Below are positions 1-33,025 of a DNA stretch of 33,025 bases, piece by piece. The notes beneath the pieces were generated by a model. That model had not been told where the DNA came from. It saw nothing but the letters and a program-made list of their open reading frames with translations, and did not search any database. Position numbers and translations under genes: made by a program. Within the stretch, counting starts at the first letter, position 1. Each line of letters begins with the position of its first letter. The stretch spans positions 1 to 33,025 of the forward strand of contig NZ_CP143528.1 of the NCBI RefSeq assembly GCF_003846445.2, in the 5' to 3' direction. The stretch is from Synechococcus elongatus PCC 11801. Lineage in GTDB: Bacteria; Cyanobacteriota; Cyanobacteriia; Synechococcales; Synechococcaceae.

Positions 1-536
1 AAAGTGAGGGAAATCAGTTAGCTTGGCCTCCTGACTTTGAAACTGTAATGAATGTCACTGGATATTCTGAGGCAAATGATTCTGCAATTCAGATTGAATG
101 GGAACTCGGCTCGACAGTCAAAGTAGTTTCTCTTCCTTCTTTAGCAGGGCTCAAACTATTGGCATGGCAAGACAGACGAGGAAATAATTCTAGAGAGTCT
201 AAAGATGCTTTAGATCTATACAATATTTTGTTAAGTTATTCTGCTACTAGCGAAATGGAAGATCGAATTTATGACAATGAAATAGAGACTTTAGTAAGAT
301 TAGATTATGATATGCAGCTTGCTGGTGCTTGGCTATTAGGGAAAGATCTAGCTAGCATTATGTCTCATCAGTGGCTGGAACAAGTGCAGGCGATCCTAGA
401 TAATCCGAACACCCTTCAATATCTTGTAGCTGATATGGGACTAGGACAGATACTTCTCCCAGGAGAAAGCGAGAAAATACTAAGTCTTGTTGTTCAGTTT
501 AACAACGGAATTAACTCAGCAACCAATTCTTATTAG
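1..536 (+). CDS. abiEii: AbiEii-type nucleotidyltransferase toxin, C-terminal part (continues from 32677..33025 across the circle)
   Basis: This is the 3' part of a gene whose 5' part lies at the other end of the window. The last base of the window (C) plus bases 1-2 (AA) make a Gln codon, and the frame then stays open to the TAA at 534-536. The joined protein has 294 residues. This half carries the second conserved block of the family: a Lys in GLKLLAW (about residue 168), DRR shortly after, and SKDALDL with Lys184/Asp185. Family members add nucleotides to RNA substrates such as tRNA acceptor ends and are neutralised by AbiEi, encoded just upstream. The gene converges on the Thoeris pair, 90 bases away. 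AbiEii-like assignment is secure; toxicity is inferred from the family. Confidence 0.85.
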   Translation, partial: SEGNQLAWPPDFETVMNVTGYSEANDSAIQIEWELGSTVKVVSLPSLAGLKLLAWQDRRGNNSRESKDALDLYNILLSYSATSEMEDRIYDNEIETLVRLDYDMQLAGAWLLGKDLASIMSHQWLEQVQAILDNPNTLQYLVADMGLGQILLPGESEKILSLVVQFNNGINSATNSY

Positions 537-626
537 TTGGAAATGGTTTAAATTTAAGTACTATTCCAATCGCAAAAGATTTAGAAAAATTGATGCAAAT
601 ATAATTTTAAGAATTTAAGGCGTTGA

Positions 627-1544
627 TCAGATTGCAGAAAATTCTGGGAATTTACATTTGCAGTTTAAGTATTCTTCTAATTGATTGGTATCAATTTCAT
701 GCTTTTTATAGTCCTCTGTAGAAATAACGATAATTAGTTTTTCGCAGAGCTTTTTATTCACACAAGCTTTAGAGTAAGAGTTTACAATTTCTTTTACAAA
801 TTCAATACGAGGTTCCTTTAATCGACATCTCAATGATCCTATTAATGGAATTACCAGCGGATCTATATTACCGGCAGATCCCACTTTATTCCAGAGCTCT
901 AAAAGACTATCTTGAATATCAGCAAAGCCTGCATTTTCTATTGCTCCATATGAATTTAAATTTGCAATAGCGACCATATAAAATACTTTGTCTGATTTCC
1001 TAATTTGTGCAATAGTTCCAATTGGATATTTCTTTTTCTTGCCTATCCGATTATCACTTAATTCTTTATAATTTATGCCGTTTAGTGCACATTCTAAATC
1101 ATTATCTAGGTCTTGAAAATTATTGTTATATAACCTTGAGGCAAACTGACCTTGAAGGCTTTGAGAAGAAATAATACCTGTTGAAATATCTACATCAAAT
1201 GTAGTATTTGTAGGTATTACATATGCACCTGAAAAGTCAAAAATATCTCCGATATGAATTTCAATTTTCATGTCACAGTTTTTTACATTGCTGACTATAG
1301 ATAAATGTGGACGACTTGCGTATAAGAAAGTGACAATAATAAATCCTACTATTAGGTAATAATTATAGGTATATGACTTTATTGATGGCCAAACAGCTGA
1401 TGTTATATTGAAAGCCAACCAAAACTTTCCTAATAAAGAGAAGAAATAATCTATAGTTTTTCTGCTAAAAACAGTATGTAACCAGTGCTCTTTTGTAAAG
1501 AACTCAGTAACTATTAACAACCATTGATTCTTTATTTTATTCAT
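627..1544 (-). CDS. thsA: Thoeris effector ThsA, type II architecture (two membrane helices plus macro domain)
   Basis: A 305-residue protein with two hydrophobic segments near the N terminus (about residues 34-53 and 60-77) and a cytosolic domain from about 92 to 290. Features such as IHIGDIFDF, YVIPTNTTFD and LVIPLIGSLRC fit the ThsA macro domain (DUF6430-like). In type II Thoeris, the TIR partner makes a nucleotide signal (histidine-ADP-ribose in the characterised case) that binds the macro domain and turns on the membrane effector, killing the infected cell. Its ATG overlaps the stop of thsB by four bases (ATGA), so the two are probably translationally coupled. The DNA is AT-rich and free of HIP1, unlike the core genes, which suggests recent arrival. 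Assignment rests on architecture and pairing; no search was run. Confidence 0.8.
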   Translation of the reverse strand: MNKIKNQWLLIVTEFFTKEHWLHTVFSRKTIDYFFSLLGKFWLAFNITSAVWPSIKSYTYNYYLIVGFIIVTFLYASRPHLSIVSNVKNCDMKIEIHIGDIFDFSGAYVIPTNTTFDVDISTGIISSQSLQGQFASRLYNNNFQDLDNDLECALNGINYKELSDNRIGKKKKYPIGTIAQIRKSDKVFYMVAIANLNSYGAIENAGFADIQDSLLELWNKVGSAGNIDPLVIPLIGSLRCRLKEPRIEFVKEIVNSYSKACVNKKLCEKLIIVISTEDYKKHEIDTNQLEEYLNCKCKFPEFSAI

Positions 1545-2041
1545 AGTTTTAACACATTGTAGATAGACTTTGAATAAAAGTAATTCCCAGAATCATTAGT
1601 TTTTTTCAGCTCGTAGTGTTGGTTTTCCCAGTTTTCCAAAGCATGTTTAATGATAGCGGCATCAAAGCTAATATGTACTGCTAGTGCATCTCGAACTATA
1701 GGTGGACACAGTACTTCATCAAGACTCCTTTTTCCATTTAAGTTAACAACAATAATTGGAATATTTCTGCTAATAGCTTCTTCTATCTCCCAACGAACAA
1801 ACTTATAAAGATTTCTTGTGTTTTCCCCTACCAAAAGAACAAAAATTTTTGTATTTTCAAAGCGTTTTCTTAGTTGTTTTTTAATAGACAATTCAGAGGT
1901 TAAATTTGGATTATAGTTGATATCATGAGCGTTATAAAAATTAAAATCAATGTTGTCATTCTCTTTCCATGCTTGCATTAATCGGTAGTAGTGCATATCT
2001 GTATCGGCGTCAAAGCTGACATAAGTCTTATTTCGATACAC
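1541..2041 (-). CDS. thsB: Thoeris sensor/signal synthase ThsB, TIR-like domain
   Basis: A 166-residue single-domain protein. It opens with a beta strand and loop typical of TIR-like folds (KTYVSFDADTD, residues 5-15), has a middle strand IFVLLVGENT (66-75), then a segment containing WEIEEAI (84-90). Glu85 sits where the catalytic NADase glutamate of ThsB/MTH538-type TIR proteins is found. The role is to sense infection and cleave NAD+ to make the signal for the neighbouring ThsA. I take GTG at 2041 as the start: the frame is open upstream, but no ATG is available, and GGA lies about eight bases before it. A plausible promoter lies immediately upstream. Low GC sets it apart from the plasmid core. 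Another TIR-like role is possible, but the coupled macro-domain partner makes Thoeris much the best reading. Confidence 0.8.
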   Translation of the reverse strand: MYRNKTYVSFDADTDMHYYRLMQAWKENDNIDFNFYNAHDINYNPNLTSELSIKKQLRKRFENTKIFVLLVGENTRNLYKFVRWEIEEAISRNIPIIVVNLNGKRSLDEVLCPPIVRDALAVHISFDAAIIKHALENWENQHYELKKTNDSGNYFYSKSIYNVLKL

Positions 2042-2075
2042 AGCTATTCCATCTTGCAGAAATCTAATGAATGAA

Positions 2076-2102
2076 ATTATAGTGTCTAATTTGAATTTTC
2101 AA
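2076..2102 (-). promoter_or_regulatory. Candidate sigma-70-type promoter of thsB-thsA
   Basis: On the minus strand there is a perfect TATAAT (2076-2081) with TTGAAA 15 bases upstream (2097-2102), or CTTGAA at spacing 16. This would give a leader of roughly 28 bases before the GTG of thsB. The spacing is slightly short, and the surroundings are AT-rich, so chance matches are possible. Confidence 0.45.
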
Positions 2103-2160
2103 GCAATAATGAAAGCATAATAAAGCTGAATAAATTTTTTCATTTCTATGAAATCTCAGC

Positions 2161-4593
2161 TCACACCACCAGTTTCACGATCCAGTTCTGAGGCTCTTGC
2201 TGCACTAAGAGATTGAGTGCATCGGGCATAGGAATTTCAAGGTCACGGTTGTTGATGTCGCTAACAAGCTGGTGAACCAACTCCAGATCGACTCGCTGCT
2301 CTAGGCTCAACACTTGGTAGTGGGTACGCTTCCGTCCATCGCCCGTACCGTTGCAGAAAGCTTCTAGGGTTTGGCTAGCCTTGGGCGATCGAATATTCCC
2401 CACTGTGCGATCGCGCATCAGAATAAAGGTTGTCTTGGGATGCGAGAGCACCATCTGGTTCAGGTTTGTCAGCCTTGCCAAGATAGAGTTGCCATTGCTG
2501 AGATGCAGGAAGGCCAGACAGCGCTCTCCATACTGATCTCTGATGACAAGGTTGTCAGGAACCACACGCCGACCCAATCTGAGTGTAGATATCTCCAAGG
2601 TCTTGATTTGCTTGAACGCCTGACAGATTTGGCGAAGTTTCCCGAGGTCATCTGAGTCATTGATAATGCGCGACCCTGACCAGCGTTCTTGAAGAGTCTG
2701 TCGCTGATAGCTGCAATAGTGATGGAACTCGGGGGCGTAGGGGCTGTTACTCACAACAGAGACAGGCTGCGCGATCGCCTCTATCACCTCAACACGCACC
2801 TCTTGGCTGACGGCAGAACTTCCCTCTACAGGACTAGTCAACAGCTTTTGAATAAGTGTTTGGAGGTGCTGTACCTGTTGCTCTAAGCGAATCAAGCGGT
2901 TCGCCATGGCAGAAGTATCGAGATTCCCTCCAGTCGGAAGCAGAGGGGAACTGGTTGGGAGCGGAACTCCCTGCACCCGATAGGCATAGAACTCATTGGC
3001 GCAATTGAGACTGGTACGAATCGATCGCTGCTGGGTGATCTCCGTTAAGTCTTCTGCTGTGAATAGATCAAGGGCTCCAACATTGAGGGGCTGGAGACGC
3101 AGATTCAGAATCTCCTCTAGTTGATCCGCCGTCGGGCGCTGTAGGTAGACCGTATGCTGAGCCACGCGACCGACAATGCTGCCATCAAAGTCCTGTTGGA
3201 ACTTTTGCCAGCGATCGGGAAAGAGCGTGAGGATAAATAGGCTATTGGGAACGTGGGTGAAGAGTTCTTTGACCACTTCCCCAAAGCGCAGCAGAATGGG
3301 GCGATTGTCTTCGAGCCACAGCCCTTCTAGCTGGTCAAAGACAATAATCAACGGTTGATCGAGACAGGACAGCTCACCCAGAATCTTGATCGCTTGCAGC
3401 GAGAACTCCTCGCGCAGCAACTCACTGTCCCAAGCACTCAATCCCTCCAGCTCCTTGTCCACCGGAACCAGCTCACCTGAAGAGAGCCAACGGCGACAGG
3501 ACTCGCGCCGCGATGGATCGGTGTAACGGCAGAAGCGAAGAATCCCTTGCAAAATCTGACGGCTGTAACCCGACACAGAGTAGCGATCAGCCCACCATGT
3601 CAGCAGGCGGCTTTCGATCCTCTCCCAGCGCTGACGACGAGCCCCCGTATCCTCACGCCCCAAACTACTCAGGTCTTCTGCATCGAGGGCTTCGAGGATT
3701 TCGCGATCGCCTACGGTCTGTTTCTCTTCGGGGATTTCGGCAAAGATACTGCGGATTGAGCGAATCAGGAGTAGGTCTAGCTGGTTGTGCTGATCATCTC
3801 CAACGGGTTCAACTAATGACTCCAGAATGCGGGAGTAGGTGTGAAAGAGAATGGTGGACTCTTGCGTTGGCTGGCGGATGAATAGCAGCCGGTTTTGCTT
3901 CAAGACATCCTGAGCGAGGCGCATCATCAAGTGAGTCTTGCCTGTGCCTGGCTCCCCGATGATTACTGCGCCCTTGGATTGGCGATTGGGGTCGAGGCTA
4001 ATTGAGCGCAGAACAGATTTGAGGCGCTGATACTCATCCTTGTAGACCGCTTGGTCATCTGCAAAGTGCTGAAACGGCGTATCCACGCGAGAGCTGCTGA
4101 AAGGACTCGGACCCGCTGCGAGAGTCTTGGCCAGTTGCGATCGCTTTAAGGTTCGGTAGAGATAGTAGGTATAGCGAGCGTCATAAGCTGCTTGGTGCGC
4201 TTGGTCGCGGGAGAAGGGCTCAGGGCTGACTTCTAGGACATCGCAGAGATAGCCCAAGTTGTAAGACTCCAGCCCAAAATGCAAGCTGCGGGCGAGATTA
4301 TAAGTGCATTCAAATTGCATCTCTGGAGCCGCCAAACCCACTTCTGCATAGCTGTTGAGCAGAATCTGGCGATCGTGGTCGGCATGGTGCGCCACGATTA
4401 TTTTGCCCGCCATCAAGGAGCTGAGCTGACGCAGAATTTCGGGCAGCGATCGCGCCAAGTCCGCAGCGTAATAATCGCCTTCTTGGGGAGTTCGTGCTTC
4501 GTAGAGCAGTTGCCCTCGATGGTTGAAGACGGCCACCTCGCGCAGTGTTGGGGTGCCTTCAGTGTCTAGGACAACGAACTCTCGACTCACCAT
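2161..4593 (-). CDS. DEDD 3'-5' exonuclease fused to a P-loop ATPase
   Basis: An 810-residue multidomain protein. Residues 5-150 are a DnaQ/RNase T-like exonuclease: D10-T-E12 in motif I, D74 in HHADHDRQ for motif II, and H133-x4-D138 (HQAAYD) for motif III, so the DEDDh metal ligands are all present. Residues about 205-480 form a P-loop ATPase with Walker A GEPGTGKT (213-220) and Walker B LIIVFDQLE (415-423). A short coiled coil follows (about 565-590), then a C-terminal domain from about 625 that I do not recognise. The gene is divergent from parA with about 130 bases between them. A nuclease coupled to an AAA/STAND-like switch and an unknown C-terminal sensor is typical of phage-defence proteins, but it could also serve plasmid DNA processing. 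Domain calls are firm; the role is open. Confidence 0.75.
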   Translation of the reverse strand: MVSREFVVLDTEGTPTLREVAVFNHRGQLLYEARTPQEGDYYAADLARSLPEILRQLSSLMAGKIIVAHHADHDRQILLNSYAEVGLAAPEMQFECTYNLARSLHFGLESYNLGYLCDVLEVSPEPFSRDQAHQAAYDARYTYYLYRTLKRSQLAKTLAAGPSPFSSSRVDTPFQHFADDQAVYKDEYQRLKSVLRSISLDPNRQSKGAVIIGEPGTGKTHLMMRLAQDVLKQNRLLFIRQPTQESTILFHTYSRILESLVEPVGDDQHNQLDLLLIRSIRSIFAEIPEEKQTVGDREILEALDAEDLSSLGREDTGARRQRWERIESRLLTWWADRYSVSGYSRQILQGILRFCRYTDPSRRESCRRWLSSGELVPVDKELEGLSAWDSELLREEFSLQAIKILGELSCLDQPLIIVFDQLEGLWLEDNRPILLRFGEVVKELFTHVPNSLFILTLFPDRWQKFQQDFDGSIVGRVAQHTVYLQRPTADQLEEILNLRLQPLNVGALDLFTAEDLTEITQQRSIRTSLNCANEFYAYRVQGVPLPTSSPLLPTGGNLDTSAMANRLIRLEQQVQHLQTLIQKLLTSPVEGSSAVSQEVRVEVIEAIAQPVSVVSNSPYAPEFHHYCSYQRQTLQERWSGSRIINDSDDLGKLRQICQAFKQIKTLEISTLRLGRRVVPDNLVIRDQYGERCLAFLHLSNGNSILARLTNLNQMVLSHPKTTFILMRDRTVGNIRSPKASQTLEAFCNGTGDGRKRTHYQVLSLEQRVDLELVHQLVSDINNRDLEIPMPDALNLLVQQEPQNWIVKLVV

Positions 4594-4721
4594 GAATAGA
4601 TCTATTGGTGTTCAGTGTTTTCTTAGTGTCGGATAAAACCGCTCGGCCTCGACGGAGCTGACCTCTCAAGGGTGGTAGCATCGCCGGAGTCTGTGGATGA
4701 AAGACAGGCTCAAGGACTCCC

Positions 4722-5333
4722 ATGGGACAGCCAAAAACGATCGCGGTCTTCAGCGGCAAGGGCGGGGTTGGCAAGAGTACGATCGCTGCTGCTTTGGCTG
4801 TAGCAGCAGGTAACAGCACCATCCTCGATTCGGATCCTCAAGCGACATTAGCGACTTGGGGCGATCGCCGGAATCAGGAGCCGTCTGTCTTGACTGTTCC
4901 GATGTCTCGGGTGGGTTTAACGGCAGCCAAGCTTCAGACTCGCTATGCTTTCGTCGATACTCCAGGTGCGTTGGTGGGCGGGGTCTTGGATGTCCTTCGC
5001 ACCGCTGATTTAGTAGTTGTTCCGACTCCCATCGACCAGTTCGATCTTGATGCTCTGGGAGGAACGCTGGATGCGCTCTCAATGGCTGGTAGTGCAAGCG
5101 TCCTGATTATCAATCGACTGCATCCCTCAGCTAGTGCGGAGACTGCACTGGAAATTGTGAAAGATATTGGCTGCTTAGTTTGTCCGATCGTGGTGCGAGA
5201 GAGAGCCAGTCATAAACGCGCTGCGATCGATGGCCTTACAGCCTTGGAGAGTGAACCGAACAGCCCTGCTGCTACTGAGATTCAGCAAGTTTGGAGTTGG
5301 CTTCAGCAACAGCTAGAGGGCAGATTGTCATGA
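4722..5333 (+). CDS. parA: ParA-family partition ATPase
   Basis: A short ParA of 203 residues that drives plasmid segregation with ParB. It has the deviant Walker A motif KGGVGKST (13-20), the second block DSDPQAT (36-42), and a Walker B-like strand ending in FVDTPG. There is no N-terminal DNA-binding extension, so it is a type Ib-like ParA that would not repress its own promoter through such a domain. The stop overlaps the ATG of parB (ATGA at 5330-5333), indicating coupled translation. The start is the ATG in CCCATGGGACAG; no strong Shine-Dalgarno precedes it. Confidence 0.88.
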   Translation: MGQPKTIAVFSGKGGVGKSTIAAALAVAAGNSTILDSDPQATLATWGDRRNQEPSVLTVPMSRVGLTAAKLQTRYAFVDTPGALVGGVLDVLRTADLVVVPTPIDQFDLDALGGTLDALSMAGSASVLIINRLHPSASAETALEIVKDIGCLVCPIVVRERASHKRAAIDGLTALESEPNSPAATEIQQVWSWLQQQLEGRLS

Positions 5334-6163
5334 GCCGTAAGCGACCCAGCCTACCGAAGCTAGAGCTGAAGAGTGGCATTGCTGGGAGTGTGATTGAACG
5401 CCTAGCCGCCGATGCAGGCGGACAGCGCGAGTCGTTACCGCTCAACCAGATTCAAGAACGTCCGGGCGGTGATGCTCGGAAGCTGCGCTTTGCCCATGTG
5501 GAATCACTGGCTGAATCTATCTTGCTGGTGGGGCTCATTCAGCCGATCGTGGTTGATCGGCAGGGGCATCTGCTGGCAGGGGGGCACCGTCTGGCAGCAC
5601 TCCGCCTCTTGCAGAAACAGCACCCGCGCCAGTTTGAACGCCTCTTTTCAAGTGGTGTTCCTGTTCGCCGTCTTGAGATCGATGCCGATGCGGAAACGGC
5701 AGCTGCACTAGAGATTGAAATTACCGAGAATGAAAAGCGGCTTGACTTCAGCCGAGGAGAAGTACAAGCCGTGGCTCAGCGCTTACTGGATGCGGGCTAT
5801 CAGCGGCAGCGCGGCAAGCCCAGTCAGGGAGAGAAGCCTTTAGTTCCTGCTCTGATGCGGGTTTTTGGTAAGTCTCGAAGTACGATTCTGCGTTACCTCG
5901 AACCGGATTCCGCTGAGCTAAATATGTCAAATGACACATTTAGCGATCGCACTCAACCCGAGGCGCAAGCAGACTCAGTTCCTGTCTCGCTGGTTTTGAA
6001 AGCACCACGCAGCCAAGCTGAGGCAGTCGCTCAAGCCTATTCTCAAGCACTTCAGAGTTCAGGGATTCAGGTTGAACAGTGGTCTGTGCAATCAGGATCA
6101 GGAGCCGTAGCAACGATTCGCCTCCAGACCCATTACCCCACTTGTCCGAGTCACTCTGTTTAG
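5330..6163 (+). CDS. parB: ParB/Spo0J-family partition protein
   Basis: The most likely start is the ATG at 5330, overlapping the parA stop, which gives 277 residues; a 13-codon longer frame upstream is open but lies inside parA. The N-terminal ParB domain shows SLAESILLVGLIQPIVV and LLAGGHRLAALR (about 59-92), where the GGHR box belongs to the CTP-binding pocket of ParB proteins. ITENEKRLDFSRGE (131-144) matches the usual ParB ENxxR block, and KSRSTILRYL (181-190) looks like the recognition part of a helix-turn-helix. It should bind a centromere (parS) on this plasmid. I could not identify parS with certainty, and the repeat array at 28.9-30.5 kb is one candidate. Confidence 0.85.
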   Translation: MSRKRPSLPKLELKSGIAGSVIERLAADAGGQRESLPLNQIQERPGGDARKLRFAHVESLAESILLVGLIQPIVVDRQGHLLAGGHRLAALRLLQKQHPRQFERLFSSGVPVRRLEIDADAETAAALEIEITENEKRLDFSRGEVQAVAQRLLDAGYQRQRGKPSQGEKPLVPALMRVFGKSRSTILRYLEPDSAELNMSNDTFSDRTQPEAQADSVPVSLVLKAPRSQAEAVAQAYSQALQSSGIQVEQWSVQSGSGAVATIRLQTHYPTCPSHSV

Positions 6164-6253
6164 AAATGGCTGGGGAATCAGGATCCAGAAATTATTATTA
6201 TCAGATCCTTTAGTCAGACAAGGGCATGCTGAACCAAAGGTCTAGGACTGGCG

Positions 6254-7219
6254 ATGACTGAAGCGATCGCAGTAGTGGAGAGCAAGGCGATCGCGCCAGT
6301 ACAAGACTGGGATGTTTTGCAGATGCTGCTAGAGGATCACCGCAGTCCCAATACTCGCCGTGCCTATGAGCAAGACTTGCGCCTGTTCTTTGCTTGGTGG
6401 CTGGATGAAGACCCCCATCCAGAGGCGATCGCCCACTGGTTGAGCTTGCCTCAGAGTGAAGCGATCGCAGTGGTACTGCGCTGGAAAGCTTCAATGCGCG
6501 ATCGGGGTCTGGCCGAAGCCACAATCAATCGCCGTTTGGCAGCACTGAAGTCTCTGGTTCGCTTCTCACGCCGCTTGGGGCGCTGCAACTTTAGCCTTGA
6601 GGATGTGAAAGGCGATCGGGTTCAGAGTTACCGCGATACCACCGGAACGACGCCCGAGCGATTCCGAGAACTACTTTCACTCCCGAATCGCCAGACAGCC
6701 AAGGGAGCTAGGGACTATGCGATTCTGCGCTTGCTCTGGGAGAACGCACTGCGACGCTCTGAAGTGGTGCAGACAAGAGTTCAAGACCTAGAGCAAGGCG
6801 ATCGCCGTCTGTGGATCTTGGGCAAGGGCAAAGGCCGTCAACGCCAGCCCGTCTCACTTTCAGTCGAGATGGTGCAGGCACTTCAGACATGGCTGAGCTT
6901 TCATCCAGATCCTGAACCGGAGCAACCATTATTTACGGCACTCGATCGAAGTAGCTACGGTCAGCCGCTTTCAAGTCAAGCGGTTTATTTATTGGTCAAG
7001 CGATCGGCAGAAGCGATCCAGCTGGGTAAGCGTCTGAGTCCGCATCGCATCCGGCACAGTGCGATCACTGCTGCACTGGATGCAACGGGCGGCAATGTCC
7101 GATTGGTGCAAAAGCTGAGTCGTCATTCGCGGCTAGAGACCTTACAGCGCTATGACGATGCGCGGCAGAACTTCCAAGGTGAATGCACTGAGCATCTAGC
7201 GAAGCTGCTGAGCCCATAA
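6254..7219 (+). CDS. Tyrosine recombinase (XerC/XerD-like site-specific integrase)
   Basis: A 321-residue recombinase with an N-terminal SAM-like core-binding domain (about 20-115) and a C-terminal catalytic domain. All catalytic residues can be placed: Arg167 in NALRRSE, Lys191/193 in GKGKGRQ, His264 and Arg267 in SPHRIRHS, His291 in LSRHSR and the nucleophile Tyr300 in LQRYDD. On a ParAB plasmid it most likely resolves dimers. Its site is not obvious; the upstream gap 6164-6253 contains a 21-base element that recurs imperfectly near 18249. AGGA about eight bases before the ATG serves as ribosome binding site. Confidence 0.85.
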   Translation: MTEAIAVVESKAIAPVQDWDVLQMLLEDHRSPNTRRAYEQDLRLFFAWWLDEDPHPEAIAHWLSLPQSEAIAVVLRWKASMRDRGLAEATINRRLAALKSLVRFSRRLGRCNFSLEDVKGDRVQSYRDTTGTTPERFRELLSLPNRQTAKGARDYAILRLLWENALRRSEVVQTRVQDLEQGDRRLWILGKGKGRQRQPVSLSVEMVQALQTWLSFHPDPEPEQPLFTALDRSSYGQPLSSQAVYLLVKRSAEAIQLGKRLSPHRIRHSAITAALDATGGNVRLVQKLSRHSRLETLQRYDDARQNFQGECTEHLAKLLSP

Positions 7220-7416
7220 AAAAGCCGTCGCCTGAAATCGGGACAGCTTGTTCTGGTGTTGTTCCACAGGGTTGATGCGGAATCTCGTCTAGCTTACTGG
7301 TGTTGCATCCAGCCGAGCGAAGCGAGGCGCACCCTTTCCCTCCGGTTTAACTCCAGTCAGAGGAAAAGAGTGGCGGTTTCTCTTCTGCGGATGCAGGAGA
7401 GGTTCTGTCGCTAGAA

Positions 7417-8016
7417 CTAGAAGCGTTTGCTGCCTGCGAGGTTGATCAGAATGCTAGTCGCTGCGGGGCCAAGGATCTCGGGTGGGGCATCGGGTAACTG
7501 TGTCCGTAACTCTTTGAACGCATCCGCCCAAATATTCGCTAGCTCCTCCGGTGTTTTGGGCGCGTGGGCGGCTTGTGCCTCTCTGCCGATACTGCTGGGC
7601 GCTGGCGCGGCTTGTGCTTCCTCAGCGGCTGGGGTGTGGCTTGCTTCAGTTTGGGGTAGGGCTTCAGCGATCGTCCACGTGTTTTTAACTTTGACCATTT
7701 GCACCCGCTGACCTTTCTGAAGATTGAGCAAGACTGGATCGCCGTCGTTCCCATAGACTCGGACTTCTTCGCCGGTATCGCTGACAATCAGAGCTGAAAT
7801 TCTCGGGCCATAACCGTAGTCGCGGGGCTCTCTGGGCAAAAATTTAACGGTTCCACTAGCAAGGCTGACAGCTTGTGCCATTTGGGTTGTCTCCTGTTTT
7901 TGAGTCGGTGCGGGGCGCTGGTCTAAGGTGGGGTCTTCGCTGGCATCCGGCCAGTAGTTTTCTTCTTCGGTGAAATAGTTATCCATTGGATCAAAATGTC
8001 CGTCGTGGTCGTACAT
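7417..8016 (-). CDS. Plasmid accessory protein, possible OB-fold domain
   Basis: A 199-residue protein not recognised with certainty. The N-terminal 45 residues are acidic and probably disordered. Residues about 46-118 (from MAQAVSLASG) alternate short strands in a pattern resembling a small beta-barrel or OB fold. An Ala/Pro/Glu-rich linker follows, then a helical tail. Such a layout suits a single-strand DNA-binding accessory protein, in keeping with the ArdC-like gene just upstream in the same operon (54-base gap). AGGAG lies about ten bases before the ATG. The OB-fold idea is an inference from sequence pattern only. Confidence 0.5.
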   Translation of the reverse strand: MYDHDGHFDPMDNYFTEEENYWPDASEDPTLDQRPAPTQKQETTQMAQAVSLASGTVKFLPREPRDYGYGPRISALIVSDTGEEVRVYGNDGDPVLLNLQKGQRVQMVKVKNTWTIAEALPQTEASHTPAAEEAQAAPAPSSIGREAQAAHAPKTPEELANIWADAFKELRTQLPDAPPEILGPAATSILINLAGSKRF

Positions 8017-8070
8017 GGGGAAAGTCTCCTGAGAGGGGTCAGCGCAGCCGCCCCAGATGGTGATGAGTGA

Positions 8071-8985
8071 TTAAGCGGCGATCGCTTCGGGGCTATTGGC
8101 TTGCAATCCGGCATTAGAGAGCAACAGATCAGCAGCTTTACGGGCTTGGCTTGCAGCCTTAAAGAAGGCTTTCTTGTCGCTGCGCAGTCTTTCCAACCAG
8201 TGATCTAAATAACTGGCGTGATGCTCCAAGTCGGTGATGATGCCAAGGCGATCGCCACAGAAGGCCGCGCTGAGTTCCGCCACCAATTCCTCTAGGGCAT
8301 AGGACGGGCTGCCAAACTTGCCAGACTGATCGCGATCTAAGCGGCTGGGGTGCCCTGTCCAATGGCTCAACTCATGGATCAGCGTTGCGTAGTAACTCTC
8401 CGCGCTGCTGAATGCCGAGAGTTCTGGAACGACAACGCGATCGCCTTTGGGGTAATAGAACGCCTCCGCGCTACCCGTTGTAATTTGCGCTTTCTGGCTG
8501 GTGATGAACTGTTCTACAGCGGCGATCGGCTCGTGCTGCTGCCCTTCGGCTATTGATTCCGCTGGCTTTTTGGTTGTGGCTTCAGAATCATCCAAGCAAT
8601 CCAGATTGAAGGTCTGGAGCCACTTCGCCGACTGATAAAAGCGGGTGACTTCCTCACCGGTTTCGGGATTCTCCTCGGTTTTGCTGGCAGTGCCCGCCCA
8701 CAGAAGCCAAGTTGATTTGGAACCCTTGCGGATTTTCCAGCCCTGCTGCTTGGCTTGGGCGGCTCCGATAAACTGCTGGGACTGGTAGCCGAACAGCATC
8801 GAATCAATCGCACAGATCAACGGATTGCAGCCGCTGTAAACATGACCGCTGAGCGCGTTACGGAATCCGCCAGATTCGACACTCCACGGTTTGACCCATG
8901 GTTTCGTGCCACTCTCCAACAGGGCAATGATTCGGTTGGTGACTTCTTCAAACTTGTCGATTGGCGCGGGCTTGTTATTAGACAC
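8071..8985 (-). CDS. ArdC-like antirestriction protein (ssDNA-binding plus zincin metallopeptidase domain)
   Basis: The N-terminal half (about residues 8-130) matches the ArdC-type ssDNA-binding domain: FEEVTNRIIALLESGTKPW, then GHVYSGCNPL and QGWKIRKGSKST. The C-terminal half is a zincin-like peptidase with HELSH (204-208) followed by WTGH and a downstream LEELVAELSAAF helix that supplies the third metal ligand. Such proteins protect incoming plasmid DNA from host restriction. I prefer GTG at 8985 (304 residues) because GAGAGAAG precedes it and the product starts at the conserved domain. An ATG at 9063 would give 330 residues and overlap the upstream gene. Confidence 0.8.
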   Translation of the reverse strand: MSNNKPAPIDKFEEVTNRIIALLESGTKPWVKPWSVESGGFRNALSGHVYSGCNPLICAIDSMLFGYQSQQFIGAAQAKQQGWKIRKGSKSTWLLWAGTASKTEENPETGEEVTRFYQSAKWLQTFNLDCLDDSEATTKKPAESIAEGQQHEPIAAVEQFITSQKAQITTGSAEAFYYPKGDRVVVPELSAFSSAESYYATLIHELSHWTGHPSRLDRDQSGKFGSPSYALEELVAELSAAFCGDRLGIITDLEHHASYLDHWLERLRSDKKAFFKAASQARKAADLLLSNAGLQANSPEAIAA

Positions 8986-9031
8986 AGTTCTTCTCTCAAG
9001 AGAGAGCGATTTAGTTTGCAGACAGTCGAGA

Positions 9032-9277
9032 TCAAGCAACAGGGCGAGCATTGCGGCGGGCATTTTGCAGCTTTTCCAGCGCTTCTAGCTCGCTCGTGAT
9101 CGCGTGGTCGTAGGTTTCTAAGAGTTCGTCAATGTGACTGAGGAGCGATTTGGGCTGCTCGGCTTGGATGCGGCGACGGATTGCTAAGAGTACAAAGAAC
9201 AGCTCAATATTGGAGGCGCTGAGGATCGACGCATCGATCTCGTTCAACCGCGCTCGGCTGATCGATACTGGAGACAT
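9032..9277 (-). CDS. Small helical protein of unknown function
   Basis: An 81-residue protein starting at the ATG at 9277, preceded by AAGGAAAAAAG. A longer frame to 9382 exists but runs into the neighbouring gene. It appears almost wholly alpha-helical (SRARLNEIDASILSASNIE, then a long charged helix to the C terminus), with no motif I recognise. It sits between the coiled-coil gene and the ArdC-like gene on the same strand, so it is probably co-transcribed and plasmid-related. Confidence 0.5.
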   Translation of the reverse strand: MSPVSISRARLNEIDASILSASNIELFFVLLAIRRRIQAEQPKSLLSHIDELLETYDHAITSELEALEKLQNARRNARPVA

Positions 9278-9356
9278 GATTCTTTTTTCCTTGCATGGGA
9301 TGAGGAATCTAGCGGGGCTGACCGAGTACCAATCGATCAGCTCCACCCTTTGAGAC

Positions 9357-9821
9357 TTAGTAGAGAGAAGCCAGCAGCTCATGGGCTTTTTTTGCCGCCG
9401 CTTGGCTAGCTAGCTCCTCCTGATTGATCAACCGGCGGAAGAATTGCTGATTGATGCCTCGCGCTTTCACTTCAAAAGCGGCTTGGGTGCGATTGCCTTT
9501 GCGGACTGCGGCATCATTCGCCAACTGATGAGCAGTGATGTAGCTTGCCATCTCCTGCGCTTCTTCGCGGCTGTCGTAACCGATATAACCGCACTGCTTC
9601 CAGCCGTAGATCGCCGCTTCATTCACCACCAGCACCAATCGCAGGCTGTAGACAGTGGTGATAAATTCCCGCTCTGTTAGCTTCTCTTGCAGAATTTTTG
9701 TTTGCTCAACCGATTCGATGTAACGGCTTTCTAACTCAGAGATTTGCACCTCCTGAGCATTGAGCCGACTTTGCAGTGCTTCGATTAAAGATTGCAGTTG
9801 AGCAACAGTAATACGAGCCAT
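9357..9821 (-). CDS. Coiled-coil plasmid protein of unknown function
   Basis: A 154-residue protein starting at the ATG at 9821, seven bases after an AAAGGT Shine-Dalgarno. Residues about 5-60 form a strong coiled coil (heptad-like LQSLIEALQSRLNAQEVQI and on). The rest, including YGWKQCGYIGYDSREEAQ and GINQQFFRRLINQEE, is a compact helical domain with no known motif. It is the first gene of the 9.8-7.4 kb minus-strand group and directly adjoins the T-depleted region. A TATAAT-like box lies on the minus strand at 9879-9884. Function unknown. Confidence 0.6.
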   Translation of the reverse strand: MARITVAQLQSLIEALQSRLNAQEVQISELESRYIESVEQTKILQEKLTEREFITTVYSLRLVLVVNEAAIYGWKQCGYIGYDSREEAQEMASYITAHQLANDAAVRKGNRTQAAFEVKARGINQQFFRRLINQEELASQAAAKKAHELLASLY

Positions 9822-9878
9822 TTGTTTACCTTTTAGGTGAGGGCTAGAAAAGAAATTTCTCTCTTCTTTTCTTCCCTT

Positions 9879-9884
9879 ATTATA
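9879..9884 (-). promoter_or_regulatory. Candidate -10 box for the 9.8-7.4 kb operon
   Basis: The minus strand reads TATAAT here, about 58 bases before the ATG at 9821. No convincing -35 hexamer lies at 16-18 bases, so the promoter may be activator-dependent or the match may be chance. Confidence 0.3.
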
Positions 9885-9944
9885 AGCAATTAAATGATGA
9901 GAATACAGATAATTAACAACAGAAAAGCAGACACTCAATAACAG

Positions 9945-10466
9945 CAACTACAGCAAAGAAGGCTGCACAACAGCGGGCAAAAGCAGCCACCAACCGCGAC
10001 CCAAAGACACGAAACCCCACGCTGGAACCGCAGGGGCAAACAACAAAACCGGCACGCCCAACCCAACCGCAAATGCCGCCGACGCCCACGAGCCAGAACC
10101 CCCGCCACAGAAGCAAGCCGCAGGCCGCGCCGAAGGCAGCACCGCAGCAGGGCAAGCGCCAGACGGGAAGGAAACCAGACAGCCACCCGCAGCGGCCAGA
10201 GAGCGCACAAACGCCACAGACCGCGCCGCAAACGAGCCACGACCAGACCCGAACTGCGCCGCCGAGAACACCGAAGCACGGGGGCAGGACAACCGCACCG
10301 CCCGATCCACACCCGCCGCGCAACCCACCAGCACCGAAGCCGAGGACGAAACCCGCGACAAGGCCACACCCACCGCCGACAGCGAAGCGGGCGAGGGAGC
10401 GCGGGAACCGGAGAACCCGACCACGGGAAAAGCCGACAGCGAAAACGACACAGCAAACAACCCAAA
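9945..10466. other. Almost thymine-free stretch, no credible gene
   Basis: From 9961 to 10440 the plus strand has only five T in 480 bases (at 9964, 10023, 10074, 10255 and 10306), with unbroken T-free runs of 180 bases (10075-10254) and 160 bases (10307-10466). The flanking sequence is ordinary. Because every stop codon contains T (and an A on the other strand), all six frames are open here by composition alone. The apparent proteins have no ribosome binding site, no recognisable domain and extreme composition. I therefore treat it as non-coding DNA under a strand-specific constraint. Function unknown. Confidence 0.9.
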
Positions 10467-10554
10467 TACCTAATACAATACTAACAAGAAATAAGCAGCT
10501 ATAACCAATAAGAAACAAAACAACAAAGACTACGCAAAAGCCGCCAGACCCTTA

Positions 10555-10585
10555 CCCTCTCTTCTCTCTTTCTCTCTCCTTTCTT
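10555..10585 (+). other. 31-base pyrimidine-only run
   Basis: An unbroken run of C and T (CCCTCTCTTCTCTCTTTCTC and on) follows about 90 bases after the T-free stretch ends. Such mirror-like polypyrimidine tracts can form triplex or slipped structures. No gene overlaps it. Confidence 0.7.
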
Positions 10586-10999
10586 ATCAAGAATAGAGAG
10601 CGCAGCAACTTGATTGCGCCGAGAGCTGAGCTGCGGATAAGAGTAGGGAATGATCCAATCGTTTTGCTAGCAGCGAAGGAAGGCGCAAATCAACAAGAGC
10701 GCAACCGCTCAGCGAGGCTTGCCGAGCTGCCCCCTTGAGCGCGAGCCCCCAGACACTTTCTTCTGCTGCCGCAGAGCGACCGAGCCCAGGGCTAGGGGGG
10801 CAAAGACAAAAGAGCCAACCTCACAAACAGCGGCAAAGGCAAGGGGGAGACAAAACCAGAGAACACTCTCCCCAGCTGCCGTGCCGCCAAGAATTAAGAG
10901 GCAACAGACTAAACAGCCCCACGCAGTTCAGCTTGCCCCTGGGTCGAAGGAGCGCGGCCAGCTATCTTGTCCCCGTTCATGGCGAGCGCGAACAATCCA

Positions 11000-11620
11000 G
11001 CGAGTTTGCGAGCTGCAATCAAGACTGTTCAGGCGGCGCTGAGTAATCTTCTACTCAATCGAAGCTCTGTCTTCGTTGAACCTTGACTCACTACAGACTG
11101 AAGCGCGGCCTGCAGAAGGGCGCTGCGCAGCAGGGCAAAGGCGACGGCTGTTCCATCAGCGAGCCTGTGAGCTGCAACAAGGGCTGTTGCGGTGGCGCTT
11201 TGCTGACTTGGTGCGAATCACAATCAAGCTTTCGCTCAACTTTCACCAATGACTGACTGAAGCGCTACCGACCCAAGGGCGCTGCGACAGGCTTGCCGGA
11301 GCAGGGCAATCTCAACGGCTGTCCAGCATCTCTCGCTGCTCTGCCGGTCCCATCGCCCACACCCTGCGAAGCTGCGGGCAGGCCGAAGGGGGCACGCGGC
11401 GAGCTCCACTCCGGCGATCGCTCCCTCGCATAACTTAGGGAATCTCTTATCCCCTAAAAACTGCGATCGCGAACTGTTAAGGCTCAACGGCTGTTTCCTG
11501 CTTGGACTGTGACGGCGGCGCTCCACTTGCTCTGAATGGATAAATGCTTAGCCGTCGCTCAATTTCGATTCAGCCTGAATGACAGCGCGGCCGATTCTGG
11601 GCACTGCGAACTGGCTCTAC
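11000..11620 (+). repeat. Degenerate ~165-base tandem repeats (two units plus a partial third)
   Basis: Unit 1 (about 11000-11152) and unit 2 (about 11157-11326) share an ordered set of blocks: CAGCGAG, GAGCTGCAA, a GGCTGTT..GGYGGCGCT block, ACTGAAGCGC, AGGGCGCTGCG, GCAGGGCAA and CGGCTGT. A partial third unit (about 11484-11620) repeats CGGCTGTTTCC, GGCGGCGCT, GCTCAAT, GACAGCGCGGCC and the CACTGCG end. Identity is low between blocks, so these are old copies or repeated structural elements. No open frame uses them convincingly. Confidence 0.5.
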
Positions 11621-11993
11621 TATCTTTGGGTGAACTAAAGCTCTATCTCCCCCGGTAGTCAGCGAAGCGGCGAGACGCCAACGGTGGCGAGGGGCAAGCG
11701 GTCATTCTCCTCCGACATCCGCAACTTCAACTGACTTTGAGCTGTGGAAGGAGCAGGGCAGTTGCTAGCGGCAGATTTTGAGTCTGCTTCACTTGTTAAA
11801 GCGATCGCTACCCAGCATTCAATTCCGTCATCCTAGACCATTGCAGATCAACACTCGGTATTCGGGATACTTGTTATCGAGGTTCGGAAATCTACACTGT
11901 TAGTAGCTTTAATCTGTAGCTAGAGTTTTTGTGTTTGCTTTGTGCAGTTTTTGTATCGAGCACCCGTTCACCTATAAAACAGGAGTAAATCTC
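11327..11993. other. Gene-free interval
   Basis: Apart from the partial third repeat unit noted above, I see no gene, tRNA or clear promoter. It contains scattered HIP1 cores and several G+C-rich short inverted segments. The last 60 bases become AT-rich and lead to the HNH gene with its AGGAG. Confidence 0.5.
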
Positions 11994-12308
11994 ATGGATT
12001 ATCGTCAATATGGAAAAACAACTGCCAATCGTGGCTTTAATGATCAAACAGTGGATAAAGTTTGGCAAAAAGCTGAACCTATTCCTGGTATGGACTCTTC
12101 TTTAGTGAGAAAGGACGCCTGTGGTGCAAAGATTTTAAGACATCAATATGGACAGACTAACAAGTACGGATGGGAGATTGACCACATCACTCCTGTTTCT
12201 CATGGTGGTAGTGACAACCTTTCTAATCTTCAGCCTCTGCAGTGGGAAAATAATCGTGCTAAAAGCAATCACTTGCATGGCGAGTGGACTTGCGCTGTCA
12301 GCTGGTAG
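11994..12308 (+). CDS. HNH endonuclease
   Basis: A 104-residue protein beginning at the ATG at 11994, with AGGAG eight bases upstream. The HNH core is WEIDHITPVSHGG (60-72), then DNLSNLQPLQW (74-84) and NNRAKSN (87-92), giving Asp63-His64, His70, Asn79 and the Asn87 region. Only one Cys precedes it, so a zinc ribbon is unlikely. Its TAG stop is followed in the same frame by a fragment of an RNase II-like gene, so the HNH gene appears to have landed in, or been joined to, that relic. Small stand-alone HNH proteins are often mobile or phage-linked; here it marks the left edge of the island. Confidence 0.8.
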   Translation: MDYRQYGKTTANRGFNDQTVDKVWQKAEPIPGMDSSLVRKDACGAKILRHQYGQTNKYGWEIDHITPVSHGGSDNLSNLQPLQWENNRAKSNHLHGEWTCAVSW

Positions 12309-12605
12309 ATCACTGCGTGTCCTCCTCAATATTCTCAATTCCGGCAGAATCAAGGAATACAGCCTGTTCTGACGATTGATGGAGCAGTCAGCCTTGACCT
12401 CAATGATGGGGTCTGGGCTGAACTAGTGGGCGATCGCATTCGACTGACCATCGCGATCGCTGGGGTCACGATGGCTATGCCTCCTCCAGGCATTGGGGAT
12501 GGTGTCAGCAGATCGATAGAAAGGGATGGAGTGATGACAAACATCTTTGTTATTGATGACGAATTGACAAAGGAGTTATGCGGTTTTGCAGTTCTCAATG
12601 GATAA
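12309..12605 (+). pseudogene. Fragment of an RNase II/R-type (RNB-domain) gene
   Basis: After the HNH stop the same frame stays open to a TAA at 12603-12605. Its translation contains PVLTIDGAVSLDLNDGVWAE followed by RIRLTIAIAGV, which mirrors the RNB catalytic signature (usually IDxxxxxDLDDA...VAIADV). Key acidic positions are changed (Asn and Gly where Asp and Ala are expected), there is no start codon, and only about 85 codons remain. I read it as a decayed fragment. A second, more decayed copy lies at 18266-18342. Confidence 0.6.
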
Positions 12606-13530
12606 CTGTCTGCCTAATGGGTGGAAGTTACGCGGTAGTCCAGGAGGGCTCCACGTATTCAACCGGAGTACCGGTCTGAATGTTCTTTTCGATGAGATTC
12701 CTGTTCCCTCCTCGCTCCATTCGCGTGCGCCTCGGCAGGTCTCTATCGCGCTCACGAACCGTTGTGACTTAGCGTGTGCGCACTGCTACGCGCCAAAGTC
12801 TTGTGATGAGCTGCCGCTCGAGGTGATCATGCACTGGCTCGCGGAGTTGGACTCGGCAGGCACTCTCGGAGTCGGCTTCGGCGGCGGAGAGCCAACGCTC
12901 TATCCAGAGTTCGTTAAGCTCTGCCAGTACGCGGCGCACGAAACAGGGCTGTCAGTCTCGTTCACTTCCCACGGCCACCACATCGATAAGAACCTGGCTG
13001 AGCACCTTCGTGGCAGCGTCCACTTCATCCGTGTCAGCATGGACGGTATTGGGACAACCTATGAGTCCATTCGACGTCGTTCGTTCGCAGAGCTGCTTGA
13101 GCGACTCAAGGATGTTCGATCCATCTCGCGCTTCGGTGTGAATGTGGTGGTGAACGATCGCACGCTGCCCGAACTCGATGATGTCGCTCGTATCTCTGCA
13201 GATACTGGCGCTAGCGAGCTTCTTCTTCTTCCCCAAATGCCCGTTCGTAGCGTGCCAGCCGCATCTGTGGACACGCTGCAGGAACTACGTCGTTGGGTAA
13301 ACAGTTACACAGGCCCACTGAAACTTTGCATCAATGAGTCGAGTGCCGAAGGCTTTCCGACTTGCGATCCATTGGGGCAGGAACGCGGACTCCGCGCGTA
13401 CGCACATATTGATGCAATGGGCCTTCTCAAGCCCTCTTCCTATTCGGAAACCGGCGTGCCGCTCGACGGTAGCAGTGTGCTGCAAGCACTCGAATTACTC
13501 TCTCAAGACCTAGTGGAGAATGACAGATGA
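12586..13530 (+). CDS. Radical SAM enzyme
   Basis: A 314-residue protein if translation begins at TTG 12586, which lies ten bases after AGGAG; an ATG four codons later is the alternative. The cluster-binding motif is C60-x3-C64-x2-C67 (TNRCDLACAHCYAPKSC) and the SAM-binding GGGEP follows at 99-103. The chain continues as the usual partial TIM barrel (VSFTSHGHH, FIRVSMDG, VNVVVNDR). The Cys-rich SPASM extension is absent; only single Cys residues occur near the C terminus. It overlaps the next gene by four bases (ATGA), so it acts with the DUF6375-like protein and the large nuclease/NTPase. The substrate is unknown; peptide or nucleotide modification are both possible. Confidence 0.8.
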   Translation: MQFSMDNCLPNGWKLRGSPGGLHVFNRSTGLNVLFDEIPVPSSLHSRAPRQVSIALTNRCDLACAHCYAPKSCDELPLEVIMHWLAELDSAGTLGVGFGGGEPTLYPEFVKLCQYAAHETGLSVSFTSHGHHIDKNLAEHLRGSVHFIRVSMDGIGTTYESIRRRSFAELLERLKDVRSISRFGVNVVVNDRTLPELDDVARISADTGASELLLLPQMPVRSVPAASVDTLQELRRWVNSYTGPLKLCINESSAEGFPTCDPLGQERGLRAYAHIDAMGLLKPSSYSETGVPLDGSSVLQALELLSQDLVENDR

Positions 13531-13940
13531 AAATCTGGTACCAGCATGGTTCGGAGCACTCAGCTAACCTCGTCATGATCGGGCGCTTCAAGGACGTAGC
13601 CGAGGCAACGAAGGCTAAGGAGATTATCGACGCGATCGCAAAGCAGGTTGATAAAGAGCTATCGGAAGGGACATTAACCCTGGGGGACCCACCAGCGCGC
13701 TATGGGGAAGAGATGCTCGAACTTCTAGGAAAGCTGAACGCGGTGACGCTCGGGACGAGTGAGCTCGAACAGTTTTCGTACGAGGTCAGCGTCAAATCCA
13801 AGGGAAGTGATCTTGTTGTCACTACCGAAGAGTACGATATCTCGGCATTCCTCAAGGTGATGCTTTTGCAAGGTGCGCGGATTGAGGTCTACTCTGCACA
13901 CGATCATCCCGACAGCGAGTACGGGAGGGGGCTCGGATGA
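13527..13940 (+). CDS. DUF6375-like small protein, partner of the radical SAM enzyme
   Basis: A 137-residue protein opening with MKIWYQHGSEHSANLVMIGR, a start I associate from memory with the DUF6375 family. It is predicted to be mixed alpha/beta with no enzyme motif. Its ATG overlaps the radical SAM stop, and its own stop lies 13 bases before the ATG of the large nuclease/NTPase, so the three genes form one tight operon. It could be an adaptor, a substrate carrier or the modified target. Family name is moderately confident; function unknown. Confidence 0.6.
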   Translation: MKIWYQHGSEHSANLVMIGRFKDVAEATKAKEIIDAIAKQVDKELSEGTLTLGDPPARYGEEMLELLGKLNAVTLGTSELEQFSYEVSVKSKGSDLVVTTEEYDISAFLKVMLLQGARIEVYSAHDHPDSEYGRGLG

Positions 13941-13953
13941 GCATAGAGCTGAG

Positions 13954-16900
13954 ATGCCAGCGCTGAACTGGGACATCTTCACCTGTCTACCGGGGAGCGC
14001 AGAGAAGAACTTTGAGCTGCTCTGCAGGGGTATCGTGCGCCAGAACTTTGGTAGCTTCGGCACCTTCCGCTCCCTTGCAAACCAACCTGGCGTCGAATTC
14101 CATCTCAAGCTCACTCAACGTTGCGATGCACTCGGCGAGCCGGGTCGTTGGTGGGGCTGGCAGTGCAAATGGTACGAGCTCACGGCAAACGGCACGTTGG
14201 GGGCGAACAGAAGAAAGACAATCGAGGAAGGACTCCGCAAGACAGAAAAGTACCTGCCTGAGCTCACGGACTGGGTACTGTGGACGCGCCGCACATTAAC
14301 GAAAGACGACCAAAAATGGTTCAACGGCCTCTCATCCAAGATGTCACTACACCTGTGGACGGGGGACGAAGTTGACAACTATCTCGTTGGGCAGGCAACG
14401 GTTCTTCGCGGTACCTACTTTGGTGAGCTGGTATTCACTCCTAGCATCCTGTGTGAGCGACACGAACAGGCAGTCGCTCGGATTAAAAAACGATGGCAGC
14501 CTGATGTGCATCATGTTGGCAACACTGAGCGCGAGCTGCGTCGAATGCTCGGTGAAGTGGAGGCGTGGGATACGCTTCTTGATCTGGCGACCGAATTGCG
14601 CGCAAACGTCGAGGCAGTCAAATCCTTGCCGGATGTGCCTACTCAACTTGCGTCATGCGTAGCGGCTGTCATCAGTACCTCGAGCCAACTAGCGAATACC
14701 TTAGACAGGGCCGTGCAGGGAATCCGCGTTGGGGACCTTGACCTTCTTCGTGATGAACTCAATGGTCGTTCACGCGTTCTGCCTGCGGAAGTACAAACCG
14801 CCCCTCGAAAACTTCGATCTGGCAGGCAGATTGCGGCGCTCTACGTGACGAATTTAGTGGCAGCCTGTCACGACGCAATACGGGTGCTTAGCGAGGTTGA
14901 GACGGGTTTTTCTTCGCGTCTAGTCGCAGTCCTTGCTCCCGCAGGATGTGGAAAGACCCAGCTTGCCGCTCAGCTCACAGCAAGCACAACAGATCGTCCG
15001 CATGGAGTGCTGTTACACGGAGGAGACTTACACGCGAACCACACACTTGATGACTTAGCTCGTCGTGTGTCGATCGCGGCGCAGCCTGTGCCAAGCATGG
15101 AGGCACTGCTCGCAGCCATTGATGCTGCTGGTCAGCGTGCTCAGAAACGTCTCCCAATCTTGATCGACGGACTGAATGAGTCGGAAGACCCAAGGAGGTG
15201 GAAGCCGCTGCTCGCCGAGCTAGAGGCTACCCTCGTGAAGTACCCGTACGTGCTGCTGGTCTGCACGCTACGCCCCGAATTTATGGACGATGTGCTTCTT
15301 GACGGAATGCACCATCTCGAGCTGGGCGACTATGGCGAAGAGACCATCGAGGCAATTCACAAACACTTCCGCTACTGGAAGATCGATGCCATCGACGCAG
15401 CTTTGCCCGACCTTCTGAGTCATCCCCTCACGCTACGCCTCTTCTGCGAGGTGACAAACGCACCTCGGCAACAGGTTATTGGAATCGGCTCAATGCCAGG
15501 TTCTCTGACATCGCTCTTCGAGCGATATCTTGAACAGGCCAGCGTACGAGTCGCTGAACTCGCTTCACTCACGCGTCGTTTCTATGCGCAAGACGTTAAT
15601 GCAGCGATCGCGGCGATCGCAGACAAACTTTGGGAATCGAGAGCCCGCTCTATTGAGATCGGTGAGCTTCGAAACATGCTCGGAGATGCGCAGCGTCCGT
15701 GGGACCAGAGCCTTGTTCGCGCGCTGGAACAGGAGGGCGTACTACTCCGCACTCCCTCGAACGGCAGCGATGTGTACGTGCCGGTGTACGACATGTTTGG
15801 TGGGTACATCATCGCCAAAGCGCTACTGGCGAAGCACAGTCGAAGCAGCTTTGAGACGTGGATCAATAATTCTTCTACGATGGCGTTGCTTGCTGGAAGC
15901 CACACTGTTCGGCATCCGCTCGCTGGTGATGTCCTCAGATCATTAGTCGAACAAGTTCCTCGTCGGTTCGACTCGAAGCAAGTCTGGCAGATGGTGGACG
16001 AGCCGCTACGTAGCCGAGCATTGCGGTGTGCGGCGCAACTCGAACCTGCGTTCCTCGATGCGGAGACAGTCGACGCACTGATCGATCTCGTTCGGGCTGG
16101 CGATCCAGAAATACTTACCCGACTCTGGCAGATACGCGGTATGCAAGGCCATCCCCTAAATGCCGATCGTCTGGATCAAGTGCTGCAAAGTATGCCAGTC
16201 GCAGACCGCGATCTTCGCTGGACAGAGTGGATCCGCAGGAACTATGACGACCCCTTGGGGCAAGGCCGAAGCATGCTTCGCGACCTTGAGTCTCTAAAGG
16301 ATCGCTGGCGAGGCGGGCACATTCGTCCGGGCGATCGGCTACGTGCGCGTTGGGTCATGTGGACACTCACGAGCACCGTTCGACGCCTGCGCGATCAGGC
16401 CACTTGCGCTCTGTACTGGTTCGGACGCCACAATCCTGAAGGGCTTTTCGCTCTGACAATCGAGTCGCTGCCAGTGAACGACGCTTATGTAGGCGAGCGG
16501 ATGCTTGCGGCGGCATACGGTGTGGTGATGAGCCACCAGCAGGCGGATGATGGGTTTGCAGCTCATCTAGGACCATTTCTCCAGCAGCTCGCATCGGCAC
16601 TCGTGGGGCAGTCAGCGATCGCCCCGACGCAGCACTACTTGGCGCGGCTCTATGTACGCGGTATCGTTGCCTTCGCTGCAAAGTTCTATCCCAGCTTGCT
16701 GCCCACTGCGTTAAGCGGTAAATGGATATTCGCCTCACCTCCACCCGTACAGTCCCTCGTCGATGGCGATGCTGGAGCTGAAGAGGCAGGACAAACGCTG
16801 CACATGGACTTCAAGAACTACACGTTGGGGAAACTTTTCGACGAGCGTAGAAACTATGACATGAGCCATACGGGACATCAGGCAGCCGTAGCTCATGTGT

Positions 16901-17949
16901 GCGGGGTTGTATGGACGCTCGGATGGAGAGCGGCTCGCTTTGACGCGCTAGATCGCCAGATTGCTGAAAGCGCCTATCACTATAGCCGTACAGATCGGTC
17001 ACGCGTAGAGCGGTATGGGAAGAAATACGGATGGACTGGATTCTTCACGTATGCCGGGCTCCTTGAGGAACAAGGGCTGTTGCCACATGGCAGCTCCTTC
17101 TCTGACGTCGATATTGATCCTTCATTCCCTGAACAATCACCTATCGATGGGACGCCCACATCTCCCGAGGTCTGGCTATCCCCATCCACCAAGAGCCACG
17201 AGCAATGGGTTCGAGAGAGCTCTACTTCCGTGCCTCATAACCTTCTCGTTCGGGAGAAGATTGGTGAGCATGATGGACCGTGGGTTGCTGTCTACGGATT
17301 TGTCTCGGCTGAGGACAGGGTACTCGGGCGCGGGGCATGGGCCTTCATCTCGGCGTTCGTGACCCCAAAACAGACATCGCAACAACTGGTAGATGCTCTG
17401 AAAGATGGTTTGCGGCCATGGGTAGCTAGCAACATTCCCAGCGACTACTACACATTCGCTGGCGAGATCCCTTGGCACCCACGCTTCGCCGCCGAAGTAC
17501 TTGCCGAATCTGGCCTGGAGCATGCATACCGAGAGACCATTCACGTTGGTACGCGCAACGTGGTGGTTGAGATCCTCTCGCATACCTACGAGTGGGAGAC
17601 CTACCACAATGAGATCAACCGAGCTGGCAGTGTGTACGTGCCGTCTCGGCATTTCTCAGCACGGTTTGACCTGCGGAGCATGCCGCAAGGATTTGATCAG
17701 TATCTGCCCAATGGCACAAAAGCGACCATTACGTTGAGTAGTGTCGATGGACTAAAAGGCAACGTACTGTATGTTCGGGAAGACCTGCTTCAGCAATACA
17801 TCGGTGACCGCACTGTAGTGTGGTTTTCATTCGGCGAGCGTGAGTTGCGACCCTATCCACCATCACCACCGCAATGGCTCGTGGATGCTCAGCAGAAACA
17901 AGAAAATGCGTGGACTGAGGTACTAACCGAGGCTGACTTTAGGCCCTAG
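13954..17949 (+). CDS. Large restriction-nuclease-like/P-loop NTPase protein (STAND- or Avs-like architecture)
   Basis: A 1331-residue protein from the ATG at 13954. Residues about 5-165 look like a PD-(D/E)xK nuclease: GVEFHLKL with Glu48 and WWGWQCKWYE with Gln70-x-Lys72, as in Mrr-type domains. A helical linker leads to a P-loop NTPase with Walker A LAPAGCGKT (327-335) and Walker B LPILIDGLNE (400-409). The remaining ~900 residues are long helical repeats and a C-terminal region, a plausible sensor. Nuclease, switch and large sensor in this order resemble Avs4-like phage sensors, though I see no proof of homology. GC content is normal and some HIP1 sites occur, so it may come from another cyanobacterium. 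A Lys-rich tail is encoded just past the stop in another frame. Confidence 0.7.
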   Translation: MPALNWDIFTCLPGSAEKNFELLCRGIVRQNFGSFGTFRSLANQPGVEFHLKLTQRCDALGEPGRWWGWQCKWYELTANGTLGANRRKTIEEGLRKTEKYLPELTDWVLWTRRTLTKDDQKWFNGLSSKMSLHLWTGDEVDNYLVGQATVLRGTYFGELVFTPSILCERHEQAVARIKKRWQPDVHHVGNTERELRRMLGEVEAWDTLLDLATELRANVEAVKSLPDVPTQLASCVAAVISTSSQLANTLDRAVQGIRVGDLDLLRDELNGRSRVLPAEVQTAPRKLRSGRQIAALYVTNLVAACHDAIRVLSEVETGFSSRLVAVLAPAGCGKTQLAAQLTASTTDRPHGVLLHGGDLHANHTLDDLARRVSIAAQPVPSMEALLAAIDAAGQRAQKRLPILIDGLNESEDPRRWKPLLAELEATLVKYPYVLLVCTLRPEFMDDVLLDGMHHLELGDYGEETIEAIHKHFRYWKIDAIDAALPDLLSHPLTLRLFCEVTNAPRQQVIGIGSMPGSLTSLFERYLEQASVRVAELASLTRRFYAQDVNAAIAAIADKLWESRARSIEIGELRNMLGDAQRPWDQSLVRALEQEGVLLRTPSNGSDVYVPVYDMFGGYIIAKALLAKHSRSSFETWINNSSTMALLAGSHTVRHPLAGDVLRSLVEQVPRRFDSKQVWQMVDEPLRSRALRCAAQLEPAFLDAETVDALIDLVRAGDPEILTRLWQIRGMQGHPLNADRLDQVLQSMPVADRDLRWTEWIRRNYDDPLGQGRSMLRDLESLKDRWRGGHIRPGDRLRARWVMWTLTSTVRRLRDQATCALYWFGRHNPEGLFALTIESLPVNDAYVGERMLAAAYGVVMSHQQADDGFAAHLGPFLQQLASALVGQSAIAPTQHYLARLYVRGIVAFAAKFYPSLLPTALSGKWIFASPPPVQSLVDGDAGAEEAGQTLHMDFKNYTLGKLFDERRNYDMSHTGHQAAVAHVCGVVWTLGWRAARFDALDRQIAESAYHYSRTDRSRVERYGKKYGWTGFFTYAGLLEEQGLLPHGSSFSDVDIDPSFPEQSPIDGTPTSPEVWLSPSTKSHEQWVRESSTSVPHNLLVREKIGEHDGPWVAVYGFVSAEDRVLGRGAWAFISAFVTPKQTSQQLVDALKDGLRPWVASNIPSDYYTFAGEIPWHPRFAAEVLAESGLEHAYRETIHVGTRNVVVEILSHTYEWETYHNEINRAGSVYVPSRHFSARFDLRSMPQGFDQYLPNGTKATITLSSVDGLKGNVLYVREDLLQQYIGDRTVVWFSFGERELRPYPPSPPQWLVDAQQKQENAWTEVLTEADFRP

Positions 17950-18037
17950 GCGCCCCCTTAGCAAAGAGACACGCAAGCGGAAGTCAACCAAAACAAGTGC
18001 TGCTAAGAAGCCACACCCTAAGAAACTTGAGAAATAG
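17950..18037 (+). pseudogene. Probable frameshifted basic C-terminal tail of the large nuclease/NTPase
   Basis: Directly after the TAG at 17947-17949, another frame of the same strand is open to a TAG at 18035-18037. It encodes a tail with SKETRKRKSTKTSAAKK and KPHPKKLEK. So strong a lysine bias is unlikely in random non-coding DNA and looks like a former C-terminal extension cut off by a single-base change. Confidence 0.4.
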
Positions 18038-18265
18038 GACAGACCTAAATTTGCCTGCGGGTCCGGACAAAGTCTTGACGCTAATGACTTGAAAGACCTC
18101 TGTGGGGGGGTTAGCTGGTATTCCTGAGGGCGATTGCCAAGGCTACGTTTTTAGAGCACCAGATTTAGCTCTGTCTATTATGTTTCTAGTAGATGAAAGC
18201 TAGTCATTGAGATTTTCAGGAATTGTCATGAGATAAGACAAAGCTGGATCAGATCCTTAGTCTGA

Positions 18266-18342
18266 CAGAATCAGGGAATATAGTCTGTTCTGACAATTGT
18301 TTGACTTCATAGCCTTAACCTTGATAATGGCGTCTGCATGGC
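18266..18342 (+). pseudogene. Second, decayed copy of the RNB gene fragment
   Basis: Aligned codon by codon with 12345-12421, the first 72 bases match at 54 positions, mostly through transitions and third-base changes, and without gaps. This copy has acquired TAG and TGA stops in the reading frame. The two copies are in the same orientation and bracket the radical-SAM island. Beyond about 18345 the similarity is lost; the rest of the 17950-18461 gap holds nothing else I can name. Confidence 0.6.
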
Positions 18343-18461
18343 GACGGCCGTTGCTTCATCTGGAAAGTGGGGAATGTATGTCACTGACACGGCTGCAGAC
18401 GGTCTATCAGAGCACCCAGATGTCTCTCATTATTCTTTTGATTAGTGTTTACACTTAGTTT

Positions 18462-19214
18462 TTATATTCCAATTTCACGTTCAATGACTCTTTTCTTTTG
18501 ATGATATAGGTTCTCGACAAAGTCGTTGTAATCTTGACTATGATGAAAATTGAAAAAATCTTTTAGAAAAGAATCACCCGCAGGAAGAATCTTACTTTTA
18601 ATTCTTGGCCGAGCTAGGTCAAGTGTCTTTAGTTGATCTAAATGCTCAGAAAGTTCAAGACTTTTACTGCTAGAGTATCCTGTTTCTATTCTGGAGTTAA
18701 TTAGTCTTTGCAGCTCTTCATGGTTTGCTTCTTCTGAGTTTGTACCTTTCCTAATATAAACACAGTTTTGTTTAATCTCTTTACCTGTTTTTTTTGCAAG
18801 CAAAGGAAGAATTTCAGGGTTATAATCAACAATAAGAACTTGAAAAGACTTATTTTTTATTTTTTCGTACTCGGAGTCTTGATAAGAAAAATCGAGTATT
18901 TCTAGACTAACTTCAGAGGGGATATACGATCTAAATTGCTTGAAGATATCTGACTTGTCTTTTATTTCTTGGACTCCTATAGCTTCTAGCGAGTTTTTAT
19001 CGGACTGTTTTATACCGACTATAATTACTCCACCACCGCTATTCGCCATTGCCAATATATGCTTAGCTAGCTTAGTTGACTCAGGCCAAGCTTCTTTAAA
19101 GTCAAGATTATCAGTTTCACCAATATTATCTTTAAGTAAATTTCTGAGGGCAACTCTTGTTGGCTCCTCAAAAAATTTTGCAAATGCTTCGTGTTGTTTT
19201 TTTGGAATGGTCAT
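18462..19214 (-). CDS. AlbA_2 (Schlafen-like) domain protein
   Basis: A 250-residue protein. Residues about 28-150 carry the AlbA_2/divergent AAA-4 signature: ETDNLDFKEAWPES, AKHILAMANSGGGVIIVGIKQ, and VYIRKGTNSEEANHEEL near the end of the domain. The rest is helical and charged. These domains resemble the Schlafen core and occur in transcription regulators and in several defence proteins; nuclease or nucleic-acid binding activity is possible here but not shown. The DNA is AT-rich, has no HIP1 and stands alone between the island and rep, consistent with separate acquisition. It may share the intergenic hairpin at 19362 as a boundary with rep. Confidence 0.7.
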   Translation of the reverse strand: MTIPKKQHEAFAKFFEEPTRVALRNLLKDNIGETDNLDFKEAWPESTKLAKHILAMANSGGGVIIVGIKQSDKNSLEAIGVQEIKDKSDIFKQFRSYIPSEVSLEILDFSYQDSEYEKIKNKSFQVLIVDYNPEILPLLAKKTGKEIKQNCVYIRKGTNSEEANHEELQRLINSRIETGYSSSKSLELSEHLDQLKTLDLARPRIKSKILPAGDSFLKDFFNFHHSQDYNDFVENLYHQKKRVIEREIGI

Positions 19215-19361
19215 AATTAAGTTCTTAGCCTTATCCTAAAAGTTTTGCGAGTAAGCATCATTGTTACTAAATGGCTCAAGACAACATCTTTCTATCTATT
19301 TATTTAATCAAAATTGCAGCAGGAACACCAATAGGAGTACAACTTATTGAGTCTTTTGTTC

Positions 19362-19395
19362 AAGTCTTCGAGTAGCCTATTTTAGGCGAAGACTT
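19362..19395 (-). terminator. Hairpin downstream of rep, probable terminator
   Basis: Arms AAGTCTTC (19362-19369) and GAAGACTT (19388-19395) enclose a second stem GCCTA/TAGGC with a TTT loop, leaving a 5-base bulge. That makes a 13-bp broken stem about 90 bases past the rep stop. It lacks a long U-run on the rep side, so it may be a weak terminator or an RNA-protecting hairpin. Confidence 0.5.
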
Positions 19396-19484
19396 TTGAT
19401 CCGCAGGAAGCTGCGGTTGAAAAAGCAGGTGCTTAGGGAATGACTCAGGCGATCGCTGTGCGCTTTCTGGCCTGCTGTCTTGGA

Positions 19485-22478
19485 TTAGGACGCTTCTTTG
19501 AGGCGATTTAGGGTGTGATTTAGGGGATGGGCCTCTAGGATTTGCTGCTGGGGAGTGGAGAGCGGCTCGTTGTCGGCCACACCTACTAGAAGAAAGCTGG
19601 TTAGGGGGTGTGGTCTGAGCTGGAATCCTTCTTCGAGATACTGTTTCATCCTTGTCTGCAACAGGGTTTTAAGGCGTTTGAGGCTGGATAGCTCCAGCCG
19701 GTAGCGGCGAGTACGGTGCTGGTTCTCGTCCGTCTCGCGCCGCATCATGGTGCTGAGACCAAACTGCTTAAGCACCATGCCCACGATCGCCGTGGGTTCC
19801 ATCGTTTGGCGCACCGTCAAGTTGAGGCAGAGCTTCACTTCTCTTTGATGAGCAAGGCAGCGCTCTACGAACGCCGTGATTTCGGGCGTGTCTTTGGTCC
19901 AGCCCTCGTCTGATTTCGTCGCTTGGATCAGGAAAACCAGCAGCTCGCGTACCCCGAGGATGTCGGCCGCTTTGGTAAGTAGCTGCGCCGTGGGCAAGTC
20001 CTGAGCGGGGATGGGCTTCTCCCACTGAATCAGCTTGTCCAGCTTCTGCTTGTCCTTGTGCTGAGCCAGCCTGTCCCAGATCAGCAGCTCCACTGTCTTG
20101 ATGTAGTGGCGTTGACGGCCATTGGCATCGTTCACGATGTCCTCTAGGGTCAGCTTTTCAGGGGAAATGCCATAGAACTGGCAAAGGTCGTAACGACTGA
20201 GTTTGAGGCGATCGCTCAAGGTCAAAACCCGCTTTTGACGCAGAGCGATCGCAGTGTCGTCATCGATAGCTTCAGCACGGAGTTTCGCTATGTCAGCTGC
20301 CGCTTGGACTTGCTGCTGTGCGGTGTTCCACAGTTCGAGAGCGGGCTCTAAATCGGGCATTTCCATCGCATCTCCAGTGAAGACAGAATTTCCTGCCACT
20401 TCCAGTCGCAGTCGCAGAGACAGACCAAACTCCGCCATGGCTGCATTGCACTCGGCAGAACTGGCGGCATGGTAGCGAGCAGAAGGCGAGTGAAAGTCCA
20501 CCTGCTCCATCAGCGATCGCATACCGGAAAAAGAGGCGAACAGCTCCGTCCGGCGGTACAAGTCGGCCTGATAGGTCAGGGCATTTTGAGCTGCTGAAAT
20601 GCTCTGACTCTTGCCATGAGAAACAGCAAAGACAATGCGCGGTACGGGCTGGCGGACTCGGGACAAAGCCTGATCCACATCCCAAGGGGCAATCGATTGA
20701 CCTTCAAAGAAGCCAAAGACGCAATCGAAGTAGTCGATCTCGATGGACACGCCGGAAGTGAGCGAGGGACTGGCGATGATGATCTGGGGCTGGTACCTCT
20801 CAATCCACGGATGCGGTGAATCAGCAAACTGCCGCTGATCTGGATCGCTGGAGGTTTCGCCGTCGTAGCGCAGGATCCTTTTCGCCGGAACGCCAAGAGC
20901 GATCGCTAGCTGATAGAGGGCTTTGCTGGCTTTGAGCGTATCGACTGCAATCCAGAGGCGATCGCCGCGATGAATTGCTTCAATCAATTGGAGTAGCGCT
21001 GCCGCTCGCGCCCGCTTGCGGGATCCTTTCTGTTGGGGAATATCCGAGAGGAACTGGCAGCAATAACCGTCCTCGCGATAGTCGTTCTGAAGAATCCAAG
21101 GTTGCTCATTGCGGAGTGAGGCAACGTAATCCAGCTCCAGTGTTGTGAGGTCAGCGCTGGCGAGCAAGACCCGTCGCGCACCGCGAATCAGGGTTTCAGC
21201 ACGGTCAATCAGAGCAGGACGCATCCCGCGCTTGCCGCAAGTTGCGCCATTGATCAGGTGCCGGAAGCCTTGGTCAGCTTCATCAATCACTAGTTCATAC
21301 GACCCTATGGGGTAGTCCTTGGGCGCGATCGCCAACAGGGAATCCCAGCACAAGCTAAGGCGATAGGTGGGTTCACCGTTGTTGCCGAGCTTTCTTCCTT
21401 CAGCCCGATCCGTGTCGTGCAGATAGTCCAAGCCCAGTCTGCGACCCAATCCTCGCTGCAAACTCTCGCGGTGGCCTGGAGCAAGAACGCGCTTTAAGCC
21501 ATCAACCAGCTTGGTGAGCAGTTTGGTTTTGCCCGTACCTTTGCCTGACAGCAGCGCCACAATGCCGGTTTCGGGAATTGCGTCGAGGGCGATCGCTTGC
21601 GATAAGTCCGGTTCAGAAACCTGAAGTGAGGGCTGATACTTGCCCAGTGGAAAGCGCAGCCGCTGGAAGATTGCCCCTTCAATCCGTCGCCGCTGCCAGT
21701 CTTCAAACGAGGGAGCCGCCGCCAGAATCTGATGCCAGCGTTCAGCTCCATGAGCAGCAATCAGATCATCGATACCCTTGCCGAGCGCTGGATCCCATTG
21801 AGCAATGCGGACTGAGCAGCCGAGATCAATGGCTCGTCGCGCCAATCGCGCAATGCCACGACCGACTCTGGCTCGGGTGGTGGCCTTCTCATCTTGGTCG
21901 AAGGCAATGAAGACTTGCCGCCCTGGAACCAGGAAACGAGTCAGGTCTGGACTGTTGCCGCAATCGCAACCATACAGGGCGATCGCTACTGAACCCGCAG
22001 ACAGACCAGAGAGTCCCTTTTTGCCGCCTTCTGTGATGACCAGTGGCACTTCTGGATGGGCTGCAATCCAGTCCCAGAACAAGCCTTGGACGTATTCGCC
22101 AATCAGCTCACGCTGGGTCTTCTCATCGATAGGCGGCAGATAAGCGCGGTTGCCTACGCCCTTGGGAGCCAAGTAAGAGCCGGTTCGCTTGCCAGACTCT
22201 CCGCCAAAAACCTTGAGCTGCCAAACCTCGTTTGATTCCTGTACAAAAATCGCAGCGGTCTGGCTACTGCGAGCTTGCTGGCCAAATCGAGTGAAGTGCC
22301 AACCCAAGGCATCCGCGATCGGGGTGCCGATGACCTCATGGGTCAGTGGATCAATCTCGATATCTGCCACAACAGCGATCGCCTGCTGGAACAGGCCAAA
22401 AGCGATCGCGCTGGACTGGCAGAACTCTTGCTGGATCTGAGTTTGAAGGTTGCCAGATACAGGAATAGAGAAGACCAT
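19485..22478 (-). CDS. cyrepA1: Plasmid replication protein, CyRepA1 family (DUF3854 primase-like plus helicase-like)
   Basis: A 997-residue protein matching the layout of cyanobacterial CyRepA1 initiators. Residues about 120-245 form a TOPRIM-like DUF3854 domain (VPLVITEGGKKGL, QVFIAFDQDEKA, GKGIDDLIAAHG). The centre is a P-loop helicase-like part with Walker A LLSGKGTGKTKLL (about 310-322), a DEAD-like box YELVIDEADQG and later helicase segments such as QIIIASPSLTSGVSIE. The C-terminal 350 residues are helical. It should prime and unwind DNA at the plasmid origin. GAGGAGG sits seven bases before the ATG, one of the strongest Shine-Dalgarno sites here. The 670-base gap upstream is the natural place to look for the origin. 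Confidence 0.82.
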   Translation of the reverse strand: MVFSIPVSGNLQTQIQQEFCQSSAIAFGLFQQAIAVVADIEIDPLTHEVIGTPIADALGWHFTRFGQQARSSQTAAIFVQESNEVWQLKVFGGESGKRTGSYLAPKGVGNRAYLPPIDEKTQRELIGEYVQGLFWDWIAAHPEVPLVITEGGKKGLSGLSAGSVAIALYGCDCGNSPDLTRFLVPGRQVFIAFDQDEKATTRARVGRGIARLARRAIDLGCSVRIAQWDPALGKGIDDLIAAHGAERWHQILAAAPSFEDWQRRRIEGAIFQRLRFPLGKYQPSLQVSEPDLSQAIALDAIPETGIVALLSGKGTGKTKLLTKLVDGLKRVLAPGHRESLQRGLGRRLGLDYLHDTDRAEGRKLGNNGEPTYRLSLCWDSLLAIAPKDYPIGSYELVIDEADQGFRHLINGATCGKRGMRPALIDRAETLIRGARRVLLASADLTTLELDYVASLRNEQPWILQNDYREDGYCCQFLSDIPQQKGSRKRARAAALLQLIEAIHRGDRLWIAVDTLKASKALYQLAIALGVPAKRILRYDGETSSDPDQRQFADSPHPWIERYQPQIIIASPSLTSGVSIEIDYFDCVFGFFEGQSIAPWDVDQALSRVRQPVPRIVFAVSHGKSQSISAAQNALTYQADLYRRTELFASFSGMRSLMEQVDFHSPSARYHAASSAECNAAMAEFGLSLRLRLEVAGNSVFTGDAMEMPDLEPALELWNTAQQQVQAAADIAKLRAEAIDDDTAIALRQKRVLTLSDRLKLSRYDLCQFYGISPEKLTLEDIVNDANGRQRHYIKTVELLIWDRLAQHKDKQKLDKLIQWEKPIPAQDLPTAQLLTKAADILGVRELLVFLIQATKSDEGWTKDTPEITAFVERCLAHQREVKLCLNLTVRQTMEPTAIVGMVLKQFGLSTMMRRETDENQHRTRRYRLELSSLKRLKTLLQTRMKQYLEEGFQLRPHPLTSFLLVGVADNEPLSTPQQQILEAHPLNHTLNRLKEAS

Positions 22479-23145
22479 CAGCGGCCTCCTCGGACGAAAA
22501 GATACATAATTTCCTCACACCTGCCGGTGTTAAAACACAAGGATCTGTGGCGCGAGGTGGTAGCATCGGGATTAAGAAATTTTCCCCCGAGGCTAGGACA
22601 CACCCGGCCTGGAGCCCTGAGCGCCAACTCGGGGCTTCGAACTTTTTAGGGGTCTGGGGTCTGCCATCGCCAAACAGCAGTCCAAAAACCTGACTCAGTT
22701 CAATGAATTGTGGTCAGTGCACGCCCAAGGCTAGAAGGCGTAGTCAGGGCACTGAGAGGATTGGGTAGATAGACGCTAAGCAGCTCCTTGACAGCGAGGG
22801 TTGCTGGATAGTATCGCCTGAACTGAGCAGTTTGGCGAACTGTGGCAAGTGCAGAGGAAGTTATGAGAAGTTTATCGACTGGTTAAAGTTATGAGCACTA
22901 CGTTTAGATTCCCTTTAAATTTTGGCTGATTTATGGTGTAGACAAAGCTAGATTGTTTCACAGGCTACAAGTCTTAAAACCCTTACGTAGACTCAATTTT
23001 ACAAATCATTCTCATCAGTAAAATCTTTGTCCAATTGTGGGGTGTGGCCATAGATAGTGCTTGCTTTGTTCTTGATGGCGGTTACTGCTCATTTACCAAG
23101 CCTGTTAGTGAAATAGTCTGTATGGGAACGCTGGAGGCTGTCTTG
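22479..23145. other. Gap upstream of rep with two iteron-like repeats; candidate origin
   Basis: No gene fits here. Two imperfect 31-32-base copies, 22690-22721 and 22823-22853, share 23 of 32 columns, including CAGTT, the core GAAYTGTGG and AGTGCA. A 5-bp inverted repeat ACACC-tgcc-GGTGT (22517-22530) lies just before the rep ribosome binding site and could be an operator. The last 200 bases are AT-rich, as expected of an unwinding region. Placing the origin here is inference from position, repeats and AT-richness. Confidence 0.4.
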
Positions 23146-23718
23146 ATGCCTTGGAGTGTTCGGGTGCTGAATCAATCCGTTTCGATTCTGCTGCAGTTGC
23201 TGGACATGGAGCCGGAACTGCGCGGCACCATTGCTTTTGCCCTCTACAAGCGCCTCTGCAAAGACAAAGAAGCAGCTCAAAACGACGAGGTGATCGATCG
23301 CCTCAAGCCTCTGCTTGCAGATCCTGATATGGAGGTGCGCTGCTGGATTACCCACACCCTGAAGCGCATTGGTACTGAGCAGGCGATCGATGCTCTCTTT
23401 CAGGCGCTGCACGAGCTACCGGCAGAGGAACTGGAGCGCAGCTACCTGAGCCGTCCTACTTATGGATTGCTGCTGGATGGACTGAATCAGCCTTTGGCTT
23501 CGGCAGGGGAGAAGCTGGTGTCGGTGTTCTTGTCCGAAGGCGATCGCTTCTCGGCCAAAGTGCAAGCTTATGCGATGGGAGTGCTGGGTGAGTTCTTAGA
23601 GTGCTACCGGATTTCGTTGGATCTGCCTGAATCACTGGTGAGCCAAGCGGAGCACTATGCCTTCTCGGGGAATACGGATGTGGTGAAGGGAGCCGTGAAG
23701 TTGTTGGCGATCGTGTAG
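23146..23718 (+). CDS. HEAT-repeat-like protein
   Basis: Starting at the ATG at 23146, with GGAGG eight bases upstream, it has 190 residues; earlier in-frame starts lack a ribosome binding site. It is all helical, with a clear HEAT unit, LLADPDMEVRCWITHTLKRI, followed by TEQAIDALFQAL, and weaker repeats after it. Such proteins are protein-protein scaffolds, and the partner here is unknown. Its last 56 bases are duplicated at 24122-24177, so this end of the gene has taken part in a rearrangement. Confidence 0.6.
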   Translation: MPWSVRVLNQSVSILLQLLDMEPELRGTIAFALYKRLCKDKEAAQNDEVIDRLKPLLADPDMEVRCWITHTLKRIGTEQAIDALFQALHELPAEELERSYLSRPTYGLLLDGLNQPLASAGEKLVSVFLSEGDRFSAKVQAYAMGVLGEFLECYRISLDLPESLVSQAEHYAFSGNTDVVKGAVKLLAIV

Positions 23719-23721
23719 AGG
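23666..23721 (+). repeat. Direct repeat, copy A (3' end of the HEAT gene)
   Basis: Matches 24122-24177 at 48 of 56 positions, including an unbroken 20-base block containing GTTGTTGGCGATCGTG. The TAG stop of the HEAT gene lies inside this copy. Confidence 0.8.
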
Positions 23722-23776
23722 CGATCGAAAGGTTCAAGTACAGCCATCTGCGATCGCGTTCTCTTGATTGGAAGTC

Positions 23777-24085
23777 ATGACTTTATCTGTGCTGTCATTG
23801 TTGATTGCGATCGCTTTATTAGTAGGTACCTTCTTCTGGATTAAATACAGTCAAACCAAAGGGCGATCGCGGAGATATCGCCCACCAGTGCGTCGCCCTG
23901 TTGCTCATCAACCACAGGGGGTGAGCAGCCAGACGAAGAAAGAGCTACGGCGCTTAGTTAATGGCAATCAAGATTTAGCAGAACGCCTCGTCAAGCAGGT
24001 ACGGCTACACAATCCTGATCGGAGTGACCAGTGGTGCTGGGAGAAAGCTGTCCATGACATTCAGCGCGATCGACGCAGTTCCTAA
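23777..24085 (+). CDS. Small membrane-anchored basic protein
   Basis: A 102-residue protein from the ATG at 23777; a TTG three codons earlier is an alternative start. One N-terminal transmembrane helix (about 3-23, LSVLSLLIAIALLVGTFFWI) is followed by a very basic stretch (RSRRYRPPVRRP). A small helical domain ends it, with LRRLVNGNQDLAERL and NPDRSDQWCWEKAVHDI. It lies between the two copies of the 56-base repeat, so it may have been inserted or duplicated with that segment. Function unknown. Confidence 0.55.
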   Translation: MTLSVLSLLIAIALLVGTFFWIKYSQTKGRSRRYRPPVRRPVAHQPQGVSSQTKKELRRLVNGNQDLAERLVKQVRLHNPDRSDQWCWEKAVHDIQRDRRSS

Positions 24086-24121
24086 CTCGCTCAGCGCTGG
24101 CAGTGATTAGGTTTAAGCGAT

Positions 24122-24177
24122 CGCGGGATACAGAGGTGGTGAAAAGAGCTGTGAAGTTGTTGGCGATCGTGCAGAGG
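24122..24177 (+). repeat. Direct repeat, copy B (remnant of the HEAT gene 3' end)
   Basis: Second copy of 23666-23721. The stop codon TAG has become CAG, so the copy has no complete gene attached and is a leftover of duplication or recombination. Confidence 0.75.
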
Positions 24178-24186
24178 TAATTTTTC

Positions 24187-24810
24187 ATGAGTTTGATAAA
24201 TCTAATTCAATTTATTGGAAGTGGAACAGTTTTCTTGGCTATTTCGGGTTGGTTTATTAGATCAATAACTCTTCATTTTCTTTCAAGAGATATTGAAAAA
24301 TATAAGTTTGATTTAAAAAGAGAAAATGACAGAGAAATCGAGCATTATAAAGCTCTTTTAAATGCTGAAAATTCAAAAGAGCAGATCAAATTTTCTAAGC
24401 TTCAAGAACGAAGGTCTTTAATAATAGAAAAAACTTACAAAAAAATTATTGATCTAGAAAGTTCAGAGGCATATCTTACTAGTCTGATTAGTGAAGTAAA
24501 AGAAGATGTAGAAGAGTACGCAGATTTAAAAAGAGCCTCAGACGAGTTCATTGATAGTTTTTTGGGACTTAATTCCTTTTTAATGAAGAATGCAATCTAC
24601 TTTCCTAAGAATATCTCTAATAAAATAGAAACTTTCAGCACCTCAACATTCTATCTTTCCATAGATATTTTTTATCACTCAGATTCTAATAATGTGAAAG
24701 ATTTCATTGATTTGTTTCAAGCAAAAAGAAAATACTTTAATGGCAAAAATACAGAAATAAAAAGTTTTATCGAGTCAGAATTTCGACGTCTACTTGGTGC
24801 AGCTGAATAA
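24187..24810 (+). CDS. Membrane-anchored coiled-coil protein of unknown function
   Basis: A 207-residue, lysine/glutamate-rich protein with GAGGTAA upstream of its ATG. One transmembrane helix (about 7-30) is followed by a long charged coiled coil (about 34-85) and a helical C-terminal domain. The DNA is strongly AT-rich with no HIP1 sites, unlike the operons on both sides, which marks it as a recent acquisition. Proteins of this look are common in accessory and defence islands, but I recognise no family. It converges on the five-gene operon, 30 bases away. Confidence 0.55.
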   Translation: MSLINLIQFIGSGTVFLAISGWFIRSITLHFLSRDIEKYKFDLKRENDREIEHYKALLNAENSKEQIKFSKLQERRSLIIEKTYKKIIDLESSEAYLTSLISEVKEDVEEYADLKRASDEFIDSFLGLNSFLMKNAIYFPKNISNKIETFSTSTFYLSIDIFYHSDSNNVKDFIDLFQAKRKYFNGKNTEIKSFIESEFRRLLGAAE

Positions 24811-24840
24811 AGAATAAGGAATTACAGTAATCACCTGAGA

Positions 24841-25614
24841 CTAAGGCGTCATAACAATTTGCAAGGCAACCTCTACCTTCACTTGCCCACCAACTTGCTC
24901 TAGCCACCGCACCCGTCTCACCCGTCCGGAGTAGGGTGCTTTGACCACCAAAGCATCGAGCTGCGCTTGCACTGAGTTCAGTTCCATCTGTCGTTGCTGG
25001 GCTTGCCACTGATTGAGCTTGTTTTGGCGTTGTGCTTGAGCGATCGCATTTTGGAGTCGCTGCTCTGTGGCTTTGAGTTGCTGCTGAGCGACTTGGACTT
25101 GCAGGGCTTGTTGATCACGAGCGATCGCCGCAAGGTCTGCTTCTCGTTGGGGGCGAAGTCCCTGCTCAGCAAAGGATTGCGCTCGCTCTGCATCGGCTTG
25201 AGCTGTCGTCAGACGCGACTGAGCTTGTAGCAGTGAGAGCTGAGCTTGTTCCCGAGCAGCAGCAGCTTCTTGAGGCTGAGAGCTAGGCAAAGCTGGCGGT
25301 TGGGATAACTCAAACTGCAACTGAGCGAGTCGAGTTTGGAGAGTAGCTCGTCCAGGGCGTAGAGCGATCGCTTGCCCTGCTTGGAGGCGATCGCCTTCGA
25401 CGATTTGCAAGTCTTCGGGCTTTTCCACATCGAACTTGAGCTTGAGTTGTCGGGGTTGATTGGATTTTCCAGAGTCGGTTTCTGCTTCGGGTTCAGTAGC
25501 AGTGGTTGCTTCAACTGGGGCAATGGGCTGAGGACTGGGCGCTTCAGCGGTGGCAGAAGAGCAGGCAGCGATCGCCAGCATCAGGAGCAAGAGAACGAGG
25601 GCTTGCTGGATCAT
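24841..25614 (-). CDS. HlyD-like periplasmic adaptor, lipoprotein
   Basis: Starts at the ATG at 25614, overlapping the stop of the upstream ATPase gene (ATGA), and has 257 residues. The N terminus is a lipoprotein signal peptide with lipobox AIAAC and Cys18 as the acylated residue. After an acidic Pro/Ala linker come a half-lipoyl-like piece (VEGDRLQAGQAIALRPG, 72-89), a long alpha-helical hairpin (about 92-222), and the returning half VKAPYSGRVRRV (224-235). That is the membrane-fusion-protein layout, bridging inner and outer membranes. No classical ABC or RND transporter is encoded beside it, and it is the last gene of a five-gene operon with a HerA/VirD4-like ATPase. Confidence 0.7.
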   Translation of the reverse strand: MIQQALVLLLLMLAIAACSSATAEAPSPQPIAPVEATTATEPEAETDSGKSNQPRQLKLKFDVEKPEDLQIVEGDRLQAGQAIALRPGRATLQTRLAQLQFELSQPPALPSSQPQEAAAAREQAQLSLLQAQSRLTTAQADAERAQSFAEQGLRPQREADLAAIARDQQALQVQVAQQQLKATEQRLQNAIAQAQRQNKLNQWQAQQRQMELNSVQAQLDALVVKAPYSGRVRRVRWLEQVGGQVKVEVALQIVMTP

Positions 25615-26720
25615 GATTCGGCTCCTTGGCGCTGCCAGTAGGGATGGATTTGGACATGGCGCAGCTGCACCCCAAAGCGGCAAATGGCTTCGAGGGGCTG
25701 AAGCTTGGCAAGCCGGTCTTCACTAAGCCGGAAGCGTCGGGCAACCGTTCTCACCTCGGTTTGATCGACAGGCAGGACAACCTTCGTCGCGCTGTTGCGC
25801 AGAACTTCAGCTGACAAGTGCTGCTCCGACTGACTCGCGAGGACGATCGCCAGACCGTACTTGCGGCCATCCATAAGCACACGGTCTAAGACAGAACTGC
25901 CTCTGAGTTCTTTCGCTTCATCAATGAAGAGAACCGTCTTAACCTGATCCGCCTCGCCATTGAGCCGGTGGTTGCTAAGCTCTTGAGCCACAAACGATTC
26001 CGCTGCCAGCGCCGCAATCTCGGGCGGGAGCTTACATAAATCCAGTCGGAGTAAAGGTTGATTCGATTCCGACTGGGGACGGGAGAAGACGCCATAGCGG
26101 AACAGCGCCGCCAGTTTGAGTTGCAGTCGCTTGGCTTCGGCCAGACCCGATTCCGCTTGCATGGCTAGAAAGCGCTCAAGGTCTGCAAAGGTGGGTGGCT
26201 CAAAACGCCACGTTTCCTCAGCCGTGGTGATGCCGCGATGCCGATAGCACTGGTCGAACAGGTTGAGCAGCAAGCCCTCTTGATTCGGACCGAGCTTGAG
26301 CAAGCGGCGAAGACTAGCCGCGACAGCGATCGCTTGCAGACCCGGACCACCACCTTCAGGATCGGGATGCACCGTCAGTGGCGCGATACCCCACGGACTG
26401 CACTGATGTAGCGGAATGACGGTTTCCTCGGGTAGGGACTGGTCGCCGTGGAAATCAAGAACACGGACTCTGAGATCCGGCTGCTGTTGATGAAGACTAT
26501 GGGCGATCGCCTTGAGGGTCTGAGTTTTGCCAGAACCCGAGGCACCCAGAATCACAGCATGGGCATTGGTCAGGGCTTCAGGTTGCCAGTGGCAATGGCC
26601 ACCGAGCCAGACTTGTAGACCACTTACTTCAGCAGCAGAGTCAGCCTCTGTTTCTGCTGAGTGAACAGGCGATCGCTGTTCAGGGAGTGGAATGACAGCA
26701 GGGGGAAAGCGATCGGTCAT
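25611..26720 (-). CDS. HerA/VirD4/TraG-like DNA-pumping ATPase
   Basis: A 369-residue P-loop ATPase. Walker A is GASGSGKT (59-66), preceded by AHAVILG. VRVLDFHGDQ follows at 85-94, Walker B is VLFIDEA (263-269), and LASQSEQ (294-300) is the sensor-like motif typical of VirD4, TraG and HerA ATPases. There is no transmembrane helix. Such ATPases move DNA through pores in conjugation or process DNA ends. Its ATG overlaps the stop of the membrane protein upstream by four bases, with GGAG eight bases before it. Placement between a membrane hydrolase-like protein and an HlyD-like adaptor is unusual for a known conjugation system. Confidence 0.72.
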   Translation of the reverse strand: MTDRFPPAVIPLPEQRSPVHSAETEADSAAEVSGLQVWLGGHCHWQPEALTNAHAVILGASGSGKTQTLKAIAHSLHQQQPDLRVRVLDFHGDQSLPEETVIPLHQCSPWGIAPLTVHPDPEGGGPGLQAIAVAASLRRLLKLGPNQEGLLLNLFDQCYRHRGITTAEETWRFEPPTFADLERFLAMQAESGLAEAKRLQLKLAALFRYGVFSRPQSESNQPLLRLDLCKLPPEIAALAAESFVAQELSNHRLNGEADQVKTVLFIDEAKELRGSSVLDRVLMDGRKYGLAIVLASQSEQHLSAEVLRNSATKVVLPVDQTEVRTVARRFRLSEDRLAKLQPLEAICRFGVQLRHVQIHPYWQRQGAES

Positions 26721-27766
26721 GGTCGAACTCCAGAGGAGGGAATGAGGCGACGGGCAACAAGACGGCCTCGGGCAGGGCTATCACCCAGCAGGGGAAGGAT
26801 CTGGTCGGGCGGAGCCGATTGGAGATGAGCAAGGAAACGGCCATTGCCCATGCCTTGCAACCTCAGCGGCTCAAAGTGAAAAGGATCAGGAATGCGCTCT
26901 GGTTCCTCATCGAGTTCCAGTACCCCTGAGAGATAGGCATCCTTGGGGATGGGTGGATCCACTTCATTGAGAGTGGTGTCATCGAACTCCAGCGTTCGCA
27001 ACTCAACTTGGATTGGCTGAACCCGCTCAACTCGTAATCGCCAAACCTGTAGCTGAGCTTCTTGGCTTTGGCCAGCGCGATAGAGCCAGCCTTCTTCGTC
27101 TTGGAGCAGGACATCAAGCTGAGTGATAGCGGCGAGAACACGGTAAACCTTGCCTGTAATCGGTTGTTGGGTCAGCCGTTCCACACCCCACGCTTCTGCT
27201 TGCAGTTCCCAGCGATCGCCCTCGCTCAAGACCAACTCAACAGCACTAGATGGCATGCCCATCCAGCCCTCAATCGAGCGCATCAAGCCGCCACCGCTGT
27301 TCATGAATAGAGAGAAAGCCAGAGTGAAGGCCAAGACCGAAACCAACAGATATTCGATACGGCTGCCTGTACTGAGCCTGAGTCTGGGATTGCCTGGAAT
27401 CACTAACCTTGCCTGATACGGCCAGAAGGCAGCTACGCCCGTCTTGGTGAAGCAATCAGCGAACCAGCCGAAGCTGTAGCCCAAGACAATCGCGCCCCAG
27501 ATTTGCAGGGAAACAAAGATTACTGGCGAGAACAACAGGGCGATCGCTGCTGTCGCCACAAGGCTGTGAGTCAGCGTCCGATGCGGCCAGTGGCGTTCAA
27601 TGCGGCGACTAATGGGAAACAAGAGCCGCCCCATCCACGAGTGGGAGGTGTCTGCGTCTGGGAGTTGACCAGCGATCGCTCCCACCCCAATCAGCAGCGG
27701 TGAAGCTGTGCCGAGACACAAAGCCACGCCGCAGGCACTAGCAAGGCTATGGGTGAGTGCCATCAT
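26717..27766 (-). CDS. YdjM/DUF457-type membrane protein (putative metal-dependent hydrolase) with a C-terminal extension
   Basis: From ATG 27766, overlapping the upstream stop (ATGA), 349 residues; a second ATG follows at once. The first 160 residues match the YdjM family: MALTHSL with His6, GAIAGQLPDAD (Asp37/Asp39), then HWPHRTLTHSL with His59, His62 and His67, interspersed with three or four hydrophobic segments. The remaining ~190 residues form a soluble beta-rich extension that I do not recognise and that is not usual for the family. The metal-ligand pattern suggests a phospholipase-like or other hydrolase at the inner membrane. Its coupling to ATPases on both sides points to a role in one membrane complex. 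Confidence 0.65.
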   Translation of the reverse strand: MMALTHSLASACGVALCLGTASPLLIGVGAIAGQLPDADTSHSWMGRLLFPISRRIERHWPHRTLTHSLVATAAIALLFSPVIFVSLQIWGAIVLGYSFGWFADCFTKTGVAAFWPYQARLVIPGNPRLRLSTGSRIEYLLVSVLAFTLAFSLFMNSGGGLMRSIEGWMGMPSSAVELVLSEGDRWELQAEAWGVERLTQQPITGKVYRVLAAITQLDVLLQDEEGWLYRAGQSQEAQLQVWRLRVERVQPIQVELRTLEFDDTTLNEVDPPIPKDAYLSGVLELDEEPERIPDPFHFEPLRLQGMGNGRFLAHLQSAPPDQILPLLGDSPARGRLVARRLIPSSGVRP

Positions 27767-28677
27767 CGGCCTAACCTCTGGCTGCCCCGAGGCAAGCGCC
27801 CGACCAAGAACCGCGCCATCAGTGCCACCACGGTCAAGATGCCGCCAATGACATAGAGGCTGCGATTGCCATAGCCGAGGCCGATGTATCTGAGAACGAT
27901 CAGGCTCGCCAACCCACAGACCACGATGGGAGTGCCATCGATCCACTGACGGTGATCCGGTGCCGTTTCATCCAGACCCAGAAAGGCTTCTCTGACAACT
28001 CGCCCCGCCAGCAGGGGATTACCACCACAGCGAGCTTGCAGAGCGGAAAGATCAGCAGCACTCAACTCCAAGCCCAGTTGCTCTGCTTCGGCTTGCATCA
28101 ACTCGCGAATCTGACCATCGCGCAGTGGCTCCAGCTCCAATCGCGGCAATTTGAGAAAGAGATCCTTAGCTGGTGGATTCGTCGCCAACAGGAGCATTGG
28201 CACACTCAAAGGAAGCAACTGTTCCAGCCAAAGGCGGAACGCTGCGGGGCAGCGCTGGACTTGATCAATCACCAGAAAGACCGGCTCTGGCCAGTTCTCT
28301 AGTTCCTCACGCAGAGTCTCAGCAAAGAGCGCAACCGTCTGGCGCTGCTCCGGTTCAATCTCTAGTTGCTCCGCCACTTGGATCAGCAACTGGCGCTGAG
28401 TCAACGGCTGGGGCAGGGTCACAACCGTGTAGCCAACTGAGCGCAGCTCCTCAACCACGGCGCGACTGAGACGACTCTTGCCGCTGCCCGCTTCACCCAC
28501 AACCAGCAAGCTTTCCGCAGCCCGAAGACTAGCGATGATCCGCTGCTTTTCTCGTTGGCGATAGCGGAAAGCATCCAGCGACGGAATGGAGCTGCGATTC
28601 CCGTCCTCATCGACGAGGTAGTGATACTCCTTCTGCTCACCACTGGCGAGCTGTCTTCGGTGGCGCTCAATCCACAT
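27763..28677 (-). CDS. ExeA/TniB-like AAA ATPase with two C-terminal membrane helices
   Basis: Starts at ATG 28677 in a TGATG overlap with the preceding gene; 304 residues. Walker A is GEAGSGKS (61-68), Walker B is PVFLVIDQVQ (132-141), and a sensor-like strand MLLLATNPPA lies at 161-170. This is the small AAA+ type seen in ExeA and TniB. The C terminus carries two transmembrane helices (about 250-267 and 273-292), so the ATPase is anchored to the membrane, as in the GspA/ExeA assembly ATPases. It should energise assembly or movement at the envelope together with the downstream gene products. Confidence 0.7.
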   Translation of the reverse strand: MWIERHRRQLASGEQKEYHYLVDEDGNRSSIPSLDAFRYRQREKQRIIASLRAAESLLVVGEAGSGKSRLSRAVVEELRSVGYTVVTLPQPLTQRQLLIQVAEQLEIEPEQRQTVALFAETLREELENWPEPVFLVIDQVQRCPAAFRLWLEQLLPLSVPMLLLATNPPAKDLFLKLPRLELEPLRDGQIRELMQAEAEQLGLELSAADLSALQARCGGNPLLAGRVVREAFLGLDETAPDHRQWIDGTPIVVCGLASLIVLRYIGLGYGNRSLYVIGGILTVVALMARFLVGRLPRGSQRLGR

Positions 28678-29696
28678 CAGGCCACCTTCTTGAGTTGTTT
28701 CCAAGCCGCGATGAAACGCCGACTACAACGCTGCCCGCTCTGGGTTTCCACCCAAGTCATCAGCTGGGAATAGGACTGTAAGCCCCGCGCCGTCGCTTCG
28801 TCGAGCAAGCGATAGACCTCACGTGTTCTGGGACTGAGATCGTGGGGATAGTCAGCAAACACTCGAATAGAGTCTGCATTCCCGACCGTTCCCTGAGTCA
28901 TTGAAGTTGGGAACGGCGATCGTTCCGTGGTCTTTGTTGTCGGGAACGATTCAGGAGTTTGTAATGGCTTGTGCAACTCCCATGGCGGTGGTGGCAGAGG
29001 TCGAGGAGACTGGGAACGTGCCTCTGCTTCTGTTGGGAACGGTTGAGGGAACGGGGTGATTTCAGCTTGGGAACGCTCCGCAGAATCCACCGCAACAGGT
29101 ACGACCTCCAGCAGTGCTTCCGATGTTTCAGACAAGTCAACCGCGATCGGGAACGCCTCAGGAACGATTGCAAGTTGGGATTGGGAACGAGCATGGGAAC
29201 GGGGTGCCTCAGCCGCTGTTTCAGAAGCTGCCAAAGGCCGTTCCCCCGAAAAATCACTGGGGGAAGTTGGAGAACTGTGTGTCTCTATAAGAGGCCACCT
29301 TGAAACGGACGGTTTAGCGCCATCAGACTGGCCATCACAGTCAGAGACAGGAAAGAGCCGCGATCGCCCCTGAGCAGGGCTGGGGGAAGCCGGAGTTGCT
29401 GTTTCAGTTGGGAACTGCGCGGGGCTTTGAGTGAAGGGAACGGCCTCGGGTGCTGGTGCTGTTGGGGTCGCGATCGCTGTAGGAAGAGAAGTACGTTCCC
29501 GCTCAGTCTTGGATCGTTCCCGACCGTGGTTTGGATTGGGAACGGTCAAGCCCGTGGACAGAGGGAACGCCGACCAGACGGGGGAGAGTTCCCCGACGAG
29601 TGAGGAGGTCAGGAACGGTTCCGTTCCCGATAGGAACTGGCCGATCTGTTGAGCCGTTCCCTTGAACCAGCTGACTGTTTTTTGCAACCGTTCCAT
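28677..29696 (-). CDS. Pro/Ser/Thr-rich protein with a conserved C-terminal domain, first gene of the five-gene operon
   Basis: A 339-residue protein with three parts: a short amphipathic N terminus (MERLQKTVSWFKG...), a disordered Pro/Ser/Thr/Glu-rich middle (about 35-270), and a folded C-terminal domain (about 275-339; DLSPRTREVYRLLDEATARG, then TWVETQSGQRCSRRFIAAWK). The last part could be a winged-helix-like DNA-binding domain. The middle is shaped by 18 copies of the heptamer CGTTCCC/GGGAACG, read in both orientations and all three frames (Val-Pro, Phe-Pro, Arg-Ser and so on), so the DNA motif rather than the peptide seems to be kept. The stop overlaps the next ATG (TGATG). The ribosome binding site GGGGAAC is itself part of a near-copy of the motif. 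Confidence 0.6.
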   Translation of the reverse strand: MERLQKTVSWFKGTAQQIGQFLSGTEPFLTSSLVGELSPVWSAFPLSTGLTVPNPNHGRERSKTERERTSLPTAIATPTAPAPEAVPFTQSPAQFPTETATPASPSPAQGRSRLFPVSDCDGQSDGAKPSVSRWPLIETHSSPTSPSDFSGERPLAASETAAEAPRSHARSQSQLAIVPEAFPIAVDLSETSEALLEVVPVAVDSAERSQAEITPFPQPFPTEAEARSQSPRPLPPPPWELHKPLQTPESFPTTKTTERSPFPTSMTQGTVGNADSIRVFADYPHDLSPRTREVYRLLDEATARGLQSYSQLMTWVETQSGQRCSRRFIAAWKQLKKVA

Positions 29697-30469
29697 CAGC
29701 GTTGTTCCCCAATGCTGCTTTCATTTGTAAGAGCATTCCCACCAAATCAGGGAAGCCATGATCTGGCCACACCCCTGTGAGAACGACAGAGAACGGTCTT
29801 TAAACGATTGGGAACGATTTTAGATTCCTATACAAAAAGCTGAGGGAACGCCCCCAAGCACTAGCAATTAATATAAGCGTTCCCAAATTTAGAAATAGCC
29901 CGAGGGAACGGCTGCCGTTCCCAGAAAGAATCCCATCGTTCCCTCACCATTATCCTTGGGAAATCTAACTAAAACTTGCCCGCTAAGAAGCCGTTCCGTG
30001 ATGCTTAAGTGATGGCGATCGCGGGCGGGGAGTCACAATCGTTCCCGACAGTGAAAGATCAGCAGGGAACGAAGCAGCAGATATCCCAACAGCAAGCTTG
30101 CGTCCCCACCGGTGATCGTTCCCACCGTTGGAACGGTTTTAATCAGACCGTTCCCGACAGCATTCCCTTGATAATTTAGCCACCGTTTCCAGAGAAAAAG
30201 AATTCTACTCTACACCGTTCCCTCTACAGTCAATCAATAGCTAGCCAGTCTAAAAGCAATTGCATAAGTAATCAGAAACTAGCGAGCTAAAGATTGGGAA
30301 TGCTACGGATGATCGCGTGGGAACGGGTTGGGAACGCCTGCTTTTGTAGGACTGGGAACGGTCATTGAGAAGCACTGATTCCCCCCGACTGCGATCGCTG
30401 AAAGCGGCTCTAGGAGCGAGGCTGTTCCAGAAAGTCTTTAGATTCTGACCTGCTTTTTAGTGCGTTCCC
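28887..30469. repeat. Array of 33 GGGAACG/CGTTCCC heptamers
   Basis: I count 33 exact copies (19 as GGGAACG, 14 as CGTTCCC on the plus strand), about one per 48 bases, plus many one-off variants. Elsewhere in the plasmid I noticed only about three scattered copies. Common longer forms are TTGGGAACG and CGTTCCCGAC. The array covers most of the first operon gene and the whole gene-free region 29697-30507 upstream of it. Spacing is irregular, so it is not a tandem repeat or CRISPR. It has the look of clustered protein-binding sites: a centromere, origin or transfer site, or a chromatin-like zone. Confidence 0.9.
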
Positions 30470-30507
30470 GACCCTCACTGAAGCAAAGGAATGAAGGAGT
30501 TCAGCCC

Positions 30508-30780
30508 ATGACTACGGATCAACTGTTTACGATCGCGACCCAACTAGGACCGGAGGAACTACGGGAACTGGTACTGAGCTTGCAAGGATTATTAGAAGTG
30601 CAAGGTCATCCGCTTGAGAATCAGGAGAAGTCACAAGGCTCGATTGAACTGAAGATGATCAACGGCTGCGGACCCTATGCCTATCTGCGCTACTACAAGG
30701 GACAGAAGAACGGTAAGAAGTCTTATGGCTCTCGCTATTTGGGCAAAGGAGCTACGCAGATAGCCAGTGAGCAAAGTTAG
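30508..30780 (+). CDS. Small DUF6788-like protein
   Basis: A 90-residue protein starting at ATG 30508 with AAGGAG eight bases upstream. The N-terminal half is helical (TDQLFTIATQLGPEELRELV). The C-terminal half holds SIELKMINGCGPYAYLRYY and GSRYLGKG, reminiscent of the DUF6788 type of small proteins with a GPYxYLR..YLGK pattern. Function unknown. It directly abuts the heptamer array and may be transcribed out of it. Confidence 0.6.
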   Translation: MTTDQLFTIATQLGPEELRELVLSLQGLLEVQGHPLENQEKSQGSIELKMINGCGPYAYLRYYKGQKNGKKSYGSRYLGKGATQIASEQS

Positions 30781-30845
30781 GGAATCCCTGACTCCCTAAG
30801 TAAGATTTCTTGGGTCTTAAACTAAGGTTTCGCAGAGGAAATAGT

Positions 30846-31316
30846 ATGAAGGTCTGGCTCGGGGTATTGCTGCTGGCGTTGGTCGTGCCTGCTCCGGCGA
30901 TCGCCCAAACGGTCACACGGGTCAGTGATGGCGATACGATCCGTGTCTTGCTTAACGGGAAAGAGGAACGAGTTCGCCTCGCCTGTATTGATGCCCCAGA
31001 GATGCGGCAGACCCCATTTGGCGTTGCCAGTCGCGATCGCTTGCGGCAACTCACGCCAGTCGGTTCAACCGTCAGGCTGCGGACTTTGACCCGCGATCGC
31101 TATGGGCGAATTGTGGCGGAGGTGTTTCACCAAGGCAAGAACGTGAACCTGCAGCTAGTCAGAGAAGGACAGGCAGTGGTGTACCGGCAGTATCTACAAG
31201 GCTGCGATCGCAATGCTTACCTACCTGCGGAGTTGGAAGCGAAGCAGAGGCGATCGGGCTTTTGGCAGCAGGAGGAGCCGATGATGCCGTGGGACTTTAG
31301 GAGAGCAGGAAGTTGA
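30846..31316 (+). CDS. Secreted thermonuclease (SNase-like)
   Basis: A 156-residue nuclease with an N-terminal signal peptide (MKVWLGVLLLALVVPAPAIA, cleavage likely after residue 20). The SNase fold is clear: VSDGDTIRVLLNG (25-37), VRLACIDAPE (43-52) with Arg44 and Asp50, RDRYGRIVAEVF (92-103) and VREGQAVVYRQY. It hydrolyses DNA and RNA with Ca2+ in the periplasm or outside the cell. GAGG precedes the ATG. Plasmid-borne SNases are often linked to conjugation or nucleotide salvage; here it follows the DUF6788-like gene after 65 bases and may share its transcript. Confidence 0.85.
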   Translation: MKVWLGVLLLALVVPAPAIAQTVTRVSDGDTIRVLLNGKEERVRLACIDAPEMRQTPFGVASRDRLRQLTPVGSTVRLRTLTRDRYGRIVAEVFHQGKNVNLQLVREGQAVVYRQYLQGCDRNAYLPAELEAKQRRSGFWQQEEPMMPWDFRRAGS

Positions 31317-31390
31317 GTGTCACAGGGAGCTTGTTCAGTCCTACTGGCGGCTTAGTGTGTGTTTTGCCATTTTCACAGGCGACCCTGCTG

Positions 31391-31443
31391 GCTCTCAGCT
31401 TAAACCGCGGCAGCTCCTTGAAGGCTCAGGTTGAGCTGAGAGC
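31391..31443. promoter_or_regulatory. Inverted repeat upstream of abiEi, candidate AbiEi operator (or terminator)
   Basis: Arms GCTCTCAGCT (31391-31400) and AGCTGAGAGC (31434-31443) match perfectly, and AACC/GGTT just inside extends them; the loop is about 22 bases. It lies 54 bases before abiEi. AbiEi antitoxins repress their own operon by binding inverted repeats in the promoter, so this fits an operator. No U-run follows, which argues against a simple terminator of the nuclease gene. Confidence 0.5.
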
Positions 31444-31496
31444 TATTCAACGGCATAAGAGACTGCCCTCTCTTCATTTACGTTCAATTTTTGCTA

Positions 31497-32615
31497 ATGT
31501 TCAATAAAAATGAACAGTCAAAAATTTTGAACAAACGAGCTCACATGGTGGCTGCTGAAGTTGATATACAGCTGGCTCTATCTCGATTCAGCTCTCAAAC
31601 AGGTATCCCTGCTCATCTGGAGCCAAGTTATGAGACGGAAAAAAATGATTGCTTCTGGTCTGAGGGAATTGTGAGTCTCCATTCCCGCGCTGGATTAAGT
31701 CATTGGCAAGTGGTAGCTCGTCCAATTAAGAACGCAGCTGAAATCGCTGCGATCGCCAACATAAAAGACTTTAGCGATCGATCTCTCTTGCTGATTACTT
31801 CTCAACTCAGTCCAGGGCTTGCCCAGACTTGCCGCACTCTCGATCAAGCCTTTATCGATACTGCTGGCAACGCCTTCATCCAGAAAGGGAATCTGCTAAT
31901 TTTCATTAGCGGACAGCGGGCACGATCGACGAAAACTACTGCTTTTACTGGTAAATCGCTTACCCCTGTCGGACTAAAAGTTCTATTTCTCCTACTAAGC
32001 TATCCCGAGTTTATTTCTGCTCCCTTCCGAGTAATTGCCCGAGCCTCTGGAGTTTCTCTTGGTAGCGTAGCCGCCACGATTGCTGATCTAGAAAAACGTG
32101 GCTACTTAATAGCCTCTAAGAGAGGCCGTCCATTAATCCTGCAACATCAAGCCCAACTACTCGAGGAATGGTTACTGGAATATCCCTTGCGGCTACGTCC
32201 AAAGCTGACCTGCTGGCGATTCGCGATAGCACCCGAAACATGGCGATCCATTCAGCCTGCCGATTATGGTGGACTCTGGGGAGGAGAGCCAGCAGCAGCC
32301 CTGCTGAGACAATCTCTTAGACCTGAGCAACTAACCCTATATCTTGATCCAGTAACTGCTGCGAAAAGTGTGACACAGCTTGTCAGAGACTATAGGCTAC
32401 GTCATGATCCTGCAGGAAAACTTGAAGTATTTGCTGCTTTCTGGTCTTTTGCGGAATTACCCTCTTTGATGAAGCAATGTGTTCCTCTTCCTATCGTGAT
32501 TGCTGATCTTCAAGCTAGTCTCGATCCGCGCAACTTGGAGATTGCTCAAGATCTCAAAATTTGGTGGTCTCACTATCCAGAAAATTTTAGCTATAGAGTC
32601 ATCAATACTCTCTAA
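31497..32615 (+). CDS. abiEi: AbiEi-family antitoxin (type IV toxin-antitoxin)
   Basis: A 372-residue protein. A winged helix lies at about 156-212 (TPVGLKVLFLLLSYPEF, VIARASGVSLGSVAATIADL, then the wing KRGRPLILQ). The C-terminal domain ends with VIADLQASLDPRNLEIAQ, the hallmark ADL...DPRN..IA block of AbiEi proteins. The protein represses the operon through DNA binding and separately counters the toxin without a stable complex. It is followed after 61 bases by the AbiEii-type toxin. The start is taken as ATG 31497 without a clear Shine-Dalgarno; ATG 31545 would be 16 codons shorter. The DNA is moderately AT-rich. Confidence 0.8.
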   Translation: MFNKNEQSKILNKRAHMVAAEVDIQLALSRFSSQTGIPAHLEPSYETEKNDCFWSEGIVSLHSRAGLSHWQVVARPIKNAAEIAAIANIKDFSDRSLLLITSQLSPGLAQTCRTLDQAFIDTAGNAFIQKGNLLIFISGQRARSTKTTAFTGKSLTPVGLKVLFLLLSYPEFISAPFRVIARASGVSLGSVAATIADLEKRGYLIASKRGRPLILQHQAQLLEEWLLEYPLRLRPKLTCWRFAIAPETWRSIQPADYGGLWGGEPAAALLRQSLRPEQLTLYLDPVTAAKSVTQLVRDYRLRHDPAGKLEVFAAFWSFAELPSLMKQCVPLPIVIADLQASLDPRNLEIAQDLKIWWSHYPENFSYRVINTL

Positions 32616-32676
32616 ACTCTAAACCAAAATACATAAAATCCAAAACCTGTTTAGGCTTTCAATCACAACCTCCAGA

Positions 32677-33025
32677 ATGCAACACCGTATATTCCAAGTC
32701 CAATCCCCGATCCATCCTGAACTGGCCAACATTCTTCGAACAATTCAAACAGCATCTCGCGATCTGAATATTGATCTTTTTTTGATTGGTGCAACTGCTC
32801 GTGATCTTTGGTTGGTTTACATCTTTGGCCTATCCAGATCTCGCTTAACTCGTGATGTTGACTTTGCAGTCGCTCTACCAACGTGGGAAAGTTTCTTTGA
32901 GTTAAAGAATTCTCTTATCTCTAACTATGGATTTACTGCAGACTCTAACCCTCGACGTCACCATCGCTTATCGCTACAAGCTCAGATTTATAACACTATT
33001 GATATAATCCCCTTCGGAGAATTAC
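32677..33025 (+). CDS. abiEii: AbiEii-type nucleotidyltransferase toxin, N-terminal part (continues at 1..536)
   Basis: The first 116 codons of the 294-residue toxin, from ATG 32677. The nucleotidyltransferase core is visible: LIGATARDLW (36-45), where the G-A-T stands for the usual GGT, and LTRDVDFAV (57-65) with metal-binding Asp60 and Asp62, followed by IDIIPFGEL at the cut. The chain continues in frame at base 1. Pairing with AbiEi supports the assignment. Confidence 0.85.
   Translation, partial: MQHRIFQVQSPIHPELANILRTIQTASRDLNIDLFLIGATARDLWLVYIFGLSRSRLTRDVDFAVALPTWESFFELKNSLISNYGFTADSNPRRHHRLSLQAQIYNTIDIIPFGEL

Follow-up and report, generated by a model that had tools for sequence, protein, structure and literature searches.

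A nearly adenine-free gene for a DprA-like protein in Synechococcus elongatus PCC 11801 and its relatives in other genera

Why should one strand of half a kilobase of DNA be almost devoid of a single nucleotide, and what does such a stretch encode? The question arises from the window, that is, the whole stretch of 33,025 bases analysed, which constitutes one entire contig of the genome of Synechococcus elongatus PCC 11801. Between positions 9946 and 10466, its + strand was found to carry 6 T in 521 bases, with T-free runs of 180 nt (10075-10254) and 160 nt (10307-10466), confirming the near-absence of T recorded in the first-pass annotation. The poorest 480-base stretch holds 4 T compared to a median across the window of 110 T per 480; given the T frequency of the window, the binomial P for the deficit is approximately 1.5e-52, while the expected number of 180-nt T-free runs is approximately 1e-17. 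A chance origin is excluded. A simple repeat or low-complexity tract was likewise rejected, as repeat finders detected no repeat array in 9946-10466, in agreement with the first-pass annotation. Across the genome itself (2.80 Mb, 7 contigs), A-free or T-free runs of at least 126 nt begin at 90 offsets, exactly the 55 + 35 contributed by the two runs of the window; no other stretch of at least 126 nt free of A on one strand exists in these 2.8 Mb.

The deficit is common to four independent sister plasmid types differing by at most approximately 20% (6-15 T per 514 positions), and it was also observed in plasmids of other genera. An assembly artefact, a concern raised at the outset, is excluded by its presence in the sister plasmids, and its retention in diverged relatives is the very sign by which a constraint on composition was to be recognized.

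A gene with a nearly adenine-free message

The first-pass annotation saw no frame resembling a gene in this stretch and proposed, among other possibilities, a U-free RNA. A gene is nevertheless present on the minus strand (9948..10451; GTG start, 10451-10449; TAG stop, 9950-9948), encoding a DprA/SLOG-like protein of 167 aa which is annotated as 'hypothetical protein' in the sister plasmids. By base counts, the T-poor stretch (9946..10466, +) comprises the template strand of this gene together with 15 nt upstream of its start. Because the gene runs on the minus strand, it is the template that is poor in T and the message that is nearly A-free; the coding strand contains just 5 A ahead of the stop codon, corresponding to T on the + strand at 9964, 10023, 10074, 10255, and 10306. 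Hence the relevant strand is the A-free coding strand, or mRNA, rather than a U-free transcript.

That the T-poor + strand serves as the template of a real protein-coding gene was shown with its near relatives, the four S. elongatus plasmid types of 80-88% identity. Their alignment over the region is gapless apart from one inserted base in pIITB6_1, and the variable sites among them are divided 90:32:17 by codon position, the third position being the most variable. Strong purifying selection was detected in one minus frame alone among the six (dN/dS-like value of 0.19), and this codon-level conservation, coupled with a confidently modelled fold and homologs in many genera, speaks against a non-coding element. 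The notion of a non-coding T-free element, or of an antisense gene on the + strand, draws on the fact that every + frame is open in the window sequence, and yet the best conserved + frame (dN/dS-like value of 0.30) shares its third position with the minus frame, is interrupted by stop codons in three of the five sister plasmids and lacks an evident start. With the minus frame both better conserved and able to fold, this notion is scarcely credible.

Upstream of the start, a 24-nt block, ATTTCTTGTTAGTATTGTATTAGG (10469..10492, -), is almost unchanged in all five sister plasmids, and we infer it to be a candidate promoter. Further upstream, a GA-rich tract ending in GAGAGGGTAAGGGT (10548..10590, -) is also kept in the sister plasmids, and it recurs upstream of the A-free tract of another member (L026). 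In two relatives, pIITB6_1 (L004; by its one inserted base) and Synechocystis B12 (L009), the A-free gene is frameshifted but still A-free, and the frame runs on because hardly any stop codon can arise in it. At two other loci (L006, 3537-3968; L007, 3525-3968), a convergent gene has been annotated, and the DNA for its disordered C-terminal tail lies antisense to the 3' portion of the A-free gene; the annotations of L010 and L012 have no gene at the A-free locus.

The DprA-like protein and its family

The 167 residues of the window protein represent 12 amino-acid types, or 13 when the GTG start is read as Met, viz. the ten that can be encoded without A and a very small number of others. The five remaining A reside in the codons of Asp49, Gln66, Ala126, Pro143, and Gln163. 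Asp49, the sole Asp of the protein (GAT codon, 10305..10307, -), belongs to a GCAAGVD motif and is nearly invariant in the family. Gln163 begins the C-terminal QPSLL (9951..9965, -), a variant of the QLSLF beta-clamp-binding-like motif, and keeps an A in its codon; a C-terminal peptide of the QLxLF type is present in 39 of 74 members, and the tail is regarded as a putative beta-clamp-binding-like motif on the basis of its sequence.

Modelling with AlphaFold2 and 29 relatives (pLDDT 93.7, pTM 0.89) confidently predicts a Rossmann fold of the DprA/SLOG type. Structures of ShosA and DprA headed the Foldseek search (best 8zva; also HpDprA and SpDprA) with probabilities of 0.96-1.00 and TM values of approximately 0.5, none reaching an E-value of 1e-3. 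Sequence profiles gave weaker matches: PF02481 (DNA_processg_A) was matched at E-values of 3e-4 to 5e-3, its 16.5-20.4 bits falling below the Pfam gathering cut-off of 29.6, the PADLOC model of ShosA matched a relative of normal A content (Cylindrospermopsis L013) at 6e-4 and the window protein weakly at 0.07, and searches of PHROGs and NCBIfam, the latter of which has no model for the window protein, returned only weak or chance-level matches.

The family has in common with DprA/Smf and other SLOG proteins a Rossmann-like core, a GxxGS/TR start, and the motifs GCAxGVD and GSGxWAS..A. However, the window protein is a single domain of 167 aa that lacks the SAM and winged-helix domains of full-length DprA; it is also free of lysine, bears a clamp-like tail and is encoded by a gene with almost no A. 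Its modelled fold and glycine-rich motifs agree with the SLOG superfamily, for which nucleotide binding would be predicted. ShosA, the DprA-like antitoxin of ShosTA, provided the best PDB fold match (8zva), but the window protein is about half its length and no phosphoribosyltransferase that could represent a ShosT partner was found in Pfam scans of 20 of the larger window ORFs. The family is considered a new DprA-like subfamily.

Members were gathered by tblastn, profile and contig searches from Synechocystis, Nostoc, Microcystis, Nodosilinea, Trichocoleus, Prochloraceae, and others, as well as from the proteobacterium Candidatus Contendobacter and viral contigs; a member is present in 27 of 390 cyanobacterial genomes. 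Approximately 50 diverged relatives are nearly A-free, and for most members the A content of the coding strand is 0.00-0.09 compared to 0.14-0.34 in the surrounding DNA. The nearly A-free genes are located on plasmids, phage-like contigs and some chromosome-sized contigs; a search for phage records carrying the protein found none. A few relatives are of ordinary composition, namely those of Cylindrospermopsis (L013) and Dolichospermum (L059) and one of two tandem DprA-like copies at L071, where the copy at 669-1217 is nearly A-free and fused to a companion domain while that at 1366-1857 contains 19% A. In a tree, the strongly depleted members cluster in a single supported group (55 rows), inside which a few normal or intermediate members are nested, a topology that similar amino-acid make-up may distort.

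Extent and context of the adenine exclusion

The exclusion of A was shown to end where the terminator ends in members with a recognizable terminator. In 15 such members, with transcript ends as predicted, A makes up 0.04-0.08 of the 60 nt that close with the U-run and 0.21-0.33 of the sequence beyond it. The exclusion can also take in a second gene. At four loci (L061, L067, L075, and L079), A is absent or almost absent from both a long leader and a second gene that comes first, and some of these loci carry A-free Shine-Dalgarno-like GGGGGTGT sites. The second protein is a small conserved domain, which in L026, L032, and L071 is part of one fusion protein with the DprA-like domain. On two small contigs (L103, 1501-2184; L104, 1318-1667, minus), A-free genes encode either the companion domain or a short, unrelated protein that probably contains a membrane helix, and the DprA-like relatives located there are of ordinary composition. 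Given that A is scarce as far as the terminator, and in some cases also throughout long leaders and a second or different gene, the constraint lies on the nucleic acid, and probably on the transcript. A single-strand landing zone, as the first-pass annotation had suggested, finds no support in a deficit that follows a gene and its terminator. The whole RNA is not always A-free, since strongly depleted members such as L034 and the Nostoc group start, downstream of a TATAAT box, with a short leader rich in A.

These leaders bear upon the proposal that an A-free message could be made under ATP depletion. The A-free leaders, Shine-Dalgarno-like sites and terminators of some members would accord with transcription that requires no ATP; however, L034 and others begin with A-rich leaders, translation would still need ATP, and a tolerance for particular contexts of A (see below) is not expected, making this proposal very unlikely.

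Depletion was observed at all three codon positions (0.00-0.09 against a background of 0.14-0.34), with A being replaced preferentially by G. In 31 strongly depleted members, A occupies 29 of 1000 four-fold third positions in the context CAG and 12 of 2957 elsewhere (Fisher P of 1e-9), i.e., 2.9% and 0.3-0.4%, respectively, compared to approximately 20% in neighbouring genes. When 40 members with slightly different domain limits were used, the pattern was kept but weaker (CAG, 0.022; CAT, 0.011; CAC, 0.007), and nearly all contexts preceded by G or T had A values of 0-0.005. CAG, the most tolerated adenine context, occurs in all three codon phases, and its synonymous adenines look common to diverged plasmids. 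Exclusion was thereby shown to target nucleotides, and not amino acids or codons. Avoidance of codons read by a tRNA class destroyed in the host might have explained why the protein consists almost wholly of the ten amino acids encodable without A, but the depletion of synonymous third positions, 3'UTRs, terminators and long leaders, together with the sparing of CAG irrespective of phase, renders it highly improbable. Selection on RNA structure was rejected as well, the fold energies of A-free members lying mostly within approximately 1.7 s.d. of dinucleotide shuffles (z of -2.9 to +1.5).

The same observations form the case for the chief rival of any explanation by selection, a strand-specific mutation process of the kind that the first-pass annotation had listed as possible. 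Adenine deamination on the non-template strand or A-error-prone reverse transcription would rewrite the transcribed region until only indispensable A remain, consistent with the boundary at the terminator, the sparing of short promoter-near leaders, the preferential replacement by G, and the enzyme-like context dependence. Such a process would demand a locus-specific mutator common to many genera and two phyla; in addition, relatives with normal A exist, one of them in tandem with an A-free copy (L071), and the apparent sharing of synonymous CAG adenines between diverged plasmids counts against it. No RVT_1 reverse transcriptase is encoded anywhere in the organism's own genome, and self-templated reverse transcription was rejected on these grounds. 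Mutation directed to the transcript is judged rather unlikely, although the available sequences would fit either it or selection on the RNA.

Genomic setting and the proposed explanation

In the window, the A-free gene is followed on the same strand by two small genes and ardC. The first of these (9357..9821, -) encodes 154 aa without a Pfam match and is of ordinary composition; ArdC (8071..9063, -), an anti-restriction protein with ArdcN and zincin-like metallopeptidase domains, is suggestive of an establishment or leading region. Neighbours at other loci include ArdA, SSB, ERF, Rad52, Gp157, and a DUF3799 exonuclease, and the neighbouring early genes have ordinary composition. The setting also resembles the early regions of phages, and we know of no base exclusion in leading-region genes. 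The matching plasmids are typed as non-mobilizable. Around the family loci, genes for ArdA, ArdC, SSB and recombination proteins point the same way, which is reminiscent of the leading regions of conjugative plasmids, the genes of which are oriented for transcription from the entering, transferred strand, although DprA and ArdC are absent from the main text describing them (PMC11541004); a putative leading-region status is suggested by a block of anti-restriction genes on one strand. Since several members adjoin plasmid- or phage-like anti-restriction and recombination genes, it is probable that their expression starts soon after the element has entered a cell.

This setting invites the view that a T-free template strand is what matters, e.g., for transcription of entering single-stranded DNA or for protection from damage at T. 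However, the exclusion stops at an RNA terminator, and the specific versions of this view conflict with the context of the residual A. Photodimers on the template would leave CAC and TAC tolerated, whereas both are strongly depleted and CAG (CTG on the template) is spared. Primase sites of the E. coli type are CTG, so that their avoidance would deplete precisely the context that persists. Both versions were rejected, and a cause at the level of DNA appears improbable.

The window holds other features. A Thoeris pair (627-2041, -), ThsA with a Macro domain and a TIR-like ThsB according to Pfam, lies in an AT-rich segment of approximately 30% GC, and an ORF of 1358 aa (13873-17949) has no Pfam match. 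Two diverged direct-repeat blocks spaced by 159 nt are located in a long non-coding region (10998-11286), possibly an origin region; pANL of PCC 7942 shares part of this flank (10998-11600). Outside the window, similar promoter-like palindromes, e.g., AGCACGCTATAAT and GCGTGTACACTCTATAATAA, precede several genes of the clusters at L006 (3420-3510) and L008 (3795-3815 and 4710-4785), and their recurrence suggests a common repressor.

The explanation we favour, with moderate confidence, is selection on the RNA: as the element enters a cell, an adenine-directed attack on RNA would be under way, and the message has to withstand it. Such an attack could come from mRNA interferases that require A, from HEPN ribonucleases or from a toxin that modifies adenine. 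Its protein, a trimmed DprA, would probably act as a Rossmann-fold factor for DNA or nucleotides which its C-terminal tail would bring to the sliding clamp and which may assist recombination or strand conversion of incoming DNA. Evasion of RNA attack takes first place among the explanations since it can do without a locus-specific mutator. Against it, the neighbouring early genes have ordinary A contents, some strongly depleted members have the A-rich leaders noted above, some members lie on chromosome-sized contigs, and a mutator could equally account for the A-to-G bias and context dependence; nor do the loci all share a gene for an adenine-attacking agent. The proposed principle is that of messages short of toxin cleavage sites, such as ACA-poor mRNAs that resist MazF, their composition being shaped to escape an RNA-cutting enzyme, but in the A-free family one base is nearly gone from almost all contexts and along whole genes. 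Somewhat more tentatively, the family may represent an undescribed strategy of mobile elements, in which establishment transcripts that forgo one nucleotide work during adenine-directed RNA attack at the cost of a protein made of essentially ten amino acids.

In the open-access literature, no description was found of natural genes that dispense with one of the four nucleotides from end to end and whose protein is nevertheless under purifying selection, and as far as that literature shows, nearly A-free genes are a real, widespread and apparently undescribed phenomenon, one routinely labelled 'hypothetical' or missed by annotation. Were selection on RNA the cause, these genes would point to a strong adenine-directed pressure that plasmids and phages encounter, and would provide a direct assay for it; were a mutator responsible, it would be a new and targeted one. 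With either cause, the family offers natural folded proteins of approximately ten amino-acid types, which are of interest for both protein design and early evolution.

Follow-up and report, generated by a model that had tools for sequence, protein, structure and literature searches.

Three adjacent genes on a Synechococcus elongatus-type plasmid appear, from their sequences, to be a new branch of AVAST, in which a protein of the Avs2 lineage is joined by a radical-SAM/DUF6375 accessory module. A role of these genes in phage defence is well supported by inference. Here 'cassette' refers to the three genes together, and 'window' to the whole stretch of 33,025 nucleotides that was analysed. The first-pass annotation had proposed a candidate new defence system. 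No named system with this composition was found in PADLOC, NCBIfam or the literature searched, and the proposal holds as far as the composition goes; what we find, however, is a branch of AVAST (Avs2 family) rather than an unrelated system.

Organization of the cassette on the plasmid

The window, which encodes a CyRepA1 replication protein, comes from a plasmid of the Synechococcus elongatus type. Its + strand carries the three genes head to tail, in the order of radical SAM enzyme (12586-13530), DUF6375 protein (13527-13940) and Avs2-family STAND NTPase (13954-17949), exactly where the first-pass annotation placed them. The stop codon of the first gene and the start codon of the second share an ATGA (13527..13530, + strand), and the identical 4-nt overlap is present in 17 of the 19 loci measured, suggesting that the two genes are likely to be translationally coupled. 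This overlap, the fixed gene order and the matching protein distances described below bear out the tight coupling that had been claimed for the three genes. The Avs gene starts at the ATG at 13954 and not at the upstream GTG at 13873, as homologues start at the equivalent MPALNW-type residue.

A decayed 5' end of a gene for an RNB-domain ribonuclease lies on either side of the cassette, and the two copies mark its boundaries. Over 166 nt, the upstream remnant (12340..12505, + strand) shares 82% identity with the beginning of the RNB gene on the chromosome; it also matches RNB genes on S. elongatus plasmids and forms a direct repeat with 18261-18336. The downstream remnant of the same 5' end (18261..18426, + strand) was recognized from this direct repeat and from comparison with RNB genes. 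An intact RNB gene is located near CyRepA1 in the S. elongatus plasmids pIITB3_1 and pIITB6_1. Over long aligned stretches, the plasmid backbone shares 83-89% identity with S. elongatus pIITB6_2, and the plasmid alignment reveals no counterpart of the cassette in pIITB6_2. Remnants on one plasmid, with a cassette-free backbone in pIITB6_2 and intact RNB genes on others, make the pattern of what is predicted to be a variable accessory site. With dN/dS of 0.08-0.23, all three genes are under purifying selection, which together with their co-recurrence across phyla indicates that the cassette is not a chance arrangement.

The large protein is related to Avs2

The third gene (13954..17949, + strand) encodes a sensor/effector of 1331 residues, which the first-pass annotation had likened to Avs-type phage sensors. 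The resemblance is specifically to the Avs2 family, as the PADLOC Avs2 model PDLC02164 matches residues 3-909 with E=3.9e-99. Because a six-frame search with the Avs2 model gives an additional C-terminal match (E=1.3e-24), the homology runs along the large protein rather than being confined to its N-terminal ~900 residues. With a profile built from twelve relatives, the Avs2 protein of solved structure 9O4E is matched at E=6.1e-70, and each of the 12 matches all six Avs2 models. Pfam gives only weak P-loop matches on this protein. On the other hand, the NCBIfam Avs2 equivalog model scores 201.8 bits and does not reach its cut-off of 1000. By these comparisons the protein is best described as an Avs2-family relative, not a standard member.

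The mixture of an Mrr-like nuclease, a P-loop switch and a large C-terminal part that had been read from the sequence is confirmed at the motif level. The N-terminal PD-(D/E)xK nuclease (Mrr/Cap4-like; 13954..14493, + strand, ~residues 1-180, with an approximate boundary) was located by aligning its motif with solo Avs2 proteins, where 'solo' refers to Avs2-like proteins whose genes lack the two partners. The motif has the form G-V/I-E...Q-x-K, represented here by G46-V47-E48 and Q70-x-K72, and its predicted catalytic residues are E48, Q70 and K72. The STAND NTPase core (14806..15453, + strand, ~residues 285-500) is supported by alignments and weak NACHT/AAA Pfam matches; the alignments place Walker A at ~residues 328-335 with K334, and Walker B as IDGLNE with D405. 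The C-terminal presumed sensor region (16102..17946, + strand, ~residues 717-1331) contains DFxxY and ERYGKKY motifs in common with Avs2.

When the protein is aligned with eleven solo Avs2-like proteins, the nuclease residues, K334, D405, DFxxY and GKKY are shared. K72 and K334, which the first-pass annotation singled out for mutation, are thus the nuclease lysine and the Walker A lysine, both also found in solo Avs2 proteins. Two features differ. Several solo relatives have a long insertion between the DFxxY and GKKY motifs that the cassette protein lacks, and C71, between Q70 and K72, is conserved in the radical-SAM-linked clade but absent there in solo proteins. C71 is a candidate site of modification, no more.

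The radical SAM enzyme and the DUF6375 protein

The first gene (12586..13530, + strand) has a TTG start and encodes a radical SAM enzyme of 314 residues (Pfam PF04055, E=1.4e-16) with a CxxxCxxC motif at C60/C64/C67 and a GGGEPT motif. The three cluster cysteines had been named correctly; they are invariant in 20/20 relatives and are the only invariant cysteines. CxxxCxxC, GGGEP and other core residues are strictly conserved, and none of the auxiliary Fe-S cluster cysteines is conserved in the C-terminal domain among the 20 relatives. As interpreted by eye from the alignment, the tail (AHIDAMGLLKPSSYS) resembles the opening of a SPASM domain in which Ser or other residues replace the cluster cysteines. 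In terms of sequence, the enzyme is predicted to have a single [4Fe-4S]-binding motif and a SPASM-like remnant tail without conserved cysteines.

In profile comparison, the mycofactocin maturase MftC is matched over residues 46-242 with a probability of 99.6%, and the best relative among solved structures is the SkfB maturase, followed by PqqE in the profile search and then by viperins and MoaA. The core thus has its nearest relatives among the SPASM/twitch maturases of peptides and cofactors (MftC, PqqE, SkfB, MoaA), and the best NCBIfam similarity falls there as well. Unlike these maturases, the enzyme lacks the auxiliary-cluster cysteines, and the cassette contains neither a short precursor peptide nor an RRE gene. 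Identification as a full SPASM maturase was rejected because of the missing cysteines.

Viperins are known radical SAM enzymes of phage defence, and their products are ddhNTPs. Conceivably the enzyme could likewise make a diffusible small molecule, an antiviral nucleotide or an Avs-activating ligand, with DUF6375 as partner or carrier. The core does resemble prokaryotic viperins, as the PADLOC pVip profile matches it with E=1.3e-18 and the NCBIfam viperin model NF038283 scores 53.6 bits. That score does not reach the equivalog cut-off of 180 bits, by which viperin identity was rejected, and the NCBIfam mycofactocin, GeoRSP, NirJ and MoaA models score as well as or better than viperin. The enzyme also differs from viperins in being tied to an Avs sensor and in having a DUF6375 partner. 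A freely diffusing product, moreover, needs no unbroken genetic link to one Avs clade, which makes this alternative unlikely, although it is the strongest of those considered.

The second gene (13527..13940, + strand) encodes a protein of 137 residues, assigned to DUF6375 by PF19902 (E=2.2e-41; 142 bits, above the curated cut-off of 27.5) and by alignment. Its N-terminal invariants are W4 and GSEHS (residues 8-12), in a family pattern of M-K-x-W...G-S/A-E-H-S, and S123 and H125 are conserved at the C-terminal end. Because the alignment of relatives contains no conserved cysteine, a cysteine-based modification on DUF6375 itself, such as a thioether or a Cys-derived formylglycine, is disfavoured. 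In Pfam, DUF6375 proteins match only DUF6375 at a credible E-value, with no sign of RRE/PqqD leader-binding identity. A known fold or RRE was rejected as its identity, since searches of Pfam, PDB sequences and PHROGs gave no credible match, and no mention of DUF6375 was found in a literature search that left out most subscription papers and bioRxiv.

Could the pair itself be a sensor, which registers infection stress through an oxygen-sensitive cluster or through the SAM level and gates Avs accordingly? The single core cluster motif is in line with this, and the gene overlap suggests a stoichiometric complex. However, strict conservation of the full catalytic set points to turnover rather than sensing only, and we regard such a sensor as distinctly unlikely.

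Co-occurrence of the three genes

The first-pass annotation proposed to check whether the three families are associated elsewhere, and they co-occur at essentially every locus found. With near-identical Vibrio plasmids counted once, the distinct DUF6375 loci number 21 and come from at least six phyla; all 21 have the radical SAM gene next to DUF6375, and Avs follows in 20/21. In the exception, from Deinococcus peraridilitoris, an IS3 element stands where the Avs gene would be. The hosts include Cyanobacteriota, Pseudomonadota, Planctomycetota, Deinococcota, Actinomycetota and one Schekmanbacteria MAG.

The trio is recovered from three independent queries, radical SAM, DUF6375 and Avs. When 84,980 species genomes were searched for the radical SAM enzyme, at least 11 loci were found, all with DUF6375 and then Avs; this count is a lower bound, as the short-peptide screen detects close relatives only. 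A DUF6375 search of plasmids yields 15 records, with radical SAM adjacent in 15/15. The 14 plasmid records with the closest Avs relatives (at least 33% identity over most of the length) are among these same DUF6375 records, and this Avs-first search found no close Avs relative lacking radical SAM/DUF6375. The next plasmid Avs relatives have at most 31% identity and are partial or solo, excluding one Streptomyces plasmid fragment with 42% identity over 12% of the query. The DUF6375 family screen gave 3/291 in cyanobacteria, 4/398 genomes in the phylum of Billgrantia, 2/294 in the phylum of a Phycisphaeraceae genome and 1/296 above cut-off in the phylum of Streptosporangium, and all new family matches above cut-off carry the trio. 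With the Vibrio copy as a DNA-level probe, no E. coli carriers of the cassette were found.

Proteins from Rhodopirellula, Cyanobium, Pelagibius and Billgrantia share 65-73% identity with the window's, and the pairwise protein distances of the three genes correlate with r=0.94-0.98. An unrooted maximum-likelihood tree places 17 linked Avs proteins and 11 solo Avs2-like proteins on opposite sides of a branch supported at 100/100; several outgroup branches in it are long, and the linked set was gathered mainly via its partners. One of the 17 (L055) starts at a contig end, so that its partners would lie outside the contig, and it groups inside the linked clade. No radical SAM/DUF6375 neighbours were found beside the 11 solo genes in the stretch examined. 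The simplest reading of these sequences would be a single acquisition of the pair, and then horizontal spread of the whole cassette.

Alternatively, two independent modules could travel together, Avs being a complete Avs2 defence and the pair a separate defence or plasmid-addiction unit. Solo Avs2-like genes without partners fit this, as does the pair being intact at three loci where Avs is missing or interrupted (L004, L016, L042). But neither the pair in another context nor a clade member without the pair was found, and the protein distances match gene by gene, so we give this alternative little weight. Persistence of the pair beside a broken Avs was also considered as a sign of Avs toxicity and rejected, as Avs makes up about three quarters of the cassette and a few lesions there are unremarkable.

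Defence neighbourhood

In Pelagibius, the cassette neighbours a Gabija pair (GajA, 1e-202; GajB, 4e-240). Other neighbours of the cassette are TIR, SIR2 and caspase proteins and a relative of MADS mad8. On one IMG/VR contig, the cassette adjoins genes for a head maturation protease, head decoration and major capsid. No match was found in 50,697 phage genomes, and, this contig notwithstanding, a phage origin of the cassette was rejected; DUF6375 was not found in viral contigs with a single-sequence query. The possibility that the genes serve a plasmid-borne biosynthetic or stress function outside defence, using an Avs-like scaffold, runs against the conserved nuclease and STAND residues, the full-length Avs2 homology, the defence-gene neighbours and the carriage beside phage head genes, and is highly improbable.

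Relation to known systems

The cassette protein has the same domain order and catalytic motifs as Avs2, of which 9O4E is a solved example. Avs2 is a single-gene system and the known Avs2-like genes examined are solo, whereas here the Avs gene follows adjacent radical SAM and DUF6375 genes; and instead of grouping with solo Avs2 proteins, the linked proteins form one side of the 100/100 branch, a separate clade far below the NCBIfam cut-off (202 vs 1000 bits).

Avs1 (AVAST type 1, with separate pro-nuclease and protease-STAND genes) is a parallel case of an Avs sensor accompanied by genes for accessory enzymes, through which an effector is controlled, and in AVAST systems effectors are activated by recruited partner-enzyme modules (PMC12799240). 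The Avs1 partners are an MBL-fold nuclease and a trypsin-like protease, unlike the radical SAM enzyme and DUF6375 protein here. The statement that a radical SAM enzyme is not part of known Avs types agrees with the literature searched, in which this partner composition has no precedent: the one paper that mentions both radical SAM and AVAST deals with viperin in passing, and such a cassette was not found.

A further comparison is with the vWA-MoxR FtsH ternary conflict systems, where a radical SAM enzyme is thought to modify a standalone peptide effector (Kaur et al. 2020, PMC7159879). There too, radical SAM is coupled to an NTP-dependent conflict system and modification of a small protein is suspected. 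The NTPase machinery is different, however, and Avs and DUF6375 are absent from the passage that describes it (PMC7159879).

Proposed mechanism and implications

We tentatively favour abortive infection by an Avs2-type system that has a radical-SAM module as an accessory, and in which the radical SAM enzyme modifies DUF6375 or Avs; our confidence in this whole scheme stays somewhat short of even. Following Avs2 biology, the C-terminal region of Avs would bind a phage protein, either terminase-like or another conserved one, and the NTPase would drive oligomerisation. The N-terminal nuclease would then cut phage and host DNA, with Avs acting as both sensor and killer. Less certainly, the radical SAM enzyme and DUF6375 may form a complex in which DUF6375 or Avs is modified post-translationally by means of a SAM-derived radical; if on DUF6375, the invariant GSEHS/W4 region would be the most likely site. 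The modified complex would be needed to license the sensor, to widen its recognition or to restrain it.

That the pair is a modifying complex of this kind, i.e. a maturase, is probable in our analysis, and it is the leading interpretation, ahead of a small-molecule product, a redox/SAM sensor and self-marking. The Avs2 identity and catalytic residues, the fixed trio, the distance correlation (r=0.94-0.98), the ATGA overlap, the dN/dS values, the 100/100 clade, the defence neighbours and the maturase-like core count for the scheme as a whole. The missing SPASM cysteines and the lack of an RRE/PqqD match in DUF6375 count against it, and the similarity of the core also fits enzymes with small-molecule substrates, such as MoaA or viperin.

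Under self-marking, the target of the radical SAM enzyme would be DNA or a structural component of the phage, and the modification would mark self or create the Avs ligand. The Avs nuclease must avoid constant self-damage, and defences commonly combine modification with restriction. Because known Avs1-4 nucleases cut host and phage DNA alike after sensing terminase, portal or Ksap1, marking is not needed (PMC12931631). The cassette also lacks a DNA-modification partner for base insertion or glycosylation, and self-marking seems improbable.

Under the preferred maturase interpretation, a more specific and more speculative possibility is that an NLR-like (STAND) sensor depends on a modification installed by radical SAM chemistry on or through DUF6375, a licensing step that is undescribed for AVAST.

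With these results, DUF6375 gains a firm context as a component of a phage-sensor cassette, and the Avs2 lineage is seen with a catalytic accessory module added to it. If the radical SAM enzyme does modify the sensor complex, it becomes a question which residue is modified, when in infection this happens and whether it sets which phage protein is recognized, and the cassette would represent a bacterial pattern-recognition receptor that needs maturation by radical chemistry.

Gene remnants and other genes around the cassette

In the window, the cassette of radical SAM, DUF6375 and Avs genes has on each side a decayed copy of the 5′-terminal part of a gene for an RNB-domain ribonuclease (12340-12505 and 18261-18426). 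An intact RNB-domain ribonuclease gene lies near the replication gene, CyRepA1, on other S. elongatus plasmids, and a chromosomal one is present too, at C1:268436.

Immediately upstream of the cassette, a small HNH endonuclease is encoded on the forward strand (11931-12308; PF01844, 1.1e-7). A Schlafen/AlbA_2-domain protein is encoded on the reverse strand (18462-19214; PF04326, 1.6e-15), in the interval that separates the cassette from the replication gene. The product of a forward-strand gene at 24187-24810 is weakly similar (2e-4) to the PADLOC model of a transmembrane protein that partners a defence-associated reverse transcriptase.

Broken or apparently broken Avs genes and neighbours in other hosts

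In two Vibrio plasmids (H58 and H59), the Avs gene is interrupted by an IS3 insertion. It is apparently frameshifted in Patulibacter (locus L016, 9314-13359) and apparently carries an in-frame stop after codon 134 in a planctomycete genome (L042, 7763-8167), with the radical SAM and DUF6375 genes intact in both, and these two lesions could be sequence errors. At a Streptomyces plasmid end (L031, 1-1342), a fragment matches the C-terminal region of the Avs protein at ~40-48% identity, and the stretch examined contains no radical SAM gene. This fragment adjoins a gene for a DUF6527 protein.

In Pelagibius litoralis (L007, 679-5904), the trio is preceded by a serine recombinase gene and a Gabija GajA/GajB-like pair, of which GajA may lack part of its N-terminus. 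The resistance genes qnrVC6 and dfrA lie just downstream of the cassette on large conjugative Vibrio plasmids (L005, 15118-16873). The full trio also occurs on an IMG/VR contig (L054, 680-10526), where genes for a phage head protease, a decoration protein and a major capsid protein follow directly downstream, and this contig is apparently a phage or prophage bearing this defence cassette.

Follow-up and report, generated by a model that had tools for sequence, protein, structure and literature searches.

Relaxase-free DNA movers are known, among them TraB of Streptomyces, which works with clt repeats, and TdtA of Thermus, both treated in sections of PMC5365140. According to these sections, TraB pairs a plasmid-encoded pump ATPase with short plasmid recognition sites, and TdtA, the ATPase of Thermus transjugation encoded by the mobile element ICETh1, is a HerA/FtsK protein that donates DNA without a type IV secretion system (T4SS). 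The same sections describe TdtA as a protein of ~570 aa of the HAS-barrel FtsK-HerA group, whose operon also encodes a NurA-like nuclease, and in what they say of it there is no mention of a site array, a YdjM protein or HlyD/TolC-like parts. Current models class 88% of the cyanobacterial plasmids surveyed as immobile (PMC8600333).

The window analyzed here, a stretch of 33,025 bp, is an entire contig (C2) of a Synechococcus elongatus-type genome of 2.8 Mb, and it is a complete circular plasmid because an AbiEii ORF runs across the contig ends. Five overlapping genes, A to E, occupy 24,841-29,696 of the minus strand, and an array of CGTTCCC sites covers gene A and the DNA upstream of it. We propose that the operon works together with the array as a DNA-handling machine that is specific to this plasmid and spans the envelope, most likely for relaxase-independent export or transfer of the plasmid, and we give this reading about an even chance of being right. 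The features discussed below are:

29,696-28,677, minus strand: gene A, 339 aa
28,677-27,763, minus strand: gene B, 304 aa, ATPase of the AAA_22 family carrying two C-terminal TM helices
27,766-26,717, minus strand: gene C, 349 aa, membrane protein of the YdjM family, with an additional C-terminal domain
26,720-25,611, minus strand: gene D, 369 aa, predicted single-domain HerA/FtsK-superfamily pump ATPase
25,614-24,841, minus strand: gene E, 257 aa, lipoprotein resembling HlyD-type periplasmic adaptors
28,887-30,470, both orientations: array of ~32 CGTTCCC (39 CGTTCC) in gene A and ~0.8 kb upstream
30,460-30,780, plus strand: small divergent ORF at the distal array end, without a Pfam match
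30,810-31,316, plus strand: secreted staphylococcal-nuclease homologue (PF00565, 1.2e-20)
8,071-9,063: anti-restriction gene of ArdC type

The dense short repeats beside the operon recall the TraB-clt arrangement. In contrast, TraB is an FtsK-type single protein whose own C-terminal domain reads clt and which needs no diderm envelope parts, whereas here recognition would be the task of a distinct protein, A, and a HerA/DndH-type pump is accompanied by B, C, E and, in relatives, a further protein, F. D ends soon after its ATPase core, matches HerA and DndH better than FtsK, and lacks a TraB-type recognition domain. With TdtA, D shares a HerA/FtsK-superfamily core with Walker A and B motifs, recognized by DUF87, HerA and DndH profiles; Pfam gave no HAS-barrel or NurA match, and no NurA is named in the neighbourhoods of the annotated relatives. 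A search of open-licence papers found no description of the operon. That the system represents a new class of cyanobacterial DNA-transfer machine, in which a HerA-type pump is coupled to an HlyD/TolC-like conduit and an exchangeable pair of A and an array of 7-8-bp sites determines which plasmid is chosen, free of relaxase and T4SS, is a tentative proposal that we place a little below even chances.

Composition and conservation of the operon

A preliminary description of this DNA had reported overlaps of one to four bases at every junction of a co-translated set with an envelope-spanning design, and both the overlaps and the design held up: A and B overlap by 1 base (TGATG), the B/C, C/D and D/E pairs by 4 bases each (ATGA), and the same gene order recurs across cyanobacteria. 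A longer version of C beginning at a GTG (27,946) is unlikely because C begins at the ATGA overlap in relatives. TM prediction gave two C-terminal helices in B, three helices in C, a lipoprotein signal in E and none in A or D. The assignments made earlier for B and C also stood, and so, more tentatively, did that for E. B, described as an AAA ATPase with membrane anchors, matches Pfam AAA_22 (1.7e-13) and has its TM segments at 251-269 and 274-292; C, described as a YdjM-like membrane hydrolase, matches PF04307 (YdjM, 1.4e-20) and keeps H6, D37, D39, H62 and H67 invariant in the alignment; and E, described as an HlyD-like lipoprotein, has a signal peptide with a lipobox and a lipoyl motif split around a coiled coil. 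The kinship of E to HlyD is faint by score, with NCBIfam HlyD/DevB/EmrA matches of 1e-5 to 7e-5 that lie under the curated cut-offs, a PDB profile match to the membrane fusion protein ZneB at E=0.17 only, and a low-confidence structure model, predicted from the single sequence, of the strand-helical hairpin-strand type; E is also homologous to longer E proteins of other cyanobacteria. A search against PDB profiles returned no useful match for C.

D had been called a HerA/VirD4-like DNA pump, and of this the HerA part was retained. Its sequence identifies D as a single-domain HerA/DndH-type pump ATPase: besides Pfam HerA, DUF87 and TrwB-core matches, the top PADLOC matches were Mad8 (1.6e-20) and DndH (9e-20), and the ATPase domain of DptH was matched in the PDB (1.6e-10; profile 1e-20). 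The Walker A motif GASGSGKT, including the lysine K65 singled out earlier, and the Walker B motif LFIDEAKE are kept across 14 aligned homologues. Identification with VirD4 was rejected, since the TM segment is missing and DndH and Mad8 match better: a type IV coupling protein has N-terminal TM helices and an all-alpha domain, whereas D has 58 residues ahead of the P-loop and no TM segment, and its TrwB match (1.5e-10) is confined to the P-loop core, with the best stretch at 257-304. Matches of D to VirB4 were at superfamily level and far under the cut-off. Like a conjugative T4SS, the operon would encode a DNA machine that spans the envelope and includes an ATPase of coupling type. Nevertheless, Pfam searches covering the larger ORFs of the plasmid found no relaxase, VirB4 or T4SS part, and the earlier view that this is not standard conjugation is borne out by a plasmid without a relaxase, VirB4, pilin or MPF gene; no profile library placed all five proteins in a known secretion or conjugation family.

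We searched 388 genomes of the class with D and found it in 29, some of the operons being chromosomal. In the 26 loci tallied, all drawn from genomes of this search, E was always present (26/26) and B, C, D and E occurred together, in the order B-C-D-E, in 22, so that the genes are not often separated. The five-gene picture has to be corrected, in that most relatives have a further gene behind E, as in many of the 26 loci; its product, F, reaches the Pfam cut-off for OEP (TolC-like, OEP/TolC repeat) and gave no match in the PDB profile search. F is usual in cyanobacterial relatives but was not found in the 2.8-Mb genome of the window plasmid. E and F resemble, respectively, the periplasmic adaptor and the OEP/TolC component of HlyD/TolC tripartite secretion systems, in which the place held here by a DNA pump is taken by an ABC, RND or MFS energy module.

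The set is carried by plasmids of S. elongatus strains UTEX 3055, IITB6 (two plasmids, each with its own set) and IITB8, and by plasmids of Gloeocapsa, Stanieria, Microcystis, Nostoc, Fischerella, Tolypothrix, Cylindrospermopsis, Anabaena and Synechocystis; the PLSDB class of the cyanobacterial relatives examined is 'non-mobilizable'. The other S. elongatus plasmids keep the same order at dS ~0.4-1.4, with dN/dS of 0.03-0.14 for B-E, which are under strong purifying selection among these plasmids, and across cyanobacteria the order is retained between proteins that are 30-50% identical. Because it recurs both on diverged plasmids and across cyanobacteria, the arrangement is not due to chance. 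Outside this group, proteobacterial D-like proteins (DUF5710/DUF87 type) occur without the remaining operon genes, the sole match of D in a search of genome contigs was a distant one in Acidobacteria, and a search of viral contigs gave one weak match. The flanks of the chromosomal operons that we examined contained no rep, par or integrase gene.

Gene A and the CGTTCCC array

The plasmid contains 36 copies of CGTTCCC, and 32 of them lie inside 28,887-30,354 (p about 1e-37), both in the coding sequence of gene A and in the non-coding stretch that precedes it. Pairs of CGTTCCC no more than 30 bases apart, direct or facing, occur only at this array in the 2.8-Mb genome. The sites recur with a period of 11.5-12 bp in the window plasmid, pIITB6_2, UTEX 3055 and pIITB6_1 (p<0.0005 relative to random spacings), four related arrays that do not amount to four independent tests, and the period was not seen in pIITB8_1. 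When gene A was aligned through its protein with that of UTEX 3055, four-fold third positions were identical at 22/23 (96%) inside sites and at 51/98 (52%) outside, a contrast that was alike in other plasmid pairs; silent positions are conserved inside the sites, and therefore selection acts on the DNA itself. Two trivial origins of the array were rejected. It is not a by-product of repeated protein sequence, given the several reading frames, the non-coding extension and the conserved silent positions, and it is not the cyanobacterial HIP1 repeat, which is spread over the plasmid. An Rfam search of 24,000-31,500 returned no match.

Comparison with other plasmids separated the array from the ParAB partition genes. 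pANL of PCC 7942 has ParA and ParB 92% and 91% identical to those of the window plasmid, yet it has four CGTTCCC in 46 kb, which is background, and of the operon it keeps, at the corresponding place, just 3'-end fragments of E. Conversely, pIITB6_2 has unrelated ParAB (32% and 37%) and yet the same array, with A 78% identical. ParAB and the array swap independently, and therefore the array belongs with the operon; a role as the ParAB centromere was rejected on the same two plasmids. A role as replication iterons is disfavoured by evidence that is indirect for the window plasmid: the minimal replicons of the Synechocystis plasmid pSYSX (27,879-32,722 and 82,597-87,154) lie away from the pSYSX array (PMC10899382), and pANL replicates with neither array nor operon.

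The array follows gene A, and neither ParAB nor Rep. pIITB8_1 combines an A of 35% identity and the motif CGTTCCGG with B-E proteins that are 75-94% identical; to judge from these sequences, A and its sites have changed together and the envelope part has not. Gene A has a dN/dS of 0.35-0.51 among S. elongatus plasmids, compared to the low values of B-E. In Synechocystis, 11-13 YGGACAA sites lie upstream of B (both pSYSX copies, pSYLC and three other loci), and the protein in the A position is homologous to that of Nostoc (5e-20), with no detectable homology to the S. elongatus type. In other lineages, a scan of the 1.8 kb preceding gene B gave weak signals only and no comparably strong array; clear arrays were found in S. 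elongatus and Synechocystis only, which is the main gap in our case.

A itself had no match in Pfam, NCBIfam, PHROG or PADLOC. It consists of a low-complexity linker and a C-terminal domain of ~50 aa (~28,680-28,844), for which AlphaFold2, run on the single sequence of the last 75 aa, predicted three helices with a core pLDDT of ~90. Foldseek searches with this model gave weak, non-significant matches only, many of them to DNA-binding HTH domains. In relatives the domain is found by itself, either ahead of B or between D and E, or as an N-terminal extension of E, and in four of the five loci with the fusion a TM segment is predicted between it and the HlyD-like part; the fusion would couple a putative DNA-binding domain directly to the trans-envelope adaptor. 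In two Nostocales plasmids a KfrA_N DNA-binding protein occupies the A position. The preliminary description had A as possibly DNA-binding, which we strengthen to a probable array-binding protein, but it overlooked the dense site array that holds gene A. That array is the strongest evidence for its further suggestion, upheld here, that the machine works on plasmid DNA.

Proposed function and alternatives

DNA is the likely substrate because of the array and the superfamily to which D belongs, and targeting of DNA by the machine is well supported. In the mechanism that we propose, A would coat the CGTTCCC array and so mark its own plasmid and no other; array-bound A would dock on an inner-membrane complex of B and C; and D, presumably as a hexamer, would engage the docked plasmid and push its DNA into a periplasmic conduit that is based on E and completed by F in most relatives, perhaps by host TolC here. 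The most likely outcome would be relaxase-independent export or transfer of plasmid DNA, and for transfer itself, as read from sequence, the chances appear roughly balanced.

The main rival, which we consider unlikely, holds that A and the array form a centromere complex and that B-E tie the plasmid to the envelope or keep it in place there, as a tether or second segregation system from which no DNA leaves the cell. ParR-parC, TubR-tubC, StbA-stbDR and KfrA each place a DNA-binding protein and iteron-like sites beside its own operon, and the phased iteron-like arrays upstream of the present operon, which are plasmid-specific, resemble parC-, tubC- or stb-type centromeres. In contrast to those systems, this operon has no actin, tubulin or ParA motor, its sites run through coding sequence over 1.5 kb, and envelope genes are attached. 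The plasmid already has ParAB, pANL lost operon and array while keeping nearly the same ParAB, the region is absent from the Synechocystis minimal replicons (PMC10899382), and a tether needs neither a lipoprotein HlyD-like adaptor nor a TolC-like partner nor a DNA pump. We favor DNA being sent out rather than just held, because adaptor and TolC-like genes are present, because a second partition system is unneeded, because pANL remains a plasmid after loss of the operon, and because the two plasmids in one IITB6 cell each retain their own set, as expected of a selfish plasmid function. The ArdC-type gene would suit, as circumstantial evidence, a plasmid whose DNA arrives naked in new host cells. 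Observations that weigh against export or transfer are the finding of clear arrays in two groups only, the chromosomal location of some operons, with no rep, par or integrase gene in the flanks examined, the missing F here, and the weak scores and low-confidence model behind the HlyD kinship of E.

An exporter of protein or small molecules, with the array serving as a large autoregulatory operator of gene A, would account for the likeness of E and F to type I or tripartite efflux parts, but it is improbable: the operon has no ABC, RND or MFS transporter, and specifically no ABC transporter membrane component as in type I secretion, its ATPase comes from a DNA-pump superfamily, no conserved cargo gene is present, and 30-50 phased sites across 1.5-1.8 kb are far beyond operator size. 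Slightly less probable still is defence or entry exclusion against phages or incoming plasmids. The relatives nearest to D in sequence, DndH/DptH and Mad8, serve phosphorothioation-linked and methylation-associated defence, and Thoeris and AbiE genes are also on the plasmid; nevertheless, the Dnd and Mad partners are absent from the operon (its other genes show P-loop similarity only), as are a nuclease and a sensor, a self-directed array is foreign to such systems, and the envelope adaptor would be left unexplained. DNA import, in which the machine draws array-bearing plasmid DNA into the cell, is very improbable, in spite of matches of D to the archaeal DNA-import CedB/CedD profiles, since competence proteins are absent and plasmid-borne genes would chiefly benefit cells that already hold the plasmid. 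The direction of a HerA pump is not readable from sequence.

If correct, relaxase-free, array-targeted transfer by this machine would explain how many cyanobacterial plasmids that are presently classed as immobile have spread, open that question to tests in the model strains S. elongatus UTEX 3055 and Synechocystis 6803 (pSYSX), show that efflux-type envelope parts can combine with a DNA pump, and provide an exchangeable plasmid-address system for cyanobacterial genetics. A tether, if that is what the operon encodes, would still be a new means of fixing a plasmid to the diderm envelope.

Finally, two further genes recur beside the operon, in each case as an association only. A small 'hypothetical' CDS has the same position as the divergent ORF in the S. 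elongatus relatives L006, L008, L009 and L082, and a 'thermonuclease' adjoins the operon in the same four loci and in several Nostoc, Tolypothrix and Synechocystis plasmids.

Copies and relatives of D and E outside the operon

On the host chromosome (C1, locus L072), around 292,480-293,500, lie a full-length E gene, encoding the HlyD-like lipoprotein, and the 3' end of D, encoding the pump ATPase, the latter with 91% identity over amino acids 300-369. This pair is a relic of plasmid integration. Second D copies in genomes G119 (L077:8005-9112) and G100 (G100:C12:13605-14661) have split frames or internal stops and are operon duplicates in decay. A longer sister family of D, of DUF5710/DUF87 type (L079, L080, L081, L022, L023), occurs on proteobacterial plasmids and in some cyanobacteria, without the remaining operon genes.

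Several S. elongatus plasmids carry additional copies of the E 3' end downstream of the operon, often placed around toxin-antitoxin genes. The end of E may thus mark a boundary at which recombination occurs or cargo is inserted.

Additional copies of the E 3' end on S. elongatus plasmids
L006:10328-10573
L008:10544-10810
L009:14543-14836
L084 (pANL):21562-21876 and 22332-22622

Motif clusters beside ParA/ParB genes

Smaller clusters of repeated motifs (TACTGCA, GGTTCAA, GTTACCA) adjoin ParA/ParB genes on other cyanobacterial plasmids, and are probably the centromeres of those plasmids.

ParA/ParB-adjacent motif clusters
L013:1357-2480
L014:2607-3753
L017:306-1409
L011:1801-2826

Defence and anti-restriction genes

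The plasmid also carries defence, toxin-antitoxin and anti-restriction genes, with the Thoeris pair housed in a low-GC stretch. The AbiEii frame continues over the contig ends, which shows that the plasmid is circular.

Defence, anti-restriction and toxin-antitoxin genes in the window
627-2041, Thoeris pair (ThsA macro domain, ThsB TIR)
8,071-9,063, ArdC-like anti-restriction protein (ArdcN, MPTase-PolyVal)
31,491-32,615 and over the contig ends as far as 536, type IV toxin-antitoxin pair AbiEi/AbiEii

As a parallel to the ArdC-like protein, the annotations of two related plasmids, pIITB6_2 and pIITB8_1, also list zincin-like proteins. Consecutive genes at 12,586-17,949, encoding a radical SAM protein, a DUF6375 protein and a 1,358-amino-acid STAND-like NTPase with weak HEAT-repeat similarity, form a possible defence cluster.

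Follow-up and report, generated by a model that had tools for sequence, protein, structure and literature searches.

The stretch of Synechococcus elongatus PCC 11801 DNA analyzed here, 33,025 bases long and hereafter called the window, is a complete contig of a 2.8-Mb genome, and the closest sequences to it are S. elongatus plasmids. It raises one question: what reads the word GGGAACG/CGTTCCC, which is crowded into about 1.6 kb of it? We counted the word over the whole window and found 33 of its 36 copies at positions 28887 to 30469, in near-equal orientations (14 and 19). This confirms the number, the location, and the mixed orientation reported in the initial annotation of this DNA. Dinucleotide shuffles of the whole window (n = 100) gave a mean of 3.14 copies and a maximum of 10, versus the 36 observed. 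The array overlaps the first gene of an operon, here called geneA. Eighteen sites are within its coding sequence, in several reading frames and on both strands, and 15 are upstream of it. The features concerned are as follows.

28887 to 30469, both strands: array of 33 GGGAACG/CGTTCCC sites, defined by word count, flanks, conservation, and grid
28677 to 29696, minus strand: geneA, 339 amino acids, the proposed reader, with a weakly amphipathic N-terminal helix, a linker, and a C-terminal helix-turn-helix (HTH)
29625 to 29696, minus strand: possible amphipathic N-terminal helix of geneA, from the hydrophobic moment (weak)
28692 to 28832, minus strand: predicted three-helix C-terminal HTH of geneA, from an AF2 model of a 77-residue stretch (A2)

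The initial annotation had allowed that the word might be a general signature of the genome, such as HIP1. This explanation fails, because the genome contains only 273 copies in 2,804,843 bases, fewer than the 558 copies of a reversed-word control, and because all 14 close pairs found genome-wide with the gapped pattern GGGAACGN{0,30}GGGAACG lie in the array. Synonymous codon shuffling of geneA (n = 1,000) gave a mean of 2.8 words and a maximum of 8, versus 18 observed; thus, the sites in geneA are unexplained by codon use or protein sequence.

The initial annotation had also proposed a motif count in related plasmids. We found GGGAACG arrays at the same position in four S. elongatus plasmids: the window (33 sites), pIITB6_2 (L009; 24 sites), pIITB6_1 (L011; 44 sites), and L012 from UTEX 3055 (42 sites). 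In ungapped alignments of geneA, 17 of the 18 window sites were identical in pIITB6_1, versus 12% of the other 7-mers in the array part; the corresponding values were 15 of 18 versus 11% for L012 and 13 of 18 versus 25% for pIITB6_2. Site conservation was also above background over the whole array region, where the aligner may favor sites. Outside the sites, the linker codons of geneA had dN/dS values of 0.37 to 0.58, and those of the HTH had values of 0.00 to 0.08. A structural DNA array would in this way shape its probable reader protein, conserving the site codons as the remaining linker sequence drifts. The flanks vary from site to site but are also constrained: of the 143 sites in the four plasmids, 2 have a G immediately before the word, and 2 have a T immediately after it. 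The conservation of the word and these limits on its flanks are the marks of a putative bound site some nine bases long.

The spacing of the sites had been described as irregular. We found instead that site-to-site distances cluster around multiples of about 11.5 bp regardless of orientation, a grid of roughly one copy per helix turn. Against two nulls of 4,000 trials each, one with jittered and one with random placement, the whole window array was matched in 0 of 4,000 trials in both. The coding half of the window array gave 0/4,000 and 0.00025, and the upstream half was nonsignificant (0.29 and 0.36). The whole arrays of pIITB6_1 and L012 each gave 0/4,000 in both nulls, and their upstream halves gave 0.0005 to 0.0055. 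The whole pIITB6_2 array gave 0.003 and 0.008, with a nonsignificant upstream half (0.36 and 0.49). These four arrays are homologous, so the tests in them are not independent.

A fifth plasmid, pIITB8_1 (L010), and its near-copies L032 and L033 carry a switched word, CCGGAAC/CGGAACG instead of GGGAACG. At the array place, each has 2 copies of GGGAACG, 22 to 23 of CGGAACG, and 22 to 23 of CCGGAAC; the switched array of pIITB8_1, the CCGGAACG array, is the counterpart of the GGGAACG array. For the switched word, CCGGAAC alone was nominally phased (0.02 to 0.04), and the other two counts were unphased. Despite its different word, pIITB8_1 is the closest to pIITB6_1 of the four plasmids compared. 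The two are 100% identical in ParA and in its partner, 98% in the operon ATPase, 96% in the TrwB-like protein, 94% in YdjM, 92% in both CyRepA1 and the last operon gene, 86% in the SNase, and 85% in a small open reading frame (ORF). The geneA product, at 34% identity, is the sole strongly differing shared protein; its C-terminal stretch, residues 284 to 334, is 58.8% identical between pIITB8_1 and the window protein.

Because the word switches with geneA while no other shared protein follows it, we concluded that the reader is most likely the geneA product itself. Of the candidate readers suggested at the outset, the operon's own first product fits, and ParB and CyRepA1 do not, since the word follows neither. 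We also rejected the small ORF (30460 to 30780) and the SNase (30810 to 31316). Same-worded plasmids are 61 to 82% identical to pIITB6_1 in the small ORF and 82 to 89% in the SNase, versus 85 and 86% for pIITB8_1, so neither protein follows the word. As the sites and geneA occupy the same DNA, linkage accounts for part of their covariation. As a comparison of sequences, the switch demonstrates a cassette, and it rules out other readers better than it proves geneA. Site conservation, the flank constraint, the helical grid, and the switched word in a sister plasmid together give good support, at the level of sequence, to the initial view of the cluster as binding sites for one protein.

The window geneA product has no Pfam or NCBIfam match, and searches of PDB sequences with the queries A2 and A3 gave nothing under an E value of 0.7. 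In the AF2 model of A2, helices span residues 27 to 41, 47 to 58, and 64 to 73, with a pLDDT of about 89 over the helices; comparisons of this HTH model with the PDB (Foldseek, VIA-align) gave weak matches, with a best Z score of 6.2. The N-terminal helix has a hydrophobic moment of 0.37 to 0.46 in five homologues, with weak single-window shuffle P values of 0.01 to 0.07. The linker is long and poorly conserved, and it carries the sites. Type I relatives of geneA beyond S. elongatus have the HTH, and no GGAACG array was found in seven of them (L047, L048, L053, L056, L060, L095, and L098). The ATG of the next gene, an AAA ATPase, overlaps the geneA stop codon (TGATG). This gene, the rest of the operon, and a further plasmid gene that bears on transfer are listed here.

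27763 to 28677, minus strand: AAA ATPase (AAA_22/AAA_16) with two C-terminal transmembrane segments
26717 to 27766, minus strand: YdjM-like inner-membrane protein (PF04307, E = 1.4e-20) with three transmembrane-like segments; start taken from homologues, frame open up to 27946
25611 to 26720, minus strand: TrwB/HerA-like DNA-pump ATPase (PF10412, TrwB_AAD_bind, E = 1.5e-10)
24841 to 25683, minus strand: last operon gene, a membrane- or lipid-anchored coiled-coil protein, weakly HlyD-like
8071 to 9063: ArdC-type antirestriction protein (PF08401 and PF18818)

The TrwB/HerA-like ATPase also matches NCBIfam CedD with an E value of 8e-13, far below the cut-off, and its matches to VirB4 and HerA are partial. 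Among the 58 loci with room for these genes, YdjM follows the ATPase in 53 and TrwB/HerA in 38.

On balance, we lean toward the view that the array is a centromere-like docking site, one that would place the plasmid for inheritance and possibly also for transfer. We infer that the geneA HTH protein would bind many GGGAACG words, mostly in phase with the DNA helix, and that the bound copies would build one large nucleoprotein over about 1.6 kb of the plasmid. This complex might be held at the membrane through the N-terminal helix of geneA together with the membrane AAA ATPase, the YdjM protein, and the TrwB/HerA-like ATPase, and, so held, it would position the plasmid. On this view, the linker of geneA would mostly be what the array happens to encode, so that reader and sites would be inherited and exchanged as one cassette. 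Against the docking site stands strain IITB6, which has two plasmids, pIITB6_2 and pIITB6_1, that share the word and have an almost identical HTH; a centromere that sets incompatibility would not easily allow such sharing. In addition, all five compared plasmids also carry ParA-type genes, and most distant loci lack an array in the scan described below. The nonsignificant grid in the upstream half of the window array and for most counts of the switched word, the seven type I relatives without a GGAACG array, and the weak PDB matches of the HTH model also weigh against it.

The main rival is that the array is a transfer start: either the geneA product or the TrwB/HerA-like ATPase would assemble there and drive double-stranded plasmid DNA into another cell, in the manner of TraB on Streptomyces plasmids, which acts at the clt repeats. 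We regard it as unlikely, even though it accounts for the word sharing in IITB6 better than a plain centromere does, since one word on two plasmids of the same cell would be harmless. The TrwB_AAD_bind match and the partial CedD, VirB4, and HerA matches speak for a transfer start, and the ArdC gene is compatible with it. FtsK-type sites are direct repeats that set a direction; the near-equal orientations of the array are unlike them, and polarized KOPS-type sites are disfavored by the same mixture. Furthermore, TrwB/HerA was not found in 20 of the 58 loci with room, and the annotated sister plasmids showed no relaxase or mating genes and are typed as nonmobilizable.

It is improbable that the array is an operator through which the geneA product represses its own operon. 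The array does lie upstream of and within the first operon gene, as an operator might, but repression would need far fewer than 33 to 44 sites over 1.6 to 1.8 kb, of which about half are intragenic, and the array is maintained across four plasmids.

We consider it very improbable that the array is the parS of the plasmid ParB or a set of CyRepA1 iterons. Dense repeats are typical of both, and ParB-type and CyRepA1 genes are both on the plasmid. However, the identical ParA and partner of pIITB8_1 and pIITB6_1 accompany two different words, and one word accompanies three kinds of par locus: the window and L012 are alike (92 and 91%), pIITB6_2 has a second kind, and pIITB6_1 has a third. CyRepA1 similarity does not track the word either, as the pIITB6_1 protein is 92% identical to that of the differently worded pIITB8_1 and 83 to 85% identical to those of same-worded plasmids, and the rep gene is 6.4 kb from the array in the window. 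A short word in many copies could also be a miniature HIP1 that multiplied locally without any reader, but this is scarcely credible for a word that keeps to a single region, the same one in four plasmids, whose sites are conserved beyond background and have constrained flanks, that follows a helical grid, and that has been exchanged for another word.

Returning to the docking site, we looked at the operon in other lineages. The operon ATPase occurs in 41 plasmid records, which are cyanobacterial among the matches listed, and at 65 loci from 84,980 species genomes, nearly all of them cyanobacteria; relatives outside the cyanobacteria (L067, L090, and L094) are in Acidobacteria or Blastocatellia bins. 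We scanned 74 loci for dispersed words, leaving out HIP1-like words; 62 had at least 1.8 kb upstream. At a score of at least 7, the best word cluster was upstream in 12 of the 62, elsewhere in 7, and absent in 43; the upstream zone makes up 22% of a locus on average. The 12 upstream loci include two from S. elongatus and five from Synechocystis, so the independent lineages are fewer than 12.

The array words are lineage specific: [CT]GGACAA in five Synechocystis loci, CAGACA in Nostocales, and CAGTGGA in Picosynechococcus. With each word picked from the same loci in which it was counted, [CT]GGACAA occurred 55 times upstream versus 24 elsewhere in Synechocystis, and CAGACA occurred 82 times upstream versus 119 in a stretch seven times longer in Nostocales. 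CAGACA is strong in 3 of 19 Nostocales loci (L063, L068, and L069) and missing upstream in three. Phasing in L063, L068, and L069 was at 10.9 bp (P ≤ 0.0013); in Synechocystis, it was at 10.6 to 10.7 bp and at best marginal (0.03 to 0.21). Many sites in L068 repeat every 33 bases, so part of its pattern is a repeat unit. The sites in L063 and L069 are largely within an Asp-, Ser-, and Pro-rich N-terminal extension of the first gene, as in geneA. The first gene of the Synechocystis and the L063/L068/L069-type Nostocales loci belongs to a family different from geneA, and its model matches RacA-DNA (prob 1.00) and centromere-bound pSK1 Par (0.99). In Anabaena sp. 90, the first-gene place is taken by a protein with a KfrA N-terminal domain (PF11740, E = 2.1e-7); the window protein has no Pfam match to KfrA.

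Known systems resemble this locus in part. In the account of Streptomyces plasmid pIJ101 given in the relevant parts of PMC4170104, SpdA2 has sps sites in its own coding region, and its loss affects segregational stability and not transfer. The geneA product, predicted to bind DNA through its HTH and with 18 of 33 sites inside its own gene, would share this arrangement. By the same portion of that report, sps consists of one to three 12-bp palindromes, unlike the 24 to 44 short nonpalindromic 7-bp words here, and SpdA2 is zinc-finger-like, with no operon ATPase of the present kind described for it there. StbA of R388, as presented in the sections of PMC3098194 that concern its sites, has two sets of five 9-bp repeats with two-base gaps, an 11-bp period, at its promoter; it keeps R388 stable and positioned and tunes conjugation. 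The likeness is one of layout: StbA heads an operon that also encodes an ATPase and has sites with a period of about 11 bp, compared with the 11.5-bp grid of about here. The stbDRs are direct repeats around a promoter on a conjugative plasmid (PMC3098194); the words here occur in both orientations. RacA and pSK1 Par are described in the relevant part of PMC11500499 as DNA-tethering segregation proteins, with RacA using centromere-like sites that occur repeatedly. Among the structural matches of the modeled Synechocystis first gene, the DNA-binding domain of these proteins ranks best; as far as modeled, the window geneA appears to differ, with a predicted three-helix C-terminal HTH rather than the RacA/pSK1 Par fold. 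Finally, the Streptomyces clt locus, as outlined in PMC4170104, has 8-bp TRS repeats read by TraB itself and likewise pairs a short-repeat cluster with an FtsK/HerA-class ATPase. The present locus differs in its mixed orientations and its separate candidate HTH reader.

Little is understood of how large cyanobacterial plasmids segregate, or of how those lacking a relaxase spread, and our search of the open literature found no paper describing such an array or operon. We tentatively suggest, as a possibility and not an expectation, that an undescribed positioning and transfer machine is common to cyanobacterial plasmids. A changeable first-gene DNA-binding protein would read a helically phased array, in several lineages inside its own gene, and hand the plasmid to the membrane AAA ATPase, the YdjM protein, and the TrwB/HerA-like pump. 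Word and reader would switch as a cassette, and the system would move plasmids now typed as nonmobilizable. The conserved operon comes with its cis site and a candidate reader, and two natural sister plasmids have switched words, so that this reader is testable by one gel-shift experiment.

We also made several minor observations. An alignment scan of viral_contigs with the operon ATPase found no relative. The same collection has at least 120 stretches with three close GGGAACG words; among the matches listed, the highest density is 18 copies within 1.6 kb, and L153 is among such contigs. The ArdC-type protein of pIITB6_1 is 85 to 94% identical to those of other plasmids, which suggests that the plasmids move between cells. 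The par loci of pIITB8_1 (845 to 2055) and pIITB6_1 (7727 to 8937) also seem to be exchanged as cassettes, because they encode the identical ParA and partner while other shared genes are mostly 85 to 98% alike. In the window, a radical SAM protein and then a 1,358-residue protein without any Pfam match are encoded at 12586 to 17949, and 31491 to 33025 hold an AbiEi-like antitoxin/regulator (PF09952) and, after it, a reading frame that the end of the contig truncates. A ThsA macro-domain protein (Thoeris, PF20016, E = 6e-47) lies near an exonuclease/AAA protein (627 to 1544 and 2161 to 4593); these are probable defense genes. In plasmid pSTA7437.03 (L035), we found a GTTACCA cluster in the parA-parB region (4871 to 5695), which is perhaps that plasmid's own partition site.
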